This document shows positions 1 through 64,000 of a stretch of 64,000 bases of DNA, in pieces. The stretch comes from Patiria pectinifera (taxonomy: Eukaryota > Echinodermata > Asteroidea > Valvatida > Asterinidae), in NCBI GenBank assembly GCA_029964075.1, contig CM057145.1, forward strand, positions 3,038,001-3,102,000, written 5' to 3'. The notes beneath the pieces were generated by a model. It saw only the letters and a list, made by a program, of their open reading frames with translations, was not told the origin of the DNA and did no database searches. Position 1 is the stretch's first letter. Each line of letters begins with the position of its first letter. A program made the translations under genes and the position numbers.

Positions 1-230
1 AGTGAGTAAGAAGCTTGCACATTTGATTCACACTGGTTTTATTATGCAGCACAAACTTTTGCACAATATGGATACCTTAAGTTTTGGGACTCTCATACAT
101 ACACAGTATTGAGAGTCCCAAATTTTCGGACTATGGTCACCCCTCCACGGACCATATTCAATAAACAATGGAGGAATTTGCAGGATTGAGGCTACATCCT
201 AGCACAAAGGCCTAGGGAGTTAGGGTTAAT
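1..230 (-). repeat. MITE-1 family copy, cut by window start
   Basis: The segment ends in CCTAGGGAGTTAGGGTTAA, the same terminus as at 16,258-16,277 and, inverted, at 46,905. Just inside it is the family's GCAGGATTGAGG motif. A perfect small hairpin (TTGGGACTCTC with its complement) lies near 78-119. The left end is outside the window or degraded. Confidence 0.6.
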
Positions 231-589
231 AAAATTCCTTTCAATGACAGTATCTTTGTGATAAGGCCAAAGAAAAAAAAAAATTCTCGTCTGTTTTTTT
301 TTTTTTTAAGAATGGAAGATGGCGACGCTTTGTTCCCCTTATTTTTTTCCCCTGTTGCCACATCAACGCTGGAGCTCCAATGAGTGGTGAATAGCACCCT
401 CTAATGTTCACATACAGTGTCCATTAATTTACCTTCATGGCTCTTTCAATGGCTTTGTCGTGTGGTCTGCTGTCCGTGCCATCGATGCTGCCAGCTTTTA
501 GTGGACAGTAAACTCTGAGCGTCGGCTCCCACCTTACGTCAGACTCCATCGTGCAACAGTCCTATCTGCAAGGAATATTTTTTTTTTTT

Positions 590-850
590 TTTAAATTTAC
601 CCTCCTACTATTTAAACAGTCAAAGACAGTCAAAATGTCCATCCACTTCCCTGCTAGGCCTATACTTTTAACACAGGCTAGTCACCAACAGTCAGATCGT
701 ATACTCAGGCAAGCACTGTGACTAGTCCAATTTAGTCACAGACCATGAACAGACAAAGCAGGCAAGTTGTGGGCACAGCTGGCTTATCAATCACCTGCTG
801 ACCTGCAGTCAAAGCATAGCTGTTGCCATGGTTGGTTGATCAATAACTCT
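590..850 (+). repeat. Dispersed repeat (Q family) fragment
   Basis: The stretch shares long segments with 39,506-39,838 and, reversed, with 38,294-38,640, including ACAGGCTAGTCACCAACAG and CAGCTGGCTTATCAATCACC. It begins with a TTTACCCTCCT-like terminus. The right end is not clear, so this copy is probably truncated. Confidence 0.65.
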
Positions 851-1046
851 TAAATGTTTTGGAATCCGTATTCTGCCATAAACTCTTTTTTTTACAATTA
901 ATTATAATTGTAAATTCTCTGTATTTTTTTATCTGTGATTCTGTATAATTTGTAATATTTTTTTTATATCAGCCAGTGGAGAAGTGTTATAAACTAAAAA
1001 TAAAATAAATAACGCTTAAATCATTGACATTTCGATCATGGCATGG

Positions 1047-1262
1047 GACAATTTTTTGGGTGGAAAATTTGAGTTTTTACTCATGCACCAACCTCGCGTT
1101 TCCGATCCAAGGAATACACGGGTCATGCTTCATGTGTGTTTACTTTACGCTGCGGGTGTGCGGATCTTCAAGTGACTTCAGCAGGTCAACTCTACATTCA
1201 GCTCGATTGGAAACTCGAGGCTGGTGAGTAAAAACTCAAATTTTCCATCCAAACAATTTTCC
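1047..1262. mobile_element. MITE with ~50 bp terminal inverted repeats
   Basis: The left arm (GTGGAAAATTTGAGTTTTTA and on) is matched by the reverse complement at 1,215-1,260. The core is about 110 bp and non-coding. This is a short non-autonomous DNA transposon or hairpin element. Confidence 0.7.
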
Positions 1263-1315
1263 GTTGATTCAAACATAAACAAACATGGCAAACATGACAA
1301 AATTACAGCAAAAAG

Positions 1316-2216
1316 TAGCTGGAGTTACCCAGCTCTGAGTTTTATCATTGGGTTGTCATCTAGAGCTGGAGCTCATTTTTCTCGAAAACGATAGTATAGG
1401 CAAAAAAAATTTGGAAAATGTTGAATTTTGTCCCCGTTACACACTAATTGCAACTGCAACTCACCCCAAACTTGCTTGGAATAACCATTACACTGGTCCT
1501 CGAAGTAAAAAACGATCCACGATGAAGATTCAGCCTACAATTGCAGTGAAAACAGGAAGAATAACCGCTAACCTGACAACCTTGCGAGCATGGCCAGGAT
1601 CGCCGATGGTTTGTGCATAAAAAAAATTTACCGGTTACCGGTACCAGGCTGTCAACTAGTCGTTTTTGCCGGCTGGCGATTGGCTGTTGGCGCATGACGT
1701 CGCGCGGAAGCGTAACACCCGATGACTGTTTCGTGCACTATCGGTTGCGGTTCCAGTACCGCAGCTGTGATGCGAGTGGTAAACTTAATATGAGTACATG
1801 AAACAGTCATCGGGTGTTACGCTTCCGCGCGACGTCATGCGCCAACAGCCAATCGCCAGCCGGCAAAAACGACTAGTTGACAGCCTGGTACCGGTAACCG
1901 GTAAATTTTTTTTATGCACAAACCATCGGCGATCCTGGCCATGCTCGCAAGGTTGTCAGGTTAGCGGTTATTCTTCCTGTTTTCACTGCAATTGTAGGCT
2001 GAATCTTCATCGTGGATCGTTTTTTACTTCGAGGACCTGTGTAATGGTTATTCCAAGCAAGTTTGGGGTGAGTTGCAGTTGCAATTAGTGTGTAACGGGG
2101 ACAAAATTCAACATTTTCCAAATTTTTTTTGCCTATACTATCGTTTTCGAGAAAAATGAGCTCCAGCTCTAGATGACAACCCAATGATAAAACTCAGAGC
2201 TGGGTAACTCCAGCTA
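1316..2216. repeat. Long near-perfect inverted repeat (fold-back), ~900 bp
   Basis: Two arms of ~425 bp (1,316-1,740 and 1,792-2,216) are reverse complements with only a few mismatches visible, for example at 2,040. They are separated by a ~50 bp spacer. Matching open frames occur in both arms (1,348-1,620 plus and 1,912-2,184 minus) because the arms mirror each other, not because they encode protein. No transposase is present. It could be a fold-back transposon or a recent inverted duplication. Confidence 0.9.
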
Positions 2217-2639
2217 AGCAAAAAGGCATATTGTTGAATTTCGTAATAAACTCCGATTAAAAAGAACTGATCAGTGATTATGCAACACATCGGCATCGCA
2301 GATTATGCACACTGCAAATGGGGCGAGTTGACAATCAACAGAATAAGTGTAACGCATGGGATTGTAATTGCATGCCTAAAAAACAAACTCGCCCCACCTG
2401 CGGCACTGCATTGCAACGAACAAAGTTGAAACGCAACCAAACATTTGGGGCTGTAAAAAAAAAGAAGAATGTTTATAGCCTCCTCTTTTGGGCACTCCTG
2501 CATCTTTGTTCTCATGCACTTAGAATTCCGTGCCATCCTTTAAGAACAAGAAGCAAAATAAGAACGAAAATACACACCTAAAGATATCCTGCTTAATTAC
2601 TCGTACTCGACTCGCAGCTGTCATCATTTTTCGTCTGTA

Positions 2640-2662
2640 CACGTACGTACGTACGTACGTAC
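2640..2662. repeat. (ACGT)n microsatellite
   Basis: About five to six tandem ACGT units, self-complementary, are followed by a GC-rich stretch (GCGGCCGCGC). Confidence 0.9.
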
Positions 2663-4036
2663 ACGCTGCGGCCGCGCTGCCCGGCCGGGCGTGGGGTAGG
2701 TCACGTGGGGGTCAGGCCACCGTAACGTGATGCGTCATTTGCAGGGTAGTGTTTGACGCTTGGTGGCGCTATTCATGTATTTCGTCGAAAAAATAACAAG
2801 TGACAAAATTAAAGTCAAAGCCGACTATAATATACACTGGAAAAACTTTTTTTTAACTTTCTGTGACATGGACTCACGTTTCTATGAATTTCAGGTGCTG
2901 GAGACCTTTAGAGAATATGGTTCTATCTTGATATTTGGAGGAGGAATGCATGCTGTATACATGCATTCCCGTCGCGGCCCTTCGGATGTGCAAAAGTCAT
3001 GACTTGAATGATTTTGAGGATGCCGGGATCATTGCGCAAAAAGCCTGTGTGATGGGTTGCCTAAAACACGGTAATTCCTTGCTGTTAACCTGAGTTCATG
3101 CAGGCGTACGTTAATATCTGTATCCTATTGCTTGACTCCAGTAGTACGGATGGTTGACTGTTTCATGTTCGAACGAGGTAATTTGACGTTTAATGTTTGT
3201 TTGAAACTTTGCTTTTTGAATTCAGCAACAATCCAGGTATACCTGCAGATATACCTGCAACACAAATTAAGTGGTAACGCCGAAGATAAAAGTGAGGGAA
3301 AGAAAGGGTAGTATACTTGCTCAAGCCCTTGCCCCCCCCCCCCCCGCCCCGGCGGATTTTTGTAAAAATATTTTTCAGGAACTATTTCCATAAATGTGCT
3401 GACATGAAAAAAGAAAAGAAAACTCTAAATAAAACCACAATTCGCTGTAAAAATCGGCATTCCATATCCAGTATGCATAATCATGATTTGTTTTGAGGAG
3501 CGCCCCCATTTGGAAGATGGGTACCAGCCCCCCCCCCCCCCTTTTTTTTATTTTACGAAGGCCAAGTGTATGGAAAAAAAAAAAGATATGTGTGCATTTC
3601 GGAGCCGGGCGCGGGATGTACGGTTGCCCACCTCCCAGACATAAAAAGCTGGCATGATACCCTATGCAAACCCACACAAAATTCTGGTTCTATCCCTGAA
3701 TATTATTTTTGTCAACACCGAAAAAAACTTGCGTTTCTGCTGTCACAGTCAACAGAATATGTGCATTACTATTTTCCGAGGGCATTAAAAACCGCACACC
3801 TTTATTTGCTAATTGTCGAAAAAGAGCGCGCTAAACAAAATAGTGGTCTCGCACGGAGCGGAGACAAACGGGCCTAGTAATGGTCTACTATTTCGGTCAA
3901 TAGAGGGCGCGCCAAATAATTAGTGGTCCTACCCATGGTCCTACCGCTGAATGAAGATAACACAGATGCCGCACCATTAACCAAAAAAAAGAACACACTC
4001 ATTGTTCGGGCAACAACTCAGGGAAATACCGGATGA
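2663..4036. other. Intergenic, no supported gene
   Basis: Short open frames here have no recognisable domain or splice context. Poly-C tracts lie near 3,333-3,352 and 3,527-3,541. GATTTGGAG-type low-complexity sequence and a small GAATGCATG palindrome (near 2,944-2,970) are the only local structures. Confidence 0.6.
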
Positions 4037-4042
4037 TTTATT
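4037..4042 (-). terminator. Poly(A) signal of HS3ST-like gene
   Basis: TTTATT on the plus strand reads AATAAA on the minus strand, ~390 nt after the stop codon at 4,430. It is the first canonical hexamer downstream of the stop. Confidence 0.55.
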
Positions 4043-4429
4043 TTTACATTTTGTGAAGTCCTTCGTCTTTGCAAATTATTTCGCGAGAAACCATCAAGAC
4101 TAAAAATTATTATGACCAAAACACCACAGTGTTTTAAACTCGAAAACTATCCGAATAAAAGTCAACGGTCACGGAAAACAACTCACTTGTTGCGTGTAGG
4201 GCCGTAGGCCATATAGCTCAGTCAATGGAGTTTTACCCACCACCCAACTTGGGTGCAAAAGACCTCTCGATATTGTCACTCGGCCGGCGTCGTGGCTTTA
4301 AAAGAGCTTCCGAACCGAGTCACTATTAGCCGAGAATTGAAAAGCTGAGTTGATAAAGCGTCACACGATCATTCCAGAGGTAGCATGCAGGCTAGCGTCC
4401 CATTGATGTATTGATTATAAAAAAATAGT

Positions 4430-5181
4430 TTAATAAGAAAACCATTCAAACGAAGGTTCTTCCAAGAGTTTTGCGAGTTGTTTATTTAATGGTCTGAAGT
4501 ATCGATATAAAGTCATCAACACGGAATCGCTCACTTTGGGGTGTGGTGGATGGGGCCGGCTCTGCGGGACGCAAGAATAAATCGGTTTGGTCAAACACCA
4601 GAAACCACTGGTGCTATTCTTGACGAAAATATCCTTGGTAAAGAATGGCCGGATGCCCAGGTATTTCTCGATGCGCTGGAGTTGAGGCACCGGGTCCCGC
4701 TGAAACGGGTCGCCGTCAATCGCGAGGAATCGCCCGGGCGGGAAGTGCCTCAACCACCGCTTGACAAAAACAGAGTACGCGGACTGTATGAGATACTCGG
4801 AGTGCACGTCCACGTACCCATCTGCAGTCATAACAGCCTCTTCAAAAGTGGCAGGAAAGTAAAAATCTTGAGTCCTAAGTCTTTCGAAGTTGTAGTGCGA
4901 GATGGCTCGCTTAACTGGGTCCTTCATGATCATGAGGATCTTCACATCGGGGAGATTTTGGATGATTCTTTCTGGGACGCCCTCACCGTGGTAGTAGTCC
5001 GGGGTTTTCTCGATAGTGACTTGTCCCGGTGTGCTGTAGTGCATCATCTTGCGGTATCGCTCCAGACCTTGCTCAAATTCCTCCGGTTTATTCCAGAACC
5101 ACGGTTCGTCATACGCCATGGCTATGTCCGGATGGTAACTGAGGTAGGTTCTCAATGCATACGTCCCTGATTTCATTGCAC
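4430..5181 (-). CDS. HS3ST: HS3ST-like exon 2 (sulfotransferase domain)
   Basis: The acceptor TTCAAAG precedes GTGCAATG, restoring Gly-Ala-Met-Lys-Ser-Gly-Thr across the junction. The rest of the domain is one exon ending in TAA. A long plus-strand open frame over the same bases is antisense shadow. Confidence 0.92.
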
Positions 5182-6325
5182 CTTTGAATGGAGAACCGTG
5201 AAAATCAAACGTGGCAATTTTGGATACCCTTTTCGATCTTTAAAACTAGGGACCGCACACCATTAAAAAAGTTCCGAAAAGCCAGTTTTTGTGGCCATGG
5301 GGTAATATTTTGAGGCGCGTGGTGGCAGCATTCACACGGACACTTTCCCTTGTTTAGGTCATGTTTAAGCTCATGTGCGCATGTTCAAAATGACGTTAAA
5401 AAATGAAAAGGACCGTGTTTGCTGCCACCAAGCGTCTCAAAAGTCTCACATTGAAAGAAAAAGTTAACATATGCACATAGCCATCGAAGTTTTTGAAATC
5501 GGATGAGATATTAACAATTCTTTTCCAAGGTACTTTTTGACTTCTCTTCTCTATGGGAAAACTTTATCTTTGCCTTGTTTACTGATCCGTATTCGGTAAA
5601 CAATTTCAAAATCCAGTAACTGAACAACCATTTTATTCAAGCAGTTTCGAATTTGGAAAACATAAACCTGAGGAATGAACAAGTTCAAAATGGGGGAATA
5701 TTAAATTGTGAACTTTGTGAGTTTGGTCACTGGTTACCTTGGAAACAACAATACATAATAATATTACGGAAAAGTCCCACTTGCTTGTACGAAATAATGT
5801 GATAAGCATCCTGTGAATTCATTGCGCCTATTATGCTTTCAATTATCAAGAAAAGAGAAATTATCATCATTTCCAGTACCGATGCATAAGAGCTAACAAT
5901 TGCAATCGCGAGAAAAAAAACCACAATTTAATTTCCTCAAAATTTCTTCCAAACTTTTGTAAACCAATTGGCCAAGTATTTTTTTATATTTTATAATACT
6001 CACCAATTATGATGGCTTGGGGTAGTCTCTTTTCACAGTGTCGCTCAGTCAACGTAGCCTCGCTCAAGTCGCCGAAATCAGCCAATATGTGTGAAGCTGG
6101 AGTATAACAGTAACAGCATGTGTCGCACACAACGTCTGTTTCATTACACGTGTGCCGTAGGATGTAACGCCCGTAAGATGCATCACGCCACCAGTAGATG
6201 GAACGGTCGTCGGGTAGCGATGGGAGATTGACAGTGGCGGTGTACATCAAATACACCATTAAAATTGCGGTTGAGACGAGGTACGAAACACCAAAAGCCC
6301 ATAATGCTTTGGAACGGAAACTCAT
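4430..6325 (-). CDS. HS3ST: Heparan sulfate glucosamine 3-O-sulfotransferase-like, whole gene
   Basis: Two coding exons (6,325-6,004 and 5,181-4,430) join in phase 1 to give 357 residues, a normal family length. The product should be a Golgi type II membrane enzyme that transfers sulfate from PAPS to the 3-OH of glucosamine in heparan sulfate. Visible: a membrane anchor at about residues 8-28; LPQAIIIG leading into the 5'-phosphosulfate loop GAMKSGT (108-114, Lys111); EKTP (165-168), whose Glu is the family's catalytic base; KDPVKR...S (194-202) for the 3'-phosphate; and Cys303/Cys311 in FWCLTKPIYSC, the family's paired cysteines. It ends FEWFSY, like vertebrate members. The loop reads KSGT where vertebrate HS3ST enzymes have KGGT. 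It resembles the HS3ST1/HS3ST5 group, but I cannot assign a paralogue. It is divergent from TBC1D2. Confidence 0.93.
5303..5442. mobile_element. Hairpin MITE in HS3ST intron
   Basis: GAGGCGCGTGGTGGCAGCA on the left is matched by TGCTGCCACCAAGCGTCTC on the right, with a ~75 bp core. No coding content. Confidence 0.7.
6004..6325 (-). CDS. HS3ST: HS3ST-like exon 1 (anchor and stem)
   Basis: The start ATG at 6,325 is followed by a charged FRSK, then a ~20-residue hydrophobic anchor. The stem has an unusual cysteine cluster (CDTCCYCY) and one NET sequon. The donor GGTGAG sits right after the codon part of Gly108. Confidence 0.9.
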
Positions 6326-9144
6326 CTTGTCATTTCCGTCACGTGATGTTTGAGGATGCTGGGTAGCATTGCCAAAATTCCCAATACTATATTTAACTGA
6401 TTGTTGATAGTGACCTCACCTGCCACAGCTGTGTTAAGGAAATAAAATTCAAATCCAAATCATGTTGATCGGACAAAATTATGATCCAAATTTCCCCAGA
6501 GTTAGGGAATAAAATGTTCGCTGTTTCCAGGTAATTTATGTAGTAGCGTCCCAAGTGTGAATTAATATCATAAGTGGAAATTATAAATTATAGATTAGAT
6601 AGATTGTATAGATTTCAAATTCAGGAAACGCGATTAAGTTCTCATGAAATTTAGCATACATTGCTGTGTGGCTCTGACGACACGGAAGGAGTCTAGTATT
6701 TGAGATTTTACGGGACATGCACGAGTCGCCGGAGTCGGCCATGTTAAATTGGAAACGAGGCACACTCTTCATTTGATTGGAACTTGCGAGTAGAAATGAA
6801 AACAATGAAATAAAAGTTCACTGCAAATTATTACCAGTCTGCTCTGATGAATAATTTAAAATTTGTGATTAAACATGCGCTATGATGTTTTAAGCCACAT
6901 TTAAAAACAAACAAACAAACGTGAGGCTTGGAAGGCATCCAATCATAGTCTGGCACCACCCCATTCAACAGTTTACAATGTATAAAATAGATTCCGGGAA
7001 CGCGATCGAAAATGTCTTCTTCGTGAACTCAAATTGAAGGTATATAATTTACCGCAAAATATCACGAGAGCTCCAGACACGGAAGTAATATTCCGGACAA
7101 ATAATAATCACTACTTCAATTCATTGAACGTAGAATAAAGTGGGTGATATACCTTTTGTCTTATAATGTAGCAGAATGATATATTTTCTGTAGTTAAAAA
7201 AAGGTGAATATCACCCTCCAACATACAATTAATATGAAATCTTACCTGTTGCTACTCAATCAACATGACATAATATTATATCATGCCACGTACACGTTCA
7301 CGCTATACTGCAGCACTAGCAGCAATGACTGATCACATCTGTGTATATCTCTATGGCGGTTTACCGTGTGTGTTGTAAAACTAGTGAGGCGTGAAGAATC
7401 ATTGTTGTGCGTTCGTTGTTCATTTTGAACAATTGAATTGAACAAGGTCAGGCAACGCTCAGTGCATGGCGTATTTCTACATGCAGAGTTAGGCTGGTTT
7501 ATCAACGATTACGTTTGGCGCAGTGTTTACCGTGGCCGAATCAGAAGTGCATGACTCGCAGGGTTTAAAGATGAAAGACCATTTTGTTTGAATAGTGAAA
7601 TTTTAATATTTATTTAGTCATAATTCAGTCAACACAGCCCCCTGCTTCATTGGTGCATGTCTTTTTCACAATTGTTGGTTTGAGTAAAATATTCCCGACA
7701 TTTGATCAGTTCATCAGTAGTTTTTCTCGTGTTGACAAACAAAATATTTACGGTGGTGACTGCTGTTTGTGATCATGATGTGTATTATTGTTTATGGCTC
7801 ATTAGGATTTTTGTTTAATAAACAACATGTTTATTCATTAAGTCGAATTAATTAATTAAATTAATACATCTAATTAACTTATTAAATTATTCATAAATTT
7901 ATTTACTTTTTTAAAATAATTACCATTTTATATGCTTAGTGTTTTTAAGGTAAAACATGCAAACATTAACAATGAATTATTGAGCCTGCAAATAAAATAA
8001 TATTTAAAGTAATACATTAAATTAATTAATTAAATTAGTAATGAGTTCATTAATTTTTTTTCCAAATTATGCATTTTTGAAGTGTACACAGCGCTCGAAA
8101 TGTTATGCAACGTATTTTAAAAAATTAATGAATTATTGTACCGTCCAATTAATTAATTGCTAGATTAATTAAATGAGTATTTTTTAAGAATAAGTACTTT
8201 TTTAATTGTACAGTTCATGTAATGTAATTCAAGTTAAAGCATTTAAAAAAAATAATGTAATGATTACTATAACGTCAAAACCTGAACAATTGAAGGGATC
8301 ATAATCATTCTTTTGACGTTATAACAACGGGATACCCCCAGGAAATTATGATTTATTTACATTTAAGAATATAAATAAAATGCTGATTAGTTTTACTAGG
8401 TAAAAAACTTGAAGCTGGTCTCCATTATTGAACAACTTTAGTACACTTTCTAAGATGATCGCCGCTCAGTATGAGTGTGCTTATTGATTGCTTGCCCGGT
8501 CCCCTCCCCGCCCCGCCCCCTACAAAACTTCTCTAATAAGCGCTGCTAAATCTCAATGTTTCTTTTCATTAACGCTAATTGAATTCCCCTTTTTATTTAT
8601 TTCTTTGTTCACTGATTTATTCCATTATTTATTAATTTATTTCTCCATGTACTCGTGTTTTGAAAAATCTCGCCCGCAAGGTTCTCAAATTGCGATCGCC
8701 TATGCGCAAGTTGTAACGTGCGCACGCAAATTAAAATGGCGCAGCGTAATTTGCGTGCTTCGGGAGTCCCTCGCGCAAGTTTAAACTTGCACGGGGGACT
8801 CAAACTGCGCTAGACAATTTTTTGTTCGGTGTTGACAACGATCTTACCGGTACCGGTGACCACTATTTGTGTGGCGCGCCCTCTTTTGAAAGGAAAATGT
8901 AAGTTCCTGAAAATATGAGGGATGTGCTAGTCTTCCTTTGATTTAACTATATCATTTTATTTTTTGACGATTAATCTTGATATTTAATACATGTAATAGA
9001 TTTGTGTTATGTATAATTTGAATTACTAGACGAAATTTCACGTCAATACATCAGGTATTTCGTCTTGTGAAGGTAGTTTCCTGTTTCAGTTCGGCCTCGA
9101 CTCGGGTCGTCCGACTGGAGTGCAAGAGTAGCATTAAAACAAAC
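6326..9144. other. Divergent intergenic region, AT-rich in the middle
   Basis: It separates the minus-strand HS3ST gene from plus-strand TBC1D2, so both promoters should lie here. About 7,840-8,260 is very AT-rich with repeated TTAATTAA. A small inverted repeat, ATAACGTCAAAA with its complement, lies near 8,262-8,324. From about 8,660 the sequence is richer in CpG. No TATA box is evident near 9,100. Confidence 0.6.
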
Positions 9145-9171
9145 ATGGCGGTGCCCAGGGCTGACTTCTGA
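9145..9171 (+). promoter_or_regulatory. Short uORF just upstream of TBC1D2 start
   Basis: ATG at 9,145 in a strong context (A at -3, G at +4) opens eight codons (MAVPRADF) and stops at 9,169-9,171, only six bases before the main ATG at 9,178. If the transcript starts upstream, it would act through leaky scanning or reinitiation. The ATG lies in AACATGGCGG, a YY1-like sequence often found at start sites, so the true start site could also fall beside it. Confidence 0.5.
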
Positions 9172-9177
9172 AACACG

Positions 9178-9531
9178 ATGGAAAGTGGACGGAAGTTTCC
9201 GGGTGATTCAGTAGCGACGAGTGAAGTACCGACTGCTCTACTTATATCCTTTGACGATGAGCCTCCAGTCCAAGGAACAAAAGGAGGAAGTATGGCAGAT
9301 CAGCAGGGCAGTGTTGAGCAGAAAAGCGACCCTGGAAGAGGAGCTGAGCGAAGCCGAAGTGCGACTGATCCGATGCTGTTGGCGCTAGATGTCGTGGTTG
9401 ATTGTCCGTCCAGTCGGGCCGACCACGCCGGCCCAGCCGACCCCGCTGGCGAGGGACGGGCCGGTGCAACAGTGCACGGAGACGATGCGAATGCGGCATT
9501 GAGTGCCAGTCAGATCGACTCACAGAAACGG
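9178..9531 (+). CDS. TBC1D2: TBC1D2 exon 1
   Basis: 118 whole codons, rich in Ala, Gly, Asp and Ser, as in vertebrate N-termini, which are also poorly conserved. The ATG has A at -3 and G at +4. Donor CGG|GTAGGC, phase 0. A second 43-codon frame overlaps it at 9,257-9,388. Confidence 0.85.
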
Positions 9532-12500
9532 GTAGGCCTACATTGAACAAGTTGTCAGGTTGTACTTATTTGAAGTTGAAAATTGTGAAAATCTGCCAAT
9601 CTTGGGGAAACTTGCCAAAAATCTCACAAAAAAATGACACAGTTGAACATAAAATTCTTAGTTTGCACCTGTTAAAAAAATGTTGCAACCTGACGCCACT
9701 TTTTTTCTTGATATATCATCTCAGTGAAGGTCAGTCATTGCAAAAATGACGATAATTAAGACATGAATCTGAGACTGAGAAACATTTCCAATTGTGTTCA
9801 GAAATACTTACAAAATCTTCTTGACTCTCCATAGACTTTGTACACAACTGCTGATGGCTGAAGTGGCATCAGGTTGCAACATTTTTTCGAAAAAAATATA
9901 TGCCTATACATTTTTCTTTTATTTTTAAACCTATAGGCCTAGGCTACACCCAAGCTGTTGTAAATTATAATAATACAACTTTGTTAATACCTGGTAAAGT
10001 GTTATAGGAGGACCTGTTTCATAAACATGATAAAGAGTCTAAAAAGAGAACAAAAAGGTACTTCAGTATTTCTTGACTTTTGGTCTACCTAGATTTGTAG
10101 TTGGCAATAGGCCTACCAGCATGGAAAAAACCCAATATATTCAATAATATTTCGCTAAGATACCGCCGACCCATCAATCGTGGATCTGGTTATAATAAAA
10201 ATGCAACTTACATCAGGGAATCAAGTGCTTTCAAACATCGGCAAACAATATTAGGAAAAAAAATTGCCACGTGACGCCACTGAAATCAGCAGTCGGGCAC
10301 GTCAGTCGTTTAGTCGGGCACCATTTGCAGTCATCAGCCGACATTTGAAGCAAAAAACAGGTAAAAAAAACAAAAAAAGCCGCGTCGCCGCACCACTTTT
10401 TGGGCAAGCTCCATACCAGAAACCGGAGACTTTTTTTTTTTAGCCTAAGTATTTCCTAACAAAATTGGAAATGTTCTCAGTCCCAGATTCATGTCTTATC
10501 GTCATTTTTGCAATGACTGACCTTCACTGAGATGAAATTTGAAGAAAAAAGTGGCGTCAGGTTGCAACTTTTTTTCCCCAATGTCACAATCTCCATTGCG
10601 TCATGTGTTTCTTGGGTTGTCTCAGATTTTGAATATGAGTTTGTAAGTTGTGATGAGATTTTGACTTCAGCATCCTTAAACGATGACCTCGTTTTGACAC
10701 AAATTTGGATACTTTTACGTTTTTTTTCTTCTTCAAATGCTGCAGGGTACAATGGAGGAGGTGAAACTGTGCGGTTACTTGAACAAAATGGGGGACAAAG
10801 GGATTATCAAGACCTACAAGACAAGATGGTATGCAAATTAAGGAAATTAAACTTGCGTTCCCCATGCTTTAACACAAATTCGAGTATCAATCAATTTTCA
10901 ACTTGTTTGTTTTATTCCAACAAAAACACTTTTTTCCCCCTGTTTTGGACATCTGCACCCCTTTGAAAAAAAGGACGATTTTCGGCACAAACAGATCCGC
11001 TTTTGCAATCAGACTGGCCCCCGGCCTATACATTATAAATTATGATTGTGGGGCAGGAACCAGCCTACCCCACGAGAACGAAGCCAAGAATTTGAAATTG
11101 CAAAATTTAAACTTCAATAAACAAGGGCCGATTTTCTTTGGTCGATATCTCATTCAAAAGTAAATAGCACTTGGATTGCTAGAAAAAGAGCAATTCACAA
11201 AAGGAATCTATTTTTCGGGATGAAATGAATCCGTCTGGCTGGCTACCATTTAGAAGAAATCAAGAAATGTAGGTGATTTCCAACGATCAGTCAGTTGACT
11301 GATTTTTGGGAATTAAGAGTGCATTGATGAAACTGTTTTTACGTCGTGACTGAAAAGTTGTGTATGGGTCTCACTGTTAGGCTTGCAAAGTGTAAATCCA
11401 CTGAGCTGAAATTTCAACAGGTTAGGTTTTGAACAATCGTCTTTGGTTTTTGAGTGGTGTTATTATTGGAAGCAACAAAATACATGAAAACCAAATGAAC
11501 CCATATGTATACATTGTATACTTTACTTTATTATTTAAAGAGGTTGTGGAATGTTGAAGACATTTCTGTCAATTTTTGGGTGTATGTAGCCTAAGGTGTG
11601 ATGAAATAAAAACGACTATTGTTTCTGTCATGAAATGAGTACAAAGGTTACTTTTGAGAGCTATTTTTCAGGTCCTGTTTCGACCCGAACGTGCAATTTG
11701 TGTAAAAGTCGTCGTTGCGGGCAGCAAACAAAATACAGTAAATCGTGAGGTAATAAACAGGACTCGTTTATGCTACTCTGCATTGGGAGTCCTGTTCATT
11801 ACGTCACGATTTACTGTGTTTTGTTTGCTGCTCTCAAAAGTACCTTTTGTACTCATTTTATGACAGAAACAATAGTCGTTTTTATTTCATCACACCTTAG
11901 GCTACATATACCCGAAAAATTACGGAAATGTCTTTGAGCATTCCACAACCTCTTTAATTGTTGAAACATCCTGCACAATGGACACGTTTACAGTGATGTA
12001 ATGACATCATTGTTAAAACAGGAAGAGGAAATAGTAGTGTGCTATAAATAGGCCTGTACAACATGTGCACATTGTACAGTGTACATATGCATACTGTGCA
12101 TGTACATACACATACATGCACACCCCAACTTGACTGCGATTGGGGACCCCCTATCATGCCTATTGTCCCTCTTTTGTTTGCACCAACTTTTTAGGAAGAC
12201 CTCCCATATGTTTTGTACACAAATCCAAATTGGGGACCTCTCGGGAATTGGGGACCCCTCGGGAATTGGGGACCCTTTCTATCGTTCACCGTCCTTTATT
12301 GAATGCAAAAATAATTACAATTGATAATAAAAATTGCATTTATTATGCGCATACAGTATACCATAAAAATGTTCAAATGCGCATTACAAAACCTAGACAA
12401 TAGCTAAAATATTAAAAGTACGAATTCAAATTAAACATTGGTCTTAACTCATATAGTATACTGAACTTCTTTATTCTATAATTATTTCATCAACATGAAA

Positions 12501-15500
12501 ATGTATGTTGTTTGTACATCGTACATTGTACTACTTTCTGAACAGTCACAGAAAGTCAAAACATCCTGTTCCCCTGCCATGCCTTTATACACAGGCTAGT
12601 CACCAACAGTCAGATCACATTTCTTATAAAAATGTGACAAGTTGAATTCCATCAACGGACAAAAGCAGGGAATTTTTTCACTTGATTGTTTCGGTACAAA
12701 ACCTAGACATAATGTACACATATTAGTCACTGATTCTCGGTTTGAGGTTACAATAGTAATGTGTATGATTGATTGACTGGGAAAATGATTACATTTTTTT
12801 CCTGTTATTATTGTCATCAATTTTCGATATTGTTGCAAATTGTCAAGGTTTTGGTTTTTCACTGGAATACTTCGACTGAAACAGCTTGCTCAGGGAATGA
12901 AATTAATATAAAAAAAATACGACATTGAGTTCCGTACAAGTTGCGGGTAGAATCATTCACTTTTTTTTCCCGGAAGCTCTGTATTTGTCCCTGACATGTT
13001 CCGGGGAAATTTTCATTAGCAACTGCTGATAACTTCATTACAGGAAGATTGCAGGGAAGTTGTTCAGAATCCTGCAACTTATACCCAATACAATGCCCGC
13101 AACTTTGCCGGAACTCGCCCCAGATATGATTGAGACGGGCCCTTACCAATACTTTATTCTTTGCTTTCTCATCAGGTTTGTCTTTGATAGACAGAGGTGT
13201 CGTCTGTACTACTATAGAACTCCACAGGATCTGTTACCTCTTGGGTAAGAATATATAGGGTTGAGAGTACATTGACAAGTCTAGTGACCATATAAGGATA
13301 TATCTTAAAGATGTACTGTCCATACTTTGCAACAAATTTGATGTTTTTCTTCCAACGAATTCCCATTTTTGAATCGAAGTTGCAGCATTAAGCTGTATAC
13401 TTAGCAAGGACGTGAGATGATCTTTGGAATGTCTTGGCCCAGTGAGCAGGGGTACTAATGATGTTGTGGCTTGTGGATAACTTCTGCTAGATGTGTGTGA
13501 GAATTTATGCATATTGTATCATTTTGTGCAGATCAATTGATATTGCTAATGCAACGTTTAACTTCGAGGCCAATGACTCCACTAGTACCGGCCAGTTCCA
13601 TATATCGTAAGTTTCTTACGTACAAAATTATATTAATAAGTCAAGTTAGTCTTTGTAATTATCTTGTGTTAATAAGTTGGGAATTAATAATTTAACACAA
13701 ATTTCAATAAAGCACAAATCTTAATACATGCACAGTGAGTGACATCTATAGGGTACAGCTGATTTAATGAAACAGTGTGTTACGCCATGTGTACGATTAC
13801 GAAAATCTATACAATGATCAAATCATCCATTTTCAATACAACTTACTGCTCGACGTTTGTTGAATTTGATTTTGTTTGAAGTACGGGCGGCCGCATTTAT
13901 CACCTACAAGCCAAAGACAGACACACGATGATGTTCTGGCTGCAAGAACTACAGGTACTTTCTTCAATTTTTCTCGCTAAATCGGAACTTTTAAAAGATT
14001 GGGTTGATAAATGAGTTTGCTAAGATGTGATACATGTTTGAACGTTAACCAGTTCGCACCAGGATTATTTTGACATTGACCGGACCCAGGCGTGGGATTG
14101 TTTTTCACGAACCTCGATGCCAGACGGGTTCAAGTTGTGATCTGCGGGTAGCACACCCTGATATTTCTGGCCTCGCTCACTGCGAGCGGGTCGCAGACAG
14201 ATATTTCCGGCCTCGCTTGTTGCGTGTTTATCTGTAATCCATTCCGAATACCGCAAAAGCTTTGCGTGTATACACGTCGTCCGACGTGAACTGGTTAAAC
14301 TGAGAAAAAATGATGTTTTTGTAACAGTTTTTCCCAAATGCTTGCACGAACCCAAAGTTGAAAGCTTCAAAACCAGGCGATACGCTCTCCAGTTTTCTTT
14401 ATATTACATGCATTTGAAACATTAAATATAGGTTTGATACAACGCCTTATTAATAACTAGCGTGGCTATGCAATGGATCTTCTATTTACCGTGGAAACCG
14501 TATTTTTACGTTGCGGCCGGTCCGTGGTTTGGGTAGAATAATTCAATGACACGTGATCAGCGATCCACCAATCAGATGACGGGATTAAGTCAGACGTTGT
14601 GTAATACAAGATATGTTCTTGTTATAATGATATTTTGAGTTTGTCATTATTTCATAGATCTAAAATTATTTTGTAGGAACGTCGAAGAGCTTACAGTCAT
14701 CAGAGAACTTCACTGCAAAGAGATGAATCGTTGGGTCATGTGTCGCCAACATCAGTGGTAAATATTTACAGAAACATTTTGTAAATATTGCCTTAGCCCT
14801 TAATCCCCGTCCAGTCAAACTCCAACGCCAGGGTTTGTTGGAATCTGTTGGAGTGAGTACTGCACTAGTAAACTGATTATGCTTTACATGGGGTTAGGCA
14901 TACCACCATAATCAGAGTCCAACAGTTTGGGTGTTGAGTTACCATATGGTGTTGGATTTTGCAAGAGTGAGGAAGGTTCCTAGTAAATCACTCAAGGGGG
15001 TTAGGGTTAATGTCTGTTTAAATTGCGAAGGGTAAAGACCAAATGAAGCACAAATGAAAATGTTCAAAGCAACATTGACTAGAGTCGAACCTGCAACTTC
15101 TGTAGCACCTCATTAAGAACGATAACGCTGTATTGATAACTGTAACGTTGAACAAATTTAACTGCAAGCGCGTACAGGTATGCAGCGTAATGGGATGGGC
15201 CTTATTCACGAGTTGGCCATTTTTGGCGAGTTCCCTGAATGTATTGATGGGATGGCGCCAAACTATTTATGCAGGCGCAGGCAGCCTTATTCATTAAAAA
15301 ACTGTATTTTTTTTTTAATATGGCTTTAAACATTAGGGAATGTTTAATTCCAAACTTTAAATTATTAATTGAAGCAGACTGGAATTTATTTCTCTTCGCA
15401 AGTTCAAAAATTTAAGATTTTACTTAACTTTCAATTCAATATGGCCGACTCATAAATAAGGCCCATAACCACTTAAATAAAAGTTCATGTACAGCAAGCT

Positions 15501-18500
15501 CGTTCCAACTTTACTGTGTGTCAAGCTTGCTTGAAGACAAATTCGTTATCCCCCTGGCGCTCGTGGAACACGGAAAATATAGTACGTCTGTGTCCCATAT
15601 ACTACTCGGCTTCGACCTCGTGGCACATGGGGACAGACGCACTGCATTATTCTGTGTACCACTCACACTCGTGCGATAACTCAAACATGGGCAATACAGG
15701 TAGTTGCAGGCGGGCGGTTTAGGGCGATGCAGTGAATAAAATGCGTTAATTTCTTTATTGCAGCAACCCAAGACAGGTCTTGTCAGTACACAAAAGATCA
15801 AAGACCGAAGTGGCGATCCATTCAGAGGTCAGTATCAAAACAAAAGGTCAAATGTGTTCATATATTCATAAATTGTTTTTGTAGTGCGGGCATGGCATAT
15901 AAGTACGCATGAATATGTTTCTGGTAATAAAACCAAGGCTTTCTCAAGTGCGATTTTGGAGGATACAGTGTGCCAAGGTCTTAGGTCGGACCTTGTGTTG
16001 TTTACGCTCAGCCGTGCATAAATTTAGGCTAGATTATACTTGAAATCCTCCGCACTGCTCCAGGATGTCACTGGCTCTGCCTCAACATATTGACAGTGAT
16101 TGCTGGAGGATTTTGCAGGATTGAGGCAGTGTCACCCCTCCAAGGACCACATTCAAGAAATAACGGATGATTTTGAAGGAGTGAGGCTGTATGCAATGTT
16201 TACATGGAGGCAGTTGGAGGATTTTGCAGGATTGAGGTTGCATCCTAGCAAAAATGCCTAGGGAGTTAGGGTTAAAGTGTGGTGAGCATTATTAAAGAAA
16301 CGCTGATCCCTCCGTGTCACAGGTTTACCCCCTCTGTTGGGCCCAGTGGAAGTGCCCAGGCATTCGGTTGGTGAGTCAACGGCGCATTCCACGCACCAAA
16401 CAGGGGTGTTCAATCTCTCCCTCACAAACCTCAAAACAGAAATACGAAACCAGATGTCTAGTCTAGGGTAAGTTTTGTCACGAAACAAAATTTTTCTGTT
16501 TTATTTGATGTGTATCATTTGCTCGTTATGTATGTAACAATTTGTAAAAATTGAAAAAATTCAATATTTTTTATAGTAAAGGTGTGTACCATTGTCAGAT
16601 TTTATGATAATTCGTTTATTGTGTGGGTTGATTGTAGTTTACGACGTGCTAATTCTGACGAAGCTTCGTTAGTGAATCTTGCCGCAGAACCATCCCAATC
16701 TGATCCACCGAGTGCAGCTAAAAGGTAATACAATGAAAAATCCAAGTAAAGACTACAATGGGCTCAGTGCGCCAGCGAAAGAGGGTACCCTTTTACCTAG
16801 CAACAACGTCCCATGGGCGGGACATTTAGCTGGTTGACGCGCACCTTTCCTTGTGTGTGACGCACGTACACCAAGGAATTTGTACTATGAACATGTAGTG
16901 GTACGGCCGCGTGTCGCGGCAAAATTGCAGTCAGGCAAGATGGCGTCGGTCGGTCACCCCCAACTGTACTTTCTTTGCCAGTGAGGGGGTACTTGTGAAC
17001 GGAGCGGATAGCCGGACACATTGTCAATTCTATGACGTAGGCCCCCTTCAATGGCGAAAGCATTGTGCTAGCTTTTGTTCAGATCCATCATGGTTATGTG
17101 CTTTGTACAATAGCATGCACAATGGTTTCTCCATTGAAGGGGGCCTCGTGTGTACAGTGTTCACGTGACCGGATTCATACAGACAGAGGCTGCTGTCTGA
17201 AACCCATTTATGGGGCTAGGCTCTGAAACTTTTATCTACTCAATATTTTTTTTATAAACTGAAAATTGGCATCATTCAAATTTTGCATTTTTTTGTCTCG
17301 TTACCTTTGCAACCTACCGGTATCTTTCAAATTTGAGAGCTGTATCTGGAATTTCCTGTATTTTTCCTCAAAATTTTTTTTTTTTAAGGTTTTCGCCCAA
17401 CCCATTGTCAACAAATCAAGCCTTAATCTAGAATGTTTAAAATGATTATGGGCATATAGCTGAATTTGTGTAATATTTTTAAGTAATTATATTTGTAAAA
17501 TTGTTCATAGTCTGTTTCACCTGTGCACTTTTTCCTTGTGAAGTTTACTTTGCTTAACTTACTTAACAATTTGTAAAGTATGTAAGGCCCCAGTGGAAAC
17601 ACGTTTTAAACTGTTAGGGCGCACTTTGGGCAAAACAAATAAAATAAATAACTTAATTGTCAATATCTATAGCTATAGAAAAAACATTTTCAGACATCGT
17701 CCTACAATTTCAAGGTAATTAATTTGTGATATTTTCCACTCCAAATTTTAGACCCACGTCACTAAACACAGCGCCCTCTAGTGGCAACCAAGAGCCAGGC
17801 CAGTCGGAGAGCAGCCCAGCAACTGAAGGGAATAGGAAGGCATATGGTTCAATCAAAGCTGGATTTATCAAGTAAGATAGATCATTAACTTCAAGAGTAA
17901 AAGACAGTAATGTTCTTAGTTTGACCAAGAAATATCAAAAGATTTTGTTTCCTAAAAACATTCGCTGTTATTCTTGTAATATTCAGTATTAACGGAAGTC
18001 TAAATTTGTATATATTTAGGCTGTAGAAATTCATGCACATCGGCCTCGTGTTGTAAAAGACATTCATAAATACCTCAGACAGTTTACCCATTCCTATTGG
18101 TCGAGAGCCCTTCACGTGGCCAGTTTTAAACGATTGATAAAGATGCCTGGTTGGTCTTGAACGCTTTTCAGTGTCACATGAAATTTTGACACCTATAAAA
18201 TCCGGTGCTGGCACCCTTTTATTGGTTGAACGTTCACAATCCTCACGTAGGCATGCGCAATACTACCAGTGAGTCAGTATTTCATAGTCCTAAATTCACG
18301 CTTCTCCGATCCATCTGCATTGTGCGCCACATCACGCAGTACGCGCAACGCCTACGTCAATCTCCCTACCGGGAATAAGGAATTGTTTACTAGAGGACTT
18401 TACCATTGTAAAGCTGGAGGGGTGTCCTGTTGATTGAAATCATTGAAAATTTTTAATTTTTGACTTGTTTTGACTTTTGGACCAAAAATTGTTGATTGTT

Positions 18501-21500
18501 TACCAAAAAGTATTTATGAATGGGAATAAATATGTGCTTAGTCGGTATTAAACACTCTGTTTAAGACCAGTAGGAGTCTGGATGCTGATAATTACTCTCG
18601 ACTTTGGCTCCAGTAATTATGAGCAAAACCAGTCTTAAACATAGTGTTTAACACTTTCTAAGCATTCCCTTATTGAAGTGAAGGAAACACTTCAGAAAGT
18701 GAAAATAAAACATTATTTATAAAGTCTGTTTTGGGTCATTTCGGTTTCTATTTGCACAGTTTATGTAATCATTCAATTCTGTGGTATTGTGTATTTGATC
18801 ATGATCTTCCTGTAATATTATTGAGCATCATTGACAAATTTAAGCTTACTATTGACTATTACTTCAGCCCTTTGCAAAAAACCACAAAATTTCAAGATAT
18901 AGGCCTAGTTGTGTAAAAATGTTCAAATGCTGCACACTTTTTAAAAATCTTTACAAATATTTTAAATTTGTGTTTAACACCTCTTTTGAGGTCGAAAGGG
19001 TGCATTTTCTCAAAACTACTTTTTGAAGGCATATAGGATCAATTGCATTTATCCCAAAAATTATTATAAAAAAGCTGACTTGGATTAAAGATTGAACTGG
19101 TACAAAGCACCCCGTGAAATTATTCCATCTGGCTTGCTGTCATTTAGAAGAAATCAAGCAATGTAGGTGATTTTGTTTCGTGATTAAAAGGTTGTGTATG
19201 GTTTTTCACTGTTTTCTCCAAATGTGTATCTCTGAGCTGAAACTTCAACAGGTTAGGTATTGAACATTCTTCTGAGGATTTTGAGCGTTGTTATTATTGG
19301 AAATGAACAAAATGCGTAAAAAGCAAATAAACCCACAATTAACCCAAACTTCACCTAAAGCTACAAAATACTACTGAGTGGTAACCTGTACAGCGTGTGT
19401 CAATAAAAACGCAGGATTCAAAGCGATTTTTTTTCTGAGAAAATTATGCTACTGGTGTGCCTAATTTGATAAGGATTTGATTGTCCATAATTTCATCTTT
19501 GACAAGATTTTTGTTTGGTTGAATTTGGACTATTGGTTCAAAAATTATGACAAGTTTTGTGAAGCCCTTCTGAAGCGGGTTGGTCTGATTCAATGACCTT
19601 AACACAACAACCAGTTATGTACAATGCAGGTATGCATTGAAGACAATTAAACCAGAACAAAACTTTCTTTGAAACAATTGATGATAAGTATCACTTAAAT
19701 TTAATAACTGGACTATCATTGTTTCAAAGCATCATGAATTATTGATTAATAACATTGATTGTGGACTAAAGGATTATGTAAGCCTAATCCTGCCACACAT
19801 GTCCTTCTTTGTGATCCACAAATACTTTCACCTGTACTGAATTCAAACCTTTCATTAGGTATGTGTGATTTCACAAATCAGACCAGCTTGGAATTTATAA
19901 CTCTTCTTCAATGTACTCTATTTCTGGACAGGATTGTCCAAATGAGATGGGATAAAAAGCATAGTGAAGAGAAGGAAAGGTACTTTGAAAAGAGGGTTAA
20001 CATTATGATGAATAGGGGTGGTTTATATTCTTAATATTTTTGTTTCTAATCCTGCGTTTTTATTGACACACGCTGTAGTATGCATTTCTTTCCATACAAG
20101 TGTGCACAACACATGTAGTATTCTGTGGTATTTGGTCCTTGACCCCCAAACAGCCCTTATTAGGACGTTAGGGTTAAAGACCCATCAATACAAAGAAAAA
20201 CAAAGAAAACAAAACTGAAAAGCATTCATTTCTGATGTTTGGTTTTCATTTTTATATCAGGAAATTCAGTCGTACTAGTGGTGCTGATATACCGTCCCCA
20301 ACAACAGTGTGGTTTGAGAGTCAGCCATCGCAAGACTATGAATGTGCACATTGTAGAAAGGTACGTAGGTACATGCTTGTTATAATAATAGGAATGTGGT
20401 GCTTACATAGCGCTTTATACCAAAGGTCTAATAAACCCTAACCCCTAGGCCTTTTTGCTAAGAACCATCCTCAATCCTCCAAAATCCTCAAACATTTTAC
20501 AACAGGGCCTAAATTCTTCAAAATTTTCAGACAGTCCTGCCTCGAAATGCATTCATCCTCAATCCTCCAACGTCCTCCTCATCCACAAATGCTGCACTTA
20601 TGTTCAAATGAAGGGTACCCAGCCCCTCAATCCTTCAAATCGTCAGACAGTCCTGCCTCAAAATACCATTCAGCCCCAATCCTCCAAAATCCTTTCTGAA
20701 AAAAATACCATTTAGCCTCAATCCTCCAAAATCCTTTTCTGAAAAAAATACCATTCAGCCTCAATCCTCCGAAATCCTTTTCTGAAAAAAAATACCATTC
20801 AGCCTCAATCCTCCAAAATCCTTATCTAAAAAAATACCATTCAGCCTCAATCCTCCAAAATCCTTATCTAAGAAAATACCATTCAGCCTCAATCCTCCAA
20901 AATCCTTATCTAAGAAAATACCATTCAGCCTCAATCCTCCAAAATCCTTATCTAAGAAAATACCATTCAGCCTCAATCCTCCAAAATCCTTATCTAAAAA
21001 ATACCATTCAGCCTCAATCCTCCAAAATCCTTATCTAAGAAAATACCATTCAGCCTCAATCCTCCAAAATCCTTATCTAAGAAAATACCATTCAGCCTCA
21101 ATCCTCCAAAATCCTTATCTAAAAAAATACCATTCAGCCTCAATCCTCCAAAATCCTTATCTAAGAAAATACCATTCAGCCTCAATCCTCCAAAATCCTT
21201 ATCTAAGAAAATACCATTCAGCCTCAACCCTCCAAAATCCTTATCTAAGAAAATACCATTCAGCCTCAATCCTCCAAAATCCTTATCTAAGAAAATACCA
21301 TTCAGCCTCAATCCTCCAAAATCCTTATCTAAAAAAAATACCATTCAGCCGCAATCCTCCAAAATCCTTATCTAAAAAAATACCATTCAGCCTCAATCCT
21401 CCAAAATCCTTATCTAAAAAAAATACCATTCAGCCGCAATCCTCCAAAATCCTTATCTAAAAAAATACCATTCAGCCTCAATCCTCCAAAATCCTTATCT

Positions 21501-24500
21501 AAAAAAAATACCATTCAGCCGCAATCCTCCAAAATCCTTATCTAAAAAAATACCATTCAGCCTCAATCCTCCAAAATCCTTATCTAAGAAAATACCATTC
21601 AGCCTCAATCCTCCAAAATCCTTATCTAAGAAAATACCATTCAGCCTCAATCCTCCAAAATCCTTATCTAAAAAAATACCATTCAGCCTCAATCCTCCAA
21701 AATCCTTATCTAAGAAAATACCATTCAGCCTCAATCCTCCAAAATCCTTATCTAAGAAAATACCATTCAGCCTCAATCCTCCAAAATCCTTATCTAAAAA
21801 AATACCATTCAGCCTCAATCCTCCAAAATCCTTATCTAAAAAAATACCATTCAGCCTCAATCCTCCAAAATCCTTATCTAAAAAAATACCATTCAGCCTC
21901 AATCCTCCAAAATCCTTATCTAAAAAAATACCATTCAGTCTCAATCCTCCAAAATCCTTATCTAAAAAAATACCATTCAGCCTCAATCCTCCAAAATCCT
22001 TATCTAAAAAAATACCATTCAGCCTCAATCCTCCAAAATCCTTATCTAAAAAAATACCATTCAGTCTCAATCCTCCAAAATCCTTATCTAAAAAAATACC
22101 ATTCAGCCTCAATCCTCCAAAATCCTTATCTAAAAAAATACCATTCAGCCTCAATCCTCCAAAATCCTTATCTAAAAAAAATACCATTCAGCCGCAATCC
22201 TCCAAAATCCTTATCTAAGAAAATACCATTCAGCCTCAATCCTCCAAAATCCTTATCTAAGAAAATACCATTCAGCCTCAATCCTCCAAAATCCTTATCT
22301 AAAAAAATACCATTCAGCCTCAATCCTCCAAAATCCTTATCTAAAAAAATACCATTCAGCCTCAATCCTCCAAAATCCTTATCTAAAAAAAATACCATTC
22401 AGCCTCAATCCTCCAAAATCCTTATCTAAAAAAATACCATTCAGTCTCAATCCTCCAAAATCCTTATCTAAAAAAAATACCATTCAGCCTCAATCCTCCA
22501 AAATCCTTATCTAAAAAAATACCATTCAGCCTCAATCCTCCAAAATCCTTATCTAAAAAAAATACCATTCAGCCGCAATCCTCCAAAATCCTTATCTAAA
22601 AAAATACCATTCAGCCTCAATCCTCCAAAATCCTTATCTAAGAAAATACCATTCAGCCTCAATCCTCCAAAATCCTTATCTAAAAAAATACCATTCAGCC
22701 TCAATCCTCCAAAATCCTTATCTAAGAAAATACCATTCAGTCTCAATCCTCCAAAATCCTTATCTAAGAAAATACCATTCAGCCTCAATCCTCCAAAATC
22801 CTTATCTAAGAAAATACCATTCAGCCGCAATCCTCCAAAATCCTTATCTAAAAAAATACCATTCAGCCTCAATCCTCCAAAATCCTTATCTAAAAAAAAT
22901 ACCATTCAGCCGCAATCCTCCAAAATCCTTATCTAAAAAAATACCATTCAGCCTCAATCCTCCAAAATCCTTATCTAAAAAAATACCATTCAGCCTCAAT
23001 TCTCCAAAATCCTTATCTAAGAAAATACCATTCAGTCTCAATCCTCCAAAATCCTTATCTAAAAAAATACCATTCAGCCTCAATCCTCCAAAATCCTTAT
23101 CTAAGAAAATACCATTCAGTCTCAATCCTCCAAAATCCTTATCTAAGAAAATACCATTCAGCCTCAATCCTCCAAAATCCTTAACTTAAAAAATACCATT
23201 CAGCCTCAATCCTCCAAAACCCTTATCTAAAAAAATACCATTCAGCCTCAATCCTCCAAAATCCTTATCTAAGAAAATACCATTCAGCCTCAATCCTCCA
23301 AAATCCTTATCTAAGAAAATACCATTCAGCCTCAATTCTCCAAAATCCTTATCTAAAAAAATACCATTCAGCCTCAATCCTCCAAAATCCTTATCTAAAA
23401 AATACCATTCAGCCTCAATCCTCCAAAATCCTTATCTCAAAAAATACCATTCAGCCTCAATCCCCCAAAACCCTTATCTTAAAAAATACCATTCAGCCTC
23501 AATCCTCCAAAATCCTTATCTAAAAAAATACCATTCAGCCTCAATCCTCCAAAATCCTTATCTAAAAAAATACCATTCAGCCTCAATCCTCCAAAATCCT
23601 TATCTAAAAAATACCATTCAGCCTCAATCCTCCAAAATCCTTATCTAAGAAAATACCATTCAGCCTCAATCCTCCAAAATCCTTATCTAAAAAATACCAT
23701 TCAGCCTCAATCCTCCAAAATCCTTATCTAAAAAAATACCATTCAGCCTCAATCCTCCAAAATCCTTATCTAAAAAAATACCATTCAGCCTCAATCCTCC
23801 AAAATCCTTATCTAAAAAAATACCATTCAGCCTCAATCCTCCAAAATCCTTATCTAAAAAAATACCATTCAGCCTCAATCCTCCAAAATCCTTATCTAAA
23901 AAAATACCATTCAGCCTCAATCCTCCAAAATCCTTATCTAAGAAAATACCATTCAGCCTCAATCCTCCAAAATCCTTATCTAAGAAAATACCATTCAGCC
24001 TCAATCCTCCAAAATCCTTATCTAAAAAATACCATTCAGCCTCAATCCTCCAAAATCCTTATCTAAAAAATACCATTCAGCCTCAATCCTCCAAAATCCT
24101 TATCTAAGAAAATACCATTCAGCCTCAATCCTCCAAAATCCTTATCTAAAAAAATACCATTCAGCCTCAATCCTCCAAAATCCTTATCTAAGAAAATACC
24201 ATTCAGCCTCAATCCTCCAAAATCCTTATCTAAGAAAATACCATTCAGCCTCAATCCTCCAAAATCCTTATCTAAAAAAATACCATTCAGCCTCAATCCT
24301 CCAAAATCCTTATCTAAGAAAATACCATTCAGTCTCAATCCTCCAAAATCCTTATCTAAAAAAAATACCATTCAGCCGCAATCCTCCAAAATCCTTATCT
24401 AAAAAAATACCATTCAGCCTCAATCCTCCAAAATCCTTATCTAAAAAAAATACCATTCAGCCGCAATCCTCCAAAATCCTTATCTAAAAAAATACCATTC

Positions 24501-27500
24501 AGCCTCAATCCTCCAAAATCCTTATCTAAAAAAATACCATTCAGCCTCAATTCTCCAAAATCCTTATCTAAGAAAATACCATTCAGTCTCAATCCTCCAA
24601 AATCCTTATCTAAAAAAATACCATTCAGCCTCAATCCTCCAAAATCCTTATCTAAGAAAATACCATTCAGTCTCAATCCTCCAAAATCCTTATCTAAGAA
24701 AATACCATTCAGCCTCAATCCTCCAAAATCCTTAACTTAAAAAATACCATTCAGCCTCAATCCTCCAAAACCCTTATCTAAAAAAATACCATTCAGCCTC
24801 AATCCTCCAAAATCCTTATCTAAGAAAATACCATTCAGCCTCAATCCTCCAAAATCCTTATCTAAGAAAATACCATTCAGCCTCAATTCTCCAAAATCCT
24901 TATCTAAAAAAATACCATTCAGCCTCAATCCTCCAAAATCCTTATCTAAAAAAATACCATTCAGCCTCAATCCTCCAAAATCCTTATCTAAAAAAATACC
25001 ATTCAGCCTCAATCCTCCAAAACCCTTATCTAAAAAAATACCATTCAGCCTCAATCCTCCAAAATCCTTATCTAAAAAAATACCATTCAGCCTCAATCCT
25101 CCAAAATCCTTATCTAAAAAAATACCATTCAGCCTCAATCCTCCAAAATCCTTATCTAAGAAAATACCATTCAGCCTCAATCCTCCAAAATCCTTATCTA
25201 ATAACCATCCTCAATCCTCCAAAATCCTTATCTAAAAAATACCATCCAGCCTCAACCCTCCAAAATCCTTTTCTGAAAAAATACCATTCAGCCTCAATCC
25301 TCCAAAATCCTTATCTAAAAAATACCATTCAGCCTCAATCCTCCAAAATCCTTATCTAAAAAATACCATTCAGCCTCAATCCTCCAAAATCCTTATCTAA
25401 AAAATACCATTCAGCCTCAATCCTCCAAAATCCTTATCTAAAAAACTACCATTCAGCCTCAATCCTCCAAAATCCTTATCTAAAAAAATACCATTCAGCC
25501 TCAATCCTCCAAAATCCTTTTCTAAAAAATACCATTCAGCCTCAATCCTCCAAAATCCTTATCTAAAAAAATACCATTCAGCCTCAATCCTCCAAAATCC
25601 TTATCTAAGAAAATACCATTCAGCCTCAATCCTCCAAAATCCTTATCTAAAAAAATACCATTCAGCCTCAATCCTCCAAAATCCTTATCTAAAAAATACC
25701 ATTCAGCCTCAATCCTCCAAAATCCTTTTCTAAAAAATACCATTCAGCCTCAATCCTCCAAAATCCTTATCTAAAAAAATACCATTCAGCCTCAATCCTC
25801 CAAAATCCTTATCTAAAAAAATACCATTCAGCCTCAATCCTCCAAAATCCTTTTCTGAAAAATACCATTCAGCCTCAATCCTCCAAAATCCTTATCTAAA
25901 AAAATACCATTCAGCCTCAATCCTCCAAAATCCTTATCTAAAAAAATACCATTCAGCCTCAATCCTCCAAAATCCTTATCTAAAAAAATACCATTCAGCC
26001 TCAATCCTCCAAAATCCTTATCTAAAAAAATACCATTCAGCCTCAATCCTCCAAAATCCTTATCTAAAAAAATACCATTCAGCCTCAATCCTCCAAAATC
26101 CTTATCTAAAAAAATACCATTCAGCCTCAATCCTCCAAAATCCTTATCTAAAAAAATACCATTCAGCCTCAATCCTCCAAAATCCTTATCTAAGAAAATA
26201 CCATTCAGCCTCAATCCTCCAAAATCCTTATCTAAAAAAAATACCATTCAGCCTCAATCCTCCAAAATCCTTATCTAAAAAAATACCATTCAGCCTCAAT
26301 CCTCCAAAATCCTTATCTAAAAAAATACCATTCAGCCTCAATCCTCCAAAATCCTTATCTAAAAAAATACCATTCAGCCTCAATCCTCCAAAATCCTTAT
26401 CTGAAAAAATACCATTCAGCCTCAATCCTCCAAAATCCTTTTCTGAAAAAAATACCATTCAGCCTCAATCCTCCAAAATCCTTATCTAAAAAATACCATT
26501 CAGCCTCAATCCTCCAAAATCCTTATCTAAAAAATACCATTCAGCCTCAATCCTCCAAAATCCTTATCTAAAAAATACCATTCAGCCTCAATCCTCCAAA
26601 ATCCTTATCTAAAAAAATACCATTCAGCCTCAATCCTCCAAAATCCTTATCTAAGAAAATACCATTCAGCCTCAATCCTCCAAAATCCTTATCTAAAAAA
26701 ATACCATTCAGCCTCAATCCTCCAAAATCCTTATCTAAAAAATACCATTCAGCCTCAATCCTCCAAAATCCTTATCTAAAAAAATACCATTCAGCCTCAA
26801 TCCTCCAAAATCCTTATCTAAGAAAATACCATTCAGCCTCAATCCTCCAAAATCCTTATCTAAAAAAATACCATTCAGCCTCAATCCTCCAAAATCCTTT
26901 TCTGAAAAATACCATTCAGCCTCAATCCTCCAAAATCCTTATCTAAAAAAGTACCATTTAGCCTCAATCCTCCAAAATCCTTTTCTAAAAAATACCATTC
27001 AGCCTCAATCCTCCAAAATCCTTATCTAAAAAAATACCATTCAGCCTCAATCCTCCAAAATCCTTATCTAAAAAAATACCATTCAGCCTCAATCCTCCAA
27101 AATCCTTATCTAAGAAAATACCATTCAGCCTCAATCCTCCAAAATCCTTATCTAAAAAAATACCATTCAGCCTCAATCCTCCAAAATCCTTATCTAAAAA
27201 AATACCATTCAGCCTCAATCCTCCAAAATCCTTATCTAAAAAAATACCATTCAGCCTCAATCCTCCAAAATCCTTATCTAAAAAAATACCATTCAGCCTC
27301 AATCCTCCAAAATCCTTATCTAAAAAAATACCATTCAGCCTCAATCCTCCAAAATCCTTTTCTGAAAAAATACCATTCAGCCTCAATCCTCCAAAATCCT
27401 TATCTAAAAAATACCATTCAGCCTCAATCCTCCAAAATCCTTATCTAAAAAATACCATTCAGCCTCAATCCTCCAAAATCCTTATCTAAGAAAATACCAT

Positions 27501-30500
27501 TCAGCCTCAATCCTCCAAAATCCTTTTCTGAAAAATACCATTTAGCCTCAAAATTCCAAAATCCTTTTCTGAAAAATACCATTCAGCCTCAATCCTCCAA
27601 AATCCTTATCTAAAAAAATACCATTCAGCCTCAATCCTCCAAAATCCTTATCTAAAAAAATACCATTCAGCCTCAATCCTCCAAAATCCTTATCTAAAAA
27701 AATACCATTCAGCCTCAATCCTCCAAAATCCTTATCTAAAAAAATACCATTCAGCCTCAATCCTCCAAAATCCTTATCTAAAAAATACCATTCAGCCTCA
27801 ATCCTCCAAAATCCTTATCTAAAAAAATACCATTCAGCCTCAATCCTCCAAAATCCTTATCTAAAAAAATACCATTCAGCCTCAATCCTCCAAAATCCTT
27901 ATCTAAGAAAATACCATTCAGCCTCAATCCTCCAAAATCCTTATCTAAAAAAATACCATTCAGCCTCAATCCTCCAAAATCCTTATCTAAAAAAATACCA
28001 TTCAGCCTCAATCCTCCAAAATCCTTATCTAAAAAATACCATTCAGCCTCAATCCTCCAAAATCCTTATCTAAAAAAATACCATTAAGCCTCAATCCTCC
28101 AAAATCCTTATCTAAAAAAATACCATTCAGCCTCAATCCTCCAAAATCCTTATCTAAAAAAATACCATTCAGCCTCAATCCTCCAAAATCCTTATCTAAA
28201 AAAATACCATTCAGCCTCAATCCTCCAAAATCCTCTTGTGCTTCAATCACCATTCATCCTCAATCCTCCAAAATCCTTATCTAAAAAAATACCATTCAGC
28301 CTCAATCCTCCAAAATCCTTTTCTAAACAATACCATTCAGCCTCAATCCTCCAAAATCCTTATCTAAAAAAAAAACATTCAGCCTCAATCCTCCAAAATC
28401 CTATCTAAAAAAATACCATTCAGCCTCAATCCTCCAAAATCCTTATCTAAAAATTACCATTCAGCCTCAATCCTCCAAAATCCTTATCTAAAAAAATACC
28501 ATTCAGCCTCAATCCTCCAAAATCCTTATCTAAAAAAATACCATTCAGCCTCAATCCTCCAAAATCCTTATCTAAAAAAATACCATTCAGCCTCAATCCT
28601 CCAAAATCCTTATCTAAAAATTACCATTCAGCCTCAATCCTCCAAAATCCTTATCTAAAAAAACACCATTCAGCCTCAATCCCCCAAAATCCTTATCTAA
28701 GAAAATACCATTCAGCCTCAATCCTCCAAAATCCTTATCTAAGAAAATACCATTCAGCCTCAATCCTCCAAAATCCTTATCTAAAAAAATACCATTCAGC
28801 CTCAATCCTCCAAAATCCTTATCTAAAAAAATACCATTCAGCCTCAATCCTCCAAAATCCTTATCTAAAAAAATACCATTCAGCCTCAATCCTCCAAAAT
28901 CCTTATCTAAAAAAATACCATTCAGCCTCAATCCTCCAAAATCCTTATCCGGAAGAATACCATTCAGCCTAAATCCTCCAAAATCCTTATCTAAGAAAAT
29001 ACCACTCAACCTCAATCCTCAAAAATCCCTATCATAAAAAATACCAGTCATCCTCAATCCTCCAAAATCCTTATCTTAAAAATACCATTCAGCCTCAATC
29101 CTCCAAAATCCTTATCTAAAAAATACCATTCAGCCTCAATCCTCCAAAATCCTTATCTAAAAAATACCATTCAGCCTCAATCCTCCAAAATCCTTATCTA
29201 AAAAATACCATTCAGCCTCAATCCTCCAAAATCCTTATCTAAAAAATACCATTCAGCCTCAATCCTCCAAAATCCTTATCTAAAAAAATACCATTCAGCC
29301 TCAATCCTCCAAAATCCTTATCTAAAAAAATACCATTCAGCCTCAATCCTCCAAAATCCTTATCTAAAAAAATACCATTCAGCCTCAATCCTCCAAAATC
29401 CTTATCTAAAAAAATACCATTCAGCCTCAATCCTCCAAAATCCTTATCTAAAAAAATACCATTCAGCCTCAATCCTCCAAAATCCTTATCTAAAAAATAC
29501 CATTCAGCCTCAATCCTCCAAAATCCTTATCTAAAAAAATACCATTCAGCCTCAATCCTCCAAAATCCTTATCTAAGAAAATACCATTCAGCCTCAATCC
29601 TCCAAAATCCTTATCTAAAAAAACACCATTCATCCTCAATCCTCCAAAATCCTCATGTGCTTCAATCACCATTCAGCCTCAATCCTCCAAAATCCTTATC
29701 TAAGAAAATACCATTCAGCCTCAATCCTCCAAAATCCTTATCTAAAAAAATACCATTCAGCCTCAATCCTCCAAAATCCTTAACTTAAAAAATACCATTC
29801 AGCCTCAATCCTCCAAACTCCTTATCTAAAAAAATACCATTCAGCCTCAATCCTCCAAAATCCTTATCTAAGAAAATACCATTCAGCCTCAATCCTCCAA
29901 AATCCTTATCTAAAAAAATACCATTCAGCCTCAATCCTCCAAAATCCTTATCTAAAAAAATACCATTCAGCCTCAATCCTCCAAAATCCTTATCTAAACA
30001 ATACCATTCAGCCTCAATCCTCCAAAATCCTTATCTAAAAAAATACCATTCAGCCTCAATCCTCCAAAATCCTTATCTAAAAATTACCATTCAGCCTCAA
30101 TCCTCCAAAATCCTTTTCTAAAAAATACCATTCAGCCTCAATCCTCCAAAATCCTTATCTAAAAAAATACCATTCAGCCTCAATCCTCCAAAATCCTTAT
30201 CTAAAAAAATACCATTCAGCCTCAATCCTCCAAAATCCTTATCTAAAAAAATACCATTCAGCCTCAATCCTCCAAAATCCTTATCTAAAAAAATACCATT
30301 CAGCCTCAATCCTCCAAAATCCTTATCTAAAAAAATACCATTCAGCCTCAATCCTCCAAAATCCTTATCAAAAAAATACCATTCAGCCTCAATCCTCCAA
30401 AATCCTTATCTAAAAAAATACCATTCAGCCTCAATCCTCCAAAATCCTTATCTAAAAAAATACCATTCAGCCTCAATCCTCCAAAATCCTTATCTAAAAA

Positions 30501-33500
30501 AATACCATTCAGCCTCAATCCTCCAAAATCCTTATCTAAAAAAATACCATTCAGCCTCAATCCTCCAAAATCCTTATCTAAAAAAATACCATTCAGCCTC
30601 AATCCTCCAAAATCCTTATCTAAAAAAATACCATTCAGCCTCAATCCTCCAAAATCCTTATCTAAAAAAATACCATTCAGCCTCAATCCTCCAAAATCCT
30701 TATCTAAAAAAATACCATTCAGCCTCAATCCTCCAAAATCCTTATCTAAAAAAATACCATTCAGCCTCAATCCTCCAAAATCCTTATCTAAAAAAATACC
30801 ATTCAGCCTCAATCCTCCAAAATCCTCATGTGCTTCAATCACCATTCATCCTCAATCCTCCAAAATCCTTATCTAAAAAAATACCATTCAGCCTCAATCC
30901 TCCAAAATCCTTTTCTGAAAAAATACCATTCAGCCTCAATCCTCCAAAATCCTTATCTAAAAAAATACCATTCAGCCTCAATCCTCCAAAATCCTTTTCT
31001 GAAAAAATACCATTCAGCCTCAATCCTCCAAAATCCTTATCTAAAAAATACCATTCAGCCTCAATCCTCCAAAATCCTTATCTAAAAAATACCATTCAGC
31101 CTCAATCCTCCAAAAGCCTTTTCTGAAAAATACCATTCAGCCTCAATCCTCCAAAATCCTTATCTAAAAAATACCATTCAGCCTCAATCCTCCAAAATCC
31201 TTATCTAAAAAATACCATTCAGCCTCAATCCTCCAAAATCCTTATCTAAAAAAATACCATTCAGCCTCAATCCTCCAAAATCCTTATCTAAAAAAATACC
31301 ATTCAGCCTCAATCCTCCAAAATCCTTTTCTAAACAATACCATTCAGCCTCAATCCTCCAAAATCCTTATCTAAAAAAATACCATTCAGCCTCAATCCTC
31401 CAAAATCCTTATCTAAAAAAATACCATTCAGCCTCAATCCTCCAAAATCCTTATCTAAAAAAATACCATTCAGCCTCAATCCTCCAAAATCCTTATCTAA
31501 AAAAATACCATTCAGCCTCAATCCTCCAAAATCCTTATCTAAAAAAATACCATTCAGCCTCAATCCTCCAAAATCCTTATCTAAAAAAATACCATTCAGC
31601 CTCAATCCTCCAAAATCCTTATCTAAAAAAATACCATTCAGCCTCAATCCTCCAAAACCACAAGGAGGATTGAGGAGGATTGAGGAGGGTTAGGATTAAA
31701 AGAGCTTCACCATTATTACCCCTGTTCATCAGGCCATGAGACCAGTTTTTCTGCAGCAGCTCGAGATGATCGCAAACTGGTCTCTGCCCTCACGGGTACC
31801 CATTTATACTCCTGGGTGGAGAGAGGCAATTGTAGTAAAGTGTCTTGCCCAAGAACACAGCACCATCTTCCCTGTCATCGTCAATAAGAGCAATTTTTTT
31901 TGCAGCAGCTCAAGATCATCAAAAACTGGTCTCTACCCTCATAGGTACCCATTTATACTCCTGGGTGAAGAGAGGCAATTGTAGTAAAGTGTCTTGCCCA
32001 AGAACACAAGCACCATGTTCCCCATCAGGGACTGAGGGTTCAAACCCACGCACCATGGTACATGAGTCGAACACTGCAACCATTGAACCATGTCACTCCA
32101 TCAGATACAAGAGGTTTAATAATTACCCTGGATTGGACATTTGGGAGACATCCCCATAGACTTGTGCGCACAATTGTTCAATCTTAAATGTGCCCTAACC
32201 CAATATTCCCTTGTCCTTTTTCCATGAATTTCGGTATGTTTACTAATTAGACCACGAGCAACAAATATAATCTAATTGCGACTGCAAAATTGTGCCTCTA
32301 AAGGGGGGCTGTGACATTAGGGAGACATGAAAATGTCTCCCTAATGACCGATGTCTCCCATCGTGCGAAGAAATTACGATAACGTGTCTCCTTAATGGTA
32401 CCATTGCATGTATAAAAGTGTTAATATATTGTTGTGATCCACAGTTACATTCTGAGTTGAATTCAGTCCAGGAGGAGTTGGAGTTGGTTGAAAACGAGGC
32501 GTGCGCTAGCCAGGAAGTGATCACCATGCTGCATAAACAGCTGACTGCTAAACACATGGAACATTCCACAAAGTAAGTACCAATTTGAAGGGGGGGGGGG
32601 GATGATGACACTTTGAATAAAAGATTTGAATCAAAACTAACTTTTTCATAACAAGGTTGTAATTCTTTCTGTAGTTGCACAGTAAAACAGTATACAAATA
32701 TTGAGTGGCTCAGCGTGGAATGGGAGGAATATTATCGCAAGGTAAAATCTGGACTTTTCCATTTCACGAGGCGAAGCCGAGTGAACTGGAAAAGTCCAGG
32801 TTTTACTGGTCGATAATATTCCTCCCATTTCACAATTTAAAGCCACTCAATATTTGTTTTATATAATGACATATAGATCCTTGTCATTTGATATATTTGA
32901 ACTTTTTTCAATACAAAACTGGAGGAAAATGTATTTCTCTCTTCCAAACCTCCCCTTCACGAAAATGTTTGAACCCAACGCAACGCTGTAGCGCTGGCTC
33001 TTTGGAACAATACGCGCAACGCTGAACGCGCACACCAGCATGCATTTGCACGCAAATACCGCGTCATGATCCTAACTGTTGAATAGTATTTCCCATTCCC
33101 CATGGGTGGATAGTACTTTTTGAGCCGTGGCGTGAATGGGAGCAATAACGAATGCCACGTGATGTGAGTTCCACCAATCAAATGACAAGGATCTGTATGT
33201 CGGTTATATAATACACAAAAAGGAATGTTTATGAGTGCAATAGTGAGAATATTTTCATGAGGCGACAGATGGATGTTCCATTCCACGAGGCAGAACGTTC
33301 CATCGGTCACCGAATGAAATAGCTCTTTCCATTGCACGAATGTGTGATGTTTTATACAACACCTGACTAAATCCTCGTCATCTGATTGGTCATAGCCACC
33401 AATAGTGTGACCGTGCAATGAAACTTCTATGTACGTGGAACAGAACTTTATTTTTGTGGTGTGGCCGGGGTGTGGGTTGGGACGAATAATTCAATGACGT

Positions 33501-36500
33501 GATCAACATATGATACCAATCAGATGACAGGATTTATTTATAGGTAGTATAACACATGATAGACCTTTAGGCCAAAAAAAAAAGTCTCCGGTTTCTGGTA
33601 TGCGCGCGCGTCGCCGTAGCCATGCGCGTCGGCAAAATGAAAAAGTTTTTTTTTCAATGAAAGATGATGTCTCAAAACCGCCAAACTCACTGGTTTGACT
33701 GGAATCCTGCTGCTACACAATTTTAACATGTTTTTAGATGGGGTTATGATCGAGAACAAGCTTTATGTGGCCTCTCTGGACTTCCATATTATTTGCACTA
33801 AGTTTAGTCAGGCACCATTTGCAACCATCAGCCGACATTTGAAGCAAAACAGTCAGGTAAAAAAAAAAAAAAGCCGCGTCGCCGGACCACTTTTTGGGCA
33901 AGCTCCATACCAGAAACCGGAGACTTTTTTTTGTGGGCCTTATCATGTTGTTATCCAATAACAGTACTGAATGATAATGGTTTTTGTGCAAAAAGGAACC
34001 AGACTATTTTTCCTTCCAGCCTCGCTTTGGTTACATTGATTTGAATAGGAAAAAAATCAAGATGGCCGCATCATGATGATAGTCTATAGCAACTACCATG
34101 TAACAATCTTTCCACCAATCAAGAAACGGGATCTGTGGTTGAGGAGTTATCGTACTCAGCTTAAAACTTATTATTTTTCTTTAGTGATATCTTCCTTCAG
34201 AGCAAGACAGACAAGGATAAGTTATTGATTTTGAATCGGAAGGACAAGCAATTGATTCAGCTCGAGCAGCTGCTGCAGGAGATGCGGGAAGACAGAGATA
34301 ATGTCATGGATCAGCTCAGGTATTGTGATCATTAATATTCCTCCATTAGCGCAATCGTAAACTTTACAGCTTGTCATACTTTTGACTTGTGACTCGACAA
34401 ACTGGGTCACAACTTCAGTTGAGCATGGCAGGGTTCGACTTTAGCGGTAGCCCGCTAGCCAAATGCTAGTCAAAACAGCAGCGGGTTAGTCAAACTATTC
34501 CTTAAGTAGCCCGGCTGGCGAGTCAAAAATTGGGCTACGGCAAAGATGAACGGACAGGAAGAAATAAATCATGAAATTCAGAAAGCAAACCTGTTTCAAT
34601 TTGTGTCTAATTAAGTTAAATGTTTAGGGTTAAATTATTAGATGTGATTGCCTCAGGATACACATTTTACATTTTTGCACATTGTTGTTCATGAGACACT
34701 CTATAAAAGAAAAACATGGGGGCCAGTGAAAATGCCCGCGGGCTTGTTAGCTGTTTCGGTGTACACACCGAAACAGCTCTTGTTTCTGTTATTTTTTTTT
34801 TTCTCTTTTTTTTTTTTTTCCACTTTTTTTCCCATAGGATAACACGTGTTTTCGTTCTACAAGTCACTTTTTGCCTTGTTTCAAATCTGATCGACTTCAA
34901 ACCTGGCACACAGTTAAACTATCATCTGAAGATGTATGCCGAAACTTTTCATCATGCTGACGTCATCACTTGATTTATTATAGAATTTTGAATATTTTAT
35001 TTTTCCCATAGACTTTGTACACAGAAATTTAAAAAAAAATGTCAATTTTCAGAGGGCATTTTCGACACTTTGCCAGTAATTCATTTACACCAATCTTTGT
35101 CCAAGCAATGACCCTAATTCAAACAACATTGTGTAATGATGATGTCATGATGACGTCATCCGGTGTTTATTTATAGGCAATTAAATTGTGACATTTTTAA
35201 TATTTAAAAATGCATAACAAATCAACCGTACGCGTCCGCAGCATTCTGTTGCCGGCAAGTGGTAGAGTAGGTTGAGGTCTTTATTTCATTCAGTGTGCGT
35301 GAAATCACGTGACCCTTGCTTCCGGTCGAAAAAGGCCAAAACCGGAAGTGGCTTATTATTTAAAAGTGGTAATAGATATGAACTTGCTTTTAACGGTGTT
35401 AGTCTTTTGGCTAATAGTATTCTTTAAATCATCTACCGATGACGTCATGCAATCTTCGAGCGCCCTCTAGCGACAGGTTGAAAATTTTTAAAAATGTATT
35501 TTGAATAGATGTCTGTGGCGAAGTTTGTCGGAATCGCCTAAATATTGGTGTATATGATGACCTTGACCCACTTAAGACGTGTGCGAAGTTTAAGCCTTAT
35601 GACGTCATCAGACCGGAAGTTATAATAAAAAGACCCTTTTTCCTAAGAAAATTCCTGAAAAATCAACCATGGCAGTTTTTATATTAGTTTTTACTTTAAT
35701 TGTTTATTTAAGGGTAGGTCTAAAATATTTCAAAGCTTCGAGGCAATAAGCAAACTCGGACATGCTCTGCGCACGCTTAAAACTTCAGGTTGACAATAAC
35801 TCTGCTTTAAAACATGCACAGGAAGTGTATGTACTTTTACATGTACATGTACATGCACGTACATTGTACATATCGTATGTCAGTCAGCCCGCGTGCAGCG
35901 CACGTGTTGCTGAGGTCAAATCCTGTCCACAGTGACCGTTTTAGCCGATTTCCGGCTAACTTTGACAGATTTTATGTTCATGCATAGTCAAAAATTGCAG
36001 TGACGTGACGATGATGTCATCATGTGTTTTATATGAATTATTCAATTTTTGGACCTTTTACTCATATTTCATCAATGGAACGTGGTAAATTCGAAATTCT
36101 TTTTTGCAAAAGGTTTGTTAGGTCGTAGATAGATACAGAAAATTTCAAAAATGTGTGCCGTCATCATGACGTCATGAAAAAAATGTGTTTTTTTTTACAT
36201 AGCATAGACACTTTTTGTATAGAATACGCATGTACATGTTCATTCGTCCTGGATGAAACTCCTTTACGGCAGTCATTAATAAAACGGTCGAAACAGCTCA
36301 GTGTTTGTCCACAAACACATTTCTAGTTAAGAGTCTTTTTTAGTAGCCCGGCTGTCTAGTGGGAAAAAAAGTTAAGGTCGAACCCTGTATTTGAGTCACT
36401 TCAGTCGAGTATGAGACTTGAGTCATTTGCTTCAAGTCAGAGTCACGAATCACATGTACATGAACACGGTATACATGTACAGTGATCTTAACAAATCGAG

Positions 36501-39500
36501 ACGCAAACAACGCAGGTGCGATCTTTGTAGCATTGAAACCGCAGCGTGTCTAGCGAGCATTATCACCGCGATGATTAACGACTCATCAAATTGAATGGGC
36601 CCACTAATGGACAAGTTGTTTTCCAAAAATGCTAGTTGAAATGATTAGGTAACAATGCATTTGCACGCAATGGGATCAAAAAAGTGCTCACCTTAACCGA
36701 AGTCTCATTTCATCAAAGCTTGAATTCAGCATTTGTTTCCTTATAGGAATGTGCACATATAGGTCGGAACTGACAAAATATGCTTGTCTAAAACGGAATC
36801 TCGTCCTAGCCAAGCTGGCAATAACGAGAGTCGACGATATTAATTTTATTTCCATTTTATGTAAATGTAATGTGGTATTAACAAATATTAAGTTTTGAAG
36901 ACGAGATCCAGTGATTATTGGTTCGTCTGTGTATGTTTTTAGGGCCAAGGAGAGGGAAGTGGATCAATTGAAAGAACAGACCTCAATGTTCATGGAAATG
37001 ATTGCTGCTAAGGACCAGATAGTCATGTCACTCACTCTCAAGGTGAGTCACGTTACTCAAAGTCTCATATACACTAATAAGTCATAACGTCTCTCATGAT
37101 CGAGTATTGATGTTCATGGAGATGGGTGCAGTTAAAGGTGGTGGACAGTATTAGTAATTTTAGTTTTAATGGGAAAAATTTTTGAGATTTAGTTAATTTA
37201 TTTATGTAGCAGATGTACAGACCTGTTTGATGTTGAGGGTCCATTGGTGCCCTAAAAAAAACCTGTCTGGTTCTTTAAATCTTCAAAGTGCAACTAACTG
37301 AATTTGTGTCGCATATAACCCAGAGGTAAAGCCAGTTGTCAGAGGCCATACCCAAAGGCCATGCTAAATGCAACAGAAAACAGCAATGGTAAAAAGTTGT
37401 TGCATACTGTTGCATTTAGCTACCAATTTAAGTCCCCAAGCTTTGTTGCAACTTGCTGCAAAATAGCATGGTAATTACAACTTCAGGCTTATACAACACT
37501 ATCAACTGATTTGGTTGCCTTTAGCAGATTAACTGCTTGGTGCCAAGGCTGGTGTGTACCGGGTTCATTGTGCAACGTGTGGCAGGGCCGAATTTTTAGA
37601 TTTTTAATTTAAATTTCCATTATTTAGTGTTTAAATAGAGTGGCTCCCCCTTAGAAAATGAAAGTCATTTTAGTTTGAGTTAAGATGTTTCCATCCCATT
37701 CTTGGTAGTGTGTCCCCCCTGTTTACTCTCTTTAGCCCACAAATTCCCCTATATATTTAGTTTTAGCCAGCAGACCACAGCATATAGTTTATTTTCCTCC
37801 TTACTGGAGTGGTGAGTGCTGTTTGAGTTTTGTCATTGGTGATTTTTAAAATTTTTTTTTTTATTAAGCTGCATGACTTGGAACAGAAAGAGCCCATCAG
37901 GTTGACCACCACACCCCAGGGCACAATACAGAGCAGAACGGTGGACGGACCCCAGGGGAGAAACCTAACCTCTTTCACACGGCAAAGCACCAATATTCCC
38001 TCAGTCGACCAGGCTGCATTTGACAGACTAAAAGTACGTGCATGAAAACTGTTTGTTCAAAATCTGTTTCAAATTCCCTTCTTAATTTTCTAATTTTCCT
38101 GGCACCTCTACATTTATCCTCGAGTCACCATAATTGACGCAGGTAACGCTTGCAACGTGCGCCTGTTTTCCAACGCAAATTGAATGCGAGTGCATCAAAA
38201 CATATCCTTAATAATAAGAATAAGGATAAACATTGATAACATTTTGCAAATTGGATAGAAAAAAATAACATTGATAATAATGTGATTCTCATATTAACCC
38301 TCCTATGCAAACATTTCTGTGCAAAGTTGTCTCAGTCAAATTCAATCTAGTGACTGTTTTTAACAGTTATTTGTAAGAGCTCCCAGCCTACATAAAGCAG
38401 GATTGACTGGCTGTGACTGTTTACGTAGCTTGACAGCGTTGTGCTTTGACTGTAGGTGATTGATAAGCCAGCTGTGCCTACCACTTGTCTGTTTTTGTCT
38501 GTTGACTGAATTTGACTAGTCACAGTGCTCGCTTGAAATATGATCTGACTGTTGGTGACTAGCCTGTGTAAAAGGCATGGCAGGGGAAGAGGATTGATTT
38601 TTTGATTATCTGTGGCTTTTCAAACAGTAAGAGGGTTGAAGACAAACTCTGCATGGTTTTCAAAAAGTTTTATATTTATTTTGACTGTTGGGATGGTGTC
38701 ATTGAATTTGCCGGCCAATGAGAGAAGCTTTATTTTTTTTAAACAAAATTTTCGAGACTATTGATTCATTGTTTTTTTACATCTTAGAGGTACTGATGTT
38801 TTCCAATTTTTCCCCCAAAATGCTCTTGTTTTCCAGGACGCTTGCCAGGCGTTTGAGACGCAGAACAAGTTTCTGAACACGGAGATCCTGGAGCTGAATA
38901 CGATCAGGGAAAATGATCTGCTGCGAGAAAGAATGATGTTTGAGTAAGCCATGTTGAGTCTTTCTGAATCCAGAACATTTTATTGACTCTGTTGCTATTT
39001 TTACAGAAATTGATTGTTGTGTGGTTGTGTCCGTTGTCAACCGCATGGTCCTTGGTTTGACTTCCCTTTGAAAAAATTCTTCAGAGCCATGCATTAGAAA
39101 GACAAAATAAGGTTCGTTTACAAACAAAAATACAGGATTTAAAACAACAAATGCAGGGAGGAACCCCACATTTTTGGAAAAAAAAAGATTAGAAAGTTGT
39201 CTCTTGGATTCGAACTCAGCACCTTTGGCGTTCAAAATGTGCCTTTATCTTATAGGTCTCAAATGACGTCATTTCCTACAGACTGTCCGCGTGCATCAGC
39301 ATTTTGAGCATCAACTTGCATAACGCGCATCGGCTGCGTCGTATTTTGAATGCATTTCGAGCTACAAGCGCGCATGTTTGGAACATTTTTAACACTGCGC
39401 AATGCGTGCTTGATTCCGTAAAATACGCAGTTGCAGTTCTCCTACAGAGATGGCTGTCATTGAACGAGCCCTATTGACCTACCAAAGGTTAAGGAATTTG

Positions 39501-42500
39501 CAACCTTAACCCTCCTGCTGGCTGAACAGTCACAGACAGTCGAAAGTTCCATCCACTTCCCCTGCCATGCCTTTTACACAGGCTAGTCACCAACAGTCGG
39601 ATCATATTTCATGCAGGCACTCTGACTAGTCAAATTCAGTCAATGGACAAAAGTGGCACAGCTGGCTTATCAATCACCTACAGGCAAAGCTTAGCTGTAT
39701 CAAGTTACATAAACAGTCACAGCCAGTCAATCCTGCTTTATGTAGGCAGGGAGCTCTTAACTGTTGAAAATATCACTTGATTGATTTTGACTGAAACAAC
39801 AACTTTGCACAGAATGCATGTTTGCATAGGAGAGTTCATCAATGTTATGTTGCAGTTCAGTAACTGTAGCCGTTAATAAACACTTTATGGCTGCCGTAAA
39901 ATTTGCAACTTCATTTGAAAAACTGAAGAAATAAACAAGAAAATTGACAGACTAAGTACAGTTGCAGTTGGCATTCAAGTTTACGTGAACATTGTAATTC
40001 CTAGGTTGGTTGTAATGACAAAAGTGTGTAGCTTTTAGTTGACAGTTAATCGTCATGTTTAATACACACAATAATTAAGCAAGGGTGTCTCAAATTTTCT
40101 TGCATCCCATTTTTTATTTTGCAGAAAATATTCAGAGCTAGAAGCTCAGTATTACCGGACGCAGAGTAAATATCTGCTGCTACTGGACCAGATGAAGACA
40201 CCCAAACGAGGTACTGTATAAAACGTTTCTTAATTAAATGGAATATACATCATTTGCTTTTGCTGTAATTTTCAGAAATGGATGGAATTGGGGGGTTGGA
40301 AATATATAGCAAATATAGTTCCACTTACTTTTTTGAGGTTTTGGGTTCGAAAATGCTATAAAAACCAAGAAAAACAATCATTTTCCTGTAGTCTGGTTCC
40401 CTGACTCCATTTAAGAAGAAACAGAGCAGTTTACATACATTGGGAAATTGTAAGGTTAGGGAACCAGTCTAGCTGGCTTGTACCCGTTCATTGGTGTGTA
40501 ATCGATTGCAAACAAGTGCGACGGTCAACTGGGGCCAGTATTTGAAAAAAAGCCAGTTTTTTCCAACGCTGGTCGGCCGATCAGCGTTGGAAATTGATAC
40601 AAAAATACCACTTTTCTTGAAAATGACAGTATACCAGGTGCCATGATTTTACAGGATGCTTTACACTGTCATTCACTAACAGTCCAGCAAGGTATTTCAA
40701 AATGATTTAGTAGTTTTATTTTTTGATGTTTGCAAATGTTGTATTTTCCCTTTAACTCATAAGGCACTATACCGCCCCAACGCTTGCCTATGTGAGAATC
40801 GATAGATCTAGACCCCCCTATTTCCATTGAGTGTAGGGACCATAACACCCCCGGGGCTTGAATGGTACAGTCTTAGTAGACAAAATGTCTAGCAATATGG
40901 TACCCTATTATCTATTACTAGTCACTTATGTGGCAGTATAGCCAAGCTGAGTGAACAGTGTAGTGTCAGCATTTCTGTCCCTCTGCATGAATTAGGTATG
41001 TACCCATTTCGTGATTTTTACACTTGCATATTACATTTAGAAATGCCATGAAAATTCTTTATTGACATTATTGTATATCCTAAAATATCTTTAAAAGTTC
41101 CTTTGACATTGGCAATGTTTTAAGATCATTGTAAGTTTTGGTGACAATCAGTATACATGTAGTACAAGTTTTGATCATAATTAATGCCCTCTAAATTCTT
41201 ATCATTATGATGGATGGATTTTTGTCCAAGTATAGTTAATGACATTCTATGATAATTGAGATCTTTCTGGTCGGTCATCAGTGAAGTACATTTAGTTGGA
41301 TCATAGTAAGGACATGGTAAGGATTTTAGTTTGATTTTAACTTTGGACAAGAACTAAGTTTGCCTTAATTCTTGTGTTCAAGAAAACTCAGAATGTACAG
41401 GTTTATTTTCTGTTTTGTTTTGACTAAAATTCTAATAAACTTCTAGTGAATTTTGAAGAGAAAGGTCTTGCTTCAATGTTTTAAGAAAGTGAGACCGTGG
41501 AATACGTACATGTACAATGTGTATATGTACATGTATACTATGGGATAAGACATACATGTACATGTACACGTACACATAGTCTGTGGTCACATGGTCAAGT
41601 CCTGGGCCAGCATTGGAAAAGACAGGTGGTCAATCAATTATCAGGCCCTGGGGGCTTGACTGGTGGTCTGTTTATTTGCTGGAGACCAGACATGCTGGCA
41701 AGGCTAGCCTTGGTTTATGTGTTTTATTACAGACTGTATATGGTAGACCTATTGTTTATTATTATCAGTCAAGTGCCAGGCTAAGGTTTGTTGCCATGGA
41801 AGCAGGAGGGATGGCCATGAGAAGTTCAAAGTTTATTTTGTAGTGGATTACAGTGATGGCCACAGGAATTCAACATATTGTTTCTAGTGGATTAGAAATG
41901 AGTTTTGCCACACTTCGTGCACTGAACTGAAAGCTCCACGGCTTCATTGATTGAAATTATTTAGAGCATAAACAACTTAATGTTCACAAAAACATGTTTT
42001 TATATTATGTTCATCAAGTTCAAGGTCCATGAATGTTTTCTTAGGAACAAATTTTATGCAACTACTCCTCTTTAATGTATGAAAACTATTTGACATCCCT
42101 TTTTAGTTAATTTTGTTGAAAAGTGCACTTAAAACATTTATAAAATGTCATGCTTTTCCGGACAACTGAGGGCACTGTTGCTGTGATGTCATTTCAGGAA
42201 GACACTGTTCAATTGAGGGGTTTTCTGTTCAAATTGTGAACCCACAATTTGCTCATTGAAGACATTTGTGAGAAAGGTTTTGCTCATAAGCTTATTGCCA
42301 TGTACTGACTCAACAAATCACAAAAGAAAAGAACATTTGTGACAGCAAAATATTCCAAATTCTAGCAACTTTTGTGCTGAAATAGCTGTAACATTGAGCT
42401 TTCTGCCCAGAATGGCATCATAATTTTGCTTATGAATATGTAAATTTTCATTAGCATCAAATCCAAAAAGGCACAAAAATACCCTTTAAAATTGCAAAAC

Positions 42501-45500
42501 AATAGCTGAAAATAAGGTCAAATGGGACACATAGGTGCATTTTTGAGAATTGCATTAAAAAAATTACATGGCATGCCCCTTTAATCCATTTGCCCCTGCG
42601 ATACAATGTGATACAATGTAATACAATGTAATACAAATGTAATACAATGTAATAGTATACAAACTGTAAAATGACATTTACATGCATTACTATGTCAATA
42701 TTCAGGATCGGATTACTCTGTTGCTGAGACTGATGATGAACTCATATCCAGACTGATCGAAGAAGCTATAGAGTCAGATACTAATGATGTGCAACAGCCC
42801 ACAAACAAAGCCGTCAACAAGTAAGTGGTTTTCTTCACTATAATTTCTTGAGAGGGAGATTCTGCCGCCTTCTGATTTCAGAAATGCAGTAATTTAATTA
42901 CTACACTTCATTAATATTCATGATCGAATTGGAGCACGTCATTGGAACACGTCAGGTGACGTCATCTTCGTGAGTATCCAGCTCGCTGCCATGCGTTTTT
43001 GTTTCTGGTAGCACCAAAATATCCCTCTGGAACCCGCCTCGTAGACATGTAGTCTGTGGCATGTAATCTTTACGGAACCAGTCTGTTGTTGTCCTTGTAA
43101 CTGCTGCAGTAAAGACACTTTAAAGAGCCTTGGCGCCAGACTATTTCATTGACTGAAGGATTGAACTTGAATACAAATACAGCATGGTAAATTTCTGGAA
43201 AATAGTTGGAATTACTGGACCCTCGGTGTAGGTCAGCTTGACTACCTCCCTCCGCTTTACGTCGGGAGGCAGTCTAGCTGACCTACACCTCGGGACCGGT
43301 AATTCCAACTACTTCCCCTCAAACCATGCTGTATTTGTATATTACTCAATCTAAAGATTACCCGTAGTCTGTGAAAATGTAAAGACAAAATGTATGTGAA
43401 TTCTCTGGTCTTATTGTGATTTGTATCATTTGTTTTAATAGTGGTGGCTATGACCGCTTTGGCTTCATGCAGCAACTGGAACAGAGTGGTGAAGAGGCTA
43501 GCACACTGGCTTCCAAAGCGGCTGTGGCTAAGAGAAAATCCGAGGAAATTGAGGTAAGCATGTCCATCACAAGTCCATCCCAAGTCCATCCCAAGTCCAT
43601 CCCAAGTCCATCACGAGTCCATAACAAGTCCATCACAAGTCCACCACAAGTTCATCACAAGTGCATCGCAAGTCTATCACAAGTCCATCACAAGTCCATC
43701 ACAAGTGCATCGCAAGTCTATCACAAGTCTATCACAAGTCCATCACAAGTCCATCACAAGCCCATCACAAGTCCATCACAAGTCCACCACAAGTTCATCA
43801 CAAGTGCATCGCAAGTCTATCACAAGTCCATCACAAGTCCATCACAAGTCCATCACAAGTCAATCACAAGTCAATCACAAGTCTATCACAAGTCCATCAC
43901 AAGTCCATCACAAGTCCATCACAAGTCCATCGCAAGTCTATCACAAGTCCATCGCAAGTCCATCGCAAGTCCATCACAAGTCCATCACAAGTCCATCACA
44001 AGCCCATCACAAGTCCATCACAAGTCCATCACAAGTCCATCACAAGTCCATCACAAGTCCATCACAATTCCATCTCAAGTCCATCACAAGTCCTCCAGTC
44101 TCAGTCAAGTCAGTCTTAAGTCAAATTAACCGTGATAAAAGCAGTCCTTTGTAAAAATTTCTCATCAACCGTTGATTCTTTATTATGATTTTTTGTGTGT
44201 TCTGTCTAGTCCCTGCGCTCAAACCGTGGAGTTTCAGTGTCCATCAAATGGGAGAACTACCTTGTTCAGCATGGTGATGGGGAACTGACTAAAACGGTAA
44301 GGGTCCAGGTTTTGAACCCATGATTGTCGCTTGTATGTTATGTTGACAGATTTACTTGAAACTTGGTATGTCCAATGATGGGTATAATATAGGGGCGCAA
44401 ACATGGCTGTTGTGCTAGACGTAAGCAAACAGGTTTCATTTAACATAAGATGTCAGTTGAATTATCTGTAACCTAGCATTCTAAAGTTGGCTAAGTTGAT
44501 GTGTGGATGAATGTCTACCTTTGAAGATGTATTAAAGTTGTAATAATAATAATAATAATAATAATAGCAGGCATTTATATAGCGCTTTTACGCTGCAATG
44601 GGGTATCAAAGCGCTTTACAATTATTGTTTTCCCTGTTTGAACGGGCAAACACTCCTGAAACCTTCTCAACTCCCTGGGGAGCATACACGGCCGGTAGGC
44701 AGCCATTTCGGCGCTCTTGGCCATAATCAACCTCTCACAGTCACCAACACTGCCCTCACAGGTACCCATCTACTCCTGGGTGGAGAGAAGCAATGAGTGA
44801 CAAAGTGCCTTGCTCAAGGGCACACACACCATGACCCCAGGCTGGACTCGAACCCACAACCTGCAGAATTACACGCAGACTACAAATTCAATGCTCCAGA
44901 CCACAAGGCCACGACACTCCACAGTTGTGATTATAAGGATGTATTCGCATGTGTTTGAGCTTTGTATTTTGTTTTTACGTTGTAGTTGGAGTTGAAGTCT
45001 TTGGTACGCCAGGGCATCCCACACGAATACAGGCACAGAGTATGGAAGGCGTAAGTACTTGTGTGTTGTTTAAACTATTTGTGAAATTGTTCAGAAATAC
45101 ACAACATTTGCTGGCTTACTTCTAGCAGGAATTCACGAAATGATGACTGTAAATGAATTTGCTATTACACTCGGAGACATGGCATTGTCCTGCGTGTCGT
45201 GGCTATCGTTACGGCAGTCGACCGTCTTGTTCCCTGACCTGACAATACTCAACGTCAGGATCTTTGGCTCTTGGTACCAGACTGTCAACCAAATGGTGCT
45301 CAGAGTTTATTTCTTTAAAAAAGATTCTCCAAAGCGGATCACTATGGAAAAATTGAACCTACTTCATAAGAAGTATGATTTAGAAGTATGATTTGATTAA
45401 AAACATAAAAATAATGACAAAAATTAAAAGAGGAAAAAAAGAAAAACAAATCCCTGTCCCTTCTGCATTGTATTCAATCATTTAACCAATCGAGCTACCA

Positions 45501-48500
45501 ATGGGCTCTTTCTGGGAGTGCAATTATATGTGTGATATACATTCGCAATTTGTTGTTTTATTTTTGTAATGCCATAACGATAGCAGGTGATCATTTCACA
45601 ATAACCGCTGTAACGATAGCCACTACATATTTGATCAAATGATAGTCAGGTGCCGTTTTGATCTTCTATACAGAATGGTTGAATGGCGTGTGAAGAGAGA
45701 CAAGGAGCTAACCGGGCCAGGCTACTACGACAAGCTCCTCAAATCAGAGGTAAAAAGGTCAACTCTGAAAAAATGCAAAGTGAAGTCAAGTTTTGAAGTT
45801 GAAGAGTATGAACAAAAATCCATGTGTACGTTTCAATGTGTAAATTGCGCTGTGCGTTAACCAGTTGCGTATCGTGGTGCGTACTCTGAAAATCCATGTG
45901 TACATATTTTTCCGCACGCTTGATGGGCGTAAAAGCTCAAATAGAGAAGACGCAGCAGTTCTACGAGCAGAACAAAAAATCAAGTCTCAATCAAAGTTGG
46001 AATAGTTTTGTCAAAATTCAGAATAATTATGAAATTAGATTTAACGTCTTAATTAAATGCAAGTGGTATCAACAGTTGATGCTTTGAAAATTAAATCACG
46101 ACAGGCCCTAGTTTGGTTCAATAAGATTCCATTTTCGCTCCGTTCACAAGTACCCCCCTCACCGGCAAAGAAAGTACAGTTGGTGGTGACCAACCAACGC
46201 CATCTTGCCTGACTGCAATTTCGCCGCGACACGCGGCCATACCACCATGTACCACTGCGTGTACATAGTACAAATCCCCTGGTCTAGGTGCATCACACAC
46301 AAGAAACGGTGTGCGTTAACTAGCTAAATGTCCGCCCATGGGATGTCGTTGCTAAGTAAAAGGGCGCCTTCTTTCGTTGGCGCACGGAACCCATACCACT
46401 TTGTTTTCAAGCATTGTAACCCCACCTTTACATCGTTTGTTTCAGTTTCACACAAAAGTACCGAATGTGTATTGTATTTGCATTCCTTTCAATCACTTCA
46501 TAAAGCATGTAATATTTCAACGGATAAAATCGCAGTACGGATAGCGCATTGGGCATATGAATACATTGACGCATGCACGATGCTTTTTGAACAACTTGGT
46601 TTTACGCATCACCAATGCATACTAACGCATGACGGCACGTGGGTTTTCAGCCTAAGGGTATGTAATAATAATACCAGGCACCAACACTCCTATCTCATTT
46701 TGCGTATTTAACAGAAATTCAAGATGAACCCAGCCACCAAGCAGATAGAACTTGACCTGCTTAGAACTCTGCCCACCAACAAGAACTTTGACAACATTGA
46801 ATCCAAAGGGGTAAGTTGCATGACATGAGCTGGGCCCAACTTCACGGTGCTGCTTAATTAACAGTTAGCAGAAAAGTTGTGCTTAGCACAGCAGAAAAAT
46901 GTGCCTTAACCCTAACTCCCTAGGCCTTTTTGCTAGGATGTAGCCTCAATCCTGCAAAATCCTCCAATTGGCCTCATGGAAAAATAGCATATAGCCGCAA
47001 TCCTGCAAATTCCTCCATTATTTCTTGGATATGGTGACCACCGCCTGAATCCTGCAAAATCCTGCGGCAGTGACTGTCAATATGTTGAGGCTTGGCCAGT
47101 GACATCCTGGAGCAGTACGGAGGATTTCAAGCATAATCCAGGCCAAATTTATGCATGACTGAGCAAAAACAACACAAGGTCTGGCCCAAGACCGTGACAA
47201 AGTGCATCCTCAAAATCAGTAACGCACTTTTGCCAAATTCCTCTACTTTGGCAAAGAGGATTTTGAAGGATTCAGGGCGGTTAGGGTTGAGCACCATTTC
47301 ATAGCATGGATGTGCTAACGGTCCCGTGTGCATGGAGATTTCAATTGTTACGTCACTAAGTTAAGCAATGTTTTCCTCTGAGGTAAGCGTGCCTTGTGTT
47401 GTGCTTATGGTCTCCATGAAATACAGGCTCTGTTAGAAATAAATTGTGTGCTTAGCAGCGCCGTGAAATTGAGCCGTGGTTTTGTACCAGATGGTTTTAA
47501 AGGGAATGTACAACATTTGCTTTTGCTTGAATTTTCAGAAACAAATGGATTTAGAGGATTAGTATGTTAGAGAAAATATTGTTTAACTGACTTGTTTCAC
47601 GTTTTGGGCTTGTAGATGCTGGAAAAACCAAGAAAACCTATCATGTTCTTGTAGTCTGGTTCTCTGACCCCACTTAAGATGAAACGAAGCAATTAATTCA
47701 CTTTGGGGAATTATAAGGTCAGAGAATCACTCTAGCAGGCTTGTACCCCTTCATAGGTGTGTAATCAATTGCAAAGAAATGTCAGAATAACTAAATATGA
47801 AAAATTAGGAACAGTTGTTGGAAAAAAGCCAGTTTTTCTTCAAAATGTCAGCACACCAGGAGCCACGATTTTAAAGGATGCTTTAGAATGTCAGTCCCTA
47901 ACAATTCAGTAAGGTATTTCATGATAATTTGATCATTTCGTTTTTTGATGTTTGCAAATGTTGTATCTTCCCTTTAACAGTACAAAAGGCTCTAACAACA
48001 GGAACTTGTTTCTTTTAGATTCCGTGTTTGCGACGGGTGCTGAAAGCCTACAGTGTGCACAACCCTGCGATAGGATACTGTCAGGTATGTACCATGGAGC
48101 TATTAATCCTAAACTGCCTACCGTACATATTGCTGAACAGCCGGTCGGTGACTGACACAGCGCCCCTCTAAAATCAACTGACACTTTCTTGGCATTCAGC
48201 CGAAATGCTTGTGTGATTTTGGAGGATTGAGAGGGCATAAGATTAAGGAAAGTGTTTGTACTACATGTACCTTCGAATGAAGGCCAGAGAAGATGGATTT
48301 TAGCATTTCTGCAGTGAGGTTTTGTCCTGTTCATAAAGTGATGCTGCCTCCAGCTTTAATGATCATGCATTTGCTCTTTTTTGTGGCAGGGACTCAATCG
48401 TGTTGCTGCCATCAGTCTCCTGTTTTTGGATGAAGAAGATGCATTTTGGTATGTATTTGAAGCACTCAAAAATATTCAGAAAACACATTAATTAGCCGAG

Positions 48501-51500
48501 GTTCAAGGAATATAGGATCATTTTGTTTGTGAGGTCCTGAACCTCACGCTGTGGTGTAGAACCTCACTATGAGGTGTTTGATGTTATTTTGTGGTTCTGA
48601 ATCGCATGCTGTGTTGTACAATCCATTATGAGACCATGAGGCGCTTCACTTCATTATGAGGTTCTGAACCTCACTTTATGCTGTTGAACCTCATTGTAAG
48701 GTACTGGATAGTTTTGTACCTCTCACATCATTCATATGTTCAAGGTTCTCTTGTCTGATGTGTGTATTTGGCCTGATTTCACTAGGTGCCTCGTTGCCAT
48801 TGTTGAGTGCATCATGCCGGCAGATTATTACAGTAAGACGTTGATTGGTTCTCAGACTGATCAGAGAGTCTTCAAGGATCTCTTGTCAGAGAAGCTGCCA
48901 AGACTCAATACCCACCTGGACAACTTTGGGTCAGTAATCCTGGGACAATGTATTTTCAGGCTTTCCTTATTCTTGCTTTTGGATCTTCAGTACTGTAGTT
49001 GAGTCCATCACGAGCCTACACAAAGGTGACAAGTTCTCACAAGCATGACAAGTCCTCACGAAACCTCAAGAAACCTCATGTATCCTGACAAGTCCTCACC
49101 AGTCCTTACAAAACCTCATGAGTCCCCACAAGTCCTCAAGAAACCTCATGAATCCTCACAAGTCCTCACAAGTCCTCAAGGGTCCTTACGGAACCTCATG
49201 AGTCCTGACAAGTCCTCTCGTAACCTCATTAATCCTCACAAGTCCTCACGAAACAAACCTCATGAGTCCTCCATGTCCTCGCAAGTCCTCACGAGTCCTT
49301 ATGAGTCCTCACAAGTCTTCATGAGTCCTCACGAATCCTCATGAGTCCTTATGAGTCCTCACGAGTCCTCATAAAACTTCACGAGTCCTCATGAGTCTTC
49401 ACGACTCCTCAGTTGTCCATCACCAGTCCTCACAAGTCATACAAGTCCACACAAGTCCTCACAAGTCCATCACAGGATATCAGAGTCCCAAGTCAAGTCA
49501 AAAGCTATTCAAGTGAACTACGGAAAAACGTCCACTGTTCTTGTTCATCTCCTGTTATTTGAGAATGGACTTGAGATTGACGTCCAACGGGACTTGTGAT
49601 GGACTTGAAAACAGTACTGGGTTACGCACATGGAAGACATGTATTGTACCCATCGTTATTGACAGAAAGAGGACAATAGTATTTCTTCAAAAAGATGAAG
49701 CTTGATAATTCCTATTGATGAAGAAGTCCATCTTTCTTGCTCCTGCAGCATTGATCTGTCTCTCATCTCCTTCAACTGGTTCATTACGGTCTTCTGTGAC
49801 AACGTCCCACCAGAGGTGAGACGCAAAGCAATAATTACACATCCCAAGTTTGGAATTACAAATAATCCAGGAAACTGGTCACAAAACTGTGAAGAATTGA
49901 ATTCTGTTTGGGAATACTGGGAATTACTCCTGACAAACTCCTGACATCAGGCTTGGGTTGCTTGATAAAGCTCACGTGAGGAATATTAAGAATTTCTCTT
50001 TTCGAAGTGACAAAATTTCCAAGATTGCTTTGATTGATCTTGGTGGTAGGGCCTTCAAGCCACCTGCCTTGCCAGGGACTGACCTACGGGGAACAAAAAC
50101 TAAATCCAGTCTTTTGCCAAGACTAGGGTAAATGGCGCCCTCGTAGAGCTTCAGATGGCAACCGCCCGTCGGTCCCGCCCTGCTTTGAAGCAAAAAATAT
50201 CTAATGAACACATCACAGCAGACAGTTTCCTTGATTTTTAATTGGGTAGCGCTGTAGTCCAATGGCTACGGTGTTCGACTCATGTGCTGTGGTATGTGGG
50301 TTCAAACCCTGACGGGGAACATGGTGCTTGTGTTCTTGGGCAAGACACTTTAGTACAATTGCCTCTCTCCACCCAGGAGTATAAATGGGTACCTGTGAAG
50401 GTAGAGACCAGACTGCGCTGATGCTTGTGTCCTTGGGCAAGACACTTTACTACAATTGCCTCTCTCCACCCAGGAGTATAAATGGGTACCTGTGAGGGTA
50501 GAGACCAGACTGCGCTGATGCTTGTGTCCTTGGGCAAGACACTTTACTACAATTGCCTCTCTCCACCCAGGAGTAATGAATGGGTACCTGTGAGGGTAGA
50601 GACCAGATTGCACTGATCTCGAGCTGCTGCAAAAACTGGTCTCTTGGCCTGATGAACAGGGGTTATAATTGTGAAACGCTTTGAGACCTTTGGTATAAAG
50701 CGCTATATAAGCACCATATTATTATTAACCATCGCACCAGATAATGCACTTGATTTTTCCTTATCAGACTATGGTACGTATCTGGGATACCTTGTTGTAC
50801 GAAGGCAACAAGGTCCTGTTCCGTTTTGCCTTGGCGTTCTTGAAGTCGTGTGAGGCTGAGCTTTTGGCACTGCATGATTACATCCTCATCTTCAACTACC
50901 TCAGGAAAATGGCGTGCAAGATGACAGATGTCCACCGACTCTCAGAGGTCAGTCATGCTAGATCACTAGAAACCTAATGACCCATCTCAGCTCACATGCA
51001 GGACGTGTTCCAGACAAGGCCAGGTTCGCGCAAGGACTATAGTTGACCAATGGTTAACTAACGTTTGCCCGAACTCTGTCTAGTCAACGGTGGTTGACTA
51101 CGCTAGTCGACTATTTGGAACCAGCCTACTGGGGTTGGTTGCTTCGCTGGTAACCAATAGCCGCGCGCATTCATAACGCTAGCAGAGAGCCAGGATCCAG
51201 AGGTTTTGCGATGACATTTTGACCAGCGTTTGACTAGAGACGTTCGCACGTTGCTATCAGTGCGCAGGCGTAAGGTACGTCACAAATCAACCACTAGTCG
51301 ACTAATGGTCCTTGCCCGAACTTGGCCCAAGTTGAAAGTAGAATCATTCACTTTGTCTGGAAGAAGCTCTGCATTTGTCCTGGACATGTTCCGGGGAGAT
51401 TTTCATGAGCAACTGCTTGACTCACCAATACTGATAATTTCATTGCGGGAAGATTGCGGGGAAGTTGTTCAGAATCCTGCAACTGATACCAGATACAATG

Positions 51501-54500
51501 TGTGGAACTTTCCGGAACTCGTCGCGGATATGAATTGGCCCCCATGAATTGGTCATGAAAAGCCTCATTTTTTACCTGGATAAGTCATAGATATCATTTT
51601 AGGATTTCTGTTGTATAGGCTAATTCAGCAAACGAAATGAAAAGCCATTTTGTAGTTGGAAACACGCATTGCCGCATGCGTTCTTAAAGACGAGGCATGT
51701 GCATTTATGTAACCCTATTGGTCGTAGCAGCCCGGATTGCATGCGCATTACCTGAGTGCGACTCCCGTGAGCCTGGTTCAGTCCCGGAAAGTAACTGTTG
51801 CTGAATGTGTGTATAATAACGTTTTTTTTGCTTTGTTTTTGAAGATTGCCTTCTGTGAGTTGAACCCGTTCCCCAGGCGACACATCAACGCAAAGAGGGT
51901 CTTCCATAGAGCTCACATCAAGGTCAGTTACATACATTAACCCTTTCCTTACCATGGGCGACTTTTGTCGACAAGAAGAACCCCCCTGCTGGTTCCCATG
52001 GGCGACTTTAGTCGACCAGGAAACCACACACAGAACACCCTCAACACAGATATATTCACTACTTTTCAGAAAGGCGGCATGTTGATATGTTTGGCCGCCC
52101 ATACATCAACCATATACCAGCTGAAAGAGTGTTTTCGGATCGTTCTAATGGTGTAGTTTATTCATAGTGTTGCCATTACAAAAAAATGAGAAAAGTGCTT
52201 TAGAAGTATCCACTCACAAATTGAGGTATGGAGTGCCATTTGGTCATGTGGTGAAATGGCTTGCAGTTTGATAAATGGAACCAGATGAACAAACAGGCAT
52301 TACTTTCTTATCTTTACACATATTGACTTCATTTTTACATCACATAAAAGAGTAAGGTTCGAGGAACAAACTTTACACACAACACCTATGATTTAAATCA
52401 CTCCTTGGCAGTGAAAATCTGGGTTGAAAAAAGTGAGTTTTGGACTTGTGGTCATTTTGTTCACGCTCTAGTGATTTCCGCATGACTGAGCAAACAATTT
52501 GGTCCTGGGGAGAGCCAAGTCAATAAACAATGTGGTAATGAAAGGGTTAAGGGCCAGTCAAAATTATCAATGTTTTAAAATTTTAGATTTTCGATACCAA
52601 TATTTCCACTTGATATTCAGTACAGTACATGTATGCCTAGTTCAGTGAAGGTGTGTTGAAGCTGTGGGTCTGAATTGTTGTGCTTCATCAGTTGATAAGA
52701 TGTTGGAAATGACCTGTTACAGTTTTCTCAGAAACAGACATAACCGTGGTTCTGTCTTGTTCACGATGAGGTGGCAACAAATGAGGCTGTGCCTCGTGCA
52801 GTAGCCAACTTTTTTCACAAGGCCTGTTGCTACTTATGTCTAGCTTGATTTGAAGTCTACTTGACTGGTTAAAGGGTCCATGCGATGAATTTTTTCTTAG
52901 GAACAAGTTTTGTGCAACTTTCTCCTCTTAAATGCATGAAAACTATTTGGGTTAATTTTAATGGAATGTGCACTTCTTTAAACGTTTTACATTTTCTATG
53001 CTTTTCTTGACAACTGAGGTGGTTGTTGCTATGATGTTATTTCAGGAAGACAGTGTTCAGTTTAGGGGTTTTCTGTTGAAATTGTGAACCCAAAATTTGC
53101 TCATTAAAACATTTATGAGGAAGGGTTTGGCCTACTACCATGTACTTAAACAGCAATGAATAACCCAAGAAAAGAAAATTCATGACTGCAAAATATCCAA
53201 CATTATAGCAGCTTTTTGTGCTGAAATAGCAGTGGCATTGAGGTTTCTGCCTGAAATGACATCACAGTCGTGCTCATGAATATGGAAATTTACATCAGCA
53301 TAAAAACAAAAAAGGCACCAAAAGAGCCTTCGCAATGGTGATATGAAAATTGAAAATGAAATTAAACGTGACACAAAGGTGCATTTTCAAGGATAGCATT
53401 AAAAAAGTGCATTGCATGGGCCCTTTAACAGGAAGGCAAGTTTGGATGGACATTAAAGGGAATATACATCATTTGCTTTTGCTGTAATTTTCAGAAATGG
53501 ATGGAATTGAGGGGTTGGAAATATATAGCAAATATAGTTACACTGACTTTTTTGAGGTTTTGGGTTCGAAAATGCTATAAAAACCAAGAAAAACAATCAT
53601 TTTCCTGTAGTCTGGTTCCCTGACTCCATTTAAGAAGAAACAGCAGTTTACATACATTGGGGAATTGTAAGGTCAGGGAACCAGTCTTGCTGGCTTGTAA
53701 CCGTCCATAGGTGTGTAATCGATTGCAAACAAGTGTGATGGTCAACTGGGGCCAGTATTTGAAAAAAAAGCCAGTTTTTTCTCAACGCTGATCGGCCGAT
53801 CAGCGTTGGAAATTGATACAAAAATACCACTTTTCTTAAAAATGAAAGAATACCAGGTGCCATGATTTCACAGGATGCTTTACACTGTCATTCACTAACA
53901 GTCCAGCAAGGTATTTCAAAATGATTTGGTAGTTTTATTTTTTGATGTTTGCAAATGTTGTATTTTCCCTTTAAGTACAATAATTTTCTCTGTTTTTAAT
54001 GTCAACAGCAACAACTAGAAGAGCTGGATCAAATGCGCGATGAGTACGTCCCTAAGCGCAAACAGTCAGCAGAGGGCGTTATCAGCGATGATGACGAGGA
54101 TTACGATACGGTCGAAGCGCTGGGTGGTAAGTCGTGAGAGTACGTCGGTTACGAATACCGTCAGCGCGGGACGTCATCCGTGCGTGGGAAGAGGCTTTGG
54201 TAGGGAGAAGGGTCTAAAGCAAGCAGCTCACAGAAAATATAATCAGTACATGAGTGCACCTGGCACTGCATTCATAGCTCATTATGTACATTATTAGCTA
54301 TCCCAAGAACGTGAGTAGAACATCGAGAAGTTTAAGTAAGATTTGAGGCTTTGCATGGTGGAGATACTAAATAATGAAAGGTTTGCGGAAACACCATGTG
54401 CGAATAATTTCTCAACTAAGAGAATGGTTCTGAAAAGAACCAGAGGTATAAACTCGACGTTCCGGTCAGTATGCTCTGACCGTCTTCAGGAGAGTGCCTA

Positions 54501-57500
54501 AACTCTAAGAAAGTGAATACTTATGTTGAGGCTTGGCCAGTGACATCCTGGAGCAGTATGGAGGATTTCAAGCATAATCCAGGCCAAATTTATGCATGAC
54601 TGAGCAAAAACAACTGTCTGGAGAAGTGGGAGCCAGATGTCGTTGAGGTGAAACCCGATGTCTTGCGGAACTGTGTTGTGCTTGCGGATCTCGATGGCTT
54701 CCCGTATGCGTCTTGGATGCCAGAACTGGATCGGTGCGATGAGTTCGGCCGCATCCCAATCAACTTTGTGGTCATTGATGTGGGAATGTTTGACAATGGC
54801 CGATTTGTCAAAATCCCCTCGCCGTCCATGTGCTCTGTGTTCCTTGAGCCTAGTGGGAAGGTTCTTTTCAGAACCATTCTCTTAGTTGAGAAATTAATCG
54901 AGAAGTTTGCGTTCATGTTGACTCTCATGCTTAGTGTGGACTGGGTTAATATCAGTAACGTATGCAGATGCAGCTCGTGTATTGAATCTCTTTTGCGAGT
55001 TTGTGTAGTTCTTAACCAGCAAGGCCTGGGTGCTGAAATCTGAACAGGATAAACTCCTTCAGTGCCAAAGTTGTACATGTACATGTACGAGGTATATTTG
55101 TTAGTTCGAAATTGCCAACCTCGTACATGTACGAGGTAATGTTCGTACTTAAAATTGCCAAACCTCGTACGTGTAACAAGGTAGAGTAAGCATGTTATCA
55201 CAAGGGGGCGCTCTCCTCTTTCTAATAATATTATTTTCATTCAGGTCCGACCTGTATTTATTTGTTTCATTCGAGTTCTTGCGAGAGGGCGCAGCACTGA
55301 CACTCGTATTTTCTGCAAAAAGTGCGGAATTCCTCTGTGTGCAGGACAGTGTTTCAGGGTGTATCACTATGTACGTGACTACTATTGACTTTCCAATGTA
55401 CCAAGGATATACCAGAGAGCAACAACAACACATTTAGTGAGTAAAAAACTTATTTACTTTTTTTTTTTTTTACAGAATTTTGAACAATTAAAAAAAATGC
55501 TCGAAGTTGGGCACTCTAGGGCTAAACTTTTCAAATTTTTCGGGCACTGAAAGAGTTAATACAATTCACCTTTAAAGTCTACTTTTCAGGGCAGCCTTTG
55601 CCAGCAGCAGTGTGCACACATATATATATTTATATTTACAAGCATTTATATATACAATAACGGATGGTTTAGCAAATTCGTCTACGGAGTCTGTGGAAGC
55701 TATGTCCTATATATTATAGAACTGCTGGCCATAACCAAGTAATACGGCCATATTTTTTTGGTACCTGCATGGCTTTACGAAAGAGGACACACAAAGGGAG
55801 AACAACACATCCTTTGAGTCCTCGGGAGTTGGGTCTTTTGTTGAAAACAATCCTCGATCGTACGGTTATCGCTTAATCTATAGGAGAGTGTTATATTACA
55901 GGGACGAAGGGAAACACAGAGCATTGTCCTCGAGCGTATAGAAAATCACGACTGTATGTTTTACTCCTCCGTAAAGCCATAAGGCAAAGAAGTGCAGGGC
56001 GGTTTTGGGCACTTGTAGGGTTAATGGGATCTCACCACAAAGTAGCACTCTTGGCGGGGCGCTTTTGTGGACAATGCATAAACCCTCTCGAAGCACTATT
56101 AAATTATCCTTCCAAAACAGTATTATTATTGATATTTTCTTACAATCATCTTGTAACATGCACGTGGCAAAATTTTAAGGGCTTCGTGATGTGCAAGTGA
56201 TGTTAAAATGAGTGATTAATAAGGCACATTAATGCACTCTACCCTGTTATTGGTAGAGTATATCATTTGCAGTTATACAAAAAGTAACTGACACAATTAT
56301 TCTGTAAAAGCTTACTTGGTCTAAAGACGGTAATGGCACTAAACTCCCTGTGAAATTATTCTTTCTGGCATGCTGTCATTTTGAAAAAAAAAGCAATAAG
56401 AGAAAGCCATTTCCAAAGATGCATCAAGTGACGCATTTTTGGAAATTTCCTTTAGAATTTCGTTTGTAATTTGGCAAAGCCGTGAATGGGTGCGCGCAAG
56501 CGTTGACACGACGCACACACATGCGCGGTTGCTACTTTTTGTTGGTTCAGCACGTGACATCGCGTAGCTGCAGAATGAGAACATGTCTCGGATGGTGGTT
56601 TTGGGTGCAATTCAAAACATGACTCGGTAACTTTTGAATTGAAATCGAGATCCTTGAATATTGTTTTATCGGAATATACCAACATTCACTGAGCTAAAAT
56701 TTCATTCAGGTAGTTGTTAGGCTCCCTTCTATATATTGGAACACTTTGTTGCTTCAAACGAAAAAAAAATGCACAAATGACAAATGATCTAACATACTTT
56801 TCAAGCACGAACACCACACATGTACTTATACTTCATGTCAAACAAGTTGTCCTTGGCTAGAAAATATATTGACAGCATGTGACCTGTTCCCACAAAGTTA
56901 AAAATTAACCAAAAAAGTTGAAAATGAACTACAAAGTTAAAATAAACAGAAAATGTATGAACTCTTTTTAAATACCAGTAATCAATTTGGTAAACCAGCG
57001 AAATTTTCATGAGAAAGGTTTGATGGGTTTGGTCAGATGGGTTGCTTCATCAGAGCTGGTGCACACTTTCACCTGCTGGTGTTTTTGCTGATTGGTGACA
57101 GTTTTCCGTAGGCAGAGTTACAATCAGCTTCATTGTGTCTGCAATGATCACCGTCTCTCCATGTTGCTGGTGACCTCTCCAAAAGGTTGAAAACACGGAG
57201 ACGGTGTGTATTGCACAATCTGATCGATGCAATTAACGTTGGCCGGCTGTCCGGCGAGAAAAAACGTGTGTAGCTTTTTTCCACTGTAACATCAAGGCCC
57301 CCCCCCCCAAAGAGAACGTTTGGTTAATTGGGCCATTCGTAATAGCATTGTTAATGTCTGCAGTTATGGTTGCATTTATTTCAGCGCGGCGTGTTTTAGC
57401 AGCGTCCGTGAAAGCCAGAGAGTTGATGTTGCCAAGGATTTCATACATTGCTGAAATTAAGTCTGAGAAGGACAGTTCAGTTCCTGCAGTGTAGATTGTG

Positions 57501-58513
57501 CTGTCACAGTGTTTTCGGGATTTGGTCTGAGACACTGGGGGACATGAATCAGAAATCTATCTAGAGGGCCTTGACCCTTGTTGAAGGATGTTAAGATCGT
57601 TGCTGCATCTGGGTATCGCTAAGAATGGGAAAGGAAAGAGAAGACGGGATGGATTGGTCGTTCTTTGTGGAGAATGTGAAACTTACTGGTTCTCCTGTAG
57701 GGCCGGATCGCAATTGTCTGCCGAGGGAGTCTAATATTTCAGAGCTCACGATGAAACCACTTTTGTTGTCGGCAAGTTTTCTTCCCAGACCGGCGGCAGT
57801 GCATTTGTTCAGCATGGGATTCGGTAAGTCTTTCTGATTGAAGAGTTCAAACAGAGGGTCTGTTGCGATGGTTCTGATTGCTTGCGTCTTGCCAGTTGAT
57901 GGTGGGCCGATGAATATGGTGAACATATTGGCGTTCTGTTGGATTCTGTGGGGTAGTTGCACATCACATCGTAGACTGATGAGGAAACGGACTGTGGTCA
58001 GAATGCTATCCACCACAAGTGCTGAGACTGTCAGCCTTCGTTTGGACGTAACTTGCCACTGGCTGAGGACAAACTCCTTGTAGATTAAATTCCATGGAAC
58101 TCAACCGTTGGTGTAACGAACACCATGTCTCTTCGTGCTGTTAAGTTATTTTGGCATGAGCCATCACGAAATTGTGCTTTTAATGTCACTAAGTACATGT
58201 GATTTGAAACGTGAGAATTTTGCTGACTTTATTATGTTGCTGAAGACTCATTGATCAGTGTATAGTATATGTTTCTTGGAGATGGGCAGGCGCCTTGATG
58301 TCACATTCGATGTGACCAAAAAGTTCACTGCTTGACACCCCATCTAGAATACTGCATTGATGTAGTGTCTTATGTTGGGGTGGTAGATGCAGGAACTTCA
58401 CACAAATTTGGCAGCATTCTTATCTCTTAACTGCAGGCAAGACCATTCACGTCCCACATCTCCAGGCCTTGAACCCTGATGAAGATGGAAATCCCCCCCT
58501 TCTGATGCCTTAG
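9178..58513 (+). CDS. TBC1D2: TBC1 domain family member 2 (Armus-type RabGAP), whole gene
   Basis: I join 31 exons, all GT-AG with matching phases, into 1,103 codons plus TAG. The family (vertebrate TBC1D2/TBC1D2B, ~930-960 residues) inactivates Rab7-type GTPases on endosomes and links Rac1 signalling to membrane traffic. Visible: a poorly conserved N-terminus (1-118); a PH domain (~123-220) with KLCGYLNK, RCRLYYYRTPQDLLPLG and FWLQELQ; a variable linker (~221-417); coiled coils (~418-540 and ~595-660) including TQNKFLNTEILEL; and a TBC domain (~768-990) starting RQGIPHEYRHRVW. The Arg finger is IELDLLR (Arg826) and the Gln finger is IGYCQ (Gln863), so it should be catalytic. LNPFPRR (exon 29) and an acidic tail follow. 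It appears to be the single ancestor-type homologue of the vertebrate pair. The gene spans ~49 kb because of repeat-filled introns. Confidence 0.95.
9673..10575. mobile_element. Inverted-repeat element in intron 1, with nested insert
   Basis: Left arm 9,673-9,820 and right arm 10,437-10,575 are reverse complements over ~125 bp (TTGCAACCTGACGCCAC ends). A further internal GTGGCATCAGGTTGCAAC copy lies near 9,866. The end of the H-family MITE (to ~10,442) is inserted between the arms. Confidence 0.75.
10300..10442. mobile_element. Truncated H-family MITE
   Basis: Nearly the same as the right part of the complete copy at 33,570-33,939 (GCCGACATTTGAAGC, AGCCGCGTCGCCG, ACCAGAAACCGGAGAC). No matching left end is visible. 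Confidence 0.7.
10746..10828 (+). CDS. TBC1D2: TBC1D2 exon 2 (PH domain start)
   Basis: Encodes GTMEEVKLCGYLNKMG then a Lys-rich strand ending TRW; the Trp codon is split TG|G. KLCGYL matches the start of the PH domain in vertebrate TBC1D2. Confidence 0.93.
11190..11510. repeat. Dispersed repeat (U family) in intron 2
   Basis: Shares CATTTAGAAGAAATCAAG, AACTTCAACAGGTTAGGT-like and GTTATTATTGGAA segments with 19,095-19,345; a weaker relative lies near 56,300-56,760. No open frame. Confidence 0.6.
11534..11958. mobile_element. Fold-back element in intron 2
   Basis: The outer arms begin TTTAAAGAGGTTGTGGAATG and end with its complement. The inner palindrome is GCAGCAAACAAAATACAGTA (11,719-11,765) against 11,788-11,833. 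The left arm carries an extra ~55 bp (about 11,665-11,718) not present on the right. Confidence 0.85.
12229..12275. repeat. Short tandem repeat GGAATTGGGGACCCCTC
   Basis: Three imperfect ~17 bp units in intron 2. Confidence 0.75.
12531..12625. repeat. Q-family fragment in intron 2
   Basis: CCCCTGCCATGCCTTT and ACAGGCTAGTCACCAACAG are shared with the full copy at 39,506-39,838. Confidence 0.65.
12935..13145. repeat. Dispersed repeat (R family), ends ~30 bp before exon 3
   Basis: About 200 bp alignable with 51,331-51,542 (AGAATCATTCACTTT, GACATGTTCCGGGGA, GAAGTTGTTCAGAATCCTGC). The copies differ by substitutions and a ~14 bp indel, so they are old. Confidence 0.75.
13176..13244 (+). CDS. TBC1D2: TBC1D2 exon 3 (PH)
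   Basis: Encodes (W)FVFDRQ then RCRLYYYRTPQDLLPLG, closely matching the vertebrate PH strand pair. Acceptor CATCAG, donor GG|GTAAGA. Confidence 0.95.
13532..13606 (+). CDS. TBC1D2: TBC1D2 exon 4 (PH)
   Basis: Encodes SIDIANATFNFEAND and STSTGQFHIS. Acceptor TGTGCAG, donor TC|GTAAGT; phase joins exons 3 and 5. Confidence 0.92.
13882..13954 (+). CDS. TBC1D2: TBC1D2 exon 5 (PH C-terminal helix)
   Basis: Encodes TGGRIYHLQAKDRH and TMMFWLQELQ. The Trp in FWLQELQ is the invariant Trp of the PH C-terminal helix. Acceptor TTTGAAG. Confidence 0.93.
14045..14297. mobile_element. TTAA-flanked MITE in intron 5
   Basis: Ends TTAACCAGTTCGCA and GTGAACTGGTTAA; the interior has two GATATTTC(T/C)GGCCTCGCT copies. 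No coding content. Confidence 0.7.
14488..14620. repeat. Dispersed repeat (T family)
   Basis: Shares GAATAATTCAATGAC and CCAATCAGATGAC segments with 33,425-33,555; related inverted pieces lie near 33,120-33,190. Confidence 0.6.
14677..14757 (+). CDS. TBC1D2: TBC1D2 exon 6
   Basis: 27 codons, phase 0 at both ends: ERRRAYSHQRTSLQRDESLG then HVSPTSV. Basic, Ser-rich linker after the PH domain, as in the vertebrate protein. Confidence 0.88.
14793..15013. mobile_element. Probable MITE in intron 6
   Basis: Ends in GGGGTTAGGGTTAATG and starts CTTAGCCCTTAATCCCC, imperfect inverted ends. An internal hairpin uses CCAACAGTTTGG/TTGTTGGA motifs. Relation to MITE-1 is only by the termini. Confidence 0.45.
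15197..15464. mobile_element. MITE with GGGCCTTATTCACGAG ends
   Basis: Left end GGGCCTTATTCACGAGTTGG and right end complementary (CGACTCATAAATAAGGCCC), with a ~220 bp AT-rich core in intron 6. Confidence 0.75.
15764..15827 (+). CDS. TBC1D2: TBC1D2 exon 7
   Basis: Encodes QPKTGLVSTQKIKDRSGDPF plus R and one base. It begins phase 0 after TTGCAG and ends G|GTCAGT. It reads in the same frame as exon 8. Confidence 0.82.
15940..16277 (-). mobile_element. MITE-1 copy ending 45 bp before exon 8
   Basis: Ends CCTAGGGAGTTAGGGTTAAAG. Contains two GGAGGATTTTGCAGGATTGAGG motifs and the GATGTCACTGG...CTCAACATATTGACAG segment shared (inverted) with 46,905-47,290. The left end is diffuse. Confidence 0.75.
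16323..16467 (+). CDS. TBC1D2: TBC1D2 exon 8
   Basis: Acceptor GTGTCACAG, donor GG|GTAAGT. It is the only choice that repairs the phase between exons 7 and 9. It encodes GLPPLLGPVEVPRHSVG and later FNLSLTNLKTEIRNQMSSLG, resembling the human TBC1D2B linker around its ELKNSMSSF. Confidence 0.88.
16638..16724 (+). CDS. TBC1D2: TBC1D2 exon 9
   Basis: Encodes LRRANSDEASLVNLAAEPSQ and SDPPSAAK. Acceptor ATTGTAG; both other frames hit stops within the exon. Confidence 0.85.
16759..17030 (+). repeat. Dispersed repeat (S family)
   Basis: Reverse complement of 46,105-46,362 over ~260 bp (CCATGGGCGGGACATTTAGC, CAGGCAAGATGGCGTCGGT, AGGGGGTACTTGTGAAC). Confidence 0.8.
17039..17145. mobile_element. ~107 bp MITE
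   Basis: AGGCCCCCTTCAATGG at the left and its complement at the right, with further pairing inside (GCATTGTG/CACAATG). It directly abuts the S-family repeat. Confidence 0.8.
17752..17871 (+). CDS. TBC1D2: TBC1D2 exon 10
   Basis: Encodes PTSLNTAPSSGNQEPGQSES and later AYGSIKAGFIK. Acceptor TTTTAG, donor AA|GTAAGA. A CTCF-core-like site lies inside at 17,771-17,784. Confidence 0.88.
17872..19388. other. Intron 10 left part: hairpin and U-family repeat
   Basis: A small hairpin element at 18,548-18,656 has AAACACT(C)TGTTTAAGACCAG arms. A U-family copy lies at 19,095-19,345. The rest is unremarkable AT-rich intron. Confidence 0.6.
19391..20075. mobile_element. Tc1/mariner-type non-autonomous element
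   Basis: Terminal inverted repeats of ~28 bp start CAGCGTGTGTCAATAAAAAC and the element is flanked by TA on both sides (19,389-19,390 and 20,076-20,077), the signature of this superfamily. It is 685 bp and the open frames inside do not resemble a transposase. Confidence 0.85.
20261..20360 (+). CDS. TBC1D2: TBC1D2 exon 11
   Basis: Encodes KFSRTSGADIPSPTTVWFES and QPSQDYECAHCRK. The CxxC is not part of a recognised finger. Acceptor ATATCAG, donor AAG|GTACGT, phase 0. It is the last exon before the 12 kb minisatellite intron. Confidence 0.9.
20378..20425 (-). repeat. SINE 3' tail, split from 31,701-32,110
   Basis: GGTGCTTACATAGCGCTTTATACCAAAGGTCT is the complement of the SINE end at 50,685-50,722. 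It stops abruptly where the MITE-1 terminus begins. Confidence 0.8.
20428..31700. mobile_element. MITE-1 copy enlarged by an internal minisatellite
   Basis: Starts TAAACCCTAACCCCTAGGCC, as at 46,905, and ends GGAGGGTTAGGATTAAAA, the degraded complement. Between the termini lies ~11 kb of tandem repeat. Subterminal CCTCAATCCTCC occurs at the left; its complement GGAGGATTGAGG occurs at the right edge (31,663-31,686). Confidence 0.75.
20640..31657. repeat. ~42 bp minisatellite, about 260 units
   Basis: The consensus on the plus strand runs ATACCATTCAGCCTCAATCC, then TCCAAAATCCTTATCTAAAA. Most units are 42 bp; 41 and 43 bp variants differ in the A-tract (AAAAAAA, AAGAAAA, AAAAAA). Because 42 is divisible by three, minus-strand frames of LDKDFGGLRLNGIF stay open for up to 230 residues between indels; they are not genes. 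The left edge (20,450-20,700) is degenerate and more diverse. The array lies wholly in TBC1D2 intron 11. Confidence 0.97.
31701..32110 (-). repeat. tRNA-derived SINE, body and head
   Basis: Antisense copy of the element at 50,246-50,730. On the minus strand an A-box-like TGGTTCAATGG and a B-box-like GGTTTGAACCC lead into CTTGGGCAAGACACTTTACTA. It has two tandem internal modules ~150 bp apart. Its 3' tail lies 11 kb away at 20,378-20,425. Confidence 0.85.
32445..32572 (+). CDS. TBC1D2: TBC1D2 exon 12 (coiled coil)
   Basis: Encodes LHSELNSVQEELELVENEAC and ITMLHKQLTAKHMEHST, heptad-rich. Acceptor TCCACAG, donor AA|GTAAGT. Confidence 0.93.
32694..32860. mobile_element. ~170 bp fold-back element in intron 12
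   Basis: AAATATTGAGTGGCT and its complement form the ends. Long internal pairing includes GGGAGGAATATTATCG and CTGGACTTTTCC around a short CGAAGCCGAG loop. Confidence 0.85.
32960..33555. repeat. T-family and related inverted segments
   Basis: Repeated CCAATCA(A/G)ATGAC and TTCCAT-CACGA motifs occur in both orientations; the right part matches 14,488-14,620. No coding content. Confidence 0.5.
33570..33939. mobile_element. H-family MITE, complete
   Basis: Terminal repeats GGCCAAAA...GTCTCCGGTTTCTGGTATG and their complement, poly-A just inside each end, 370 bp. A truncated relative ends at ~10,442. Confidence 0.85.
34185..34319 (+). CDS. TBC1D2: TBC1D2 exon 13 (coiled coil)
   Basis: Encodes DIFLQSKTDKDKLLILNRKD and KQLIQLEQLLQEMREDRDN. 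Corresponds to the vertebrate TLELLHQKDDQILGL region. Confidence 0.94.
34429..36387. mobile_element. hAT-like element with a nested CRE-rich insert
   Basis: Ends CAGGGTTCGACTTTA and TTAAGGTCGAACCCTG, hAT-type termini; TAGCCCGGCTG occurs just inside both ends. The interior from ~34,700 to ~36,335 is a second element bounded by GAAACAGCTC motifs, holding five exact TGACGTCA sites. A clear 8 bp duplication is not visible. Confidence 0.65.
36943..37042 (+). CDS. TBC1D2: TBC1D2 exon 14 (coiled coil)
   Basis: Encodes AKEREVDQLKEQTSMFMEMI and AAKDQIVMSLTLK, like vertebrate LNEQLGMLMETIQAKDEVIIKL. Confidence 0.94.
37043..37868. other. Intron 14, nothing notable
   Basis: I see no repeat copy, gene or structure here beyond short A/T runs. 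Confidence 0.5.
37869..38033 (+). CDS. TBC1D2: TBC1D2 exon 15
   Basis: 55 codons, phase 0: LHDLEQKEPIRLTTTPQGTI then a polar spacer and SVDQAAFDRLK. The acceptor is ATTAAG after a T-run. Non-coiled spacer between the two coiled-coil blocks. Confidence 0.92.
38294..38640 (-). mobile_element. Q-family MITE, TTAA end, upstream of exon 16
   Basis: TTAACCCTCCTATGCAAAC start and GAGGGTTGAA end. It reads as the reverse complement of 39,506-39,838 along its length. Confidence 0.85.
38837..38943 (+). CDS. TBC1D2: TBC1D2 exon 16 (coiled coil)
   Basis: Encodes DACQAFETQNKFLNTEILEL then a charged helix. TQNKFLN-EILEL is one of the best conserved stretches of the family. Confidence 0.96.
39506..39838 (+). 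mobile_element. Q-family MITE, inverted partner downstream of exon 16
   Basis: TTAACCCTCCTGCTGGCTG start and TGCATAGGAGAGTTCA end. Shares AAGCAGGATTGACTGGCTGT (complement) and many other blocks with 38,294-38,640. Confidence 0.85.
40125..40210 (+). CDS. TBC1D2: TBC1D2 exon 17 (coiled coil end)
   Basis: Encodes KYSELEAQYYRTQSKYLLLL and DQMKTPKR, like vertebrate ESKYLILLQEMKTP. Donor G|GTACTG. Confidence 0.95.
40234..40755 (+). mobile_element. A-family MITE copy 1, 24 bp after exon 17
   Basis: TTAA at both ends; GGAATATACATCATTTGC at the left and its near complement at the right. Other copies at 47,497 and 53,453 have the same orientation. An internal palindrome CGCTGGTCGGCCGATCAGCG occurs near 40,568. 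Confidence 0.9.
41510..41580. repeat. GTACATGTAC-type low-complexity tract
   Basis: Several overlapping self-complementary GTACATGTAC units. A similar tract lies at 35,838-35,872. Confidence 0.7.
42019..42584 (+). mobile_element. B-family MITE copy 1
   Basis: Ends TTCAAGGTCCATG and CATGCCCCTTTAA; aligns along its whole length with 52,869-53,428 (TTTCAGGAAGACA, TTTTCTGTT-AAATTGTGAACC). Confidence 0.85.
42598..42656. repeat. ~10 bp tandem repeat ATACAATGTA
   Basis: Five to six units with one extra base in one unit; lies 50 bp upstream of exon 18. Confidence 0.85.
42706..42820 (+). CDS. TBC1D2: TBC1D2 exon 18
   Basis: Encodes SDYSVAETDDELISRLIEEA and IESDTNDVQQPTNKAV; aligns with vertebrate REVIAQLLEDALQVES. 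Confidence 0.92.
43171..43340. mobile_element. ~170 bp palindromic element in intron 18
   Basis: ATACAAATACAGCATGG and its complement form the ends, with near-continuous pairing inward (GGTGTAGGTCAGCT/AGCTGACCTACACC) to a CCGCTTTACGTC loop. Confidence 0.88.
43442..43553 (+). CDS. TBC1D2: TBC1D2 exon 19
   Basis: Encodes GGYDRFGFMQQLEQSGEEAS and later AKRKSEEIE; YDRFGF matches vertebrate YDIYGF. The donor GAG|GTAAGC is followed within 10 bp by a minisatellite. Confidence 0.94.
43561..44100. repeat. 11 bp minisatellite, ~49 units
   Basis: Unit AAGTCCATCAC with variants (CTATCAC, CATCGC, CCACCAC). It fills most of intron 19. Because 11 is not a multiple of three and the unit lacks stops, all three plus frames stay open and give spurious SQVHHKSITSP peptides. 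Confidence 0.96.
44210..44296 (+). CDS. TBC1D2: TBC1D2 exon 20
   Basis: Encodes SLRSNRGVSVSIKWENYLVQ and HGDGELTKT; SIKWENYL corresponds to vertebrate GVKWENYF just before the TBC domain. Confidence 0.95.
44542..44925 (-). repeat. tRNA-derived SINE, antisense, in intron 20
   Basis: On the minus strand the B box GGTTCGAGTCC is followed by a conserved centre (CCTTGAGCAAGGCACTTTGTC), CTCCACCCAGGAGTAGATGGG, and the tail AAGCGCTATATAAATGCC then (TTA)n. It resembles deuterostome and coral SINEs with a Nin-type central domain; that link is from memory. Confidence 0.8.
44986..45050 (+). CDS. TBC1D2: TBC1D2 exon 21 (TBC domain start)
   Basis: Encodes LELKSLVRQGIPHEYRHRVW then K. RxGIPxxxRxxVW is the opening motif of TBC domains. 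Confidence 0.97.
45051..45673. other. Intron 21, nothing notable
   Basis: The 83-codon open frame at 45,140-45,391 has no recognisable domain or splice signals. AT-rich intron otherwise. Confidence 0.5.
45674..45749 (+). CDS. TBC1D2: TBC1D2 exon 22 (TBC)
   Basis: Encodes MVEWRVKRDKELTGPGYYDK and LLKSE; G-GYYDKLL corresponds to vertebrate PGHFQTLL. Confidence 0.94.
46105..46362 (-). repeat. S-family repeat, opposite orientation to 16,759
   Basis: Contains GTTCACAAGTACCCCCCTC, GCCATCTTGCCTGACTGCAA and TGTCCGCCCATGGGATGTC, complements of the intron 9 copy. Confidence 0.8.
46715..46810 (+). CDS. TBC1D2: TBC1D2 exon 23 (TBC, Arg finger)
   Basis: Encodes KFKMNPATKQIELDLLRTLP and TNKNFDNIESKG. 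IELDLLR is the IxxDxxR catalytic arginine motif (Arg826). Confidence 0.97.
46905..47292 (+). mobile_element. MITE-1, best complete copy
   Basis: TTAACCCTAACTCCCTAGGCC start and GGGCGGTTAGGGTTGAG end. It carries three degenerate GCCTCAATCCTGCAAAATCC motifs at ~46,940, ~46,992 and ~47,044, about 50 bp apart: the likely seed of the intron 11 minisatellite. Confidence 0.85.
47497..47977 (+). mobile_element. A-family MITE copy 2, 41 bp before exon 24
   Basis: TTAAAGGGAATGTACAACAT start and TGTATCTTCCCTTTAA end. Same orientation as copies 1 and 3, but more diverged and lacking the internal CGGCCGATCAGCG palindrome. Confidence 0.88.
48019..48084 (+). CDS. TBC1D2: TBC1D2 exon 24 (TBC, Gln finger)
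   Basis: Encodes IPCLRRVLKAYSVHNPAIGY then CQ. IGYCQ holds the catalytic glutamine (Gln863). Confidence 0.97.
48103..48250. repeat. MITE-1-like remnant in intron 24
   Basis: ATTAATCCTAAACTGCC start; GATTTTGGAGGATTGAG and GGCATAAGATTAAGG end. Weak match to the family. Confidence 0.4.
48390..48448 (+). CDS. TBC1D2: TBC1D2 exon 25 (TBC)
   Basis: Encodes GLNRVAAISLLFLDEEDAF, then a split Trp. Matches vertebrate GLNRLVAVALLYLEQEDAFW. Confidence 0.97.
48525..48722. repeat. Degenerate GAGGTTCTGAACCTCA repeat
   Basis: Irregular copies of GAGGTTCTGAACCTCAC, itself near-palindromic, about 25-35 bp apart in intron 25. Confidence 0.6.
48786..48929 (+). CDS. TBC1D2: TBC1D2 exon 26 (TBC)
   Basis: Encodes CLVAIVECIMPADYYSKTLI then GSQTDQRVFKDLLSEKLPRL; nearly the vertebrate sequence. 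Confidence 0.97.
49040..49485. repeat. 10 bp degenerate minisatellite in intron 26
   Basis: Unit AAGTCCTCAC with GAGTCCTCAT and GAAACCTCAT variants, ~44 units. The right end contains AAGTCCATCAC, the 11 bp unit of intron 19. Confidence 0.9.
49749..49815 (+). CDS. TBC1D2: TBC1D2 exon 27 (TBC)
   Basis: Encodes IDLSLISFNWFITVFCDNVP then PE; matches vertebrate DYTLITFNWFLVVFVD. Confidence 0.96.
50246..50730 (+). repeat. tRNA-derived SINE with three 97 bp modules
   Basis: A box TAGTCCAATGG and B box GGTTCAAACCC form the head. Then CAAGACACTTTA-centred modules start about 97 bp apart (50,341, 50,438, 50,535), ending GCGCTATATAAGCACC and (ATT)n. Sense orientation in intron 27. Confidence 0.88.
50768..50947 (+). 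CDS. TBC1D2: TBC1D2 exon 28 (TBC C-terminal part)
   Basis: 60 codons: TMVRIWDTLLYEGNKVLFRF, ALAFLKSCEAELLALHDYI and onward. RIWDxLLYEGxKVxFRxALA is the conserved final helix region of TBC domains. Confidence 0.97.
51018..51327. mobile_element. MITE with GGCCAGGTTCGCGCAAGGAC ends
   Basis: The right end, GGTCCTTGCCCGAACTTGGCC, is the near complement. Internal GTCGACTA motifs are repeated. It directly abuts the R-family repeat. Confidence 0.75.
51331..51542. repeat. R-family repeat copy 2
   Basis: Same orientation as 12,935-13,145; see that copy for shared blocks. Confidence 0.75.
51845..51922 (+). CDS. TBC1D2: TBC1D2 exon 29
   Basis: Encodes IAFCELNPFPRRHINAKRVF and HRAHIK; matches vertebrate ISFGDLNPFPLRQIRNRRAYH. 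Confidence 0.97.
51937..52550. mobile_element. piggyBac-like MITE, 14 bp after exon 29
   Basis: TTAACCCTTTCCTTACCA start and TGGTAATGAAAGGGTTAA end. TTAA target plus CCCTTT termini are piggyBac hallmarks. The interior has two GGGCGACTTT(A/T)GTCGAC palindromes. No transposase. Confidence 0.8.
52869..53428 (+). mobile_element. B-family MITE copy 2
   Basis: TTAAAGGGTCCATGC start and GCATGGGCCCTTTAA end, TTAA-bounded, 560 bp. Better preserved than copy 1. Confidence 0.9.
53453..53974 (+). mobile_element. A-family MITE copy 3, 34 bp before exon 30
   Basis: TTAAAGGGAATATACATCAT start and TGTATTTTCCCTTTAA end. Very close to copy 1, including the CGCTGATCGGCCGATCAGCG palindrome. Confidence 0.92.
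54009..54126 (+). CDS. TBC1D2: TBC1D2 exon 30
   Basis: Encodes QQLEELDQMRDEYVPKRKQS then an acidic SDDDEDYD stretch; same layout as the vertebrate C-terminus. Donor G|GTAAGT. Confidence 0.93.
54449..54495 (-). ncRNA. Degenerate hammerhead ribozyme-like motif
   Basis: On the minus strand CTGAAGA, a 7 bp stem CGGTCAG/CTGACCG with a 6-nt loop, then GAACGTC. An active core needs CTGANGA and GAAAC; GAAC lacks one A, so this copy is likely inactive. Penelope-like elements are known to carry such motifs. Confidence 0.55.
54523..54613 (+). repeat. MITE-1 internal fragment
   Basis: About 90 bp nearly identical to 47,083-47,172 (GGCTTGGCCAGTGACATCC, AATTTATGCATGACTGAGC), without the MITE termini. Confidence 0.8.
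55050..55559. mobile_element. MITE with ACTC(C)TTCAGTGCC ends
   Basis: TAAACTCCTTCAGTGCC and GGGCACTGAAAGAGTTAAT ends. The left third has three CCTCGTACATGTACGAGG-type palindromes (55,085-55,185). Confidence 0.7.
56260..56790. repeat. Diverged U-family repeat
   Basis: Shares CCCTGTGAAATTATTC-TCTGGC and GAGCTAAAATTTCA segments with 19,100-19,345, with an unrelated insert between about 56,390 and 56,690. Confidence 0.45.
57233..58100 (-). pseudogene. Antisense P-loop NTPase relic in intron 30
   Basis: A minus-strand frame open from 58,100 to 57,591 (169 codons, no clear ATG) has a Walker A loop, FIGPPSTGKT, then TAAGLGRKLADNKSGFIVSS and EILDSLGRQL. A second frame, 57,535-57,233, continues the similarity-like composition after a frame change and stops. 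The layout recalls the bacterial/phage DUF3987 primase-helicase group and its relatives in animal mobile elements, but I cannot confirm the family. The expected Walker B Asp-Glu reads Ser-Glu. Probably a captured or transposon-derived gene, now broken. Confidence 0.5.
58437..58513 (+). CDS. TBC1D2: TBC1D2 exon 31 (C-terminus)
   Basis: Acceptor TTAACTGCAG; encodes (G)KTIHVPHLQALNPDEDGNPP then LLMP and TAG. The phase fits exon 30. This tail is not obviously conserved in vertebrates, so it is the least certain exon. Confidence 0.75.
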
Positions 58514-59120
58514 ATTTGCTCGCGGTAGACTTTTGACCATGTTAAACGGGTTGAGTTATAAAAGTAGTTTGTTTTGCATGTATACTTCATTGTGTCATCC
58601 TGACCTATGACATGAAGCATACAGTTACACTGAAATCGGCCAGCTTTCTTTTCGATTCCACTTGCCGTCAGGTACAACTCAAATCTTTGTCTCCATTTGC
58701 GCCATTCTTCAGCTATTGGTACAGTCAATCTTCAGAGCATAAACATAAAAGCGATGTCAACAACTGCTCAGAAATACAACTTCAATGATTTCATTTGATA
58801 TCTTATCTCAATATTAAGAGTAAACGGTTCTGATAAATTCCTATAGGTCAGATTTAATCAGGTTATTTCGCCAGTGCATGCTTAAAAGAATTTCAGCAAT
58901 TGTATTTCTTACTAAACATCTAACATTAATAATCAACACAATTTGTACATTGAAAGGATATTGTTGTCTGCAATTCATGCTGAATTTCACACATATAATT
59001 GTTCAGATTTCTTTTACAATTTACATTCAGTACTCTTACACAGTTATCTGTTGTCAGTATGAACAATTTGAAGACAATTATCACAGATTTTCTGTCAATA
59101 AAAAAATACAGAATTATAAT
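58514..59120 (+). other. TBC1D2: TBC1D2 3' UTR
   Basis: AT-rich, no further coding exon; ends soon after the poly(A) signal at 59,097. The open frame at 58,878-59,165 is AT-driven and unsupported. Confidence 0.6.
59097..59102 (+). terminator. TBC1D2: TBC1D2 poly(A) signal
   Basis: AATAAA, the first canonical hexamer after the stop codon, 584 nt downstream. Confidence 0.65.
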
Positions 59121-59429
59121 TCAATTCTGAAAGCAAAAGTTTTCTCTCGTAAGCCATATAAATGATTTAACTCTAAACAAAGAAGCATACAGGAAAACAA
59201 ATCAAGGACACACAAACATTCTAATGAAAAATGACAGATTATTGGAGTATCTCACACAGAACTTGTGAAAACCTTGGTTTCATTCTAAATCCAAAGTAGA
59301 AACGAAATAGTAAAAAAAATGTTCTCAGTTTATCTGCGAGTAACGCTGGACGTTATTGTATACATCAGCCGTTGTATACATTAAACATACATGGTGTACG
59401 ATTGTTCTTACATATTAAACTATCTTTTG

Positions 59430-59748
59430 ACAACATGGTAGTTGAATCTGCAGTCTCCCCTTTTGAACTCTGAGGCATATTTCTTGGGCCAGAGACAACT
59501 TAGTGGTTTCTTGATAACAAAAAAGAGTAAATTAACTTGTTATCCAAATATGTACATGCACATTTAAAGTGTACATGAACAAATGTGCTGCAGGCATCAA
59601 GTAATAATGTTAAGACACGATTGGTTGTTACTGTGACCCACTTAGGTTTCTTTACCCAAGATTCATGGACCACTTCGACTGATCCTTCTTGTACAAACTC
59701 AACAGCAGCAAAGTTTGCCATAAAGATGACGGAATCAAAACTGCCCAT
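59430..59748 (-). CDS. Small transposon-like N-terminal domain
   Basis: ATG at 59,748 opens MGSFDSVIFMANFAAVEFVQ and then SVEVVHESWVKKPK. After a likely intron (acceptor TTATCAAG near 59,512) KPLSCLWPKKYASEFKRGD follows. The VVEF...SVxVVxxxW...C-WP pattern is that of N-terminal domains in DUF4806-associated, transposon-like invertebrate proteins (family link from memory). The second part recurs at 63,256-63,343. Confidence 0.45.
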
Positions 59749-59829
59749 TGTGTAGTAACCTGCACAATAGTCAGAACAATGTTTCCAGCATTTTTGTCCT
59801 TCTTCTTTACCGTTCTTCTCAAGATTGTT

Positions 59830-60018
59830 TTATAGGGTTATAAGAAGAACCATGATTTCAGCTTCTTCAGCAAACCTATCAGCTGACTTTAACGTTAACA
59901 GCTTTTCAATTTGATTACGTAGCATGGAATACTTCCGCCGTTTTATGGGTGGTATTGTGATTACTCCTTCTTGGAATCTTCCCAAAAGCTTTTGTGAGGT
60001 TCTTAACGTCTTGACTCT
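59830..60018 (-). CDS. Possible terminal exon, unknown protein
   Basis: After acceptor TTCATATTCAG a 62-codon frame runs RVKTLRTSQKLLGRFQEGVI, then KRRKYSMLRNQIEKLL, to TAA. Basic, helical composition. It may be the 3' part of the same unknown gene family as its neighbours. Confidence 0.3.
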   Translation of the reverse strand, partial: RVKTLRTSQKLLGRFQEGVITIPPIKRRKYSMLRNQIEKLLTLKSADRFAEEAEIMVLLITL

Positions 60019-60720
60019 CTGAATATGAATAATAATAATTATTAGCGACTCCCAGAAATGTGAAACCCAATGTTAGTCACATCGTGAATAAGAATGATTT
60101 TGGGGAGGTTTAGGTTTGGCGTCCGTCACAATGTTGAGAAATGGATTGTTCGGGACATTTAGCCTAATATGTCTTCCACAACTACCTTGGATTAGGTTTG
60201 ACACAAGTCTATATAAATGTATCTTTTAATAAGTCATGCAGTGTTGCCAGAAAGACAGCCAATGTCCACCGTAGCCTCCTTCACAAGAGATTCTTGTGGA
60301 ATTATCTTCATGGGTGCATTGTGGTTTTGACTTTGAAGCACCCATCAGACGAGCGTCACAAGTCTGCATAAACAAGGGCTGGGCCCTGCTTTATACCCTG
60401 CATGTAAACACTTGACAACCATCTTCATCCGTAGCCAACAACTTGACAGACAGAATACCTATCGAGGAGAAACCTGGTTTGTTGATAGAGATTTGAGAGA
60501 CTTTGGAATACTTAAGGCTTCACTATCTCACTAACCTCTTCGCTATTTGAATGACTTTGGTTCTTTCACTAGAGTGTGCACAACCGAGTATTTTATGTTG
60601 ACTTCATAACTTTACATAACCTCTCCTTCCCCTTACATGACAGCTTATGCCAGTAAATCGTTATGGTGATCTTTCTTTTGGAAATACAATGTTGTACAAT
60701 GTGACTGCTCCCGCAATGTG
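60019..60720. other. No gene seen
   Basis: Mixed-composition sequence without open frames of note or recognised repeats. Confidence 0.5.
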
Positions 60721-60724
60721 TTGA

Positions 60725-61260
60725 GATTCCGTAGCTGAAGGAGCTCCACGTGAGCCAGTGCTGATGTGCTTCGATGCTCATCCTCCTCTGACGCCCTTCT
60801 CTTGTACAAACATCAAGGCGCTTGACAAACGAAGGCCCTCCTGGAACACTCACTGTAAAAGTGTTCCTGTAGCCGCTCCTTTGTGCTGAAGGAGCTCGAT
60901 GCTCATCCTCCTGTGACGCCCTTCCCTTGAAGAAACATCCAGGCACTTGACAAACGAAGGCTCTCCTGGAACACTCACTGTGACAGTGTTCCTGTAACCG
61001 CTCCCTTGTGCTGAAGGAGCTCCATGCTCATCCTCCTCTGACACCCTTCCCTTGAAGAAACATCCAGGCACTTGACAAACGAAGGCCCTCCTGGAACACT
61101 CACTGTAACAGTGTTCCTGTAACCGCTCCCTTGTGCTGAAGGAGCTCGATGCTCATCCTCCTGTGACGCCCTTCCCTTGAAGAAACATCCAGGCACTTGA
61201 CAAACGAAAGCCCTCCTGGAACACTCACTGTGACAGTGTTCCTGTAAACGATCCCTTGTG
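60725..61260 (-). repeat. ~125 bp repeats encoding TRAF-type zinc-finger pieces, block 1
   Basis: Four units 125 bp apart. Each minus-strand unit reads ERLQEHCHSECSRRAFVCQV then PGCFFKG, with C-x6-C, C-x4-C and x11-H spacing as in TRAF-type zinc fingers. A unit length of 125 is one short of a multiple of three, so the frame shifts at each unit and no continuous finger array is encoded. GTGAGT and CCTTCAG inside each unit could be splice sites. Confidence 0.7.
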
Positions 61261-61301
61261 CAGACAAATGGAATAAATAGCATAAAAAGTGGGGTTTTTT
61301 T

Positions 61302-62165
61302 CACAGTAATGCAGTGAGGATGTAATTGTTTTTGTCTGTTGGTACAATTTTGAACGAATGCAAAGAGTGGATATGTAAAAGTTCAATACTGCACTGTTTT
61401 GCTCCAGAAATGATGTTCGGCCGTACTGCAAATTTAGTAAAGCAAACTTTGTTTTTGTGATAGGCCTATTCATTTTCATTGGTCCAAAATAAAACAATCA
61501 AATTCGCGTTCAATAATAAATGATTTTAAGGTAACACCTTGAGGTAATATAGAAGTCGTTTATAATTGACAAGTACTGGGCGTGTGTTAGCCGTTCTTTG
61601 TCTCTTCGGTACGGGTAGGTTTCCTCGTACCGCGACAATTTGTGCCGCATACTGTCGCTTTTTAGGTCATCAAGCGTCTCCGGCGCTTCGGAAAAAGTTA
61701 CTTTTCTCGATGGTGATGGTACAGCTACCTTGGGCCGTTTGGGGGTAAAAAATGGATGGAATGAAGGGGAACTTAACTCTGACAGATCGCTTCCCTCGCT
61801 ATCGCTTTCAGACTGCAAATCTTTGTGTGCAGGCCGCTTTACGGGCTACTGGCTCGATCGTCAAGTTCGTCGTCTGACTCTTCGACGACAGGCACCGATT
61901 CCTTGACTGAAGGTTTGGTATCCTCCAAATCGGTTTCAGGGACAGATAGGCCTACTTCACTATTAGTATTACTGTGAGGAATGGAACACATTTCCTCTCG
62001 AACCGCTGAGCGGATCTCTTTCACCAGCAGATCGCCTACTCTACACAAACCCCTACAAAGTTCTTGTCTAACTGAATCCTGCATGATAAATTTCGGGAAA
62101 AAATAATATGTGCTCCTCCGGCTACTAACACCTCGCTTATATAAGCAAGATGCGCATGGACGGCG
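61302..62165 (-). pseudogene. Acidic Ser-rich ORF, copy 1, frameshifted
   Basis: TATATAAG at ~62,137 is followed by ATG at 62,084 and MQDSVRQELCRGLCRVGDLL, later VPVVEESDDELDDRASSP. One G is missing near 61,845 (TACGGGC against TACGGGGC in copy 2), breaking the frame. The downstream part (61,818-61,510) reads QSESDSEGSDLSELSSPSFH, KRPKVAVPSPSRKVTFSEAP and LTHAQYLSIINDFY. Unknown family; not recognised. Confidence 0.6.
62132..62145 (-). promoter_or_regulatory. TATA box of acidic ORF copy 1
   Basis: GCTTATATAAGC, ~50-60 bp upstream of the ATG at 62,084, a normal distance for a start site with a short leader. Confidence 0.45.
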
Positions 62166-62600
62166 CATGCCCACTACTCCTGGAACACTCACTGTGACAG
62201 TGTTCCTGTAACTGCTCCCTTGGGCTGAAGGAGCTCGATGCTCATCCTTCTCTGACGCCCTTCCCTTGTAGAAACATCCAGGCACTTGACAAACGAAGGC
62301 CCTCCAACAACACTCACTGTAACAGTGTTCCTGTAGCCGCTCCTTTGTGCTGAAGGAGCTCGATGCTCATCCTCCTGTGACGCCCTTCCCTTGAAGAAAC
62401 ATCCAGGCGCTTGACAAACGAAGGCTCTCCTGGAACACTCAATGTAACAGTGTTCCTGTAGCTGCTCCTTTGTGCTGAAGGAGCTCGATGCTCATCCTCC
62501 TCTGACGCCCTTCCCTTGAAGAAACATCCAGGCGCTTGACAAACGAAGGCCCTCCTGGAACACTCACTGTGACAGTGTTCCTGTAAACAATCCCTTGTGC
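62166..62600 (-). repeat. TRAF-type finger 125 bp repeats, block 2
   Basis: Three and a half units of the same sequence as block 1, again 125 bp apart (GCTGAAGGAGCTCGATGCTC at 62,225, 62,350 and 62,475). Confidence 0.7.
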
Positions 62601-62641
62601 AAACAAATTGAATAAATAGCATAAAAAGTGTTTTTTTTTTT

Positions 62642-63255
62642 CACAGTTATGCAATGAGGATGTAATTGTTTTTGCCTGTTAGTACAATTTTGAACGAATG
62701 CAAAGAGTGGATATGTAAATGTTCAATACTGCACTGTTTTGCTCCAGAAATGATGTTCGGCCGTACTGCAAATTTAGTCAAGCAAACTTTGTTTTTGTGA
62801 TAGGCCTATTCATTTTCATTGGTCCAAAATGAAACAATCAAATTCGCGTTCAATAATAAATAATTTTAAGGTAACACCTTGAGGTAATATACAATGTAGA
62901 AGTCGTTTACAATTGACAAGTACTGGGCGTGTGTTAGCCGTTCTTCGTCTCTTCGGTACGGGTAGGTTTCCTTGTACCGCGACAATTTGTGCCGCATACT
63001 GTCGCTTTTTAGGTCATCAAGCGTCTCCGGCGCTTCGGAAAAAGTTACTTTTCTCGACGGTGATGGTACAGCTACCTTGGGCCGTTTGGGGGTAAAAAAT
63101 GGATGGAATGAAGGGGAACTTAACTCTGACAGATCGCTTCCCTCGCTATCGCTTTCAGACTGCAAATCTTTGTGTGCAGGCCGCTTTACGGGGCTACTGG
63201 CTCGGTCGTCAAGTTCGTCGTAGGACTCCTCGACGACAGGCACCAATTCCAACAT
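62642..63255 (-). CDS. Acidic Ser-rich ORF, copy 2, frame intact but 5' truncated
   Basis: Duplicate of copy 1 at an offset of 1,340 bp. The minus frame 63,255-62,866 is open: LVPVVEESYDELDDRASSPV, then KRPAHKDLQSESDSEGSDL through LTHAQYLSIVNDFY. The N-terminal part and TATA box of copy 1 are missing; the sequence jumps to the 59.43 kb domain copy at 63,256. Confidence 0.5.
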
Positions 63256-63343
63256 GGTAGTTGAATCTGCAGTCTCCCCTTTTGAACTCTAAGGCATATT
63301 TCTTGGGCCAGAGACAACTTAGTGGTTTCTTGATAACAAAAAA
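63256..63343 (-). repeat. Copy of the 59.43 kb domain exon
   Basis: Nearly identical to 59,433-59,522 (CTCTGGCCCAAGAAATATGC, AAAAGGGGAGACTGCAG). It joins copy 2 of the acidic ORF on one side and a TRAF-type finger fragment on the other, so it marks a recombination or deletion junction. Confidence 0.75.
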
Positions 63344-63870
63344 ACATCCGTACATCTGGCGTTTGTGCAACGGACCTCTGCTTCTTGGCACTCAGCAACA
63401 TGCTTTTGTTTGCTAATTCTCAACCTTATACCTTTTCATTTGTTGGCCAAAACTACACACACTGTCAACCATGGTGACAGGACCTCTGTATCGCGATGCC
63501 CGGGAAGCCTTCGGCATTTTATTTTAACGCCGCAAGCACAAACTTCGGTTCCTGCGTAATATGTTTCTATATATGCAACCAGACTCTTTCTCTTGGAGAC
63601 CTCCGTACATCTGGTATTTGTGCAAAGGACCTCTGCTTCTTGGCACTCCGCAACATGCTTTCAGTGAAAGGCATCCAGATGCTCGGGAAGCCTTTGGCAT
63701 TTGATTGTAACGCCGCAAGCACAAACTTCGGTTACAGCACAACATGTTTCCATATGTGCAACCAGACTCTTTCTCTTGAAGAACTCTGTACATCCGGCGT
63801 TTGTGCAGAGGACCTCTGCTTCTTGGCACTCAGCAATGTAATTTGTGTAAAAGGCATCCAGTGTTCCTAA
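63344..63870 (-). pseudogene. TRAF-type zinc-finger repeats
   Basis: The minus strand reads IAECQEAEVLCTNAGCTEFF, KRKSLVAHMETCCAVTEVC, then CACGVTIKCQRLPEHLDAFH: C-x6-C, C-x4-C, x11-H and H-x3-C, the TRAF-type finger spacing. A TGA follows DAFH, then a second ~183 bp unit (HVAECQEAEVLCTNTRCTEV) and a third cut short at 63,344. The stop argues for a broken gene or an exon end. The gene probably continues beyond 63,870, but I see no upstream exon before 64,000. Confidence 0.6.
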
Positions 63871-64000
63871 TAGAAAAAAGAGCCGAGTTTCAAATGTACA
63901 AAGTAATATAGATAGACTTAGAAAGTAAACATGTAGGGGAACTGTGTGTTTTTGTTTTCAAGACAATGTCTAGAGAATGTCTTCCAAACTGTACATGAGA
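63871..64000. other. Window end, nothing recognised
   Basis: AT-rich sequence without an open frame or repeat match. Confidence 0.4.

Follow-up and report, generated by a model that had tools for sequence, protein, structure and literature searches.

A 42-bp minisatellite array probably expanded from the repeats of a piggyBac-like MITE inserted in a probably intronic SINE of Patiria pectinifera

Overall Organization of the Locus

A piggyBac-like MITE very probably inserted into an apparently intronic SINE of Patiria pectinifera, and an interval between its own motifs would then have been expanded by slippage or unequal exchange to an array of ~262 copies. This reading is drawn from a single stretch of 64 kb, hereafter called the window. 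TRF places the minisatellite at 20660-31657, with a period of 42 bp, 262.7 copies, 96% matches and a score of 20180. MITE ends bound the array on both sides, the 42-bp unit shows homology to the MITE, and the parts of one SINE lie outside the ends (Table 1). An earlier, sequence-only reading had described just such an arrangement, a minisatellite of ~11 kb between MITE ends within a SINE, and it is borne out here by the TRF interval, the matches of the MITE ends and the adjoining SINE pieces. The observed nesting supports an order in which the SINE came first, then the MITE, and then the array within the MITE.

At the left edge of the locus, 20434-20492 matches 46908-46967, in the complete MITE at 46.9 kb (copy A), at 86.7% (blastn, E = 2.5e-14). 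The right ends of the two elements share an ungapped local match of 37 columns, 29 of them identical, with a score of 34; the best of 1000 mononucleotide shuffles scored 23. Both ends are hence homologous to copy A, as had been claimed, but the termini first given for the element, including AAACCCTAACCCC, contain flanking TTAA-type bases. The element edge must be corrected: the real start is CCCTAAC, beside TTAA-like bases.

Table 1. Features of the array locus and of related elements in the window.
Feature	Position	Strand	Basis and remarks
Interrupted SINE, 3' tail	20386-20429	-	blastn match to 50727-50684, 91%; AA at 20430-20431 separates the tail from the TTAA-type flank
Probable left target-site duplication, TAAA (degenerate TTAA)	20432-20435	+	TTAA stands at four further left ends of the family
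Left end of piggyBac-like MITE, CCCTAACCCCTAGGCCTTTTTGCTAAG..., with first subterminal motif	20436-20492	+	86.7% to 46908-46967, E = 2.5e-14
Transition zone with degenerate motif copies at 40-68 bp spacing	20493-20659	+	Copies read by eye; CAGACAGTCCTGCCTC twice (20528, 20644)
Minisatellite, 42-bp unit, 262.7 copies	20660-31657	+	TRF and unit census
MITE right end, inverted motif (31664-31685) and GGGTTAGGA	31661-31695	+	This motif and the last one of the array can pair into a 12-bp hairpin
Probable right target-site duplication, TTAA	31696-31699	+	Sequence; last base also aligns to the SINE
Interrupted SINE, remainder	31699-32088	-	blastn; A/B-box-like tRNA promoter elements near head
Uninterrupted SINE copy, yardstick	50246-50730	+	97-bp unit, 3 tandem copies inside
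MITE copy A, complete	46906-47290	+	Element 46910-47286 plus flanking 4-mers
MITE copy B, right end not found	15952-16275	-	82% over 324 columns (blastn)
MITE copy C, left part only	151-229	-	Two overlapping blastn matches, 97% (61 bp) and 88% (51 bp)
Diverged MITE relative, only left end aligned	14954-15010	-	74% over 57 bp, E = 5e-4 (blastn)

The Interrupted SINE

For the comparison of the SINE copies, region 50200-50760 was searched with blastn against the window with the array masked. The tail on the left of the array (20386-20429) matches 50727-50684 at 91%. On the right, pieces from 31699 up to 32088 match from 50682 downward, with 73.9-91.7% over overlapping pieces; the overlap arises because internal tandem duplications are present in both SINE copies (TRF: a 97-bp unit in 3.0 copies and a 149-bp unit in 1.9). 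The two flanking parts therefore adjoin in the uninterrupted copy, with a single base (50683) between them, and they are indeed, as had been stated, continuous parts of an intact SINE with few bases missing. Such adjoining pieces would hardly be expected of two independent SINE fragments.

The SINE copies were scanned with patterns for the A and B boxes. In the copy at 50.2 kb, the A/B-box-like sequences TAGTCCAATGG and GGTTCAAACCC stand 44 bp apart, and in the interrupted SINE TGGTTCAATGG and GGTTTGAACCC (one mismatch) are separated by the same 44 bp; a third copy (44.5-44.9 kb) has a B box only. ARAGORN found nothing, nor did Rfam at the gathering threshold. Despite this silence, the SINE is likely tRNA-derived.

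The MITE Family

Besides the array locus, the window contains copies A, B and C and a diverged copy at 15 kb. Copy A, 377 bp in length, has CCCTAAC at both ends in inverted orientation, and no open frame of at least 130 codons is listed across it. Its motif (CCTCAATCCT, at most one mismatch) occurs in direct orientation at 46944, 46995 and 47044 on the plus strand, which agrees with the three loose copies reported before; an inverted copy at 47276 on the minus strand had been missed. In both copy A and the array locus, the motif closely follows the left end, and an inverted copy of it closely precedes the right end.

CCCTAAC occurs 12 times in the window, both strands counted, and TTAA directly precedes it in 5 of the 12 cases, at a TTAA density outside the array of 0.0067 per base; these copies are related and hence not independent. 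The other flanks are TAAA at the left end of the array locus, TCAA at the right end of copy A and five unrelated sequences. The terminal motif CC[C/T]T is present as CCCT at the MITE left ends and at the right end of copy A. At its right end the array locus has TCCTAAC after TTAA, one mismatch from the CCCT terminus. Both two-ended copies, the array locus and copy A, thus carry TTAA at one end and a single mismatch to it at the other, and in neither was an exact target-site duplication seen. According to the excerpted text of PMC2872659, CC[C/T]T termini and a TTAA duplication are hallmarks of piggyBac. By its TTAA-type flanks and CCCTAAC termini, the family is likely piggyBac-like, but not proved to be so, as neither two-ended copy has an exact duplication.

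The sequence-only reading expected the motif in every copy of the MITE. Four further copies with a terminus align to the family in the window: those with left ends at 225, 16271 and 46910 carry the motif within one mismatch, and the one at 15006 has it only with two mismatches, as read by eye. This test is small and not clean. The TTAACCCTAAC terminus at 20173, preceded by TTAA, is part of a short inverted-repeat sequence that lacks the motif and is not a clear family member; conversely, at a motif-like site at 48232 (minus strand), a MITE terminus is absent from the 151 bases around.

The preservation of both element ends at the edges of the array would also suit a different history, in which the array grew at another locus in a mobile copy of the element and arrived ready-made, the element being a mobile minisatellite of ~11 kb. 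PiggyBac elements tolerate large cargo, which counts in favor of such an arrival. It is nevertheless unlikely: the other copies are short, the complete one measuring 377 bp, as far as this one window goes.

Origin of the Repeat Unit

The doubled array unit aligns with repeat 1, spacer and repeat 2 of copy A with a score of 52, a value reached by none of 500 dinucleotide shuffles of copy A (maximum 30). The unit also scores above the shuffles with copy B (43 vs. a maximum of 30), with copy C (34 vs. 25) and with the left edge of the array locus (41 vs. 34). On the minus strand, only copy A beats its shuffles (30 vs. a maximum of 25), as predicted from the inverted motif that it carries. When the sequence outside the array was divided into 260 tiles of 400 bp, the tile overlapping copy A ranked first (52) and the one overlapping copy B second (43).

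Before the array, four degenerate and more widely spaced copies of the motif are recognizable by eye, starting at 20468, 20508, 20557 and 20625, and a 16-bp sequence occurs twice, at 20528 and 20644. The homology takes in the spacer besides the motif, and at the left edge a looser form of the repeat grades into the array; the proposal that the internal repeats of the MITE seeded the array is hence supported. The ~260-fold expansion formerly deduced agrees with the 262.7 copies, but this figure is a copy number, and the four degenerate copies precede the array. The central sequence of copy A was not found at the array locus, so that a loss or replacement of the MITE center must also be assumed.

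Capture of an unrelated, pre-existing minisatellite by the MITE would be another source of the unit. A precedent is miDNA4 of Xenopus tropicalis (Scalvenzi and Pollet 2014), a satellite monomer that a MITE carries either singly or in arrays of variable length, according to the accessible parts of PMC12628747 and PMC9659126; the former source records a proposal of capture. As in miDNA4, the tandem unit lies inside a MITE. However, miDNA4 is, in the same partial accounts, of the Tc1/mariner type with capture of a pre-existing repeat proposed, whereas here repeat and spacer of the MITE itself align with the unit, and the MITE end is separated from the array by a transition zone of degenerate copies. 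Capture is consequently most improbable here, and the MITE's own repeats are the preferred source.

Organization of the Array

Split at a conserved core, the array yields 259, 261 or 262 units by choice of anchor. Among 259 units, 47 distinct types were counted, the commonest being present 111 times. Identity between units averages 96.0% (3000 sampled pairs) and 96.4% between neighbors. The spacer variant TCTGA is found in the first three units and in 13 of 261 overall, three of these near the right end. A run of 13 units at 22828 is repeated at 24379, 37 units away, and contains 4 rare units, compared with at most 2 rare units in 500 shuffles of the unit order; it is the only strong block duplication. 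A unit at 25178 passes at 25203 into AACCATCCTCAATCC, the context in which the left MITE end stands (20463), and this junction suggests that the first motif and the array have exchanged sequence. Unit types, edge variants and block repeat fit repeated slippage and/or unequal exchange.

Long arrays of near-identical units are difficult to assemble, and the length could in part be an artefact, over- or under-expanded; the 13-unit block duplication could itself be a misassembly. Such an artefact is quite unlikely, as 47 distinct units among 259, with rare variants in order, do not resemble what an assembly looping over a single unit would give.

A regular higher-order period was considered and rejected: the maximum of the unit-lag autocorrelation, 0.229, is above the 95% quantile of the shuffles (0.217) and below their maximum (0.262), and is unconvincing. 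Special conservation of the motif was likewise rejected, since the contrast in substitutions per site between motif (2.00) and spacer (6.09) falls to 2.00 vs. 3.00 without the A-run. Strong secondary structure as the driver of the expansion was discarded too, with the folds of three units matched or beaten by 200 of 200 and 66 of 200 shuffles on the two strands. The right edge of the array alone folds unusually (z = -4.16 and -3.23, 1 of 200 shuffles each), owing to pairing between the last unit and the inverted terminal motif.

The plus strand of the array is C-rich and G-poor, so that the four 2-kb bins wholly within it (22001-30000) have GC skews between -0.81 and -0.83. Open frames of up to 334 codons over the array were rejected as coding, because the composition of the 42-bp unit (14 codons) leaves two forward frames and one reverse frame open, and because units of 41 and 43 bp break the frame. 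Searches for relatives with exact patterns gave 0 stretches in viral_contigs and 0 in genome_contigs, collections of viruses and prokaryotes from which the window's own genome is perhaps absent, and this result carries little weight.

Gene Setting

Exon-like sequences were recognized by eye on both sides of the locus. One ends at 20360 before GTACGT and the next starts at 32445 after CACAG, delimiting a probable intron of 12,084 bp, 91% of which is array. Joined conceptual exons at 13.2-14.8 kb contain a PH domain (PF15413, 3.8e-7), and those at 46.7-50.9 kb a RabGAP-TBC domain (PF00566, 1.6e-9). The intron of the array presumably belongs to one gene coding for both PH and TBC (RabGAP) domains, although the peptide joined over the intron matched no Pfam family. 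The order of a PH and then a TBC domain is presumably that of a TBC1D2-like gene.

Proposed Origin and Comparison with Known Arrays

The proposed history would begin with the insertion of a non-autonomous piggyBac-like element into the SINE, in the apparent intron of the PH/TBC gene. Several direct copies of the subterminal motif (CCTCAATCCTSCAAAATCCT), loosely spaced, would already have been there. An interval between two motifs may then have shortened to 42 bp, giving the founder unit, which replication slippage and/or unequal exchange would have multiplied to ~262 copies and homogenized. To the nesting, the homology of unit and MITE, the edge gradient and the one block duplication, which are demonstrated at the sequence level, this history adds three presumptions: a piggyBac transposase made the insertion, slippage or unequal exchange drove the growth, and the expansion took place mostly after insertion. 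Copies of intermediate length were not seen in the single 64-kb window.

Growth of tandem arrays out of MITE sequence has been described before, in the parts of PMC12628747, PMC8268682, PMC2872659 and PMC9659126 that are accessible; the last of these tabulates further cases besides Xstir and miDNA4. Xstir/Xmix of Xenopus (Hikosaka and Kawahara 2004) occur as MITE, array and composite forms, as excerpted in PMC12628747, and a table in PMC9659126 gives the TIR as the source of the Xstir array. As far as these excerpts describe them, they resemble the present array in that the tandem repeats come from the sequence of the MITE itself; they differ in sequence, and here one composite locus is found in which the SINE host site is readable too. 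The CMITE piggyBac-like MITEs of Acropora corals have, in the excerpt of PMC2872659, a TTAA duplication, CC[C/T]T termini and tandem arrays ascribed to replication slippage. TTAA-type flanks, CC[C/T]T-type termini and a tandem array are found here as well, but in the corals, by the same excerpt, whole MITEs are in tandem, and here only an internal interval is. Minisatellites of the human genome derived from transposable elements, many of them Alu-associated and not MITE-specific in the portion of PMC9659126 at hand, resemble the present case in that a minisatellite was born from a transposable element. The principle is established, and the array locus adds an unusually legible case.

The array is most simply a neutral by-product, for which a function is not needed. 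That the motif is a putative subterminal binding site for the element's transposase or a host repressor seems highly unlikely. This idea builds on the opposite orientation of the motif at the two element ends, both in copy A and at the array locus; a lower variation than that of the spacer lends at best weak support. If it were true, more than 260 sites would stand between two element ends, and the locus could be a transposase sink or an 11-kb mobile minisatellite.

The locus keeps steps that are normally lost: the target repeat, the inserted element, the loose ancestral repeats, the transition zone and the homogenized array. The way in which transposon repeats can give rise to a minisatellite becomes readable here, and the event could be dated by comparing alleles and relatives.

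Other Repeats and Open Frames

Besides the 42-bp array, the window holds further tandem repeats (listed below). The two smaller minisatellites have related units and share 73-75% identity in most of their blastn alignments, and the unit of the internal duplication is of unequal length in the two SINE copies. Near the end of the window, a segment is duplicated (60838-61902 vs. 62177-63250, 94% by blastn); the 125-bp tandem repeats, present in both of its copies, overlap open frames in part.

Tandem repeats and open frame in the window
Feature	Position	Strand	Description
Minisatellite	43562-44093		11 bp x 48, 90% matches
Minisatellite	49029-49474		units 10-20 bp, 67-68% matches
Duplication within uninterrupted SINE	50325-50617		unit 97 bp
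Duplication within interrupted SINE	31746-32022		unit 149 bp
125-bp tandem repeats	60771-61261 and 62177-62585		in both copies of duplicated segment
Open frame	4433-5239	minus	269 codons; sulfotransferase domain PF00685, 1.4e-12

Within the 42-bp array, three odd, nearly identical units are visible at 28218, 29637 and 30810, at intervals of 34 and 28 units; their spacer, CTCWTGTGCTTCAATCACCATTCA, differs from the usual one.

Sequences Resembling Parts of the MITE

About 260 bp before the MITE carrying the array, a short inverted-repeat sequence (20130-20180), ending in TTAGGGTTAA, is similar to the MITE terminus and lacks the motif, the subterminal repeat from which the array unit probably derives. 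A motif-like site, CTCTCAATCCTCCAAAATCACA, lies on the minus strand at 48232, with no MITE terminus within the surrounding 151 bases.

A stretch of 93 bp (54522-54614) shares 98.9% identity with 47081-47173, an internal part of the complete MITE, copy A. The corresponding part of copy B reaches 86%. In blastn searches of the window, no MITE ends aligned beside this stretch. It is possibly a captured fragment, or a core mobile by itself.
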